Part shown: piece after piece, positions 1 to 51,099 of the stretch
How the letters are laid out: each line of letters opens with the position of its first letter
Position numbering within the stretch: the stretch's first letter is position 1
Source: Verrucomicrobiales bacterium
Lineage (GTDB): Bacteria > Verrucomicrobiota > Verrucomicrobiia > Limisphaerales > UBA9464
Assembly: GCA_005793375.1 (NCBI GenBank)
Contig: SXSK01000266.1
Location: 1 to 51,099 of the forward strand
Direction: 5' to 3'
Length of the DNA stretch: 51,099 nt
Notes under the pieces: model-generated
Seen by the model: the letters and a program-made list of their open reading frames with translations, nothing else
Told to the model about the DNA's origin: nothing
The model's database searches: none
Translations under genes and position numbers: made by a program

Positions 1-53
1 CAAGGAGTTTAAGTCCTTCTCAACCACCAAAAGCAACGCCGCTTTCAACGGGG

Positions 54-1781
54 GTGGCTCCGCGCCCGGAGCAGCCGATTCCAGAAGTTCCGGTCCATCT
101 GGATTTTTCTCAGCTCCAATTCCAGGATTCGTTGCTGCCGATATCGTCCATGAAGAACTGGCAGCTTCGGGAAATGGCTGCTCAATGGTGGGTGACCAAT
201 CAGTCGGATGATCTATTGGGGTTGCCATACTGCAACGTGGAGAGGCTCGAATACCAGGTTCGCGCTGCACTCCGGGTGATCGGCCCCCTGCGTGGTCGGG
301 CATTACTCTCGGATGAAGTGGGACTTGGTAAGACCGTCGAGGCGGGCCTAATCCTAAAGGAATACTTGGTTCGAGGGATGGTTCGGCGGTTCCTGGTGCT
401 CACCCAACCCTCGCTGGTGGATCAATGGGCTGAAGAATTGGCGTCGAAGTTTGCGATCGAAGTAGCGACGACCAATCAGGCGGCGTTTCGCGCCGACCCG
501 CTGGGTTTCTGGAAAGACCAAACCGCGGTCGTGGCATCACTGCACACGCTGAAACAGCCGTCGCACCTTGCCGTCGCCGAGAAAGCCCAGTGGGATTTGC
601 TCATTGTTGATGAAGCGCATCATCTTCGAAATCGAGCGTCTCAGGCATGGCAGGCGGTGAATTCATTACCACGGCAGTTCCTCTTGCTGTTAACCGCCAC
701 CCCGGTGCAGAACTCGCTGGATGAACTGTACAATCTGGTGACCCTTCTTCAACCAGGCCAACTGCCTTCACCGAAGGAGTTCAGCAAGAAGTTTCTGGAT
801 TCTAAACGACCGCATCAGCCCAAGGAGCCCGAGGAATTGAGGCGCCTGTTAGGTCAAGTGATGATTCGCAACACTCGAGCCAACGCAGGACTGAATTTGC
901 CTCCAAGACGCGCAGAAACGGCGCTGTTCGAGCCAGATGCGGAAGAACGTGCCTTCTGGCAGAACTGGGAGACTGAGTTGCGACGCTGCCTCAAAACCTT
1001 GCCAGCCAGCCAGTCGAGCCTGTGGGGACGGTTACTGTTGCAGGCTGCTGGAAGCAGTCCTGCGGCTTGGCATGCTGCATTGGAGAAATTTCCAGATGCT
1101 CACGCTTCTCGAGCATGGCGTCAGACAACGTGTGTCGGCAATTCCTGGAAAAAGAAGTGCGATTTGATACCCCCATTGGCGCGCTCGCCAGGTGGCGTCG
1201 TGGTCTTTACTCAATTCCTGGCGACGCAGGCAGCACTGGAAGATGCTTTGAAGACACACCGAATTCCGGTGATTGCGCTGAATGGAGCCACCCCGGCAGC
1301 CCAACGCCAGCCTCTCACCGAACGATTCCGCAGCCAGGGCGGTGTCCTCCTGCTGACACAGAGCGGAACCGAGGGGCGCAATTTGCAATTCTGTCATCAA
1401 CTGGTGAATTTCGATTTGCCGTGGAATCCGATGGAGATCGAACAACGCATCGGGCGCTTGCACCGACTCGGTCAGATGCATCCCGTTCGAATCAGTAATT
1501 TCGTGCAGTCCGGCACCCTGCAGGAACACTTGTTGAACTTGCTTCAGGAGAAACTGAACTTGTTTGAGCTGGTGGTGGGAGAGGCCGGCCTTATTTTAGG
1601 CGAACGTTTTGCCGGTGAGGAATTTGCCGAGGCAGTTCTGAATCGATGGCGGGAGAGCGAGGGTCGTGTTGCGGATGCGTTTGCTGGGCTAGGCGAGGAA
1701 ATTGCTACGGCGCGAGGCACCTATGATGCCGTGAGGCAACTCGACAACACCTTATTCGCCCAGGACTATGCAAACCTTTGA
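54..1781 (+). CDS. SNF2/RapA-like DEAD/DEAH-box helicase (frame open to the window edge, so the true start may lie upstream; GTG at 54)
   Basis: Motif I DEVGLGKTVEAGLIL, motif II DEAHH, motif III LLLTATPVQN, C-terminal lobe GGVVVFTQFLATQ and LVNFDLPWNPMEIEQRIGRLHRLGQ. Confidence 0.9.
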   Translation: MAPRPEQPIPEVPVHLDFSQLQFQDSLLPISSMKNWQLREMAAQWWVTNQSDDLLGLPYCNVERLEYQVRAALRVIGPLRGRALLSDEVGLGKTVEAGLILKEYLVRGMVRRFLVLTQPSLVDQWAEELASKFAIEVATTNQAAFRADPLGFWKDQTAVVASLHTLKQPSHLAVAEKAQWDLLIVDEAHHLRNRASQAWQAVNSLPRQFLLLLTATPVQNSLDELYNLVTLLQPGQLPSPKEFSKKFLDSKRPHQPKEPEELRRLLGQVMIRNTRANAGLNLPPRRAETALFEPDAEERAFWQNWETELRRCLKTLPASQSSLWGRLLLQAAGSSPAAWHAALEKFPDAHASRAWRQTTCVGNSWKKKCDLIPPLARSPGGVVVFTQFLATQAALEDALKTHRIPVIALNGATPAAQRQPLTERFRSQGGVLLLTQSGTEGRNLQFCHQLVNFDLPWNPMEIEQRIGRLHRLGQMHPVRISNFVQSGTLQEHLLNLLQEKLNLFELVVGEAGLILGERFAGEEFAEAVLNRWRESEGRVADAFAGLGEEIATARGTYDAVRQLDNTLFAQDYANL

Positions 1782-1806
1782 TCCCAGTTCCAAACCCTTC
1801 TGACCC

Positions 1807-2847
1807 ATGAAACTCGCTCGATTGCGGCACGACCCAGGAGTGCTCGCGGATTTCTACTCGGAAGCACTTCAACACTGCGGAGCACTTTGCGAACGGACTT
1901 GGTACGATCGACTGGACGTTGTTGCCGAAGGTCCAACGGCTCGGCTATGGAATGATTCAGGTGGCCTGTATCAGACCGAGCTTCGATTTCCGTCCATAGA
2001 AACCGAAGGAGCTCTGGAAGTGGGACGCGATGTTTTTCCCGGGTGTCCACTCACATTCCGTCTCGCAGAAAAGCTCAACGCCAAACCGATGACATTGGAG
2101 CGGTTGGTGATGGCCACGAATAGCACCGCCTCCCGACCGCCTTCGATGGATGTCGCAGAAAAAACCTGGAAGAATCGCTGGCCTGGATGCTTGCGGTGGC
2201 GGTTGGAAGCCCCATTTGCCGCCGGGTTTCATTTCAGCTTGCTGACATTGGTTCGATGCGAAATTCAGGCTATGGACCAGCGCTGGTCGCTCCATCGCGT
2301 GGCGATTTCACTGCCCAATGGAGAATTGGATGACGCACTGGCTGCAGACTCCTTTCTGGAGCCCGCACCCCCTGATGCCCCGCTGCCTTCCTGGCCCACT
2401 CCAGACCCGGCAGCCTGGCATGAACTGTTGAGTGCCGGCATCCAGGCTGATTTTCGAGAGGAACTGGCTGAAGTTCGGGTGCGACAAGCCCGTTACCTTC
2501 GTCGGGAGCTGGAGCGTGTCGACCAGTATTTCGAAGGTTATGCACGGGAGCTTGAAACCCGAAAATCTCGAGGTTGGACAGACCGCGAGGTGGCGGCGGC
2601 AAAGCTTCAACAACTGACGGATCGCCTTAAGGCCGCCAAGGCTGAGCATGAGAGGCGCAGACAGGACCAAGTGCATCGACACGAAATCAGGGTCGTGCCT
2701 CATCTCGACGCCTTGATGTTGATTGGGGAACCCGCGTGGCAGACCACAGTCTCGATGGTTGAAGATCATCGAGTGCAGTCCGTCCGCTCACATTTTGTTC
2801 CGCGAACCCGGCGTTGGTACCGCGAGTCGCACGTCGTCGCGACTTGA
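1807..2847 (+). CDS. Hypothetical coiled-coil protein, probable partner of the upstream SNF2 helicase
   Basis: 25-nt gap after the helicase, same strand; Arg/Glu-rich coiled coil (RQARYLRRELERVDQYFEGYARELETRKSRG..AAAKLQQLTDRLKAAKAEHERRRQDQ) like C-terminal parts of HepA/RapA-type proteins. Confidence 0.7.
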   Translation: MKLARLRHDPGVLADFYSEALQHCGALCERTWYDRLDVVAEGPTARLWNDSGGLYQTELRFPSIETEGALEVGRDVFPGCPLTFRLAEKLNAKPMTLERLVMATNSTASRPPSMDVAEKTWKNRWPGCLRWRLEAPFAAGFHFSLLTLVRCEIQAMDQRWSLHRVAISLPNGELDDALAADSFLEPAPPDAPLPSWPTPDPAAWHELLSAGIQADFREELAEVRVRQARYLRRELERVDQYFEGYARELETRKSRGWTDREVAAAKLQQLTDRLKAAKAEHERRRQDQVHRHEIRVVPHLDALMLIGEPAWQTTVSMVEDHRVQSVRSHFVPRTRRWYRESHVVAT

Positions 2848-2899
2848 GACCTTTGATTTTCAGTTTTCGACTTTGAAAAAGTGGCGCGATCGGCTGACC

Positions 2900-3541
2900 G
2901 TGGCGTCGGTGAGTTTATCCGAGTTTAGTTTACTGGCCTTCAGCTCACTGTTCGTGATTGTTGATCCGATTGCGGTGATCCCGGCGTTTCTCGCCATGAC
3001 GCCCCACGACACTCCCGAGCAGCGGACACGCATGGCGCGATTGGCCTGCATCGTCACTGCCATGCTGCTGTTAGTGTTCGCGTTTCTCGGCCAGGCGGTA
3101 TTTCGATTTTTGGGGATTACCTTACCGGCCTTCCAACTCGCCGCCAGTGTCGTGCTGATGCTCATCGCCCTCGACATGCTCCGGGCCGAAAGGTCTCGTG
3201 CGCAGGAGACGAAAGAGGAAGTTGCCGCAGGTGCCGCCAAGCACGACGCAGCAGTGACGCCGCTCGCGATACCCATGCTGGCAGGCCCAGGTGCCATCTC
3301 CACCGTTATCCTACTCCACTCAAAAGCAGCCGGCTGGGCTCAGCAGATGGCCTTGGGCTTGAGTGTGATCTTGGTTTGCATCGCTGCTTATGGCATTTTT
3401 GCCCTTTCAGCCCACGGAGCGCGGTGGTTGAGCCCCATCGCCTTGCGTGTCAGCACCCGCGTCATGGGACTGCTTCTCGCCGCCATCGCCATGCAATTCC
3501 TCCTGAACGCGTTAAAGGAATTGGGCGTGATTCAGGTGTAG
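2900..3541 (+). CDS. MarC family (UPF0056) integral membrane protein
   Basis: Multi-TM protein FSSLFVIVDPIAVIPAFLAMTP...ALDMLRAERSR...TPLAIPMLAGPGAISTVI is the MarC signature. The ORF track starts at 2723, but GTG at 2900 or 2909 avoids overlap with the upstream gene. Confidence 0.88.
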   Translation: MASVSLSEFSLLAFSSLFVIVDPIAVIPAFLAMTPHDTPEQRTRMARLACIVTAMLLLVFAFLGQAVFRFLGITLPAFQLAASVVLMLIALDMLRAERSRAQETKEEVAAGAAKHDAAVTPLAIPMLAGPGAISTVILLHSKAAGWAQQMALGLSVILVCIAAYGIFALSAHGARWLSPIALRVSTRVMGLLLAAIAMQFLLNALKELGVIQV

Positions 3542-3717
3542 GGGCGGTCAGTAGATCATGGCGGTTTTTGGAGCACCGTTAGAAACACCACGCTGGAAAT
3601 TCGCGTTTCGAAGATCACCCGGCCAACCAAGAATCGTGGCAGCGGACTGCCCTCACTCCAAAAAGTGCCAGCTCGCGCCTGCAACCTTCTGGGCGGGCGT
3701 CTCGGACGGGCCAAGAA

Positions 3718-4755
3718 CTATTTGGCCTCCGGTCGCGGGCACCGGAAGAGCGTGGGGCGCTTGTCATCGCGGTCAGCGAGTCGGTGGAATCCATTGTTAT
3801 CCACCGCCAGCCAAATATTCTTGGAATCGACCGAGAGCCCTTCGATAAATCCGTAACCAGGATAGGGGTTGAAATAGCCGTCGGAACGGCTCGTCTCGAC
3901 GGCGGCGTAATCGTACTCGGCGAGGACTCGATGGGATTTGGCATCCACTCTCAGGACGCATCGGCTTTCACGGCAGAGAACCCAGAGTTCGCGATCGAAC
4001 CAACAAAGGTCTGAGTAATGGACATCACGGGCCTGCCGTTCAAAGGGTGCCACCTGAAAATGATCGATGATTTGAAAAGTTTGCAGATCCACGGCGATAA
4101 TGCGGCCTACCCCCCTCTCGTTCGCCACATACAACATGTTGTCGCCCACTGCGATCCCCTCAAACGATGCATTCGAATCCTTAGGGTCGAAATAGCGCCG
4201 CACAGGGGCCCAATCAATGGGCAGAACCTCGCCCGACTTCGAGGACGGATCATATCGGAAGACGCGTCGGCTGGATTCTTCACAGACGTAAATCCTACCC
4301 TGGCCATCCACGCCAAGGCCTTCGATATCATACCGTTTTGGCGTGGGTTGTCCGACTCGATAAAGGCGATCGGTGGAAAACAAGTCGGGCGCCGGGACGA
4401 GATCGGCGGTGTTGCCATCGGACCGAAATTTTATCTGATAAACAAGGGGCACGCGATCATTGACGGTGCAGAACGTTCCATCGGGAAGCCGGAGCAAGGC
4501 CGAAGCGTCAAACCGTTCGGGTGTCGCTGTCTGTAGTCGCCAGACGTTACCCACTCGCAAGGTGTAGGTTTGTCCCTTTTGTGTCCTCTCGGCGCGGACG
4601 GCTATGGGCGGGTTGACTATGGTTCGAGACGGATCGGAGACGGGTTTCGGGCCCGACTGAGCTTCGGTCACGCCCGAAAAAACAAAGAACCAAAGACTAA
4701 CCAGAAGGACGTAAGGACAAGTGCTTAGGATGTGCATTGGGTCGCAATGGTACAA
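3718..4755 (-). CDS. Esterase-like activity of phytase / SdiA-regulated-like secreted beta-propeller protein
   Basis: N-terminal hydrophobic signal (HILSTCPYVLLVSLWFFVFSG); repeated propeller motifs DIEGLGVDGQGRIYVCEESSRRVFRYD, SFEGIAVGDNMLYVANERG, FIEGLSVDSKNIWLAVDNNG. Confidence 0.7.
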   Translation of the reverse strand: MYHCDPMHILSTCPYVLLVSLWFFVFSGVTEAQSGPKPVSDPSRTIVNPPIAVRAERTQKGQTYTLRVGNVWRLQTATPERFDASALLRLPDGTFCTVNDRVPLVYQIKFRSDGNTADLVPAPDLFSTDRLYRVGQPTPKRYDIEGLGVDGQGRIYVCEESSRRVFRYDPSSKSGEVLPIDWAPVRRYFDPKDSNASFEGIAVGDNMLYVANERGVGRIIAVDLQTFQIIDHFQVAPFERQARDVHYSDLCWFDRELWVLCRESRCVLRVDAKSHRVLAEYDYAAVETSRSDGYFNPYPGYGFIEGLSVDSKNIWLAVDNNGFHRLADRDDKRPTLFRCPRPEAK

Positions 4756-4967
4756 TATTCCAGCAGTGGCAACGGGATCGAAATGTTATAAAGACTGAGG
4801 TTGGTCGATGCGGTTTTCTGAGTAGTTTTGACGTCTCAACGTGATGCGAAGCTGACGAAGGAAGGTCAGGACGCTTTTCGAGCGGCCCCTTAGTGGCGGT
4901 GACTTTCTCCTTTTCCCGGAGCAAAAAGAACCTTAGCTTACGCGTACCTGAATTTGGTGACAGGCGT

Positions 4968-5207
4968 ATGAGCGGCACAACCCAATCAATTGACGATAAG
5001 CAGATCGTCCTGAAAAAAATGACACTCTACCAGTGGTTTCGCGAAGAGCGTGAAGAGATTCTTCGCCACAAGTGGTTTGAATCGCAGAAACAGGGTTTTG
5101 ATATTGGGTTTGAAGCGGCACTGACTGATTGGATTCTGAATCATCGCGCCGGGTGGCGCGAGGCGCGAATAGCCGAGCAGCAGTTCCATTCATTGGTTTT
5201 GCATTAG
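4968..5207 (+). CDS. Small hypothetical protein (79 aa from ATG 4968)
   Basis: In-frame ATG at 4968; coherent sequence MSGTTQSIDDKQIVLKKMTLYQWFREEREEILRHKWFESQKQGFDIGFEAALTDWILNHRAGWREARI. Confidence 0.6.
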   Translation: MSGTTQSIDDKQIVLKKMTLYQWFREEREEILRHKWFESQKQGFDIGFEAALTDWILNHRAGWREARIAEQQFHSLVLH

Positions 5208-5349
5208 TTAGTCATGTTTCTTCTGACACCAAATCGATCGGACTGTTGAAAGTTTCCGCCAACGACCCCGAAATAGGACTGGGCCTGAGCTCCCGACATT
5301 TGTTGCTCCAAGTTCACTGGATTTAGAGGTGATTCGCGTGTTTATTATC

Positions 5350-5376
5350 GCCGGCCGGCTTAGCCGCCGGCTTTTT
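5350..5376 (+). terminator. GC-rich hairpin plus T-tract in the pyrR leader (candidate attenuator)
   Basis: GCCGG-C-CGGC TTA GCCG-CCGGC (9 bp with one bulge) followed directly by TTTTT; ends 8 nt before the pyrR ATG at 5385. Confidence 0.65.
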
Positions 5377-5384
5377 GCTTTCAA

Positions 5385-5906
5385 ATGACCCACATTCTTC
5401 TCGATGCCGCCGGATTCCAGGAACGTCTCAATTGGCTGGCACACCAGATCGCTCAACGCAATGTCAATGGTGCCGACGTGTTGATCGTCGGAATTCAACT
5501 GGGCGGCGTGCACTTGGCCCAACGACTGGCTTCCAAGTTGAGTGCCCTTTGGAATCGATCGGTGCCTTATGGAGTTTTGGATGTCTCCATGCACCGCGAC
5601 GATCTCGGGAACCGAGCCACCCCCTTAATGCGGCCCACCGAGATTCCCGGGGACCTCACAGGTAAGACGATTCTGCTAACGGACGATGTGATTTTCAGCG
5701 GTCGGACGACTCGGGCGGCGCTCGATGCCTTGAATGACTTCGGTCGACCCAAATGCATTCAGCTAGCAGTGATGGTCGATCGCGGGCATCGCGAATTGCC
5801 CATCACGCCAGACTTTGTCGGATTACCGGTGGAGACTCGCGTGGATCAACGTGTGGAAGTTCTTTTTGTCGAGGAGGCAGGCCGAGACGAAATCCAGTTG
5901 GTCTAG
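5385..5906 (+). CDS. pyrR: Bifunctional pyr operon regulator / uracil phosphoribosyltransferase PyrR
   Basis: PRPP-binding loop ILLTDDVIFSGRTTRAALDAL and MVDRGHRELPITPDFVGLPVET; directly upstream of pyrB. Confidence 0.95.
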   Translation: MTHILLDAAGFQERLNWLAHQIAQRNVNGADVLIVGIQLGGVHLAQRLASKLSALWNRSVPYGVLDVSMHRDDLGNRATPLMRPTEIPGDLTGKTILLTDDVIFSGRTTRAALDALNDFGRPKCIQLAVMVDRGHRELPITPDFVGLPVETRVDQRVEVLFVEEAGRDEIQLV

Positions 5907-5974
5907 CGCTTGAATTGAATCTCTCGACAGACGGTGAATGACGGAGTAGCCCTGTTGAGCCCTCCTATCGCCTT

Positions 5975-6925
5975 ATGCCTCACTCCTGGACTCGCCAACA
6001 CCTGCTGGACCTGCAATCGCTCAGCGCGGACGAGCTGGTGGTTTTGCTAGACACGGCAAGACACTTCAAGCAAGTCGGCGAACGATCCATCAAAAAGGTA
6101 CCCGCGTTGCGCGGCAAGACCATCGTCAATCTCTTTGTCGAACCGAGCACTCGTACACGGATCAGTTTCGAATTGGCCGGACTGCGCCTCAGTGCAGATA
6201 TCATCAATTTCAGCGCCGAATCGTCTTCGTTCAAAAAGGGCGAATCGCTCAAGGATACCGCTCTCAACCTGGAGGCTCTAAATGCCGACTTTATCGTCAT
6301 CCGACATGGCGCCAGTGGGGCTCCACACTTCCTGTCGAGATTCCTAAAGGCTCACGTGGTAAACGCCGGTGATGGCGCTCACGAGCATCCCACGCAAGGG
6401 CTGTTGGACGCGTTCACTATACGCGAAAAGAAAGGACGCATCGAGGGTCTCAACGTGACCATCCTCGGCGATATTCTCTACAGCCGAGTCGCGCGCTCCA
6501 ATATCTGGGCACTCCAAAAACTGGGCGCGAATGTCACGTTGTGTGGGCCTCCTAGCCTGGTGCCGAAGATCTTCGAGGAAATCGGATGCCGGGTAGTCTG
6601 GAACATGGAAGAGGCCTTGCGCGATGCGGATGTCATCAACCTCCTCCGCATCCAGCATGAACGCCAGCGCGCCACCATGTTTCCGAGCATTGGTGAATAC
6701 GCCGGCCTCTTTGGCCTCAACCAGTCTCGGCGACATCTGGTGAAACCCGACGCGTTAATCATGCACCCGGGTCCCATTAATCGAGGTGTCGAAATCGACA
6801 ACACCTTCGCAGATGGGGCGCAATCCGTGATATTGCAACAAGTCACGAACGGCCTCGCCATCCGCATGGCCGTACTTTTCTTGCTCGGCGGCGGGCGTCG
6901 AGAGGAAATTGCCGCGGCGGTGTAA
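5975..6925 (+). CDS. pyrB: Aspartate carbamoyltransferase catalytic subunit
   Basis: FVEPSTRTRISFELAGLRL, GDGAHEHPTQGLLDAFTI, MHPGPINRGVEID. Confidence 0.97.
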   Translation: MPHSWTRQHLLDLQSLSADELVVLLDTARHFKQVGERSIKKVPALRGKTIVNLFVEPSTRTRISFELAGLRLSADIINFSAESSSFKKGESLKDTALNLEALNADFIVIRHGASGAPHFLSRFLKAHVVNAGDGAHEHPTQGLLDAFTIREKKGRIEGLNVTILGDILYSRVARSNIWALQKLGANVTLCGPPSLVPKIFEEIGCRVVWNMEEALRDADVINLLRIQHERQRATMFPSIGEYAGLFGLNQSRRHLVKPDALIMHPGPINRGVEIDNTFADGAQSVILQQVTNGLAIRMAVLFLLGGGRREEIAAAV

Positions 6926-7061
6926 CTATCAGAATCCAGGGGATTTACACCCACAACGCGGCGTGACACCGCGATGACTCCTGCAACGACCCGGTCTGGC
7001 TTTGGGCGCCGCGTTGAACCCTTGAAATATCCCAATTCCACTGTTTTATTGCCACACTCCC

Positions 7062-10000
7062 ATGAGGCTTCAATCTGCGGCCATGTCCTTTTTTGCCCGC
7101 GACTCACGTTGGTTTTACTCAAACCCAACCATTCGGCGAGGGGTACTGAATGTGTTGGTACTGATATCGGCAGTCATTCTAGATCCTTTGACAGCGGCGG
7201 ATATCGACCGGGTTCGAGAAGCAGACTCGGTCCGTAGCGGGTATCGCCCGCTGGTCGCGGCAGATCGGGTAGCTACGCCCATTCTCGCTCCCGCATCGAA
7301 GGAAGGCGAAATCCGGCTCAAACAATTCAAGGTAGCCCCAGGATTGAAAGTCGAGTTGTGGGCCGCTGAACCCATGCTCGCCAATCCAGTAGCGTTCAGC
7401 GTCGATGAACAGGGACGAGTCTTTACGAGCGAAACCTATCGATATCGCTCCAGCGTCCTCGATATCCGCCACTACATGTTCATGCTCGAAGACGATCTGG
7501 CATCCCGGAGTTTGGACGATCGCCTCAAGCAAATTCGGAAATGGTTTGGGCCGGATGGCGAGAGATTGTTGTCGCAGGAAACCGAGGTAATCCGAATGCT
7601 GACCGACACCAACGGGGATGGAAGAGCCGATCAATCGACCGTTTTTGCGGATGGATTCAATTCCCCATTGGATGGCATTGCCTCAGGAGTGTTGGCTCGG
7701 CGGGGGGAAGTTTGGGTGACAGACATTCCCAGCTTGTGGCGGTTTCGGTCGGGCAATGGTGATTCTTCAAGAGACGCGAGCACCGGATTGAAGGTCTCCA
7801 ATCGACTTGCGTCCTCGCCAAGAGCCATGAGGGGTTTCGTCGCCGAAGAATTGCAGCGCGGCTTTGGCGTGCGATTCAGTTTTACTGGGCACGATCTCCA
7901 CGGATTAAAGTTCGGTCCAGACGGACGCTTGTATTTTTCTTGTGGCGATCGGGGCGCGCGACTGCTGACCAAGGAAGGGAAAACCATCGATCTGCCGGAC
8001 GAAGGTGCCGTGTTTCGATGTGAACCAGACGGGTCCAACTTGGAAGTGGTTCACCGCGGACTGCGAAATCCGCAAGAGCTGGCATTCGACGAGTACGGGA
8101 ATCTATTCACAGGGGACAATGATTCCGATCAGGGTGATCGTGAGCGTTGGGTATTGATTCAGGAAGGCGCGGACAGTGGCTGGCGTGTGGGACACCAGCA
8201 TGCGCCGCTTGGCAATGCGGGCATGTGGAACCTGGAACGGCTGTGGGTCCCCCATTTTGAAGGGCAAGCGGCTTACGTGATGCCACCGATCGCGAACCTC
8301 GGGGATGGGCCCAGTGGCATTGTCTATGACTACGCTGGCACGTACTCAGGTTCTCAGCCTCGCACTGGTCTGGCGTCACATGGTGGCCCAGCGCACCGAT
8401 TCCTCATGGCCTATTTCAAGGGAACCAGTGCCAAAAGCGGCATTTATTCCGTCGCGCTCCGCGCGAATGGCGCCGCCTTCGAGCTAGTCGATCACCAGGA
8501 GTTTGTGTGGAACTCGCTGGTGCCGGATGTGGATATCGGTCCAGACGGCGCCGTGTGGTTTGCCGATTGGCACGAGGGCTGGCCCAAGAGCAACAAAGGG
8601 CGAATCTATCGAGCATTCCCCAGCTCGCTGGAAAACGATCCCATAGCCAAGGAGACCCAACGACTTCTGGCGGAGGGACTGTCGCAGCGCGGAGCGGGCG
8701 AGTTGCTAGCCCTACTGACACATCCGGATATGCGCGTGCGGCAGGAAGCTCAATTTGAATTGGCGGCCCGCGGAACCAGTTCATATCCAGGCCTGCGCGA
8801 TGTGGCGCTCACCTCGCCAAATCTTTTCGCACGATTGCATGCCATGTGGGGGATAGGCCAGTTGGCGCGGGTGCTGCCGCTTAATGCCTTTGTCGAAGAA
8901 CTCGCCGCACTCAAGCCATTGCTTTCCGATTCCTATCCAGAAGTGCGTGCGCAGGCAGCACGATTGCTGGGAAGTTCCAAATTACTTTCTGCTGCCCAAG
9001 GAATCGCATCGCTGACGCGGAATTCTTCCGAACGCGTCCGGTTCATGGCATTACAGGCGCTCGGTGATCTGCTTTCGGATCCCCGCGTGGGTCGGGTCAA
9101 TCGATCGGATGGGGGCAGCGCGGGAAAAATGCAAGACACGCCACTCTATGTGGGTTTTGCTCTCCTCAAATCCCAACCGCCAACACCCCAGTTTATTGCG
9201 GCGGGACAGCAACTCTTCAATACTCCGGAGCTGATCGAACGAGCGTTCCAAGTCTCGAGATCGCGTCCGCAAGACTCGAAACTTTTCTCGCTGAGTGCCG
9301 TCGTCGCGGCCCGCCGCATGGAGCACCCCAGCGCCTCTCTTTTTCTTGAATCTCTGGATCCATTGGTACAACTGGAAGCGGCTCGAGCCATCAATGATTT
9401 GCCGATTGTTGGAGCACTCCCAGCATTAGCCGCCATGGGTCAGCCGGGACTGCTCGACAAGTTGCTCCATCAGTTTTCGGCGTTGACTACCGAACTTCAT
9501 CCACCACGGGTCCGGATTTCACCAGGCGCCATTCGGGATGTGCGCGTCGACCAACCCCTGCCCTGGACCAACGCGCCCATCGATCAGTTGGCACCGATGC
9601 TCTTGCGAATCGTCAACGCCAACTTCCGCTTAGGAACCCCTGAAACGGCTGTCCGTCTCGCGGCACTGACGGTTCGCAAAGATCTGCCAGAGCAGATCCG
9701 CTCGGAAGCCGTCTTTGCACTGGCGAGCTGGAGCAAACCTGCTCAGAGGGATCGTGTGACCGGCAATTTCCGGCCACTTGCGGCTCGCGATGCGACGCCA
9801 GCGCGCGATGCCTTGCGGCCCCAACTCGCGGTCTTGTTCGGCCCTGGTTCCTCGGAATTACAAATCGCTGCGGCCGATGCGGTGGCGCGACTCGAGTTGC
9901 GTGAAGCAGCGCCTGAGTTGAAAGCTCTGTTGGGGAACAGGGCAGCCTCGGTATTCGCTCGAGCCAAGGCGTTGCGGTCGTTGGCGATTCTCAAGAGCGA

Positions 10001-10799
10001 CGGGTTGAGCGATGCATTAATCCTCGCGGCGGCTGACCCATCGGAAACGCTTCGTTTGGAAGCTTCAAAACTCAATGCTGAATTGAATCCCAACGACGCG
10101 GCGGGTGCGTTGGTTGCAAAACTCACCTCCGGTTCCATAGCGGAGCAACAGTCCGCTTTTGAATCCCTGGGAGACCTCAAATCGGAAAGTGCCGACGCGA
10201 TCCTCGCGGACTGGTTGGATCGGCTGATGAAGCGCGAAGTGGCCAACGAGGTGATGTTGGATTTAGTCGAGGCAGCCTCTAAGCGCACCGCTACCGCTGT
10301 CCAGCAACGATTGACCGCCTACAATGAGTGGAAACTTCCTAACGACCATCTGACTCCATTCCGCGAGACCTTGACGGGCGGGGATGCAGAGCGCGGGAAA
10401 AAAGTCTTTTATGAACGCCAAGAAGTTGCCTGCACTCGGTGTCACAAAATTGACTCGGATGCCGGTGGCGATGTCGGTCCGAATCTCGCGGGAATCACAA
10501 CACGAGCCACCGCAGAGCATGTGTTGGAATCCATTGTTTTTCCCAATCAACAGATTGCCGATGGATTTGAAAGCGTGCTCCTGACGCTCAAGAACGGCAC
10601 AACCTACGCAGGGGTTCTCAAGTCCGAGACGGCGATAGACCTCGTGGTGAACTCGCCCGAAGACGGGTTGCTCACCCTCAAGAAATCCGAGATATCAACC
10701 CGGGAGCGCGGGTTGAGTGGCATGCCCGATGGGATGGGCCAGTTACTGAGCCGGCGCGACCTCCGGGATCTGCTGCAGTTCCTGGGAACTTTGCGTTGA
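7062..10799 (+). CDS. PVC-type heme-binding (CxxCH) protein with N-terminal membrane-bound-dehydrogenase-type propeller and HEAT repeats
   Basis: GLKVELWAAEPMLANPVAFSVDEQGRVFTSE; LKFGPDGRLYFSCGDRG; HEAT-like middle; C-terminal GGDAERGKKVFYERQEVACTRCHKID...GPNLAGI. Confidence 0.92.
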   Translation: MRLQSAAMSFFARDSRWFYSNPTIRRGVLNVLVLISAVILDPLTAADIDRVREADSVRSGYRPLVAADRVATPILAPASKEGEIRLKQFKVAPGLKVELWAAEPMLANPVAFSVDEQGRVFTSETYRYRSSVLDIRHYMFMLEDDLASRSLDDRLKQIRKWFGPDGERLLSQETEVIRMLTDTNGDGRADQSTVFADGFNSPLDGIASGVLARRGEVWVTDIPSLWRFRSGNGDSSRDASTGLKVSNRLASSPRAMRGFVAEELQRGFGVRFSFTGHDLHGLKFGPDGRLYFSCGDRGARLLTKEGKTIDLPDEGAVFRCEPDGSNLEVVHRGLRNPQELAFDEYGNLFTGDNDSDQGDRERWVLIQEGADSGWRVGHQHAPLGNAGMWNLERLWVPHFEGQAAYVMPPIANLGDGPSGIVYDYAGTYSGSQPRTGLASHGGPAHRFLMAYFKGTSAKSGIYSVALRANGAAFELVDHQEFVWNSLVPDVDIGPDGAVWFADWHEGWPKSNKGRIYRAFPSSLENDPIAKETQRLLAEGLSQRGAGELLALLTHPDMRVRQEAQFELAARGTSSYPGLRDVALTSPNLFARLHAMWGIGQLARVLPLNAFVEELAALKPLLSDSYPEVRAQAARLLGSSKLLSAAQGIASLTRNSSERVRFMALQALGDLLSDPRVGRVNRSDGGSAGKMQDTPLYVGFALLKSQPPTPQFIAAGQQLFNTPELIERAFQVSRSRPQDSKLFSLSAVVAARRMEHPSASLFLESLDPLVQLEAARAINDLPIVGALPALAAMGQPGLLDKLLHQFSALTTELHPPRVRISPGAIRDVRVDQPLPWTNAPIDQLAPMLLRIVNANFRLGTPETAVRLAALTVRKDLPEQIRSEAVFALASWSKPAQRDRVTGNFRPLAARDATPARDALRPQLAVLFGPGSSELQIAAADAVARLELREAAPELKALLGNRAASVFARAKALRSLAILKSDGLSDALILAAADPSETLRLEASKLNAELNPNDAAGALVAKLTSGSIAEQQSAFESLGDLKSESADAILADWLDRLMKREVANEVMLDLVEAASKRTATAVQQRLTAYNEWKLPNDHLTPFRETLTGGDAERGKKVFYERQEVACTRCHKIDSDAGGDVGPNLAGITTRATAEHVLESIVFPNQQIADGFESVLLTLKNGTTYAGVLKSETAIDLVVNSPEDGLLTLKKSEISTRERGLSGMPDGMGQLLSRRDLRDLLQFLGTLR

Positions 10800-10812
10800 T
10801 TCTAGAAACCCA

Positions 10813-13800
10813 CTACCAAGGCAACGGCAATGCCGACAGAACCGCGGCGCGCCATTCTTTCGTAGTGGGTTCGGGCGGCAGGCGGAGCCCGGATCGGTAG
10901 TCCACATAGCCTTTGCCTTCCGTGGAGAATCGAATCAACGGCGCCATAAGTTCCGAAGATTCGGTTTGACCGGCGAGCCGTTCTAATGCGACCCGGGCGG
11001 CCTCAACGGATGGGATCTCCAGCAGTTGCAACCGAACCAGGCGCAGACGACCATTAGAGAGTCGCTGCAAATGGAAGCCCAACTGAGGCTGCAAAAGTTG
11101 GCGGGCACCCGGCCCGCGGACGATCAGTCCCTGGATGCGTTGGGCGAGACTGCCCTCCAGGATGGTATAAAGAAATGCGTCGGCATTCGCGGCGAGCTGA
11201 GGCCAGATGGGTTGGACGGAGTATCCCCAGCAGTCCTCCAAGATTTTTCGATACACCTCGGCGCACTGGATGGGGCCGTAGGCTTCATCCGAGGGAATTC
11301 CCTGGAACACCAAGGCAAAGGAGGAGGCGTTGGCGGGACCCTCGATCATGACGTCGAGCAATGCGAGTTCTCGCAGCGAGGAGGCTAGCGGCGAATCCGG
11401 TAATCCAGACGCCTCATCGGGCTCCTGAATATCACGAAGTTCAAATCGAAGCGCTTCGGTGGCCCGCAACGCGTCAGACCTTGGCCGACTAGTGTTTAGT
11501 ATTCGTAATGGCTTTTTGGAGGAACGAGTCAAAGCGGCTTCTGCCAGACCCAGCCAAGCATCCACCTTCTTCATTTGTTCCCGGCAGAAGATGGCGTGGA
11601 CTTGTTCCGCGGAAAGCTGACCCAAATCGATCCGGCCCGCGGGTGCTGTGGCGTCGATTCGATTCTCCAGTACGTCCAATCGATCGCGGATAGCGTCGAG
11701 AAGCTGGGCCGCCGTTTTGCCACCTGCAGATTTGCGTTGAGCCCACAACGGGATGTGATCACTCCAAAAAGCTGTCCTGGTCGCGGGCAGAATAGGTTGC
11801 AGCTTCAAACCGAAAGCGTCTCCGTCAAAATGAAACTCTAATCGTGTGGGAGCGCCGGGCGGAATCGCCACAAGTCGTTCGGCGAGTGGTTGAGCCAATT
11901 CACGTTCCACCACCCGCTTGAGCGCCCGGGCGCCGAGTTGAGGGTGGTGCCCCAACTCCACCAAACGCGCGATCGCCGCCGGTGTGACCTCGAGCAGACA
12001 TTCCCGTTGCCGGAGTCCTTGCCGACTGAACACGCCTGAAATTAGGGTGTTTGCTATCTGTTCCAGGTGCGACCGTTCGAGGGATTGAAACGCAATGACG
12101 CGATCCAAGCGGTTGAAGAATTCGGGTCGGAAGAATTTTTCGGCGGCACCTCGATACGTGTCCTCAATACGGACAACATCAGTGTGAAATCCGGGAGTGT
12201 TGCGAGCCTCACGCACACCGAGGTTGGACGTGAGCAGGATGACCGCGTTGGTGAAATCGGCGACGCGGCCGAGGGAATCTGTAAGACGGCCTTCATCGAG
12301 GACACCCAATAATAGATCGAAAACTTCTGGGGCAGCCTTCTCAATTTCGTCGAAAAGCACCACCGAGAACGGCTGTCGTCTCAGGGCACTGGTGAGAAGC
12401 CCGTCCGGCTCGCGTGGTATTCCAACGAGTCGAGTGACGGCACTGGCATGCACATACTCATTCATGTCGAAGCGAAGCAATCGTTGGGTGGAACCAAAAA
12501 GGAATGTGGAGAGTGCTTTGGCTGATTGCGTTTTGCCAACCCCCGTCGGACCGAGCAATAAAAAGGTCGCCAAGGGACGCGCCGGATCGTTTAAGCGCGC
12601 TTTCAATACACTGACGGTATCGGCGAACGCCTCGAGGACGTTGGGCTGTCCTGCGATTTCGCGACCTAGTGCTTCGACCACCTCACGACGAGTCAAGCCC
12701 GTACGCGCATCGAGCAATGCCAGTCGAAGTCCACTCTGCTGTCTAAATTCATCCAAGGTTTCGTTTCGTCCCACCCGGCCACCAGCGGCTCGGGTTGCCA
12801 GACGTCTCAAGAACCCTGCCGCCTTCCCTGGAAAGGCGGCGTCCCGCACAAATCGGCGATGCAAATCCACCGTTATCGGTACGACCTCAGGCGACATTTC
12901 ACAACGATGCTGCGATTCCAGGTCACGGGAGAAGGCGATCAGCACTTTCCAGGTATCTCGCAGGGAGGATTCATGCACCGGCAAGACCTGGAACAGATCG
13001 GCGAAGGCTCGATCCCGTTCGCGGAATACCCGCAAGGCTTCGTGTGTCATTTCGCCAAGGAACCGGACCGATCGTTTTTCGAGAAATGGCTTAAGAACGG
13101 CAGCGACGTTGAGATCACTGGCAGCGCTGATACCGGCGCTGAACAAGCCCAGGAGGTCGTCGACATAGAGGATCGCGTCACGCGTGGCGATATGGTCGAG
13201 GATGGCGAGAACACGATTTTCCCATTGGCCAAGGACACTCATACCGCTGATGAGGCGCATCGGACTGACCTGCCATATCACACGAGGTGCCGAGTCGAAT
13301 TCTTCTGGAGAAACCACCGAACCATTGGGCGCGGGTCTCAGTGACGAATTGCTGGGGGTACTTTCTCGACGATGTCGTCGTGCGGTTTCCAGGCGCCGAA
13401 TTGCCTCATGGATCAGTGCGGTTTTCCCAACCTTGCGTGGGCCCACGAGGAGGATGCTCCGGCGATCGTGTGCCGAGAACAGTCGCAACAATTCGGCTAC
13501 CTCGGTATCGCGGCCAACGGCGCGATCGAGATCCTCTGGATAGAGATCGTTCAGACGGTGCCCGATACGGCTCAGTTCCGTGGCGCCATCCATCGGTCCC
13601 TCCTCCTCATCGCCGAAAAGAACGGCAAACTTAGATTTCTTAGCTACCTGAATTTTCGAGGAAGGCTCGATGGAAACCTCCATCGATGCCAGGCGAACTT
13701 TGCCCTGCAAGATGAGTGTGTTTAGGTCTATGAGGATACCCGCCTTTTCCTGAGCTCTTAGGTGACTCGTGATCACCTGAGTCGCACGCTCCTCAAGCGA

Positions 13801-14181
13801 TTGGCCTTGGCCGACTTCAAAAACTTCAAGGGGAAGGGATGGTGTGACGTACAACATTCGGCCCAAAGCGGCCCATCCCATCAGCACGAAACGTCTCAAG
13901 GCGGTGGTGGACTTCAATTCAATGCGTAGCTCCAACGTGGTCTCGTGCAAACTGGGGGCATTGGTCCAGGCAGCCAAATCGTCGTGGCGTGGTGCCTTAC
14001 CGATTTCGGAAAGATGCTTCTGCACGGCAGCATTGAGACGATTTAGGACGCGAGCCAATTTGGGACCGCGCTCGCGGATGGTTGGGTGGAATACCGGTCG
14101 CACATCGAATACCACCTCCGAACCACGGCCCGTGAGTTCCTCGATCAGAATGGGAATCGTGAGGGTCATGTCACCGTTCAC
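10813..14181 (-). CDS. Clp/Hsp100-like AAA+ ATPase (copy A) with C-terminal PCRF-like (release-factor) region
   Basis: D1 LLVGPRKVGKTALI and DAILYVDDLLGLF; D2 LLLGPTGVGKTQSAKALSTFLFG, SVVLFDEIEKAAPEVFDLLLGVLDEGRLTD, LLTSNLG, LGARALKRVVERELAQPLAE; C-terminal LLDVMIEGPANASSFALVFQG...IQGLIVRGPGARQLLQPQLGFHLQRLSNGRLRLVRLQLLEIP. GTG start at 14181 or ATG at 14169. Confidence 0.9.
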   Translation of the reverse strand: MNGDMTLTIPILIEELTGRGSEVVFDVRPVFHPTIRERGPKLARVLNRLNAAVQKHLSEIGKAPRHDDLAAWTNAPSLHETTLELRIELKSTTALRRFVLMGWAALGRMLYVTPSLPLEVFEVGQGQSLEERATQVITSHLRAQEKAGILIDLNTLILQGKVRLASMEVSIEPSSKIQVAKKSKFAVLFGDEEEGPMDGATELSRIGHRLNDLYPEDLDRAVGRDTEVAELLRLFSAHDRRSILLVGPRKVGKTALIHEAIRRLETARRHRRESTPSNSSLRPAPNGSVVSPEEFDSAPRVIWQVSPMRLISGMSVLGQWENRVLAILDHIATRDAILYVDDLLGLFSAGISAASDLNVAAVLKPFLEKRSVRFLGEMTHEALRVFRERDRAFADLFQVLPVHESSLRDTWKVLIAFSRDLESQHRCEMSPEVVPITVDLHRRFVRDAAFPGKAAGFLRRLATRAAGGRVGRNETLDEFRQQSGLRLALLDARTGLTRREVVEALGREIAGQPNVLEAFADTVSVLKARLNDPARPLATFLLLGPTGVGKTQSAKALSTFLFGSTQRLLRFDMNEYVHASAVTRLVGIPREPDGLLTSALRRQPFSVVLFDEIEKAAPEVFDLLLGVLDEGRLTDSLGRVADFTNAVILLTSNLGVREARNTPGFHTDVVRIEDTYRGAAEKFFRPEFFNRLDRVIAFQSLERSHLEQIANTLISGVFSRQGLRQRECLLEVTPAAIARLVELGHHPQLGARALKRVVERELAQPLAERLVAIPPGAPTRLEFHFDGDAFGLKLQPILPATRTAFWSDHIPLWAQRKSAGGKTAAQLLDAIRDRLDVLENRIDATAPAGRIDLGQLSAEQVHAIFCREQMKKVDAWLGLAEAALTRSSKKPLRILNTSRPRSDALRATEALRFELRDIQEPDEASGLPDSPLASSLRELALLDVMIEGPANASSFALVFQGIPSDEAYGPIQCAEVYRKILEDCWGYSVQPIWPQLAANADAFLYTILEGSLAQRIQGLIVRGPGARQLLQPQLGFHLQRLSNGRLRLVRLQLLEIPSVEAARVALERLAGQTESSELMAPLIRFSTEGKGYVDYRSGLRLPPEPTTKEWRAAVLSALPLPW

Positions 14182-17100
14182 CCCCGATGGCGCGGATACG
14201 CCGCGCCAATCGTTCTTCGATCAAGATTCGAAGAATTTCGTCGATAAATTCCCCATTCCAGGGGCGCTTGCCCAGAGTGGCGTCCTCGACAAATTCTTGC
14301 CGAAGATCGAAGGCGCGACACCGGTTGGCGTGAAACGTGGCGATGCCTCGAGTTTTTTGAACAATTGCCGGAGGATGGTACTCCTCGAAGCCAGTTGGTT
14401 GGACCTGGACAAGCACATGCACCTCTGGGTCACTCCCCAGGATGGAGTTCAGTCCATGTTCTTCTTGAATCAGCGCCCACAGCAACGGGCCGCGGGCTTG
14501 GAAAACCACTCCCGAGATTTCCTGCCAAGGCAACGGCTTGAGTTTTTGCCCGGAAGACACTGTGGGGGGCTTTGGCATGGATTGGCCCTCTTCGACAGTC
14601 GTGAGGGTTTTCGATAGTTCGCGCAACAGCACCGGGGGAGTGTTCGTCGAAAAGCGGTCGTTTGGGTCGTCCATTGCATGACGGGATAGGGTCATGGTCT
14701 TCGATCGTGAATGGGTCGTGGAGGAAGGGGTGAAGTAGGCAGCGGCAATCAACTCCCCGTGAGTGTTCAGTAACCGGCCATAAGCGGTCGCGAACGCGTG
14801 CATAGAATGTCGGGGCTCGGCAACGATGGCGAGGACGACATCATCCGGCCGGTCGAACATGAGGCGGAGGATCCATCGTTGAAGTCGGCAGTGTTCGGTG
14901 GAGAGGGTGTTGAGATGAGACGAGAGCGATGAGCCTGAGAACGGGGTTTCCTGGGCGTAGGAAGCTAGCAAATAATCGCTCTCCAATTCTTGCGCGGCTT
15001 GTATATGGGTATCCACGGCGGCGATGCATTGGTGCAACTCGGGCAGACGAGCGACACGTTCCTTATCGGCTGGAGCAGATCCACGTTTTCGAACCAACGA
15101 CTTTTTAAGCGCTTCGAGCAGACTCATTTGGTTCTCGATGGCCCGAACCTCGGGTGAGTGTCGCAATCGGGCGGCTTGACGGCGATAACGGGTTAGGTCG
15201 GCGACGCCATCGTATGCCGTTGGGGATCGCTTAGAGGCAGGCGCCTTTCCGCACAGTGCGACCGATAGTTTGCCTGCCTGAATCGAAACCGTAGCCGCCA
15301 CTGGCGCTGTTTCTTCATACCCATTGAGCGCTGCGGCCAGTGGCGCAACAAACTCTTGCTCCATTCGACGCTTGAGCGGACGCGCCCCATAACGGACATC
15401 GTAACCGCGGATAGCCAAGTGTTCGACAACCTCTGGACTGATATCCAACGTCACTGATCGCTGAGCTAGGCCATCGCGTTTGAGAACGAGATCCATCTGT
15501 CTCCGGGCAATGGCCATGACAACCTCCTGGGGCAACGGGGCAAACGGCAAGATCGAATCGAGTCGATTGTAGATTTCAGGCCGTAGGAACTGGCGCACCG
15601 CATCCGCAAACGGTTCTCCTGTCGCCGAATTCGAAGCCGCGCCAAAGCCGCTGGGACCACGTCGCACCGATTCCGCACCGAGGTTCGACGTCATAACAAT
15701 CACCGCATTGCAAAAGTCGGCGACACGTCCTGAGGCATCCGTCAGGCGTCCCTCACCGAGGATCTGGAGTAAGAGATCAAAGAACGAAGCATCGGCTTTT
15801 TCGAATTCATCCAGGAGTAGAACAGAGAACGGTTGTTCGCGAATCCGTGCGGTGAGGAGTCCTTCTGGAGAACCCGCCCCCAAGCCGCCGATAAGTCGCT
15901 GGACCGACATCACATCGCTGAATTCGGACAGATCAAATCGGGCAAGCCGGTTGGCATCTCCGAACAAAAAATTGGCCAAGGAACGTGCCAATTCTGTTTT
16001 GCCAGTGCCAGTGGGACCGATGAGCAACAGGGAGGCCAGCGGACGGCGCGGCCGCGCCATACGGGTTTTGATGAGCACTAGGATATCCAACACGCGGTTC
16101 ACGGCTGCGGTTTGTCCAATCACGCGTTGCGCGAACCACTCCCGCGCGACTTCCAGATCCAGCACCGTTTCATCGTCCAGCAGGACAGTCGGCAAGCCGG
16201 TTTCCCGTGAGAATCCACGGATGACCTCGGCAACGGTCAGGTTTTTTTGAGGATGAGCGTCGGCGAGGAGTTGTTTCAGAAATCGGACGGGGCGTCCTGG
16301 GTTGGCCGAGTAAGTCGCGTAGCGGGCGTGCAGGCGGTACAACCAATCCAGGGCTTCCACGGGTTTGGAACATTCCGGTCCGGGGGCATCCATCCAGAGC
16401 TTACCCAAAATTTGACGCAGTGACTCAGGAGTAGGCTCCTGGATTTCTTGAACCACAAACGCGTTGATGAGATGTGGGTCCCGCTGTCGCAGCGCGCCAA
16501 GTTGGGAAGGAGTGCATTCGGCGATGATCACAACCTCTCCTCGAGCCAACCAGGGGCGAATGAAGCCGGCGACACTTTGCCCGCCGCGCCCCAAGCGACC
16601 GACTTCCTGGAGTTCGAAGAGCGACCCGATATGAAGGATCGCACGAGCTCGAGACAGTTCCTGGCACAGTTGCTGGCAACGTTCCTGCCACATGCCAAAA
16701 CCGACCTGACCCCGCATGAGACGTGAGCCCGCGGTAGTCCAGAACGTCGTGTGAGCGAATCCATGGGCAGCCCGGTTTCGCGCGAGTTCCTGAACCATTG
16801 CCGTTTTCCCGCAACCCGGTGGTCCGACGAGCAGCACGCTTCGAGGGCGCGAGCTGGAGAGTAGGGCTACCAGGTCACCCAGCGCGGTTTCCATTTCATA
16901 GGCAATCGGTACTTGGGCAGCTCGCCACCGGGCTGCGGTGGCCCTTCGGAACGGAGGCATTTCATCCGCCAGACTCGAGAGCACCGATGTGGGCTTCTTG
17001 GATTGTTCCGAAGTCAGTTCGATTTCTCGCGGTTCCGGCAGATGCGCCGATACCGAGACTTGCCCCAGTCGAATCGCATCCACGCGTTGGACGGTTTGGA

Positions 17101-17557
17101 GGAGCGAGAGTGTGAGGCGTTTGTGTCGGCTAATAAGCACCAGACGGATGTGGGCGCGGACGCGATCCATCAGGAGCTCAGGACGGTGTGCCATCACTTG
17201 GATCCCCAACTCGGGGACAAAGGCATGAAACAGATCCTCCCGTTCAGCCCAGCGAACCACGGCGAAAGTCAACACAGCCGTTTTCTCCCAGTCGGGTGAG
17301 CGTTTGGGTGGTTCGAATTCCACAATCACCGAGTCGATTTCTGCCTGAATAGCCAGGCGACGCCGATACATCGACGCGGCGGGGCATAATTCCGGGTCTG
17401 ACAACAAAACTTTGGCCTTCTGGCAGAACAACCGCTCAGCCGATTCTGCGGAATCACCCACCGCAGAAATCTCTGAAAATCCCAGTCCATCCACCAATTC
17501 CGTGCCGTCCTCATAACTGCGGCGGACAGTGATAATCGTAATTACGGGATCTGGCAT
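14171..17557 (-). CDS. Clp/Hsp100-like AAA+ ATPase (copy B), tandem paralogue, divergent release-factor-like C-terminal region
   Basis: D1 LLVGPPGCGKTAMV; D2 LLLIGPTGTGKTELARSLANFLFG, SVLLLDEFEKADASFFDLLLQILGEGRLTD, MTSNLG, YDVRYGARPLKRRMEQEFVAPLA. Overlaps the GTG start of copy A by 11 nt. Confidence 0.9.
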   Translation of the reverse strand: MPDPVITIITVRRSYEDGTELVDGLGFSEISAVGDSAESAERLFCQKAKVLLSDPELCPAASMYRRRLAIQAEIDSVIVEFEPPKRSPDWEKTAVLTFAVVRWAEREDLFHAFVPELGIQVMAHRPELLMDRVRAHIRLVLISRHKRLTLSLLQTVQRVDAIRLGQVSVSAHLPEPREIELTSEQSKKPTSVLSSLADEMPPFRRATAARWRAAQVPIAYEMETALGDLVALLSSSRPRSVLLVGPPGCGKTAMVQELARNRAAHGFAHTTFWTTAGSRLMRGQVGFGMWQERCQQLCQELSRARAILHIGSLFELQEVGRLGRGGQSVAGFIRPWLARGEVVIIAECTPSQLGALRQRDPHLINAFVVQEIQEPTPESLRQILGKLWMDAPGPECSKPVEALDWLYRLHARYATYSANPGRPVRFLKQLLADAHPQKNLTVAEVIRGFSRETGLPTVLLDDETVLDLEVAREWFAQRVIGQTAAVNRVLDILVLIKTRMARPRRPLASLLLIGPTGTGKTELARSLANFLFGDANRLARFDLSEFSDVMSVQRLIGGLGAGSPEGLLTARIREQPFSVLLLDEFEKADASFFDLLLQILGEGRLTDASGRVADFCNAVIVMTSNLGAESVRRGPSGFGAASNSATGEPFADAVRQFLRPEIYNRLDSILPFAPLPQEVVMAIARRQMDLVLKRDGLAQRSVTLDISPEVVEHLAIRGYDVRYGARPLKRRMEQEFVAPLAAALNGYEETAPVAATVSIQAGKLSVALCGKAPASKRSPTAYDGVADLTRYRRQAARLRHSPEVRAIENQMSLLEALKKSLVRKRGSAPADKERVARLPELHQCIAAVDTHIQAAQELESDYLLASYAQETPFSGSSLSSHLNTLSTEHCRLQRWILRLMFDRPDDVVLAIVAEPRHSMHAFATAYGRLLNTHGELIAAAYFTPSSTTHSRSKTMTLSRHAMDDPNDRFSTNTPPVLLRELSKTLTTVEEGQSMPKPPTVSSGQKLKPLPWQEISGVVFQARGPLLWALIQEEHGLNSILGSDPEVHVLVQVQPTGFEEYHPPAIVQKTRGIATFHANRCRAFDLRQEFVEDATLGKRPWNGEFIDEILRILIEERLARRIRAIGGER

Positions 17558-17617
17558 GGCGCGGACAGGAAGACTGTCGAGGATTATAGACCAAATCCAG
17601 ACGGGAATCGGCGGGGG

Positions 17618-18907
17618 TCAACGGCCGAAGATTCGGTCGAAACCGCGCCAGGTGGCAGGATTCAATTGGCGCACAGCGCGGCGAACTTTTTGCATGCCCG
17701 GCAGCGCGGTCTCTCCGGCACGCTCCAAGTCGTATTGAAAGAGAAAACCGATACTATGCGCCCCTTCAGTCTCTCCCCGAATGGCATCAAACCCATAGCC
17801 GTAGCCGATCAAGAGATGCAATTTGTTGTTGGGAGAAGTCCACCCGAATGCGCCTCCAGCACCAGAAAGATGTCTTACATTAAGTTCCAGCCCAGTCACG
17901 TAATCGACCCATGCGGTGGAACCAACGAACATGAACTCAAAATTCTTGCCCAGCGGAAAACTGTAGTTGCCATTGAGTAGCACAAAACGTTCGCCACTGA
18001 TTTCTTGGAAGTAATAGCCTGGAATCATTAAGGGAAACTCGGAAGCCAGCGGCAGCGCGCCTCCCAGCCGATAAGCACTGAACCGATCGCTCTGAATGGA
18101 AGTCCCACCGGTGATGCTTGCCTCGATGTGCATGCCGTTCTTGAAGCCGTACGCCATTAAGGCGCGACCCCAGAAAAGGTGAGATTGAGATTCGATTTCA
18201 CGATCGCCCTGATAGCCATACGCCGGTGTGTCCGTACGGAATTGCCCCTCATACCAAGCACTCAACTCGAACGCTTGAGCTACTTGCATAAGGGGTTCCC
18301 GTCCACCCCAACGCAATCCAGCCCTCACTTCGCCTTGAAGCTTGTCCTCAGGTACAACAAATCCCGGATTCGTTTCGTCGTCGCGTGAATAAAACGAATA
18401 CCGCATCGACCCACGGAGTATGGCCTGCAGCGGAATTTCCCAGAGACTGGTTGGAATAGATCCGGGGGGCAACGGATTGAACCTATGATAAACTGCCATG
18501 GTTGTTTCGGCCCCATGCCCAGTGAAGGACTCTTCGCGGAATAATTTGCCGCGCCGGATCTCAAAATAGCTGTCAGCAAAGCCACCCCCGGCGATGCCGA
18601 CACCGACATCTGTTGCGGGCCCCAATGCATCGGCGACGCCGAGTTCGGAATCGAGGTACGTGGGGGCCACCACCAGCCGCATCGTCCAGTTCGTACGAAT
18701 AAACCCTGGGTGATTGTGGTAATAGAACGCGTAAGCGCCCAGCGGGCCGCGTCCTTCAATCGGTTGATTGTATCCCAACTGGATGAGCTGACGTGCTACC
18801 GGATCTATCTGCGCCTGGAGCCGCTCCCGCATTAAGAACATCGACCACAAGAAACCGCAGGTCAGCAACAGTTTCTTGAGTAAACCACCTCTTATGGGAT
18901 CAAGCAT
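17618..18907 (-). CDS. Hypothetical outer-membrane beta-barrel-like protein
   Basis: ATG at 18907 gives a signal-like N-terminus (LLKKLLLTCGFLWSMFLMRERLQAQ). Alternating hydrophobic/aromatic strands follow. The longer ORF (to 19168) overlaps the Nif3-like gene and is unlikely. Confidence 0.65.
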   Translation of the reverse strand: MLDPIRGGLLKKLLLTCGFLWSMFLMRERLQAQIDPVARQLIQLGYNQPIEGRGPLGAYAFYYHNHPGFIRTNWTMRLVVAPTYLDSELGVADALGPATDVGVGIAGGGFADSYFEIRRGKLFREESFTGHGAETTMAVYHRFNPLPPGSIPTSLWEIPLQAILRGSMRYSFYSRDDETNPGFVVPEDKLQGEVRAGLRWGGREPLMQVAQAFELSAWYEGQFRTDTPAYGYQGDREIESQSHLFWGRALMAYGFKNGMHIEASITGGTSIQSDRFSAYRLGGALPLASEFPLMIPGYYFQEISGERFVLLNGNYSFPLGKNFEFMFVGSTAWVDYVTGLELNVRHLSGAGGAFGWTSPNNKLHLLIGYGYGFDAIRGETEGAHSIGFLFQYDLERAGETALPGMQKVRRAVRQLNPATWRGFDRIFGR

Positions 18908-18915
18908 TCGAAGCG

Positions 18916-19677
18916 TCACAAGCCTGAAGGGTGATCCACAAAACTCCAGGGCACGCGAAATTTCCTCGATAGGGATGCCGCCAAGGCTTTGACACCGAAC
19001 GTTTCGGTTGCGTAGTGGCCTCCATAAAAAATATTGATCCCCAACTCTTCCGCCAAAGCGTGAGTCCAATGAGGACCTTCCCCCGTGACGAATGTGTCCA
19101 CGCCCTCCGCAGCCGCCAGTTTCAATTGAGACCCCGCGCCCCCGGTGCAGACCCCAATTTTTCGGCACTCAACTCCACCGCCGGCAAGTAGCGTCACTGA
19201 CCCACCCAGTATTGATGCAAGTCTCTGATGCAATAGCTCACGTGGGATTCGGGCGGAAAACTGCCACCCAATCGACTGCCCTTTGTCATGAAAAAAGGGC
19301 CTCAACTTGGTCCCACCTAACGCCCGAGCGAGCACGGCACAATTGCCAAGGCGAGGGTGCGCATCCAAGGGCAGGTGTTGCGAGTAAACAGCCAAATCGT
19401 GGTCCAGCAGACATCGCAAAAGTTCGTATCGCCGACCCGTCCACGGATGGGTGGGCGCCCAGAAAAGGCCATGATGAACGATCAAGAGATCCGCCTTTGC
19501 GTCGATGGCTTTGCGAACTGTGGCCAGCGAAGCATCCACCGTGGCAACCATCCGGGAGACGCCTCGGCGATTCTCGACCTGAAGCCCATTCACGGCCCCG
19601 TCATAATCCTTGAAGTGTTCTGGCGAAAGCTGCTGGTCGCAAAACCGGACGATGGTATCGAGTGGGATGGGTGTCAT
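18916..19677 (-). CDS. Nif3-like dinuclear metal center hexameric protein (DUF34)
   Basis: DYDGAVNGLQVENRRGVSRMVATVDASLATVRKAIDAKADLLIVHHGLFW...DTFVTGEGPHWTHALAEELGINIFYGGHYATETFGVKALA. Confidence 0.95.
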   Translation of the reverse strand: MTPIPLDTIVRFCDQQLSPEHFKDYDGAVNGLQVENRRGVSRMVATVDASLATVRKAIDAKADLLIVHHGLFWAPTHPWTGRRYELLRCLLDHDLAVYSQHLPLDAHPRLGNCAVLARALGGTKLRPFFHDKGQSIGWQFSARIPRELLHQRLASILGGSVTLLAGGGVECRKIGVCTGGAGSQLKLAAAEGVDTFVTGEGPHWTHALAEELGINIFYGGHYATETFGVKALAASLSRKFRVPWSFVDHPSGL

Positions 19678-19748
19678 GTGGGAGATATGGAGGCTGAATC
19701 AGAGAACAAATCAACCCTGCAACTCGTAGAACTTTGGATTCGGGCGAA

Positions 19749-21605
19749 TCACCACCCGTCGGCAAGGCCTTCGACCCGGGGATCATGAGCTCCGATGAAC
19801 ACTGCGGACGCGCCCAGGCCACGTTGACCCACGGCTTGCGTGGCCCCGAGCGCCTCGACCCGTTTCAAACGATGTCCGCGCCGCGCGAGTTCCTCCCGAA
19901 TGGCTTCCGGGATGCGTCGCTCAAGGATCAACTCATCTGGACGCCATTGCTGGTGAAAACGGGGTTGCGCGAGAGCTGTACTTGGGTCGGCGCCGAAATC
20001 GATGACTTGAATGATGGCGAGCAAGGTTTGTGAAATAATGGTTGGCCCCCCGGCGGCACCAAGACTGAGAATGGGTCGGCCATCTTTCAAAACGATCGTG
20101 GGCGACATGCTGGACAGAGGACGTTTTCCCGGAGCAACCGCATTGGCCTCGGCACCTACCAATCCAAACGCATTGGGAGCGCCGGGTTCCGCAGAGAAAT
20201 CATCCATCTCATTGTTCAGCACCATTCCAGTACCTGGCACGACCACCTTCGACCCAAATGTTGTGTTGATCGTTGACGTGATAGCCACCCAATTCCCCTG
20301 GGCATCGGCTGTCGAGAAGTGGGTTGTATGTTTGGAATCTGGGGCTGTAAACGCGCCCTCCATCACGCGTGGAAACACATCGCGGCTCGATTTAGGGGGC
20401 GTGTGGTAGTTGGTCACCGCGAGAGTGCGATCGAGTCGAATCGAGCGAGCGAGCGCCGCAGCATAATCACGATCTATCAGCCCGCGCGGAACTCGAGTAA
20501 AATCGGGATCGCCCAACCAATGAGCGCGATCTGCGAACGCCAGTTTCATGGCCTCGGCCACGACGTGAATAGTGTCGGCCGAACTATCCCCAAGGGCGCG
20601 CAGGTCGAAATGTTCCAGGATATTTAGGATCTGGCCAACATGAATGCCGCCCGAGCTGGGAGGTGGAAACCCGATGATCTCATGTCCGCGATAGGTCGTC
20701 CGGATGGGCTCTCGCACTTTGACATGATAAGCAGCCAAGTCCGCGGCATTCACCAGTCCGCCATTGTTTTGCATCCATTCTGAGATTCGGTGCGCGAAGT
20801 CACCCCGATAAAAGTAGCTTGATCCCTCTCGGGCCAGGTTGCGATGGGTCTGCGCCAAATCGGGTTGCCGCAGGATTTCGCCCCGGATCCATCGCGAACC
20901 ATCCGGCTTCAGAAAGAGACGGCGGAATTCAAGGAACGGCTCCGGAGCCAACTTTTCAATTTCTTGAAGCGCGCCTTGGAGTCGTCCTTCGTAGCTGCGG
21001 GTGATGACGAATCCGTCGGCGGCGACACGTGCGGCTTGTTCCAACGCCCGAGACAGGGGTAGCCGCCCGAATTTCGAGCTGACAAACGCGAGCGCGGCGA
21101 GCTGCCCAGGAACTCCCACTGCCAACGCACCGTGCTGGCTCAACGCGGGGACGGCACGCCCGTTTCGTCGGTACATATCTCGGGCCGCCGCCGCCGGAGC
21201 AGTTTCGCGGCCGTCGACGGCGATTACCCCCCCATTCGCAAGACGTACCACCAGGAAACATCCGCCACCGAGGCCGGAGTTTTGTCCATCGACCACTCCC
21301 AGCATTAGTGCGGCAGCAACCGCAGCGTCTATGGCATTGCCGCCTTGCTTGAGTGCGTCGACACCCGCCTGAGTAGCGATGGGATGAACCGTGGCCACAA
21401 TGCCATTGTGGAATTCGGAAGCTCTTGGGATGGTTGTACCACAAAGGATCAAAACCCAATACCAGGCGAATACCGCCAACCGTACTGGAGCGTTCAACCG
21501 CGCTCCAAGGTGGTAAAGACCGCACGGGTGCGGTCGGGTACTCTGTAAAGAGCTTCGCGCCTGGCCGCTTGGAGACAAGGCGTGAGATTCGGCGCGGCAG
21601 TTCAT
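19749..21605 (-). CDS. ggt: Gamma-glutamyltransferase
   Basis: GGNAIDAAVAAALMLGVVDGQNSGLGGGCFLVV; catalytic Thr region SKHTTHFSTADAQGNWVAITSTINTTFGSKVVVPGTGMVLNNEMDDF; PLSSMSPTIVLKDGRP. ATG at 21605 gives an ATGA overlap with the upstream gene. Confidence 0.93.
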   Translation of the reverse strand: MNCRAESHALSPSGQARSSLQSTRPHPCGLYHLGARLNAPVRLAVFAWYWVLILCGTTIPRASEFHNGIVATVHPIATQAGVDALKQGGNAIDAAVAAALMLGVVDGQNSGLGGGCFLVVRLANGGVIAVDGRETAPAAAARDMYRRNGRAVPALSQHGALAVGVPGQLAALAFVSSKFGRLPLSRALEQAARVAADGFVITRSYEGRLQGALQEIEKLAPEPFLEFRRLFLKPDGSRWIRGEILRQPDLAQTHRNLAREGSSYFYRGDFAHRISEWMQNNGGLVNAADLAAYHVKVREPIRTTYRGHEIIGFPPPSSGGIHVGQILNILEHFDLRALGDSSADTIHVVAEAMKLAFADRAHWLGDPDFTRVPRGLIDRDYAAALARSIRLDRTLAVTNYHTPPKSSRDVFPRVMEGAFTAPDSKHTTHFSTADAQGNWVAITSTINTTFGSKVVVPGTGMVLNNEMDDFSAEPGAPNAFGLVGAEANAVAPGKRPLSSMSPTIVLKDGRPILSLGAAGGPTIISQTLLAIIQVIDFGADPSTALAQPRFHQQWRPDELILERRIPEAIREELARRGHRLKRVEALGATQAVGQRGLGASAVFIGAHDPRVEGLADGW

Positions 21606-24600
21606 TGGTGCGAGACATTGACGGAGAGTCGATACCACGTCGAATCAAGATCTCGAGGTGTATCGAGGACGCGGTGTTCGCGGGTTTTGGATTCGGGTTC
21701 GAACTGTCTCCACGTCTCCCAAGCATCGTCGTGAACCCTACGGCGCTGGATGGTGTGTCTGCGATTCGACACTCCGATAAAACTAAATTCGAGGGACCCA
21801 TCAGCAGTCAACCCCGCCCGGAGGATCGGCAGGCTAGACGCATCCCTCGGATCGGTACCTGCGATGTACTCGGAGAAGTTTGTCGACCCATCGCCGTCCA
21901 AATCGGCATCGGCATCGGCCGCGTTCGGATTTGTTCCAACGACCAGTTCCCAATCGTTTGGCATTCCGTCGCCGTCGTCATCCAGCGCGGCGATGTTCCA
22001 ACTCACACCCGGCGTCGGAGGACCGACTGTCCATGCACGTGGCTCCGACACTGGAATTGACAATGAAACGCGTTGCAACGAAGACCCCGCGCCGTCCGCT
22101 GTCGAGGGCCATGGCGATGAGTCCTTGTATACCATCGAAAACACGTGGAACCCGGCCGGATGTTTGAACGTGAGCGCTTCCCCCGAGTTGGAGAGTCGTC
22201 CTCGGTAACTTCCACTGACCCGGACGCCGGGATACGTCGCAGTGAACTGTTCCGGGTTGGCCACAATCAGGAAGACGCCCCCAGGAAGCAGCGTGGTATT
22301 GTCTCGAAAAGTGAACTCAACACCCTCGGTGATGCGAACTCCGTCAAGTTGGAGGGGAATTGTCCCGGTGTTAGTGCACTCTATAAACTCAAATTCATCA
22401 CCGTCGATACCATCGATATCGGCGGGGTGATAATGCACTTCGGTCAATTGCAAGGCGGCGTAATCCTGGGGGACAAAATAGTCGACTTCGAGTAACGGAC
22501 TCCATGTGGTCCCGGAGCGAATTCGCGTCTTGATCCGGGTGTGGCTCGATACGGGTATCGGTGTTTCGTAGGTTTTGGCCGTCTGGGCGATAGCCCCGCC
22601 ACTCTGGCGCGGGTCCGATCCGTCCGTCGTGTACAGAATCGAACCGCTATTGTTTCCATTCCGAAGTGACGCGGCAAAGCCCGCGCTGACCAATCCTGGC
22701 GGTTGGTCTACAAGCGGAGCACCGAGGGATGGGAACAAATTCGCGTTGCGAAGTTTGCGCAACGCAATGGCAGTATTAGTCGGGAAATAGACGGTGCGCA
22801 TCCAGTTGAGATGGGTCATCCATTCCACGTGGCGCAGATAGGGTTTGGAAGCGCGTTGATAGTCCCCCCAGCGGGCGCTTTCCGCGACGACGGCTCGATC
22901 CACTTCGGCAATTCGCCGGTTCCAAAGGGCTAGCGTGTTGCTCGGCGTGAGAACGCCATTGTTGAAAAGGTGTTTCTGGACATGATCCGCAAAGCGGAGC
23001 CGAAACTCCGGGTTGGCCCGACATCGCGCGTAAACATAAGCCGGCGTGTTGGGTGCACCCACGTCCACAACCCGAGCCCCCCAGGACGTGTGGCTTTTAA
23101 TGATCGAATTATTGGAGATTTCCTGATCCCACGCGAAGAAGCGGAAGCCAGTGCTCTCCGATCCTCGACGTCGAGCCGCCCACCAATTGTGATTGGGCCA
23201 ATCATCTGCCGTGATGAAAATGTGGAGCAGCATGTAGTCGATCAAGTTGTCGATATCCACCATTACCTCGAGTGCTGGATTTCGAGTCCCGTCGGCGTTG
23301 CGTCCGAGTAGACGTTGGTAATTGACTGGCACGGACAGATCCGCAGAGGCGAGGGTCATCAGTCGATTCCAGGATGCGGCATCGCCCTGTTTAAGTTCTG
23401 CAAAATCTGCCATGACGTCATACTCTTCTTCGCGTCCACCAAAATGCAGTGCGTTGAACTGGCTATCGTTTCGTTCGCAAAGATTGTAGAGACCCCAATA
23501 GATTCCATTTAAATAGAGATGCGCAAAGGTACCGTGGCTTGATCCTTGCCCCATCGCTAATTGCAGGTCTTTGACGTATTGCTCACGGATATAGCTGGCA
23601 TCCTTCCGGTACCATCGCTTCTGCCCGTCGACCAATTGATCCCACTCGACGCTTGGCCAAGTATCCGTGGATCCTGCCCTCACGATCAACCAATCGAAGC
23701 CGGTCGCGGTGGTGTCTGGAAAGATCGGATAGTCGAGTTTGGGTGGGCCGTATCGGCTGCGAAAAATGACGCTAAATCCGTGCTTCGGAGTAAAACTTTT
23801 GTTTCTGGAAATGCCACCGTGAATACGCAATCCAACATTGTGTTGGAAACCCTGCCGCCCATCGGAATAGATCCATTCCATGCTCGCCGCACGCTCCCAG
23901 GCATCCCCTTGATTGCCCGAATTCACATAGATGCCTTGAGAATTGCCAAACAGCCCCGATTGTGGCAGGACCACGCTTAAGGTCGGAATGGAAGTCAGCG
24001 CATTGGTGAATTCGTAGCCTGGCTCGGCGCCATTCACGACACGCGAGTCCACCAGAAAATCAGCCGGGTGTCCACCCGGCCAAGTGGAACCAACGCCAAC
24101 CGGACGTTTTTGCGATGCCACGGCTCCTGGAAAAAGGTAGGTCCGGGTCCGAAGTGTGCTGGGAGCGTGGTCCGTCCGAAAGCCGGCCGCGCGAACAATG
24201 GTGGTGGTGGCTATCGGGATTGCGTTGTTTCCTTTCTCCAGCCGCGCGCCGTTTGTCAGCGAGGGTTCGCTGCCGTCGAGCGTGTAAACAATGGTCGCTT
24301 CCGGCGTGGGGCAGGTCATCCGCAATTCGAATGGTTGCGTAAACAGGCCGTGATCGACGCTGAATTGAATGTCCTCGACGAGACCAACAACCCCGGGTCC
24401 GTTGGGGGCTCCGGGAGACGCTGAGCTAAAAAACCGGGCACCCAGATGACGCCCGAGAGACAGTTGAGGTTGGATGAGAAAGCTGGGGTCCGTAGCAGTG
24501 CGGTTGAGACCATGGATTGCCAAGATATTGTCACCCGGCTTGAGTAGACCCTGGGCAACGATTTCAAATTCCTCAGGAACCGTTGACTCACCCGGAGCTC

Positions 24601-26152
24601 TCGAAACAGTCGCCGCCGAATTGTGGGTGAGAGTTTCCGGGGCATTGCGTCGAGTGATCTCCACGCCGTTGATTGAGGCAACCAATCCATCGTTGTACCG
24701 CAGCCTCAATCGCATGAAATCGAAGGCCTCCGGGTCTTTCACTTGAAAGGGAATTCGCAGCCATACCGAACTGTTGACTCCAAGGGCAGCGCTCGCAATG
24801 TCGGTCGATATCATTCCCTTCAGTTCCCGCAGGTCCATGGGAGAGGCCCCTGCCGCAAGTGCGACAATCTGGCTTGGGGCCAAAGCAACACTCCAGATCG
24901 AGAGGTCATCGATCAGTCCCTGGTACCCGCCGCTCCCGGTGGGGTTATTAGCTCCAAGGAAGAAACTGCGGATGGGTTTCAGCGGATCCGTGTTCGTACC
25001 TTCCAGCAGGAGTCGACCATTCTGCCAAATCTGTTTGGTGATGCCTTTCTTGACGAACACGTAGTGATTCCAGGCACCTTTCCATTGGGTCGAGTCGGGT
25101 TCGGCGATCGAGACCCGTTGACGCGAGGTGTCGCAACAACCGGTGTCCCAGTAAATGACCGAATCGCCCCAGGGTAAGTGCACATTCAAAGAGCGTTCAC
25201 CACCGCCGTCGGTCTGGCTGCCAGCCCAGAAGAGGAACTGATTGGCAGGCTGTGTCGATGCACCCCGGATCCACAAACTGACCGTTATAGCGTTGCTCGC
25301 AACGGCCCCGTTGAACGCTCCCGTTGTGGCGTGTGGAACCGTCATGACCCCAGTGCCGCCAAAGTTGAGCGCCCGGTCCCCGACCTGCCCGGAAAACCCG
25401 CTCCCGACGGACGTGTAGGGCGCTCGTGTCAGGGATCCATGATACGCGCCACCACTGAGTTCCCAGGCGCGTGTGGCGCTACTGGCATCGTTGAAGTCCC
25501 AGTAGGCCAACAGGCCTGCGACATCGTTGGTGGATTGATCCCACCCAATGCTCGCTGTGCCCGGTGTCCAATCCGTGTCCTCAAATTCAGGCTGACCGCC
25601 CGTCCAGACTAAACCAGCGTGTTTCTTACTGGGGACCAAAAATATTGCAGGTCCATTGGTGGTGACCAGTAAGGCCTCAAGTTGCGCTTGGCCAAGTCCT
25701 TGGGACCAATCCCGTCGCTGTGGTCCAAACGAAATATCCGACACCCGCGTGGCACCGTCCGGCTTCCAAAGGACCAACCGGTCGCCCTCGGCTTGGAGTG
25801 TGAAGTCGGTGTGAAACGGAAGTCCAGGGGTGGATCGATTTTTACCGGAGGCGAACAGCACCCATCGGGCGCCTGGAAGTAAGTTAGTGGATCCCAGAAT
25901 CCAAGGCTCTCTACCTGGGGCTCCGTTTCCCAACCGCCAATCCGTGAGGTTCACTGTCTGCGTGCCGAAATTGTGAAGTTCGATCCAGTCGGGACTATCC
26001 CCGTCTTCATCCCGAAGGGTTTGGGTATTGCTGGCCATCCATTCGGTGATCCGAATTTGTGCACAACTCCAAAGTGGAGCCCACAAGAGACCCAAGAGAC
26101 AAAACCAAAGGAACCATCGGGATGTCACAGCAGGCATGATATCACCGAACAC
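21602..26152 (-). CDS. Large secreted CotH kinase family / lamin-tail / LamG-like protein (1516 aa)
   Basis: Signal sequence; LTD ITEWMASNTQTLRDEDGDSPDWIELHNFG; LamG-like region; chitobiase-C-like ATIVYTLDGSEPS; CotH region NGIYWGLYNLCERNDSQFNALHFGG; C-terminal DDDGDGMPNDWELVVGTNPN. Confidence 0.88.
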   Translation of the reverse strand: MFGDIMPAVTSRWFLWFCLLGLLWAPLWSCAQIRITEWMASNTQTLRDEDGDSPDWIELHNFGTQTVNLTDWRLGNGAPGREPWILGSTNLLPGARWVLFASGKNRSTPGLPFHTDFTLQAEGDRLVLWKPDGATRVSDISFGPQRRDWSQGLGQAQLEALLVTTNGPAIFLVPSKKHAGLVWTGGQPEFEDTDWTPGTASIGWDQSTNDVAGLLAYWDFNDASSATRAWELSGGAYHGSLTRAPYTSVGSGFSGQVGDRALNFGGTGVMTVPHATTGAFNGAVASNAITVSLWIRGASTQPANQFLFWAGSQTDGGGERSLNVHLPWGDSVIYWDTGCCDTSRQRVSIAEPDSTQWKGAWNHYVFVKKGITKQIWQNGRLLLEGTNTDPLKPIRSFFLGANNPTGSGGYQGLIDDLSIWSVALAPSQIVALAAGASPMDLRELKGMISTDIASAALGVNSSVWLRIPFQVKDPEAFDFMRLRLRYNDGLVASINGVEITRRNAPETLTHNSAATVSRAPGESTVPEEFEIVAQGLLKPGDNILAIHGLNRTATDPSFLIQPQLSLGRHLGARFFSSASPGAPNGPGVVGLVEDIQFSVDHGLFTQPFELRMTCPTPEATIVYTLDGSEPSLTNGARLEKGNNAIPIATTTIVRAAGFRTDHAPSTLRTRTYLFPGAVASQKRPVGVGSTWPGGHPADFLVDSRVVNGAEPGYEFTNALTSIPTLSVVLPQSGLFGNSQGIYVNSGNQGDAWERAASMEWIYSDGRQGFQHNVGLRIHGGISRNKSFTPKHGFSVIFRSRYGPPKLDYPIFPDTTATGFDWLIVRAGSTDTWPSVEWDQLVDGQKRWYRKDASYIREQYVKDLQLAMGQGSSHGTFAHLYLNGIYWGLYNLCERNDSQFNALHFGGREEEYDVMADFAELKQGDAASWNRLMTLASADLSVPVNYQRLLGRNADGTRNPALEVMVDIDNLIDYMLLHIFITADDWPNHNWWAARRRGSESTGFRFFAWDQEISNNSIIKSHTSWGARVVDVGAPNTPAYVYARCRANPEFRLRFADHVQKHLFNNGVLTPSNTLALWNRRIAEVDRAVVAESARWGDYQRASKPYLRHVEWMTHLNWMRTVYFPTNTAIALRKLRNANLFPSLGAPLVDQPPGLVSAGFAASLRNGNNSGSILYTTDGSDPRQSGGAIAQTAKTYETPIPVSSHTRIKTRIRSGTTWSPLLEVDYFVPQDYAALQLTEVHYHPADIDGIDGDEFEFIECTNTGTIPLQLDGVRITEGVEFTFRDNTTLLPGGVFLIVANPEQFTATYPGVRVSGSYRGRLSNSGEALTFKHPAGFHVFSMVYKDSSPWPSTADGAGSSLQRVSLSIPVSEPRAWTVGPPTPGVSWNIAALDDDGDGMPNDWELVVGTNPNAADADADLDGDGSTNFSEYIAGTDPRDASSLPILRAGLTADGSLEFSFIGVSNRRHTIQRRRVHDDAWETWRQFEPESKTREHRVLDTPRDLDSTWYRLSVNVSHQ

Positions 26153-26180
26153 GCGAAATGTCGCGACGTAACCTTCTTGA

Positions 26181-27116
26181 TTACTCGATGGTCATAAGCC
26201 GGTAGTACCGTTGTGGTGTTTCAGCTACCAGTTCCACTTCCTGGTCGCGCGGCTGAGGCGAGGCGGGGATATCCCTCACCATGAACCACTGCAGCGGGAG
26301 GAGTGTGGGACTGCCTTCAAGGCGATAGGCGCGGCTAGGTTCGGCCAGAAACAGAATAAGCAGCGCTCCGTTGGCCGCGCGTCGAATTGTCAACCCGAGC
26401 GCTGTGGTTGGCGGAACATACTCTACTTCCAATAACGGCGTCAGGGTGCTCTCTCGCGATCCGAATCGTCGGGCGGTAAAATTGGGACCCTCATCCACCG
26501 ACCGCAGCATCCATCCAAAGTTGGCCTCAGGATGATCCACCCAGAATTGCAGGTCTGCGACCAAATCGGCTGTGGATTCGAAGAGGTAGGGGGAGTCGTC
26601 CACAGAATAGATTAGTGCCAGACTGCTGGGCGTGGCCGCAAAATCAATCTCTTCGGCTCCACCCGGTTGGGTCCAGGTGTTGGTGCTTCCATAAAATCGA
26701 TGCGTCCAGGTGGCATCGCCAGGAACCGCAAAACCACCCAGTCCTGGAGACGTATCCGGCAACCGCGGCACGGTGGATCCTTCACCCCACGAGACGCGCA
26801 TGCGATACAAGCCCATTTGGGTCGCGGCGAATCCGTCGCGCGGCCGCCGTTCGACTTCTATTTGGAGCGTCACACGCGTGACTCGTGCCCCTACCGGAAC
26901 TTTTGCCAAGGGATCGAATCGAAAGAGTCCGCGGTTGCGCGTGTAATTTTGAGTGGTGCCCGCGTTGACGAATTGCGCTCCCCCAAGACTGTTCGTAGGC
27001 GAGACCTCAAACAACGTCGTGTCCGCGACGGGCTCGAACACGGCAACTTCTGCCACCGCCTGCATCAGTCCGGCGAGCCACCACGCAACGAACCCAGAGC
27101 TCCGCCACGAAAGCAT
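26181..27116 (-). CDS. DNRLRE domain-containing secreted protein
   Basis: Signal (MLSWRSSGFVAWWLAGLMQAVAEVA); ADTTLFEVSPTNSLGGAQFVNAGTTQNYTRNRGLFRFDPLAKVPVGARVTRVTLQIEVE. The track starts at TTG 27161; ATG 27116 is preferred. Confidence 0.75.
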   Translation of the reverse strand: MLSWRSSGFVAWWLAGLMQAVAEVAVFEPVADTTLFEVSPTNSLGGAQFVNAGTTQNYTRNRGLFRFDPLAKVPVGARVTRVTLQIEVERRPRDGFAATQMGLYRMRVSWGEGSTVPRLPDTSPGLGGFAVPGDATWTHRFYGSTNTWTQPGGAEEIDFAATPSSLALIYSVDDSPYLFESTADLVADLQFWVDHPEANFGWMLRSVDEGPNFTARRFGSRESTLTPLLEVEYVPPTTALGLTIRRAANGALLILFLAEPSRAYRLEGSPTLLPLQWFMVRDIPASPQPRDQEVELVAETPQRYYRLMTIE

Positions 27117-27157
27117 TAATCCAGACTGTCCGCCGTGATCGAAGCCGAAGGAATTCT

Positions 27158-28813
27158 TCAAACAATATCTGGTTCCGGCGCAATTTTGACGCCGTCCTTG
27201 GTCTGGGTGCCACCCGACTTCAAGCGTTCTGCAGTTTCGTTCGCGTATCCAGGGATGATCCGGCTTAATTGATCCTGAGTGGCGCCTAAGTGGTCGCGGA
27301 TGATTTTTCCGAGGACCTGCCTATAGTCGAGAGACCGCTGTAGATAGCGATCTTCGGCTTTGAACATCGTGCCGGTAGGACCGGTGATCCATGGGACAGA
27401 ATCGGCGCCGCTGCATTGATGGATACCGCTGCGGGTAACACCGCCCAACCCATTGGGTTGAAATCCTTTGACCGCGCCACCGGCGACCCACATGACGCTG
27501 GCTTCGGCGTGATCGGTACCGTTGTCGTCATTCTCTTTGGTAGTGCGACCAAATTCGGAAAGTGTGACGACCACGACATCTTCCCATTTGCATTTGTCGC
27601 CGTAGTTCGCGAAGTACTTTTGGAGTCCGTAAATGGCCCATCCAATGCGTCGCAGCAGATTGGCGTGTGAGCCCGTTGCGCCTCCCTGGTTGCTGTGGGT
27701 ATCGAAACCATCCAACTGGCAGCCCGCCACGATGGCGTCTGTCTTGTTCAGTACCAAGGCGGCGGCCTTGAGGTTGCCAAAAAAGTCGTAACTGCTGGTG
27801 GGGACCACATACTTGTTCACTTGGTTGCCAGCAGTGCGGCGGTAACCGCCATTTTTATTGTTGCTGGTGGGGAACAGATAATAGCCACCTCCGGCGTTTT
27901 CGTTGGCCCAATTTTGGTCACCATCGGTGACTTCGTTGTCGCGGAAAGTGTTGCCGTTTTCCGAGAAATCAATTTGATCGAAGATACCAAGAGTACGATT
28001 GAAGTTTTCGTACTGGAGTCGCAACAGCTCCCGTGAACGTTTGTCCGCAAATTCCGAGGAGTTCGCCAAGCTGAGCATGGTTTTGGATTTCTTCTCGGCC
28101 GAGGCCGAGGCCGGAACACCCAGGAGCCCAAACCGTTCCGGACGCTCCACATTGGTCATGGCGGCGGCGGAACCCCGCAGGAGAAGGGGGAGGGATGATT
28201 GAAACGAAACCCCGGTGAGCGGAGCAGTGTTGGCGAGGCCGCTCTCGACCATGGCGCGATAGAAGATACCTTCTTTTTTTGCGTCGTTCGAGGGTAGGCC
28301 ATTTTCCCAGTAAACTTGAGAATCGAAATGCGAGCGCGATTGTTTGGGGTAGCCCACCCGATGCAACATCGCCATTTGACCGGCATTATAAGACGGGACG
28401 AGGAACTTGAGTGATGGATGCAACCCGGCGAAATCATTGCCCAGGGGCAAGGCATAGTTTCCATACACCGGGTCGGCACTTCCCGAAGGTGTCCAGAGGG
28501 CCTTACCGCTCGAAGAATAGTTCCAAGTCGGATCGGGGCTCGGCGCGATGGCGATGGTCTCTCGGCTCGTGACGTACGCCGGATCCGACAGTGGAATGAC
28601 CGAGTTCAATCCGTCGTTCGCACCACGTAGGAAGAGAAACAGGACCTTTTTGATCCGACCGTTTGGACCAGGCACACCGATGGAACCCTCGGCGAGAGCC
28701 CGCTGCATAACCATGGGCACGTCTGTGAGGCTGCTCAAAGCCGCCAGTGAGGCCAGTCGGGTGCTGCGCGACAAGAAGTCGCGTCGAGTCAGAATGTTAA
28801 TCGAAGAGTTCAT
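27158..28813 (-). CDS. DUF1501 domain-containing protein with Tat-like signal
   Basis: TRRDFLSRSTRLASLAALSSL; KKVLFLFLRGANDGLNSVIPLSDP; VVVVTLSEFGRTTKENDDNGTDHAEASVMWVAGGAVKG. Confidence 0.93.
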   Translation of the reverse strand: MNSSINILTRRDFLSRSTRLASLAALSSLTDVPMVMQRALAEGSIGVPGPNGRIKKVLFLFLRGANDGLNSVIPLSDPAYVTSRETIAIAPSPDPTWNYSSSGKALWTPSGSADPVYGNYALPLGNDFAGLHPSLKFLVPSYNAGQMAMLHRVGYPKQSRSHFDSQVYWENGLPSNDAKKEGIFYRAMVESGLANTAPLTGVSFQSSLPLLLRGSAAAMTNVERPERFGLLGVPASASAEKKSKTMLSLANSSEFADKRSRELLRLQYENFNRTLGIFDQIDFSENGNTFRDNEVTDGDQNWANENAGGGYYLFPTSNNKNGGYRRTAGNQVNKYVVPTSSYDFFGNLKAAALVLNKTDAIVAGCQLDGFDTHSNQGGATGSHANLLRRIGWAIYGLQKYFANYGDKCKWEDVVVVTLSEFGRTTKENDDNGTDHAEASVMWVAGGAVKGFQPNGLGGVTRSGIHQCSGADSVPWITGPTGTMFKAEDRYLQRSLDYRQVLGKIIRDHLGATQDQLSRIIPGYANETAERLKSGGTQTKDGVKIAPEPDIV

Positions 28814-28878
28814 GATATCCGTCGATGAAAGAAGCCGGGGTGGAATGGAGGGTTCGTGTTGGAAAGAACACCTTGAGT

Positions 28879-31449
28879 TTATTGTTCCTGAAATCGCTGA
28901 GTCGTCATGAGAAAGGCCACCATCGCGCGGAGCCGGTTTTCGTACTCCGTGGATGTGGTTTGGAGCACGTCAAACGGAGAGCTGGAACCGGATGCGTTCG
29001 TGTTGAGGAACTCGATAGCCGCCTGGCGGTATCCCTGAAGATTGGCCTGACCTTCCGCGGGATACAAAATCCCGAGGAAATAATCGACAATGGCTGGCGC
29101 ATCTCGAACTGCCTGCGGCTTCTTGAGTTTCAAGAGTGCGAGTGGATCTAGGTTTGGTGCGCTGCGACTCGTTCCAGCCGAGGTTTTGGTCAGACTGCGT
29201 TCAATGAATTGAAGACGCTCCGTCAACGTGCCAGCACTGATCCAGGCCGGAGCTTCCTCCGGATAACCGTCTGGATCGCCGCGATCGAACAATCGCATGC
29301 GACCCGCGTCGTTCAGCAGTTCGGTGACATCCGATTCCCCGCGCGTATCCGCAGTGAATGTCCCGTCGGGTTTCCTGGCGCGCAAAGCGCGTGTAGTACT
29401 CAAGGCAAACTCCAATGGTGTTTTCACTTTTTGCAACGAGCCGGAGTGATGGCGAAACAAATCACTGGTCAGTATGACCCGAAGTATCGGACGCAGTTGT
29501 CCCTTCGGTCCACCACCCGGCGGATTTTCCCAGGCCAACATGCAGTCATGAACCAATCGCTCTTCGGGCGTCACCTCGCCATCGGTGAAATCATAACCGT
29601 GGCGGAAGCCGTCATGAAGGAAGAGCCGACAGAGTTTGACGCTGAGATATTCCTGGGTGAAAGGTTGATCTGCCATATGCTCAATGATCTGGTAGCCTTC
29701 CTGAATGCTATTGGTGGTGGCACTGCCGGTGATGCGAAGTCCATAAGAACGCCCTGCCCAGGGAGCGCCGAACCGCGCCGGCACGACTTTAGGCTGGCCC
29801 CAACTGGTCACGTTTTGCTGAGCGTCGCGTTGGATTGGGCCATAGAAACAATACTTGGTTCGTTCATCGTGTCGCCCTTCGCGGTAGTGGATGGACCAGT
29901 ATAGGCTGAAATCCTGGATGCCAAGATTGGGAGGATGGATGATGGGATCATCGCGCAAATTGGCCGCAAAGGGGTTTCCATCGTTAGCGCGGCGTTTGTA
30001 ACCCACCGTCCACCCAGTGAAGACGCGCGAAATTTCAACGATGTCCTCCTGGTCGTAGCCGTTGTCCACGCCGAAGCAGAAGAGTTCGCACAATTCTCGA
30101 GCGTAGTTCTCGTTGGCAATGTTGCGCCGAGTGACCTGGCCGCTGGCGTTGCGGGTAGCGTTGCCTCGCGAGTTTACCGTGTCTAAATAGATGATCATCG
30201 CCGGACTTTCGGCGCTTATCTTCAATAATTCATGGAAGGTGACCGTTGGCTTCAACAAGGAACTGCGCCACTTCAGATTTTCGCGCAGCTCGATTTGGGC
30301 AGCCGCACGGCTGTTCGCGCCGTCATCATAGTAGGCATCCAAAAAATCACTGGTTTTGGAGTACTGCGTCACGAAATGATTCTCCAGAAACTGCCTCAGA
30401 ATTTCGAGCAATTGCCGTTGTGAACGCACACCATGGAGTAAGTGCCAACGCCGCAAATCAGTGATGGATCCGTAACCGTTGGACAGCTTTCCCCAAGCGG
30501 TTTTGTAGGGGGGCTTCTGGGAGGTCAAAGTCTCTGGGGCATCTGCGCTCGCACCAGACAACCGCAGCACTGGCACCAAATTGTCCGAACTGGTTCGGTA
30601 CCAGAAACTCAACGTATATGTCGCACCATTCGCAATCCCTTGAGTGGTCTGTACGATGGAGTTGCCTCCGCCGGATCCATCGTCCGAAGCCTTGACCCAG
30701 AGGCTACTGGCTCCGGAATGTTTCACCGTGGTCGAGAGGACCGAGTTGGTGAAATTTTCGGTGGGGACCCAGGACCCGGCAAGAGCCGACTCGAAGTCGC
30801 CATTGCGGATCAGATTCGGCTTGGCGAGATCTTCCACCTCGCCGGCCACCAAACGAACATCGTCCACGTAGGCGGATCCATCATCGAGAAGGTAAATGTA
30901 GAAATTCGGATTGGCTGAAGTCGCGACACCACTCACCACCAGCTTCGTCCAACCATCCGCTTCCCTGATCGGTACGGGAGGCGCGGGCTCGTCGATTTCG
31001 AGACTCAAATCTTCAAAAATTTTTTCCGGCGCTATTTGTTCTTCGAGGTAGCCCTCCGCTCCCAAGGAAGAAACTCGATCCAGTTCATCCGGGGTCGGCC
31101 CGTAGGCAATTCGGTTCAGCAGCGTGGTGCTGTACAGCGCGTCGGGAGGGATCTGTTGCGCTCGGACTTGGAAGAATGCACTGCCAGCCGGGGCCGCCCC
31201 GGACCATTCGAAGCCATTCCAAACGCCCGAGTTGTCCTCGGCGAATGGGAGACCCAAGGCGGGCGAGCTCCAAATGTTGTAGGCCTGGACCGCAGGTGAG
31301 GGCGTCAGCCGGATTCCACTTTTTCCATTCCCCAACGAGAAGTGGCTGATTTCTGGCCCCACGGCCGCCGCGGGCACCCTCAGCGGATCCAGTGCGGGTA
31401 GAAAATAAATGATAAAGGCAGATCGCCAAAAGCCGATAAACGATTTCAT
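28879..31449 (-). CDS. DUF1800 domain-containing protein with embedded CBM_4_9-like carbohydrate-binding module
   Basis: DUF1800 blocks LLNRIAYGPTPDELDRV, NENYARELCELFCFGVDNGYDQEDIVEISRVFTGWTV, FALSTTRALRA; insertion NLIRNGDFESALAGSWVPTENFTNS...TYTLSFWYRTSSDNLVPVLRLSG. ATG 31449 gives a signal peptide. Confidence 0.88.
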   Translation of the reverse strand: MKSFIGFWRSAFIIYFLPALDPLRVPAAAVGPEISHFSLGNGKSGIRLTPSPAVQAYNIWSSPALGLPFAEDNSGVWNGFEWSGAAPAGSAFFQVRAQQIPPDALYSTTLLNRIAYGPTPDELDRVSSLGAEGYLEEQIAPEKIFEDLSLEIDEPAPPVPIREADGWTKLVVSGVATSANPNFYIYLLDDGSAYVDDVRLVAGEVEDLAKPNLIRNGDFESALAGSWVPTENFTNSVLSTTVKHSGASSLWVKASDDGSGGGNSIVQTTQGIANGATYTLSFWYRTSSDNLVPVLRLSGASADAPETLTSQKPPYKTAWGKLSNGYGSITDLRRWHLLHGVRSQRQLLEILRQFLENHFVTQYSKTSDFLDAYYDDGANSRAAAQIELRENLKWRSSLLKPTVTFHELLKISAESPAMIIYLDTVNSRGNATRNASGQVTRRNIANENYARELCELFCFGVDNGYDQEDIVEISRVFTGWTVGYKRRANDGNPFAANLRDDPIIHPPNLGIQDFSLYWSIHYREGRHDERTKYCFYGPIQRDAQQNVTSWGQPKVVPARFGAPWAGRSYGLRITGSATTNSIQEGYQIIEHMADQPFTQEYLSVKLCRLFLHDGFRHGYDFTDGEVTPEERLVHDCMLAWENPPGGGPKGQLRPILRVILTSDLFRHHSGSLQKVKTPLEFALSTTRALRARKPDGTFTADTRGESDVTELLNDAGRMRLFDRGDPDGYPEEAPAWISAGTLTERLQFIERSLTKTSAGTSRSAPNLDPLALLKLKKPQAVRDAPAIVDYFLGILYPAEGQANLQGYRQAAIEFLNTNASGSSSPFDVLQTTSTEYENRLRAMVAFLMTTQRFQEQ

Positions 31450-31688
31450 GACACAGCGACAATTCAATTTCTGCTGCCAAGGTAGCAGTATCCTTGCCGA
31501 GTCCGCGAGCGGCAAAATCAACCACCACCTTTTAGCAGGCCTAATCAGTTTTCGTTGAAGATTGACACAATTAGGCCATTTCTACCGTGTCCTGAAAGGA
31601 ACGCCTACCCAACATCGTTTTAGTCAATCCATGGGTCTACTGACATTTGGGGCAAATGCAGCGAGATCCGGCAACAGCGACGACCATG

Positions 31689-32456
31689 ATTTCCATACCT
31701 CTATCCCAAGCGCCTAGGAACTTCCTGTCTCTCAAAGATTCTGCCAGGACCCCAGTAGGTTCTCTACTGTCCGGCATAGGCGACTCACAAACCTCACAAG
31801 CGCACTCATCCAATTCACCGATCAAAGTCGCCATCGTTGAAGACAACGATAGCATTCGGACCGGTCTAGCTGGAATTGTCCGCTTATCCTCAGACCTATG
31901 CCTCGCGGGTCTTTTCCCAGATGCCGAGTCCGTTTTGCGTGATATTGACGCTTTTGCGCCAGATGTGGTGCTCATGGATATCAATTTGCCGGGAGCGTCC
32001 GGCATTGAGTGCGTGTGCGCCGTGAAACATCGGCTGCCGAGAACCTTCATTATCATGCTCACCATTGAGACGAACACGGAACGCGTCATGGGAGCGATCC
32101 GAGCGGGTGCCTCCGGTTACCTGACCAAAAGCACTCCGCCAGAACGTATCTTGGAGGCCATTCGAGAAGTGCACCGCGGGGGCGCCCCGATGTCTGGTCA
32201 GGCAATCAACGTCCTGGTCCATCGTGTTCAGCATGAGCATGAAGCCCCTCGCATCGTCGATGGCCTTCTCACTCCGCGCGAACGTGAGGTGCTGCAACTC
32301 GCTTCCGAAGGCCTGCGCGCCAAGGAAATTGCCGAACGTTTGACGATCAGTACGTTCACCGTTCAGGCTCACATTCGAAACATTTACGAAAAACTGGGCG
32401 TCAGATCGCTGTCCCAGGCAATTGCGAAATTGTCCAATTTCGGAAAGGGCGCCTGA
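31689..32456 (+). CDS. NarL/FixJ (LuxR-type) DNA-binding response regulator
   Basis: Receiver VAIVEDNDSIRTGL...PDVVLMDINLPGASGIE...GASGYLTKS; HTH LTPREREVLQLASEGLRAKEIAERLTISTFTVQAHIRNIYEKLGV. ORF extends to TTG 31647; ATG 31689 is more likely. Confidence 0.92.
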   Translation: MSIPLSQAPRNFLSLKDSARTPVGSLLSGIGDSQTSQAHSSNSPIKVAIVEDNDSIRTGLAGIVRLSSDLCLAGLFPDAESVLRDIDAFAPDVVLMDINLPGASGIECVCAVKHRLPRTFIIMLTIETNTERVMGAIRAGASGYLTKSTPPERILEAIREVHRGGAPMSGQAINVLVHRVQHEHEAPRIVDGLLTPREREVLQLASEGLRAKEIAERLTISTFTVQAHIRNIYEKLGVRSLSQAIAKLSNFGKGA

Positions 32457-32476
32457 TTAGGCGCTCTGTCGTCGTG

Positions 32477-33442
32477 TCATCCCATCGAGGGTGGATTCGT
32501 CCCCATCGATGGGGTTTTTGTTCCTTCTGGAACTGGAGGCCATCGCTCCAGAAAAGCCAGTTGCGCTTCCCGATCTGGCAGAATGTCCCGCGCCGGGTCA
32601 GTCAAAAAACGTCGCGGGTAACCGGGTTCCAGCCAGAGAACGGTGACTTGATCACCTCGGACATGAAACCTTGCCCGCCAGGCCCCGCAACCAATCTCTA
32701 GTTGCTCGCCATCTCCTCGCCGCCGGATCCGTCGGGTCCGATGCGGCGTCGGATCCCGCTCCAAGAGTTCCACCAGCCTGGATCGAAAGTCGATCTGCCA
32801 CACCTGAAACAGCCAGTCCGCCTGCATTTGAGCCAGAGGTGTCCACTCGACAAAATGCGACGGCGGCGCCACTAAATTCTGATCTAAGTCCTCACACCAT
32901 CCGCCACTGGCTTCAGGAAACGCATCGTAAGAGGCGATGTACGGCTTGATGTCAAACACCGGGGTGCCATCCACCAGATCACAAGCACCCAAGATAAGTC
33001 GGCGTCGTTCCACGCCAATGAGGTTCACGGTAGAAAGTCCGAGAGGGTTGGGCCGGTGGGGGGAACGTGTAGCGAACACGCCGCGGCGGATCGCGGGTCC
33101 GCGTGGTGGCAGGACCAATGGTTTCCAATTAGAGTTACGGTGGAACCACCAGATCAGCCAGACCTTTGAAAACCGCGAGAGATCGCGCAGCGCCGTCTCG
33201 TAATTGTGGCCAGGCAATAGTTCCAGCACACTGCGTTCAGGCTCGCCTTCGGTGGGTTGATGGCGCGCCTGAAACTTGACCTGCTTGGGAGATCGGATAT
33301 GGCCAATAGGATGAAGGGTCAGGGATGGTTCCACAGGTCGAGAAATTCTCCCGGATTGAGTCTGAATCCGACGGAAACCGCAAGGGGTCTCCACGGTAAA
33401 CAAACGCCGATCTTGATTCGGAAGCCACGCTTGCGCATACAT
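32477..33442 (-). CDS. trmO: tRNA (N6-threonylcarbamoyladenosine(37)-N6)-methyltransferase TrmO (TsaA/YaeB family)
   Basis: LTLHPIGHIRSPKQVKFQARHQP...GVFATRSPHRPNPLGLSTVNLIGVE...VFDIKPYIASYDAFPEA. The track ORF start at 33919 is a shadow of moxR; the start is near 33336-33451. Confidence 0.88.
   Translation of the reverse strand: MYAQAWLPNQDRRLFTVETPCGFRRIQTQSGRISRPVEPSLTLHPIGHIRSPKQVKFQARHQPTEGEPERSVLELLPGHNYETALRDLSRFSKVWLIWWFHRNSNWKPLVLPPRGPAIRRGVFATRSPHRPNPLGLSTVNLIGVERRRLILGACDLVDGTPVFDIKPYIASYDAFPEASGGWCEDLDQNLVAPPSHFVEWTPLAQMQADWLFQVWQIDFRSRLVELLERDPTPHRTRRIRRRGDGEQLEIGCGAWRARFHVRGDQVTVLWLEPGYPRRFLTDPARDILPDREAQLAFLERWPPVPEGTKTPSMGTNPPSMG
32501..32519. terminator. Hairpin CCCCATCGATGGGG plus TTTTT between the convergent response regulator and trmO
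   Basis: Perfect 14-nt palindrome followed by TTTTT on the plus strand; lies inside the last codons of trmO. Confidence 0.6.
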
Positions 33443-33449
33443 CGCGCGC

Positions 33450-34439
33450 ATGAATTCCGGTTTGTCCGCCATCAACGCCGCCGTACAAGAGGCGGGCGCG
33501 TTCCTCTCCCCTCTGTTCACTGAGATCAACAAGGTGGTCGTCGGCCAAAAATACCTGGTCGAACGCCTAGTCGTCGGCTTGCTCGCCAATGGACACGTGC
33601 TGCTGGAAGGTGTTCCCGGACTGGCCAAAACGCTATCCGTCAAAACACTGGCCACTGCCCTGCACGTGAAGTTTTCCCGCCTGCAATTCACCCCGGACAT
33701 GCTGCCAGCAGATGTCGTAGGCACCCAGGTGTTCAACCCGCAACAAGGAACGTTCAGTGTTCGACGCGGTCCCGTCTTCGCCAATTTGGTGCTGGCAGAC
33801 GAAATCAACCGGGCTCCCGCCAAGGTCCAAAGCGCGTTGCTCGAAGCCATGCAGGAACGGCAAGTAACTATCGGCGAACAAACCTTTCGCCTCGAGGAAC
33901 CCTTCCTGGTCCTGGCCACCCAAAATCCAATCGAGCAAGAGGGAACTTATCCCTTGCCCGAAGCCCAGGTCGATCGATTCATGTTGAAACTCAAGATCGG
34001 CTACCCGACCCGCGATGAAGAACGCACGATCTTGGACCTGATGGCGCGCACAAACGGACACCCCACCGCCAATGCGATTGTCACCCCGGAACAGATTCTT
34101 CGCGCTCGAGAAGTCATCAACGATCTGTACATCGACGACAAAGTGAAGGATTACATCGTCGATCTTGTCTGTGCGACGCGCGAACCCCAGACCTACAAGA
34201 TTGACGTCAAAGGCCTGATCCAACTCGGCGCCAGCCCCCGCGCCACCATTGCCCTGGCACTGGCTTCCAAAGCCCACGCGTTCCTTCGCGGACGAGGTTA
34301 TGTCACCCCTCATGACGTCAAGTCCATCGGCATGGACGTCCTTCGCCACCGGGTAAGCGTCACCTACGAAGCTGAGGCCGAAGAAAAAACCTCGGAAGAC
34401 GTCATTCAAAAGATTTTCGACGAATTGCCGGTTCCCTGA
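33450..34439 (+). CDS. MoxR family AAA+ ATPase
   Basis: VVGQKYLVERLVVGLLANGHVLLEGVPGLAKTLSVKTLA, RLQFTPDMLPADVVGTQVF, LVLADEINRAPAKVQSALLEAMQERQVTIG, LATQNPIEQEGTYPLPEAQVDRF. Confidence 0.97.
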   Translation: MNSGLSAINAAVQEAGAFLSPLFTEINKVVVGQKYLVERLVVGLLANGHVLLEGVPGLAKTLSVKTLATALHVKFSRLQFTPDMLPADVVGTQVFNPQQGTFSVRRGPVFANLVLADEINRAPAKVQSALLEAMQERQVTIGEQTFRLEEPFLVLATQNPIEQEGTYPLPEAQVDRFMLKLKIGYPTRDEERTILDLMARTNGHPTANAIVTPEQILRAREVINDLYIDDKVKDYIVDLVCATREPQTYKIDVKGLIQLGASPRATIALALASKAHAFLRGRGYVTPHDVKSIGMDVLRHRVSVTYEAEAEEKTSEDVIQKIFDELPVP

Positions 34440-34447
34440 GTCTTCCC

Positions 34448-35527
34448 ATGTTTCGACGCACCGCACAGGTTTTACAGGAGGGTGTGGCCCGGCTCTTCAG
34501 TTCCGGACCCGTCAATGCATCTCGCGCACCCTTGCGGACTGCCGGCCAGTCTTCGACTGGCGGCAGCCGCGCGATTCCGGTTGAGATCCTGAAAAAGATC
34601 CGGCAGATCGAAATCCGCACCCGCCGGTTGGTGAGCGAGACCCTAGCAGGTCAGTACCACAGTGCTTTCAAAGGTCAGGGGATGGATTTCGACGAAGTCC
34701 GCGAATACCAACCAGGCGACGAAGTGCGAAGCATCGATTGGAATGTCACCGCCAAGATGAATCATCCGTTCGTCAAAAAATTCCGTGAAGAGCGAGAGTT
34801 GACAGTGGTGTTGGTCGTGGATCTAAGCGGCTCGGGAATGTTCGGTTCGGGTGATTACTCGAAGCGAGAACTCACGGCTGAAATCGCCTCGGTGCTGGCA
34901 TTCAGTGCGATTCGCAATCAGGACAAGGTCGGCCTGTTACTATTCACCGAAAGCGTCGAAAAATTCATTCCTCCCCGCAAGGGACGCCGGCATGTCTTGC
35001 GTGTCATACGAGATGTCTTGTTTCACGAACCCAGGTACCCCGGCACCAACATGAATGGCGCCTTGGAATTCTTGAATCGCATACTGCCCCATCGCAGCGT
35101 GGTGGTCGTGATCAGCGATTTTCTCGGTGAAACCCATTTGAACCGTGCGGATGTCGCAGCGCATCTGCGACGTAAGGCTCTATATTCCGAAACATTGGGC
35201 CGCCTCAGCTCGACCGTGCTTCGGCAAACCAGTCGCAAACACGATGTGATTGCCGTGCAAGTGACTGATCCCCACGAACTCTCACTGCCAAATCTGGGGC
35301 GAATCGTGTTGAAAGATGCCGAAACGGGGGATGTGGTGGAAATCAATACGAACGATGGACGCCGCCGGGAGGCGTTTGCGATGCGCCAAGAGAAGACCCA
35401 ACTCGAGCTCATTCACTTGTTTCGAAGTTCCAATGTCGATGCCATTCAATTGCGCACCGATGAGCCTTACGAGAAGCAACTCGCCGCCTTTTTTGACAAA
35501 CGCCAAAAACGAAAGCGGGGCCGCTGA
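34448..35527 (+). CDS. DUF58 domain-containing protein
   Basis: RQIEIRTRRLVSETLAGQYHSAFKGQGMDFDEVREYQPGDEVRSIDWNVTAKM; VVLVVDLSGSGMFGS; adjacent to moxR. Confidence 0.95.
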   Translation: MFRRTAQVLQEGVARLFSSGPVNASRAPLRTAGQSSTGGSRAIPVEILKKIRQIEIRTRRLVSETLAGQYHSAFKGQGMDFDEVREYQPGDEVRSIDWNVTAKMNHPFVKKFREERELTVVLVVDLSGSGMFGSGDYSKRELTAEIASVLAFSAIRNQDKVGLLLFTESVEKFIPPRKGRRHVLRVIRDVLFHEPRYPGTNMNGALEFLNRILPHRSVVVVISDFLGETHLNRADVAAHLRRKALYSETLGRLSSTVLRQTSRKHDVIAVQVTDPHELSLPNLGRIVLKDAETGDVVEINTNDGRRREAFAMRQEKTQLELIHLFRSSNVDAIQLRTDEPYEKQLAAFFDKRQKRKRGR

Positions 35528-35602
35528 TCGACTGTGCGAGGTGCCGCCAGAAGCTTCACGGAAGGGCTCGACTTTGGCAGCGACTGACGTAGCGTTGCGT
35601 CC

Positions 35603-36226
35603 ATGAAAGCCGTGTTCTCATTCGCTGCCAGCTCTTTGATCGTGATCACGTTACATGCAGGGCAAGCTGTCCCGATTTTCGATGGCTCCTCATTCCACGG
35701 TTGGGATGGTGACACCAAAAAAACTTGGCGCATTGAACAGGGCGAGATCGTTGGGGGTGACCTAAAGAAGATGGTTCCTCAAAATGAGTTCATCGCCACC
35801 ACCAGGAGCTATACCAATTATGTATTGCGACTCAAGTTCAAGCTCACCGGCACCGAGGGGTTTGTGAATTCCGGCATTCAATACCACAGCCAGCGAATCC
35901 CAAACCACAACGAGATGAAGGGTTACCAGGCCGACATCGGTGTGGGTTGGTGGGGGGCAATCTATGATGAAAGCCGCCGCAACAAAGTGATGATCAAACC
36001 GGATGAGGCTGCCGTGAAGAAGGCGGTTAAATTGAACGACTGGAACGACTATGAAGTCCATACCTCGGGCCGACGGACGGTCTTGAAGATTAACGGGGTC
36101 CAGATGGTGGATTACACAGAAGCCGATGAAAGCCTCCCGCAGTCCGGTCGAATTGGGTTGCAAGTTCACGGTGGTGGAAAGACTGAAATCCGTTTCAAGG
36201 ACATTTTGATTGAAGAGAAACCTTGA
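35603..36226 (+). CDS. DUF1080 (3-keto-disaccharide hydrolase-like) secreted protein
   Basis: Signal peptide; IFDGSSFHGWDGDTKKTWRIEQGEIVGGD...YVLRLKFKLTGTEGFVNSGIQYHSQR...GRIGLQVHGGGKTEIRFKDILIEE. Confidence 0.93.
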   Translation: MKAVFSFAASSLIVITLHAGQAVPIFDGSSFHGWDGDTKKTWRIEQGEIVGGDLKKMVPQNEFIATTRSYTNYVLRLKFKLTGTEGFVNSGIQYHSQRIPNHNEMKGYQADIGVGWWGAIYDESRRNKVMIKPDEAAVKKAVKLNDWNDYEVHTSGRRTVLKINGVQMVDYTEADESLPQSGRIGLQVHGGGKTEIRFKDILIEEKP

Positions 36227-36284
36227 GTCGCAGAGCCGATTTCGGGGGCATGAAATTTTTGGCGACATTGAACGTCTAATAACC

Positions 36285-37253
36285 ATGGCAAACGTATTGA
36301 TACGGCCGGACTGGTACATCCCAGAACGATTGGTGACTCCGGAGCACGTTTATAGAAACCGACGCACGTTTTTGCGCCAAATGGGACTGACTGGCGCCGG
36401 CCTCTTCACCGCGGCGCCAGCCCTGTTGTCGGCTCGCGCCGCTGAAGCAGCATCAAAAGCCATCGCATCGAGGTTTCCGGCCAAGCGCAATCCAGACTTC
36501 AATCCCAAGCTACGGATTTCGAACGAAGACCCGGCGACGTCTTACAATAATTTTTACGAATTCAGCACCAGCAAGGACCGGGTGAAACGGCTGGTTGGAA
36601 ATTTCAAAACCCAACCATGGCCCCTCGAAATCTATGGGCTATGCGAAAAGCCGCTCAAAGTAGACCTTGCCGACCTGCTTGAGGAATTCCCCCAAGAAGA
36701 ACGTGTCTACCGTTTTCGTTGCGTCGAGGCGTGGTCAATGGTCGTGCCTTGGACAGGTTTTGTTCTCGCCGACCTCCTGAAGAAGGTGCAGCCGAAGTCC
36801 GAGGCCAAGTTTGTCCGATTCGAAACCGCGGGGCGGCCTGAGGAAATGCCCGGCTATAACCGGCTTCTCGCGCAGGGGTATCCTCTGCCGTATAATGAAG
36901 GTTTGCGTCTGGATGAAGCCATGCACCCACTGACCCTGGTCTGCACCGGCATGTACGGAAAACCCCTCCCCAAACAGAATGGGGCTCCTGTGAGAATCAT
37001 CGTCCCATGGAAGTATGGCTACAAATCGATCAAAAGCATCGTGAAAATTGAGTTGGTCGCCAAACAACCATCGACACTTTGGGAAGCGTTGCAACCGACG
37101 GAGTATCCGTTTGAATCCAACGTGGAACCAAACGTGCCTCATCCGCGCTGGTCACAGGCCACCGAACGGGAAGTGGACACCGGGGACCGTATCCCCACCT
37201 TGCCCTACAACGGGTACGCCGAGCAGGTCGCAAAATTGTATAAGAAAGGGTGA
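36285..37253 (+). CDS. msrP: Protein-methionine-sulfoxide reductase catalytic subunit MsrP (YedY-like molybdoenzyme)
   Basis: Tat motif RRTFLRQMGLTGAGLF; SYNNFYEFSTSKDRV; YRFRCVEAWSMVVPWTGFVLADLL; GAPVRIIVPWKYGYKSIKSIVKI. Confidence 0.94.
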   Translation: MANVLIRPDWYIPERLVTPEHVYRNRRTFLRQMGLTGAGLFTAAPALLSARAAEAASKAIASRFPAKRNPDFNPKLRISNEDPATSYNNFYEFSTSKDRVKRLVGNFKTQPWPLEIYGLCEKPLKVDLADLLEEFPQEERVYRFRCVEAWSMVVPWTGFVLADLLKKVQPKSEAKFVRFETAGRPEEMPGYNRLLAQGYPLPYNEGLRLDEAMHPLTLVCTGMYGKPLPKQNGAPVRIIVPWKYGYKSIKSIVKIELVAKQPSTLWEALQPTEYPFESNVEPNVPHPRWSQATEREVDTGDRIPTLPYNGYAEQVAKLYKKG

Positions 37254-37374
37254 ACTCGGGCGTGCAGACCTCGCCCCAAGGCGGCTTCGATAGGCGTCAA
37301 TAATCGCGATCGCAAGCGGCTCGTGGTAGAGAGCCGACCTCTGCGGTCCTTGCAGTTGAAAACCCTATCAAACT

Positions 37375-38232
37375 CTACCAACCAGCCGGTAAGAACTGCG
37401 GGTAGGACTGCCACGTGTAGCCGCGCATGATGTACTTAAAGTCGCGGTCCTTGAGCGCACTTCCACCCGCCGGAGTCCAGTTGAACGGCGCAGTCCCTTG
37501 CTGAGCCGCCCTTCGAAACGCGTCGATCGACGTTTTCTCCACCCATTTCTTCATTTCAGCATGACCGTCCGAGAAGCCAAAGCTGCTGGCGGTATTGTGG
37601 AAGATGGCCATGGGATCAATCCAACCAGGGGAGCGGACGAAGATGACCCAGGTGCCCCAATTGTGCCCTCGAGGATCCGCCTCCTCAAGGAACGTATACA
37701 TTTGGCTGGGCTGCTGGACTTGAGACATCTTCGTGACAGGTTCGACGCCAGCTTCCCAGCCGAAAATGCCATTCATGCCATTCGCTTTGCTGTAGCTGTC
37801 GAAAGCCCAACCCGGGGTCGCCACTTTCTTGCGGATTCGGGTATCTCCCGGGCAATGATACGAGCCAATGGCTGAATTGAATGGAAAAAGCGGTCCCTTC
37901 CGAATGCCATCCTGAACGTTGGTGAGACTGATCGTCTTGCCAGCCCCCAACAGCCCAGGCCAAAACCCTCCACCATCCATGTCGACCCCGTTGAATTTGT
38001 AGGACGGCATCGTGTCGTTGTAATCATTGGCGTACATGGCATGCGCCAGAGACAACTGTTTCTGGTTGTTCAGGCAGCTTGCGCCAGTGGCCAATTCCTT
38101 GGACTTGGCAAGCGAGGGCAGAAGCATCGAGGCGAGGATCGCAATGATGGCAATGACCACGAGAAGTTCGATCAAAGTGAATCCAGCCGGGTGGCATCCA
38201 GGGGATTTTGTAACAGACGATTTCCAATGCAT
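37375..38232 (-). CDS. Prepilin-type N-terminal cleavage/methylation domain protein (type II secretion pseudopilin-like)
   Basis: [56 protein letters not shown]-terminal [13 protein letters not shown]. Confidence 0.95.
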
Positions 38233-38372
38233 GGCGATAAATTTATTAGTCGGACCCAGTGACCACTTCAGGTGGTTTACCCTCAGCAAACCTACCCAGG
38301 CGCGTACTCATGTCAATCCACTCCCATGTAATCCAACTCGCCACTTGCCGACAATTCAGCCAACGTTTCCAA

Positions 38373-39515
38373 ATGGATGTCACTCGAACGGCATTTGGAA
38401 CATGGAACGGTGGTCGGTTCATGCATTACGGCCAACCCTTGGAAGACGCGCAGTGGATCCGCGTGGCTCAACATGCGTATCAACGCGGTATCCAGACATT
38501 TTTGACCGCCGACGTATATGGCAACGGACAAGCGGACGAAATTCTCGGGCGATCGTTGGCTGGCTTGGCCCGCGAGAGTTACTGCTTGGTCGGCGCTGTG
38601 GGCCACGACTTCTATTCGGGGAAGCGGGACGGTGCGAAAGGTTATCCGCGCTTCACGAACCCGCAATTGCGGCGTCCCCAGGACTATGCGGATTATTTGC
38701 GCATGGCCACGGAGAAGTCGTTGGAACGTTGCCAGGCGGACCGCTTCGACCTGCTTCTGCTGCACAACCCGGATTCGACTGGGTACACGAGCGATGCGGT
38801 CTGGAATGGCATGGATCGTCTGCGGGATGCGGGACTAGTGGAGCGGTTGGGTATCGCTCCTGGGCCAGCCAACGGATTCACCTTGGATCTGCTGCAATGC
38901 TTTGAACGTTTTGGACCGCTGATCGATTGGGCCATGATCATCCTGAACCCCTTCGAACCCTGGCCAGGTTCGCTAATCCTGTCCGCTGCGGTAACGCATG
39001 AAATTAAGATTCTCACCCGAGTGGTCGACTTCGGGGGCATTTTTCACGACGACGTGCGACCGGGACATCGTTTTGGGCAGAGTGATCACCGGGCATTTCG
39101 CCCGCCGGGGTGGGTTGAATCGGGTTGCGAAAAATTGGATCAATTGCGACCCATTGCTGAGCGTCATGGCTTGACTCCGCTTCAACTCGCCTGCGTCTGG
39201 AACCTTCAGCAGCCTGCAGTACACAATGTCATTCCCACATTGATCCAGGAGATTGGCGACCAATCCCGCACCATACAATCCAAAGTGGATGATCTGGCCG
39301 CGCTACCCGAGGTGAGCCTCGATGCGGCTGCATTGGAATTAATTGCGCGAGTCGGCGACAACGCGGGCTGCATGCATTTGAAGGGCGCCAGTGTGGAGTA
39401 CGAGGGCGAACCCATCGCGGATCAATGGAAAGTCAGCGCGGAACTGGCGGAAGTCGGCCGCCGCTGGTCGGTCGATCCGACGAACGACCTCATGTATCGC
39501 ATGGCCAAAGGATGA
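38373..39515 (+). CDS. Aldo/keto reductase family protein
   Basis: AYQRGIQTFLTADVYGNGQADEILGRSLAG; MATEKSLERCQADRFDLLLLHNPDS; LTPLQLACVWNLQQPAVHNVIPT. In-frame ATG at 38373 is preferred over the track start 38259. Confidence 0.85.
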   Translation: MDVTRTAFGTWNGGRFMHYGQPLEDAQWIRVAQHAYQRGIQTFLTADVYGNGQADEILGRSLAGLARESYCLVGAVGHDFYSGKRDGAKGYPRFTNPQLRRPQDYADYLRMATEKSLERCQADRFDLLLLHNPDSTGYTSDAVWNGMDRLRDAGLVERLGIAPGPANGFTLDLLQCFERFGPLIDWAMIILNPFEPWPGSLILSAAVTHEIKILTRVVDFGGIFHDDVRPGHRFGQSDHRAFRPPGWVESGCEKLDQLRPIAERHGLTPLQLACVWNLQQPAVHNVIPTLIQEIGDQSRTIQSKVDDLAALPEVSLDAAALELIARVGDNAGCMHLKGASVEYEGEPIADQWKVSAELAEVGRRWSVDPTNDLMYRMAKG

Positions 39516-39669
39516 ACGAATACCCGGGATAACGACTCAGTCCGACGCGTTCCCGCTGGAGCAACAGATCGCACGATGGCGAAACTACCAACGTCGCCGA
39601 AGGGTTGTCAAAGACTCCGACCTTGGTGAATTGGAGGATCATCTCCGCGAAGAGTTGGCTGCACTCTAA
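39511..39669 (+). pseudogene. Truncated HAAS / permease-prefix-like fragment
   Basis: Reads ...DAFPLEQQIARWRNYQRRRRVVKDSDLGELEDHLREELAAL then stop; resembles the extreme N-terminus of permease-prefix/HAAS proteins with no downstream domain. Confidence 0.5.
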
Positions 39670-39674
39670 AGCGC

Positions 39675-39904
39675 ATAAATTAAGGGACAGGTCTATTATA
39701 ATAATGGCGAAGCGATGGCGGGCAAGAAGCGGGCGCGTTTGGGATTACAGCGTGTTGTGCAGGCGTTGTTGCGAGGGGAAGAAGAGACGTTGAGCCGTTC
39801 GATGGAAATCTACCGGATGCACGTGTACCGAGAAGGAACGGAAGAGCGGGGTAGAGGACGCATTGTTTTCACTGCGAGACTTGAAGTTGGGAGTATTTGG
39901 GTAG
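39675..39904 (+). pseudogene. Decayed C-terminal remnant of a RAYT (REP-associated Y1 tyrosine transposase)-like gene
   Basis: Lead-in AAATTAAGGGACAGGTCTATTATAATAATG resembles sequence upstream of RAYT genes; KKRARLGLQRVVQALLRGEEETLSRSMEIYRMHVY in one frame, then EKERKSGVEDALFSLRDLKLGVFG* in another. Confidence 0.4.
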
Positions 39905-40116
39905 GGTCGATTCGCGTCTGCTGACGAGTTTGCCTGGGTTGTTCCTGACGGTTTTGCACGGATGTGGTGGGATGGAAGTGAATCTAGTAACTTCATCAAA
40001 AACAAAGACGCGGAACTGTTACGTTCCGTACTATCGGGATTCCTAATCACCCACCCGACTCAGCTCAACCTCCCCGAACAAGAGGATGGCATACGTTTCT
40101 TCGCTCAGTTCAGCAA

Positions 40117-41478
40117 TCAGGATGAGAGAGGTCGGACGCAGTCCAACGCGGCCTCCAGGATTTTCAACGCTGTCGCCATTTCCTCGCGACTTAGTGTCAG
40201 CGCTGGCGTCAGGGTCAGAATGTTTCCCATTGTCACCTTGAAGTTCAGACCTCGATTCAAGCACTCGTACATGACGGCTTCGGCCTCGTCCGAGGCAGGG
40301 GTGCCGTCCGAATGGCGCAATTCCACACCGAGCAGCAGTCCTTTGCCACGCACATTGGAAATGAGTGGTTGACGCCTCTGAAGTTCGCACAGTTGTGTGA
40401 TGGTTTCTGCACCGAGTTGAGCGGCGTGTTCCACAAGTCTTTCGTCACGCAGGATATCCAATGTCGCGATTCCCGCTGCGCATGCTATGGGATTCTTCTC
40501 GTGGGTGTAGTGCCCCAAGGCGGTTTGGGTGGCAACGTTCAAGTGTTCGCGGGCCAGCAGCGCCGCCAATGGAAAGACACCGCCGCCTAATCCCTTGCCC
40601 AACACCAACATGTCGGGAACCACGTCATAGTGCTCACAGGCGAACATTTTCCCTGTTCGGCCAAGCCCGATGGGGATTTCATCCAGGATCAGGAGAGCCC
40701 CGTGGCGGTCACATGCGGCGCGCACCCGTTTCCACCAATCGGGTGGTGGAATGAACGGTGTGCAGCGAATGGTTTCACCAATAACGGCCGCCACGTCGCC
40801 TTCTTTTTCGAGCACGTACTCGATATAATCGGCACATGCGAGGTTGCACTGAGTACCACAACGGAACGGGCATCGAGCGGGTTCAGGCGGGGGGACATGT
40901 TCACAGCCGGGAAGTAACGGGCCGATGCCCTTGCGAAACACAGCTTCTCCGCCGATTGAAATGGCGTCCAGTGATGCGCCATGAAAGGCGTCCCACATGG
41001 AAATGAATTTGAAGCGACCAGTGGCCACGCGCGCCAGTTTGAGTGCCATCCCGATGGCGGAAGTGCCACCGGGCGCAAAGAGTACGCGGCTTAAATCGCC
41101 GGGCGCGAGTTCCACAAGCCGTTGGGCGAGAGCGACCGCAGGCTCGCAGGTGTATCGACGCGTGCAAAAGCTCAACTGGTCGAGTTGATGCTTCACGGCC
41201 TCGATGACACGCGGATGACCGAAGCCCACCTGGTGTACATTATTGCCGTGAAAGTCCAGATAACGCCGCCCCTCCACGTCCTCAATCCAGGGTCCCGAAG
41301 CCGACTTCAGAGCGTTTAAGCAGGGCGTGGATAGTGATTGATGAAGGAAATGTTTGGCATCTGCATCCAGCAACGCTTGGGTTTCTGGTGCGATGTGGCC
41401 GACGGTCCACTTACGGCGGCGAGGTGATAAGTTTACGTCCCCCTCGGAGCGCAAGACGTTGAGCGAATCGGCATTCAT
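40117..41478 (-). CDS. Class III aminotransferase-fold PLP enzyme (aspartate aminotransferase family; possibly PbfA-like phosphonate ammonia-lyase)
   Basis: YLDFHGNNVHQVGFGHPRVIEA; LFAPGGTSAIGMALKLARVATG; LLILDEIPIGLGRTGKMFACEHYDVVPDMLVLGKGLGGGVFPLAAL; GHYTHEKNPIACAAGIATL. Confidence 0.88.
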   Translation of the reverse strand: MNADSLNVLRSEGDVNLSPRRRKWTVGHIAPETQALLDADAKHFLHQSLSTPCLNALKSASGPWIEDVEGRRYLDFHGNNVHQVGFGHPRVIEAVKHQLDQLSFCTRRYTCEPAVALAQRLVELAPGDLSRVLFAPGGTSAIGMALKLARVATGRFKFISMWDAFHGASLDAISIGGEAVFRKGIGPLLPGCEHVPPPEPARCPFRCGTQCNLACADYIEYVLEKEGDVAAVIGETIRCTPFIPPPDWWKRVRAACDRHGALLILDEIPIGLGRTGKMFACEHYDVVPDMLVLGKGLGGGVFPLAALLAREHLNVATQTALGHYTHEKNPIACAAGIATLDILRDERLVEHAAQLGAETITQLCELQRRQPLISNVRGKGLLLGVELRHSDGTPASDEAEAVMYECLNRGLNFKVTMGNILTLTPALTLSREEMATALKILEAALDCVRPLSS

Positions 41479-41647
41479 GACAAGCGGCGTGTTGGACTGG
41501 ACTGCACTGGACGGGTTGGGTTGGTTGATGGGTCGTCAAAGCGCCCGAGCTCATGCTGCAAACATAAGTGCCCGGAATAGAAGCAACAAAATGCCAGCCA
41601 TTTTGTGAAGATGTGGTTACACTTCCGACATGTCGCAACCGAAGGGC

Positions 41648-42355
41648 ATGTCCTATCGCAGCCTGGATCCGGAGGCTATCTTATCAACCGTTGATGCGTT
41701 GACAGCTCGAATTCATAGGGGCTTTCCGAACACCGGATTGGGTGCGGTGGCCACAGAATTGCAGCAGGTTTCGCGCGAAGTGCGGAACCTCGTGATGTGG
41801 CTGGGCAAGCCACTTCCCTGGGTACGTGCCGTGGTGGGCATTGGCTTATTCCTATTGCTGGCTGGAATGGTCGGAGCCCTGTTGAAGATCCCGGTGAGTT
41901 CCCAGACTCCAGGCGTGTCGGATGTATTGCAGGGGATTGATTCAGGTGTCAATGATGTGGTGTTCATTGGCGTTGCGGTATTTTTTCTCTTCACCATTGA
42001 GACTCGGGTAAAGCGCAATCGGGCGTTCAAGTCGCTACACACCCTTCGATCCTTGGCGCATATCATCGACATGCATCAATTAAAGAAGGATCCGGAGCAA
42101 TTATCGGATGGCGGTGCGATAGCGACCCAAGAACCCGTTTACACAGCGGACCAGCTGGCGCGATATTTGGATCATTGCGGCGACATGTTGGCGTTGCTGA
42201 GCAAACTAGCGGCGTTGCATGTGCAGCAATTCAATGATGGTGCCACACTCGCCGTAGTTCAAGAAGTGGAGGATTTAGCCCACGATTTGCTGCGCAATAT
42301 CTGGCAGAAAATTGTCATTATAGATCGCCTTCATGGCAACACCCCTCACCTGTGA
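41648..42355 (+). CDS. Conserved hypothetical membrane protein (two predicted TM segments)
   Basis: TM-like segments VVGIGLFLLLAGMVGALL and VVFIGVAVFFLFTI; coherent C-terminal soluble region. Start at 41630 or 41648. Confidence 0.7.
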   Translation: MSYRSLDPEAILSTVDALTARIHRGFPNTGLGAVATELQQVSREVRNLVMWLGKPLPWVRAVVGIGLFLLLAGMVGALLKIPVSSQTPGVSDVLQGIDSGVNDVVFIGVAVFFLFTIETRVKRNRAFKSLHTLRSLAHIIDMHQLKKDPEQLSDGGAIATQEPVYTADQLARYLDHCGDMLALLSKLAALHVQQFNDGATLAVVQEVEDLAHDLLRNIWQKIVIIDRLHGNTPHL

Positions 42356-42468
42356 GGACGCGCCATTGGGGCAGCAATCGAGCTGAAGCGTCACCGACTC
42401 TCCGAACTGGAGTCGGCGGACTCAACGCCGGTCGTTCGCTCTGCATCGCCCGGACATGTTTCGGAGCA

Positions 42469-45400
42469 TCATGGGACCAAACTCACCCGGTAGTAATGAG
42501 AGTCCGAGGCGGCTGGTTCTGAAGCTAACACGGCGATGCCATTGCCGGGCACTAGGATCTCGCGAATGAAACTCCATGTCCCCTGGTCGGTCGCGGGGCG
42601 GGATTCGATACGGAATTTCCGTCCGGGACTGGCGGCGAGCATCAGGTTGACAATGTCACCGGCACCATATCTCACGCCCAATTGGATCGCGCTGGTGGCG
42701 TCTTTGGGGTTGGTGCCATTGAGCAGTTCGTGGCGATTCAGGAATCCATCGGCATCCGGGTCGCCGTCGGGCCCGTTGTCGGCCGCAGCCGAATCGGTGG
42801 CGAGGCCGTGTTGGATTTCCCATGCATCTGGCAAGCCGTCGCCATCGACATCGATACCGGGCGACAAGCGAGGAGATGCGAGCCAAGCCATGGGATCGCC
42901 GCCATAGGTGGCGAAATCTCGACGAGTCAAGGAACGACCCGTACCAGAGGTTTGACTAGGCCAAGGAGTCTGATCGCGATAGGTGAGTTCCTCGACCGTG
43001 ATATGTGTCAAGGAAACCGATCCGTCCTGGGAATTGACCACAGGCGTGCCCGGTCGAAGCAAGCGGAGAGTGTCGGAGCCGTTGGCGAGGGTTCCTTGCC
43101 AAGGCCCCACGATCGGCGTGGCGAGATCGAAGCCCATGCGGCGTTGGAAGGATTCCAATGTCGCAGGTTCCAAAATTGGATCAAAGCCAACGAGCAGGAC
43201 GCGTCCGAAAGGAGGCAGGGCAAAGTTGCGGGGGAAATCGAAATCGATGCCGCCACGAAGACGCCACGTGTTGGTCGCATGGGCCAGATCGAACAACGGG
43301 ACAAGCGCATTACTTGTGTTTAGCAGTTCCACGACTTCGTCGACGGTATTGTTCTGAATTCCCAAGGCGGGCGGTTGGAAAAGGATTTCGCTGAAAACCA
43401 CCGGGCCGATGGCTGGTCCGGCGTTGATGGCGCCCATGGTGGGGCTCTTTTGAATCAAAAATGATTCCTCCCCCGTACTAGTAACGAAACGTCCAAAGCT
43501 TTGCGCGGGTTCTGAAGAGGCAAAACTGAAACCGTGATAATAGCCGGTGAGAGCCCCTTCACGGTCAGCTGAAAAAATCCAGATGTCATCCCCTTTGGTG
43601 CTCAGTCGGAAGCCTTCGCCGTTGGGGAGATTGAAGACGGACTCACGAAGGACGATGATACCGTTGCGCAGTATGCGGGTACCAGAAGGCAGACGGACCT
43701 TTCGTGGTTCGTCGAAGCTGTCGGAAATGTACCAACCTGAAACATCGGCGGTGGTATTTTCCAAATTGGCGAGTTCGATCTGAGCTTCACCCGCGACGGG
43801 TGCGGTGCGGGGCAACACTTCATTGACCACGACCCTGGGCACGACAATCGGTGTTCCGTCGACGGCACCGGGTGAACCGCCGGCGGCAGCACTCAACCGC
43901 CAAGCATTGGGTTGACCTGAGGAGGAGGATGGTTGGTTTTCGTTGATGGCGACCAATGAAAATCCAGCGCCATCGGCCAGGCGATACCAAGAATCATTGT
44001 AAGAGAAGTCGAAGATGGGTTCTTCGGCCGGGCCAGCAAGAGAAAGGCGTTCACCGGCATCATCCAGGGATCCGGCGAATTCCCCGGCAATGCGGCTGAT
44101 TCCTGGATAGCGGCTTAGGAATGCAGCCCGATTGCGCACCACCAGCACGCGTTCGCCTGGTGCCAGAGAGGTGACTTCGTTGGTTGCGGTGAAGGTGAAT
44201 TCGATCCCTGCATTGAAGTGATAGCCCACGAGGTTCAGCTCCCGATTCGAGATGTTCTTCAATTCCAGGAATTCAAAATCGCCTGCGGCGTAGAGCGAAC
44301 CCACTGGGGCGTCCGGATGGAACATCAATTCAGTTAGGGCCAGAGGGGCTGGGGTGACGACGAACGTGGCGGTGACCTGTCCTGACCAAGGAGTCGTGCT
44401 GGGAGGGCCCTTCTGAATCCGGGCTTTGTCGATCAATCGGGCGATGACGCGAGTGTTGGTAGTGATTGTAATGGGGCCGGAGTATTGAAACGCTGACGGA
44501 CCGATGGCTCCGGTGGATCCACGGGGGTCGGTCCCATCGAGCGTATAGTACATCGAAACATTGGTCGGATTGGAAATGCCGGTTGGCACCGTTAGGTCGA
44601 ATTTGAAGCCCGGGGTGACCACGGCATCGGACGAACTGAGGCGCGGTGGGCGCGCAAACTGAGCATCGATCCAGGATACACGGTTCGAGATCCAGGTCTT
44701 CATGATGCGCGTTTCGTTGTCATAACCACCCCGCGGAGTCGTCTCAGTCCAGCGTTTAGCCTCGCGCGGTTGCACCCACCGGACCTCATTGGTCATGCGG
44801 TCGATGACGGAATGCATGTTAGCGAGCGAAAGTGGGCCGCGGCGGTGGAGTTCCCATCGATCCACCCAGAGCTGCCAGGCGTCAACGTCGCGAAGCAACG
44901 TGTTCCACCAGGGTGTGGCGAACAGGCCGCCGCCGCCGTCCCAAACCCGCGGATTGTCATCGCGCCCATCGTCCTTGCTCTCCCAGGCTCGGTCGTAATC
45001 CCAACGAGGCCCGTATTCGACCTTGCCGTTACGGCGTTTATAGAAATACGTGCTCAAACGAATCGCATCAACCTGCCCGCTCAAGGTCTCCAGCAGGTGA
45101 AAATCCATCCAATTGGTGACCTCGATATAGGCGCGATATCCTAAGACTGGATCTCGGCGATCGGGGTTGGAGATGCTCATGGCGTTTTGCATGTCACGCC
45201 AATATTTGGTCAGATAAGCGAGTTGCGGTGCGCGTTGAGGCGACTTCATTTCGCGCTCCTTAGGTTCTACGAACGCATTTTGGCTTCCACCTGCATTGAA
45301 ACCAGCGTCGCCGTCGTCCAATCGATCGGTTTTGAACATGTAACTGCCGGTCACTTCCGGAAAGTCGACGTCCTCCGGTTGAGCCTTTGGGGCATCGATT

Positions 45401-47571
45401 CGTCCCTTGGACAGTCCGGGTTTTTCCATGAGGACATACAGCCCAAACCATTGGTTCGAGTTTATCATGCCACCCTTGTTCAGGTAGACCTCGACGAACC
45501 GCGTCCGAGGCGCGCTGGAATTCATTTGGGCGCTAATCTCCATGGTGAAGGGATTGTGGATCAGCATCGGGTCAAACCCATTCGGCGCATAGAGAACCCA
45601 TTCCGAATCCTCGGGCATGCCCAAAAGTTTCACGTCTTTGTCCTGGTCGAATTCGTCCCAGATATCCACGGCGAAGTTCGACTGCGGCTGACCGCCGGTG
45701 CTAGACCCCCGTGTCTTGATGCCGGCGCGAGTCGCCAGATTAGGGGGTCGGCGGAGGGAGGTCAGCCCGTTTTTGGGTTCGTACAAGCTCAGGTGGACGG
45801 GGGTGTTTCGGGTCCCTGAGACGGAGGCCGCCTTGAGAGTCGTGATGATAATCACGGGCAGGGATGACGTAAACGACGCCAAGTGAGGGAGGCTGTTCGT
45901 CAGGTGGAGAAACGTTTCGCTCGATGGCGGCCCGGCAACCAATCCGGGGCTGTAAGCTCTGGCACGAACCTGGAGAGTGTTGGTGATTTGAAGCGGGGCG
46001 GTGTAGGTCAGCAAGTTTTTGTTGGTCTCAGCTGGAAACGTTCCGTCGATCGTGTAGCGAATGACCGCCTTGGTATCGACCGTCTCCAGCGTCAGCTGAA
46101 ATGGTCCGGTAATTGTTCCACTAACACGTGAGAACTGGACGCCCGGGGAGAAGCCGCTGCCGGTTTGAGCGTTAATGGCGCGAGGCGTCGCCAGTGTGAA
46201 GAGGCCAAATTCTTCACCGGCACCCGGAACTCGACCGTAACTAACGTCCCGTGATTGTGGGGGAAACCGCGGAGAAAACGCCGAGACGACTTCGCCATCG
46301 GGTGCTACCAGTGCCAGATATTCGCCACTCGCTGAGAGTTTGAAGTTGGTGTGGAAACTGGCGAACGCGTTGGGTCGGCTTCTGCAGGCTCTGGCGACCG
46401 ATGTTGGCATGGTCGTCTTGTTCTTCTGCGAAGCGAATACCACGAGGTAAGCGTCGGGTCCGAGTTCATAGGAGGGGAAACGCCACTTGGCTTTTTCATC
46501 CGGGTCATCGGTCAGAGACCAACCCCCTAGATTGACGGGGGTGGTGCCGGCGTTGTGGAGTTCGATCCAGTCGGCCGGGTCGCAATCGTCGTCGTAGACC
46601 GCCTTGTCGGTATCGGCCATGAATTCGGAAATGTACACCTTCCCTCGGGCGGCGGCGGGGTCGAGGGTGACGGTCCACGTGGATCCGACGAAGGGTTGGG
46701 GCGTGCCGAGGGTATCGGTGATACTATGGGAGTCGGCCCAGCGAAATTCAACCGAACCGGCGGTGGGTTGGAGAAAACCGAAGACAAATTGAGTGGGCGT
46801 GCGACGCTCCAGCCCGGTGGCTGGAATGCCATTGACTAGCAGATCGGCGGCATCGACACCCGAAACCGGTTCACTGAAGTTGATTTCGAGTTGAACCAAG
46901 GAATCCACCGTCGAGTTCGGGGGCGGGATTCGTTCGGCCAGGGTGGGTGGAGTGGTATCCGCCTCGACGTTGACATTGGCCAGAAAGGCGAAATCGCTGC
47001 TATCGGATAACGATGAATTGAAGGCCTGAACGGCCAGCACGTTGTCGCCATCGACGAGGAGTTTCCATGGGTTCTGAACATCGATGTCCTGATAACCCAA
47101 CGGTTCTTGGAGGGCGCCGAGCGCGGTGGAACGGACGGGCAAGTCGCCCTCCGAAACGTTGTAGCGGCCGATTTCCGTGCCGTTCAGCCAGACAACGAAC
47201 CCGTCGTCGGCCAATACGTTCATCGTGAAAGTGCCAATGCTCCCTGGACTGCTGACACGGAACTTATGGCGAAAGAAAACAGCCGTGTATGCTCCGCGCA
47301 TGTCGGTGAGTTCGGTTCCGACGTATGGCTCTCCATAGTAGAAGGGAGCTTTACCGGTTTGCCAGGCGGTGGCGTTGTAACCCGTTTGACGCCAAGCGGT
47401 CGCATCGGCTGCCGAGGCCTCGGTCCGGCCCTTGAAATAACTCCATGTCGTATTAGGCCCGACAATCTCCGTGGCATGGGACGTGACAAGGCACGTAAAG
47501 AAGGAACAAAGGCTGCCCAGGAGGGCATTACAGAAAGGTTTCATGGAAGCGTCCGAGGAGCCTACCGACAA
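42469..47571 (-). CDS. Giant secreted CotH kinase family / lamin-tail protein (1700 aa)
   Basis: LTD blocks ISEFMADTDKAVYDDDCDPADWIELHNAGTTPVNLGGWSL; chitobiase-C-like AVIRYTIDGTFPAETN; CotH-like KVEYGPRWDYDRAWESKDDGRDDNPRVW; DVDGDGLPDAWEIQHGLATDSAAADNGPDGDPDADGFLNRHELLNGTNPKDATSA. Confidence 0.88.
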   Translation of the reverse strand: MSVGSSDASMKPFCNALLGSLCSFFTCLVTSHATEIVGPNTTWSYFKGRTEASAADATAWRQTGYNATAWQTGKAPFYYGEPYVGTELTDMRGAYTAVFFRHKFRVSSPGSIGTFTMNVLADDGFVVWLNGTEIGRYNVSEGDLPVRSTALGALQEPLGYQDIDVQNPWKLLVDGDNVLAVQAFNSSLSDSSDFAFLANVNVEADTTPPTLAERIPPPNSTVDSLVQLEINFSEPVSGVDAADLLVNGIPATGLERRTPTQFVFGFLQPTAGSVEFRWADSHSITDTLGTPQPFVGSTWTVTLDPAAARGKVYISEFMADTDKAVYDDDCDPADWIELHNAGTTPVNLGGWSLTDDPDEKAKWRFPSYELGPDAYLVVFASQKNKTTMPTSVARACRSRPNAFASFHTNFKLSASGEYLALVAPDGEVVSAFSPRFPPQSRDVSYGRVPGAGEEFGLFTLATPRAINAQTGSGFSPGVQFSRVSGTITGPFQLTLETVDTKAVIRYTIDGTFPAETNKNLLTYTAPLQITNTLQVRARAYSPGLVAGPPSSETFLHLTNSLPHLASFTSSLPVIIITTLKAASVSGTRNTPVHLSLYEPKNGLTSLRRPPNLATRAGIKTRGSSTGGQPQSNFAVDIWDEFDQDKDVKLLGMPEDSEWVLYAPNGFDPMLIHNPFTMEISAQMNSSAPRTRFVEVYLNKGGMINSNQWFGLYVLMEKPGLSKGRIDAPKAQPEDVDFPEVTGSYMFKTDRLDDGDAGFNAGGSQNAFVEPKEREMKSPQRAPQLAYLTKYWRDMQNAMSISNPDRRDPVLGYRAYIEVTNWMDFHLLETLSGQVDAIRLSTYFYKRRNGKVEYGPRWDYDRAWESKDDGRDDNPRVWDGGGGLFATPWWNTLLRDVDAWQLWVDRWELHRRGPLSLANMHSVIDRMTNEVRWVQPREAKRWTETTPRGGYDNETRIMKTWISNRVSWIDAQFARPPRLSSSDAVVTPGFKFDLTVPTGISNPTNVSMYYTLDGTDPRGSTGAIGPSAFQYSGPITITTNTRVIARLIDKARIQKGPPSTTPWSGQVTATFVVTPAPLALTELMFHPDAPVGSLYAAGDFEFLELKNISNRELNLVGYHFNAGIEFTFTATNEVTSLAPGERVLVVRNRAAFLSRYPGISRIAGEFAGSLDDAGERLSLAGPAEEPIFDFSYNDSWYRLADGAGFSLVAINENQPSSSSGQPNAWRLSAAAGGSPGAVDGTPIVVPRVVVNEVLPRTAPVAGEAQIELANLENTTADVSGWYISDSFDEPRKVRLPSGTRILRNGIIVLRESVFNLPNGEGFRLSTKGDDIWIFSADREGALTGYYHGFSFASSEPAQSFGRFVTSTGEESFLIQKSPTMGAINAGPAIGPVVFSEILFQPPALGIQNNTVDEVVELLNTSNALVPLFDLAHATNTWRLRGGIDFDFPRNFALPPFGRVLLVGFDPILEPATLESFQRRMGFDLATPIVGPWQGTLANGSDTLRLLRPGTPVVNSQDGSVSLTHITVEELTYRDQTPWPSQTSGTGRSLTRRDFATYGGDPMAWLASPRLSPGIDVDGDGLPDAWEIQHGLATDSAAADNGPDGDPDADGFLNRHELLNGTNPKDATSAIQLGVRYGAGDIVNLMLAASPGRKFRIESRPATDQGTWSFIREILVPGNGIAVLASEPAASDSHYYRVSLVP

Positions 47572-47652
47572 CAGACGTAATAATCCAACCGAGATGTTTC
47601 TGAATCGTCACACAATCTTCCCCTCTCGACTTCTCGGCATGGGACGACCTAA

Positions 47653-49467
47653 ATGCCCGGACGACATATGTCTGAAATTGCCTCCAGCAATCCGGTGCCC
47701 GTTCCGGCCGATTTTATTCGCGACATCGTTACCACTCACGTGGCTGAGAAACGATATCCGCAAATCATCACCCGGTTTCCGCCCGAGCCCAATGGCTACC
47801 TGCATATTGGCCATGCAAAGTCCATTTGCCTCAATTTTGGCATTGCCCGCGAATACCAGGGGCGGTGCAACCTGCGAATGGACGACACCAACCCCGCCAA
47901 GGAAGATCTCGAGTATGTTGAATCCATCCAGGAGGATGTGCGTTGGCTCATCCGCGGTTGGGCTGACCACTGCCTAGGGCTCAAGGCCCAGGGGACGGGA
48001 CCCATTGATGAGGTGATCGGAGGGCGGACCGATTACCGAATGGAGGCGGTGATGGCGGCGGATGGGGTGGAGCGTGAGCCATTCTTTGCATCCGATTACT
48101 TCGAACAAATCCATCGATATGCGGTGCAGCTGATCCGGCTCGGCAAGGCCTACATTTGCGATCTATCGCCTGCCGACACCGAACATTACAGGGGGTCACC
48201 CGATCGCCCGGGCACCGACAGTCCATTTCGGACTCGAAGCGTGGAAGAAAACTTGGCGTTGTTCGCTCGAATGACGGCTGGGGAGTTTCCGGATGGTGCG
48301 CGCACTTTGCGTGCAAAGATCGACATGTCGTCCCCGAACATTTGGCTTCGAGACCCGGTTTTGTACCGAATTCGGCATGTGGAGCATCACCACACCGGTG
48401 CTCGGTGGTGCGTGTATCCGTTGTATGATTTCGCGCATTGCCTGAGCGATTACCTTGAGGGAATCACCCACTCCATATGCACCTTGGAATTTGAGGTGCA
48501 CCGGCCGTTGTACGATTGGATTCTCCAGGCTCTGACGCTACCCCGACCCCTGCCGCATCAGTATGAGTTTGCGCGGTTGAACCTGGGTTACACACTCATC
48601 AGCAAACGCAAACTCATGGCGCTGGTGAAGGAAGGGCTCGTTTCCGGTTGGGATGATCCCCGGTTGCCGACGTTGTCCGGGATGCGGCGCCGAGGGGTTC
48701 GCCCCGAGGCCTTGCGAGAATTTGCCCGCAGCATCGGCGTCACCAAGTACAATGCATTGACGGATGTCGCCGTGCTGGAAAAGGCCATTCGAGACGACCT
48801 GAACCGTTACGCTACCCGCCGACTAGCGGTCCTCCGTCCCATCAAAGTGGTTCTGACGAATTTGGGAGAAACCGAGACTGTGGAGCTCACTGCAGTCAAC
48901 AACCCGGAAGATCCCGCCTCGGGGACGCGAACGATCCAACTCACCCGGGAGGTTTGGATTGAGCAGGACGACTTCATGGAAGTGGCGCCACCGAAGTATT
49001 TCCGGCTGCGGCCCGGTGGCGAAGTTCGGTTGAAATATGCATGCATCATTCGATGCGACGACGTGGTCAAGGATGCTGCCGGGCGGATCACGGAATTGCA
49101 TTGCACGGCTCAATTCGACACTCGAACCGGTGGAACCAACGCGGCAAAGAAGGTGAAGGGCACCATTCATTGGGTCAGCGCCTCGCTAGGAATTCCGGCG
49201 GAGGTTCGGCTTTACGATCGGCTATTCACCGAGGAAGAACCCGAGAAAGATGGGCGAGATTTTAAGTCGGTGCTCAATCCCGGTTCTCTCTCGGTGGTGT
49301 TTGGATTTATTGAACCGTCACTGAGTGGTGCCAATTTGGGGGAGAATTTTCAGTTTGAGCGACTGGGTTATTTTTGCCTCGACAGCGACAATAGCGCGAC
49401 GAAACGGGTTTTTAACCGCACGATTACCTTAAAGGACGCCTGGGCTAAGGAATCGGTGAAGGTCTGA
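47653..49467 (+). CDS. glnS: Glutaminyl-tRNA synthetase
   Basis: RFPPEPNGYLHIGHAKSICLNFGIA; LRMDDTNPAKEDLEYVESIQEDVRWL; YTLISKRKLMALV; C-terminal LNPGSLSVVFGFIEPSLSGANLGENFQFERLGYFCLDSDN. Alternate ATG at 47668. Confidence 0.97.
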   Translation: MPGRHMSEIASSNPVPVPADFIRDIVTTHVAEKRYPQIITRFPPEPNGYLHIGHAKSICLNFGIAREYQGRCNLRMDDTNPAKEDLEYVESIQEDVRWLIRGWADHCLGLKAQGTGPIDEVIGGRTDYRMEAVMAADGVEREPFFASDYFEQIHRYAVQLIRLGKAYICDLSPADTEHYRGSPDRPGTDSPFRTRSVEENLALFARMTAGEFPDGARTLRAKIDMSSPNIWLRDPVLYRIRHVEHHHTGARWCVYPLYDFAHCLSDYLEGITHSICTLEFEVHRPLYDWILQALTLPRPLPHQYEFARLNLGYTLISKRKLMALVKEGLVSGWDDPRLPTLSGMRRRGVRPEALREFARSIGVTKYNALTDVAVLEKAIRDDLNRYATRRLAVLRPIKVVLTNLGETETVELTAVNNPEDPASGTRTIQLTREVWIEQDDFMEVAPPKYFRLRPGGEVRLKYACIIRCDDVVKDAAGRITELHCTAQFDTRTGGTNAAKKVKGTIHWVSASLGIPAEVRLYDRLFTEEEPEKDGRDFKSVLNPGSLSVVFGFIEPSLSGANLGENFQFERLGYFCLDSDNSATKRVFNRTITLKDAWAKESVKV

Positions 49468-49522
49468 TTGCGGAGCGTTTCCGGTTTGCTGTCTACGGGT
49501 GCCAGGGTAGCGTCAGGACTTT

Positions 49523-50791
49523 ATGACAGTTCAACTCGCCTACGGGCAGGGCCAACTTGCGGTGGATTTTCCGGCGGATCGAACAACGGTGATTGAACCG
49601 GCGCATCGGTCCGGACTCGCCGATGAGCGCGCCGCTGTGCTGAGCGCCCTCGATCAACCCATCGGCACTCGAGCTCTCCGGGAGTGGCTCAAACCCAACG
49701 CCCGGATCTGCATCCTGTTCACTGATATCACCCGCGCGACGCCAAATGAGCGGATCATCCCTTGGGTCTTGAGTTACCTGGAAGCCGCGGGCGTTCGTCC
49801 AGAGCAGATCACCCTGCTCAATCAGTTGGGCACGCATCGACCGAATACTCCGGCTGAATTGGAAAGAATGCTCACCCCTGCGGTGGTCGCCAAATATCGG
49901 GTGATCAACCATGAACCCGAGGAAGAATCGGCTTGCGTCGCGCTAGGGACCACGCGCACCGGGGTCCCCGCCTGGATCCATCGGCAATGCGTCGAGGCGG
50001 AAGTTCGGATTGTCACTGGGTTTATTGAACCTCATTTTTTCGCCGGATTCAGCGGTGGCCCCAAAGGCATTATGCCGGGCGTGGCCCACGTGCGGACGGT
50101 CATGAGCAATCATGGCGCTCACAATATCGGAGATCCGCGCGCCACCTTCGGCGTGTGCGAAGGCAATCCATTATGGGAAGAACTTCGGGATATCGCTTTG
50201 CGTGCCGGTCCCAGTTTCCTGCTGAATGTTACCCTGAACGAAAAGCGATCCATTACCGGGGTTTTCGCAGGGGATTTGATCGAAGCACACCGGACGGGAC
50301 GTGAATTCGTCCGGACGTCTGCGATGCAGAAGGTCAAGCAGCCCTTTGAAGTCGTCGTGACGACCAACTCAGGCTACCCGCTCGATATGAACCTCTACCA
50401 AGGGGTCAAAGGGATGAGTGCTGGGGCCCGCATTATCGCCGAAGGCGGCACGCTCATCCTGGCGGCCGAATGTCGCGAGGGCATCCCGAATGGGAGTCCC
50501 CTGGACAAACTGCTCCGAGAATCGAGGTCACCCGAGGAAATCCTCACCATGTTGGCGACACCGGGATTCGTCCGGCCCGAACAATGGCAGGCCCAAATCC
50601 AAGCGTTGATCCAACGCCGTGCTCGGGTGCAGGTGTACTCGACACTGTCCGAAGAGTCCCTCCGGGTGGCCCACCTCCAGGGTTGCCGTGACATTGGAGC
50701 CACGGTTCGAGCCGAACTCGAGCGTTTCGGACCGCACGCCCGCGTTGCCGTCCTGCCGCAAGGCCCTCTGACTATCCCCTATCTTGCGTGA
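49523..50791 (+). CDS. Lactate racemase domain-containing protein (LarA-like, DUF2088)
   Basis: FTDITRATPNERIIPWVLSYLEAAGV; LNQLGTHRPNTPAELERML; VTGFIEPHFFAGFSGGPKGIMPGVA; GYPLDMNLYQGVKGMSAGARI. Confidence 0.92.
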   Translation: MTVQLAYGQGQLAVDFPADRTTVIEPAHRSGLADERAAVLSALDQPIGTRALREWLKPNARICILFTDITRATPNERIIPWVLSYLEAAGVRPEQITLLNQLGTHRPNTPAELERMLTPAVVAKYRVINHEPEEESACVALGTTRTGVPAWIHRQCVEAEVRIVTGFIEPHFFAGFSGGPKGIMPGVAHVRTVMSNHGAHNIGDPRATFGVCEGNPLWEELRDIALRAGPSFLLNVTLNEKRSITGVFAGDLIEAHRTGREFVRTSAMQKVKQPFEVVVTTNSGYPLDMNLYQGVKGMSAGARIIAEGGTLILAAECREGIPNGSPLDKLLRESRSPEEILTMLATPGFVRPEQWQAQIQALIQRRARVQVYSTLSEESLRVAHLQGCRDIGATVRAELERFGPHARVAVLPQGPLTIPYLA

Positions 50792-51046
50792 TTTTTTCGA
50801 AATCAAAACATTGTTCTGCAACGACTAACGGCAATACATGGCTCCATTTCTGAAGCTCTCCGGAAGTCAGCTCAAAGTTTTCCTTCGCCAGAGGGGCCTT
50901 GCTCATGTTCCATCGCCCGCCATTTCAGGTTGTGTCCTTGAACCCGCTGACATTCAAGTTTCGTCACGCCACACCCGGCGCTACCCCAAGCTCCGGGATC
51001 AACTCCGTTCCATTCTGCCTCAGCGGACCACGTCGCTTCTTGTTCC

Positions 51047-51099
51047 ATGCCCAAACGCACTGACATTCATTCCGTTCTGATCAGCGGCGCCGGCCCCAG
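51047..51099 (+). CDS. carB: 5' end of carbamoyl-phosphate synthase large subunit (truncated by window end)
   Basis: ATG at 51047 reads MPKRTDIHSVLISGAGP, matching the canonical CarB N-terminus MPKRTDIxSxLIxGAGP. Confidence 0.8.
   Translation, partial: MPKRTDIHSVLISGAGP

Follow-up and report, generated by a model that had tools for sequence, protein, structure and literature searches.

Two adjacent AAA+ genes and their third paralogue

The window, the whole stretch of 51,099 nucleotides analysed here, carries two adjacent genes on the minus strand, each encoding a two-AAA protein that resembles the Clp/Hsp100 family and ends in a tail derived from a release factor. Gene B, the first of the pair (14171–17557, minus strand), encodes 1128 residues, and gene A, the second (10813–14181, minus strand), encodes 1122 residues; by their coordinates, the open reading frames overlap by 11 nucleotides. 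Both frames, and the C-terminal segments quoted from them in a preliminary description of this DNA, are present in the sequence. The proposal in that description of two AAA modules per gene with a Clp-type D2 is borne out by Pfam, with P-loop AAA matches over D1 of both proteins, and AAA_2 and ClpB_D2-small matches at E = 3e-38 and 1e-12 in B and 4.9e-44 and 4.8e-12 in A. The best NCBIfam relatives of A and B are ClpB and ClpA, at scores far under the cut-off, and Pfam, NCBIfam and PADLOC hold no model for either protein as a whole.

The N-terminal regions of B (residues ~1–214, 16916–17557) and A (residues 1–214, 13540–14181) contain no named domain and were delimited from the alignment, in B as the remainder upstream of D1. 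The ClpN (R) domain was sought here, and Clp_N is not among all 16 Pfam families of A or among the 25 matches listed for B. The D1 module follows at residues 215–467 of A (12781–13539) and ~215–470 of B (16148–16915). Across the family alignment, which includes a third paralogue, C, described below, D1 retains Walker A. Its Walker B reads DD in A, and G, D or E followed by a variable residue in B and C, with a degenerate HIGS in the window's B, and the Walker B DE signature of an active D1 is absent from A, B and C. The D2 module with its small domain was placed by Pfam and motif alignment at residues ~500–771 of A (11869–12684), and lies at residues ~471–744 of B (15326–16147), where Walker A, Walker B, the arginine finger and sensor 2 are intact; in the family alignment these four motifs are ~98–100% conserved. 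The D2 pore loop is shortened in A and B and lacks the conserved aromatic residue (GYVG), for which C has a variable L or W, and threading by D2 is therefore uncertain. At the ClpP-docking position of ClpC, the family alignment contains an xGF loop. Scored as [LIV]-G-[FL], this loop has its glycine in 100% and its phenylalanine in 83–90% of sequences, and its first residue is L, V or I in ~79% of A sequences and variable in B and C. ClpP was found in the window's genome and in 7/7 other genomes checked.

The same A/B pair occurs in three further genomes among the relatives searched (58 with the A tail, 56 with the B tail), and in those three loci a third AAA+ gene without a tail, C, lies directly after A. 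The C gene of the window's genome (G000:C287, ~5685–8111; L003:1396–3822, minus strand) encodes two AAA modules and no release factor tail, and is unlinked to A and B, at an interior position of a different, 20-kb contig. Scanning genome contigs with a profile of the A D1 module identified 69 loci in Verrucomicrobiota, Planctomycetota, Acidobacteriota, Myxococcota and a few other groups, and most loci with enough flanking DNA, from at least four phyla, have the order B-A-C. Tails measure ~340–460 residues in B, 290–440 in A and ~40 in C. With the same profile, the family was found in 3/291 Verrucomicrobiota genomes, the window's own included, and in 32/248 genomes of a Planctomycetota sample at E ≤ 1e-30, 18 of these at ~6e-50 or better. 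In a tree of D2 sequences, A, B and C form separate supported clades within the Verrucomicrobiota-Planctomycetota-Acidobacteriota group. The first and third Myxococcota genes fall beside B and C, joined by weakly supported forks, and the second has an A-like tail (hhalign, 98.3%). By these sequences, A, B and C are an ancient, co-inherited set of AAA+ paralogues.

Clustering of flanking open reading frames recovered just the three AAA genes, antisense frames and a few lineage-specific genes as conserved neighbours, with no translation, rescue or protease gene among them. The window gene at 17618–19168 and the outer neighbours are not common to other loci. In two Gemmataceae loci, a gene between B and A (L110:4826–6682 and L119:4315–6171) clusters with a protein-kinase-like frame of locus L128. 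Three acidobacterial loci (L143, L145 and L146, ~7413–9704) encode tail-less two-AAA proteins of ~760 residues, whose D2 sequences place them in the tree with ClpC and not with A, B or C. The N-terminus of C (L024:9085–9723, minus strand, and other C sequences) may be HicB-like, but its best PDB match, TTHA1756, reaches just E = 0.065 and Pfam gives none; were the likeness true, a toxin-antitoxin-type fold would head a Clp subunit. Elsewhere in the window, at the edge of the contig, a sequence reading suggests a helicase-like gene of SNF2 type and, after it, a gene for a charged coiled coil (54–2847); the two may belong to a larger cluster truncated where the contig ends. Two proteins of 1516 and 1700 residues (21602–26152 and 42469–47571) are very large, look secreted and have a CotH/lamin-tail-type likeness by eye.

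Release factor ancestry of the C-terminal tails

Both A and B continue for ~365–395 residues beyond the end of D2. Annotation of single sequences would miss the nature of this region, because the lone window tails give no PCRF match in Pfam and no release factor match in NCBIfam; identity of the A and B tails to release factors is only ~10–15%. Profiles built from the family give a clear signal. When the whole PDB was searched with hmmsearch, a profile of 48 B tails matched RF2 at 2.4e-7 and RF1 at 4.3e-7, and 35/35 PDB sequences passing E = 0.005 were RF1 or RF2. A profile of 33 A tails matched RF2 at 3.5e-4, and its best 14 matches were all RF2. In hhalign comparisons with 49 RF1 and RF2 sequences, for which E-values refer to single comparisons whereas those of the PDB and Foldseek searches are database-wide, the pooled tails scored 97.1%, B 96.7% and A 69.6%, against 0.1–2.1% for reversed-alignment controls. 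The A tail is linked to the release factor family chiefly via B and via a single-gene class, D, described below (97.5–97.8%). The bridging comparisons gave 97.5% for A with D, 97.6% for B with D and 98.5% for D with release factors, with reversed controls at or below 2.1%.

The likeness follows the release factor domain by domain. The helical segment of B (residues ~781–899, 14861–15217), corresponding to domain 1, aligns with RF2 residues 3–157 in the PDB profile match, and that of A (residues ~809–947, 11341–11757) is likewise included in a PDB profile match to RF2; both are helical in AlphaFold models. The helical part of A has no significant match to release factors when taken alone. The PCRF-like region, or domain 2, lies at residues ~906–1053 of B (14399–14842; hhalign without the helices 91.7%, Foldseek RF2 5e-7) and ~954–1056 of A (11014–11322; Foldseek RF2 4e-6, within the PDB profile match given above). 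A coiled-coil artefact is ruled out, as PCRF and domain 4 alone still match release factors in hhalign once the helical part is removed. The alignment of B to RF1 (1RQ0) runs through the PCRF motif G..A.....E.G.H, passes over the GGQ domain and picks up again at the domain 4 motif R.Y....v.D, which in B falls within residues ~1079–1124 (14186–14323). The A consensus reads VxGxxAxxLxxxExGTHLF and then RxYxxxxxxxDxRTGL, the latter represented in the window by a domain-4-like C-terminus with D.RSG (residues ~1082–1116, 10834–10938), modelled as strands and a helix. Domain 4 (R.Y....v.D.R.G) is thus kept in the tails by both consensus and alignment. The preliminary description had proposed a PCRF-like region; PCRF is indeed present, but the likeness is not to PCRF alone, with domain 1 before it and domain 4 after it.

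The predicted folds lead to the same family. AlphaFold models of the tails have a pLDDT of 82 and pTM of 0.81 for A, and a pLDDT of 85 and pTM of 0.77 for B. Foldseek returned 29 matches below 0.001 for A and 28 for B, every one an RF1 or RF2, where the absence of a PCRF fold or a match to an unrelated fold had been named beforehand as grounds for abandoning the idea. TM-scores are modest, at 0.24–0.43 by query length, in line with what domain movement and a missing domain would produce. PDB profiles, hhalign and Foldseek therefore agree on the homology to class-I release factors, a helical domain followed by PCRF, that had been suggested from the sequence, and the C-terminal part of each window protein is a diverged class-I release factor (RF1/RF2).

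Parts lost from the release factor and a single-gene relative

The domain skipped in the alignments is the catalytic one. Domain 3, which bears GGQ, has been excised from the A and B tails, and the A consensus runs directly from PCRF to the domain 4 motif. In a reference set of release factors, GGQ was found in 49/49 sequences, PxT/SPF in 47/49 and AGxGGxEA in 36/49; PxT/SPF (after GxH) and AGxGGxEA occur in 0/106 tails, and the string HTS in 2/106 tails versus 46/49 release factors. Such GGQ strings as occur in the tails are few and fall within helical, PCRF-helix or D2 segments, outside release factor domain 3. These counts and the alignment confirm the earlier impression that the tails lack both the GGxEA loop and GGQ. 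With PxT/SPF, GxGGxEA and the GGQ domain gone, stop-codon reading and peptide release by the known release factor mechanism are not expected. The surface that binds the ribosome may have been lost as well, as the two best-known contacts of release factors to the decoding centre and stop codon (the recognition tripeptide and HTS) are missing. Ordinary RF1 and RF2 are encoded in 10/10 host genomes tested, and the tails are therefore an addition to these factors and not a replacement for them.

When 38 relatives were searched with the Pfam PCRF model, all ordinary release factors were recovered, along with one further match above the cut-off, in a long AAA+ frame of genome G006. This frame represents class D, in which a single gene encodes HEAT repeats, a pair of AAA modules and an entire RF2-like tail that lacks GGQ (loci L055:7147–10644, L163:7553–11092, L164:2916–6593 and L165:6889–10611). 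In the PDB profile search, the D tail matches residues 27–369 of E. coli RF2 at 5.2e-13; the domain 3 region is retained and GGQ is lost. As judged by sequence, the D tail is RF2-like and much less degenerate than the A and B tails. Class D is found in 6/50 genomes of the window's family, and a search with the D tail matched ordinary genes of release factor length in 71/390 genomes of the phylum. Among the genomes tested for both, a small sample, none has D together with B-A.

Possible functions and comparison with known systems

We lean slightly towards a three-paralogue Clp/Hsp100 machine in which the release factor-like tails dock at the ribosome, a step that we infer, and the motor pulls on a substrate. 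A, B and C may co-assemble into a mixed ring, as their co-inheritance suggests. D1 would bind ATP and act as a poor or regulatory ATPase, leaving D2 as the motor. The GGQ-less tails could anchor the ring in the ribosomal A site whatever the codon there, much as Dom34 does in archaea and eukaryotes with another release factor fold, and the motor could then pull a nascent chain, a ribosomal protein or a jammed factor at that site, with the substrate possibly passing to ClpP. A more specific version is possible but doubtful: a ribosome quality-control unfoldase whose tails, as codon-blind, GGQ-less release factor mimics, enter the empty A sites of stalled ribosomes so that either the nascent chain or some jammed component is extracted, possibly into ClpP. 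If the tails still bind ribosomes, a ribosome-aimed motor exists in several large phyla, and a Cdc48-like step in bacterial ribosome quality control becomes testable.

The main rival, to which we give a substantial though lesser likelihood, is that the release factor-derived tails work off the ribosome, as a module for oligomerisation, regulation or substrate adaptation in a disaggregase or unfoldase that is ordinary in other respects. All tails have lost GxGGxEA and the tripeptide that reads the codon and keep structural core motifs alone, which fits such reuse, as does the finding that flanking-ORF clustering places no translation genes nearby; the A tails have also diverged further than the B tails. 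However, the full three-domain scaffold is kept in two paralogues, in several phyla and in the separate lineage D. A pure linker would not need a complete three-domain scaffold. Even without ribosome binding, the family is a clear case of reuse of a release factor scaffold after deletion of the catalytic domain, with D keeping the domain but not GGQ.

Compared with a ribosome-docked machine, a role in defence or conflict, as an inhibitor or remodeller acting on translation when phages attack or bacteria are in conflict with one another, is improbable. The patchy spread in Verrucomicrobiota is compatible with horizontal transfer, and PADLOC matches exist, but these cover the AAA domains only and none is to a full-length defence model. 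Flanking-ORF clustering detected no recurrent defence neighbours, so the suggestion in the preliminary description of a conflict system finds no conserved defence-gene link in the neighbourhoods of homologues. The broad congruence of the A, B and C clades in the D2 tree also argues against it. Carriage as mobile-element cargo was considered and rejected: the plasmid and phage matches listed include no near relatives and are ordinary Clp-type proteins at ~28% identity or less. Chance or compositional likeness of a coiled-coil and alpha/beta region to release factors, which the silent single-sequence Pfam searches and low identity might have suggested, is highly improbable and, for the family, refuted, as blind PDB sequence and fold searches put RF1 and RF2 uniquely on top, reversed controls fail and class D spans the whole length of RF2.

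The sources searched describe no bacterial AAA+ unfoldase with a release factor domain, which suggests that the machine is undescribed. A review of bacterial ribosome rescue mentions neither ClpB, AAA nor these phyla, and the open-licence literature yielded nothing relevant on PCRF with ClpB, ClpA or AAA. In a systematic release factor survey, bacterial release factor paralogues are built around the GGQ domain, and the passages searched name no bacterial fusion of Clp or AAA+ to a release factor (PMC6514570). According to the same survey, prfH/RFH and ArfB are, like the A and B tails, bacterial paralogues of release factors, and serve in specialised rescue; they keep the GGQ domain and have lost other parts, whereas the A and B tails have lost the GGQ domain (PMC6514570).

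The A and B tails share with RF1 and RF2 the order of domain 1, PCRF (domain 2) and domain 4. Unlike those factors, the A, B and D tails are fused to a Clp motor, A and B having had the GGQ domain cut out and D having lost GGQ itself; they lack PxT/SPF and GxGGxEA, and their hosts retain the ordinary pair. With ClpA, ClpB and ClpC (Hsp100) the proteins share two AAA modules and intact D2 motor motifs, and an xGF loop, of variable first residue, sits at a ClpC-like position. They differ from these in a novel N-terminal region, a degenerate D1 Walker B and a non-aromatic D2 pore loop, in forming three co-inherited paralogues, and in the release factor tails. The fold of Dom34/Pelota is unrelated to that of bacterial release factors, and its partners are Hbs1 and ABCE1, with no fused Clp motor. 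As described in the survey, it resembles the tails as a release factor paralogue that lacks the catalytic GGQ, and it serves stalled ribosomes (PMC6514570). The same survey describes eukaryotic ribosome quality control, where Vms1-Cdc48 likewise couples a release factor-family protein to a two-ring AAA+ motor, but with an aeRF-1 fold, as separate proteins, and with Vms1 acting as a peptidyl-tRNA hydrolase, unlike the GGQ-less A and B tails (PMC6514570). Should the motor act on stalled ribosomes in the more specific way proposed above, a single machine would combine the counterparts of Dom34 and Vms1-Cdc48, with a bacterial fold.
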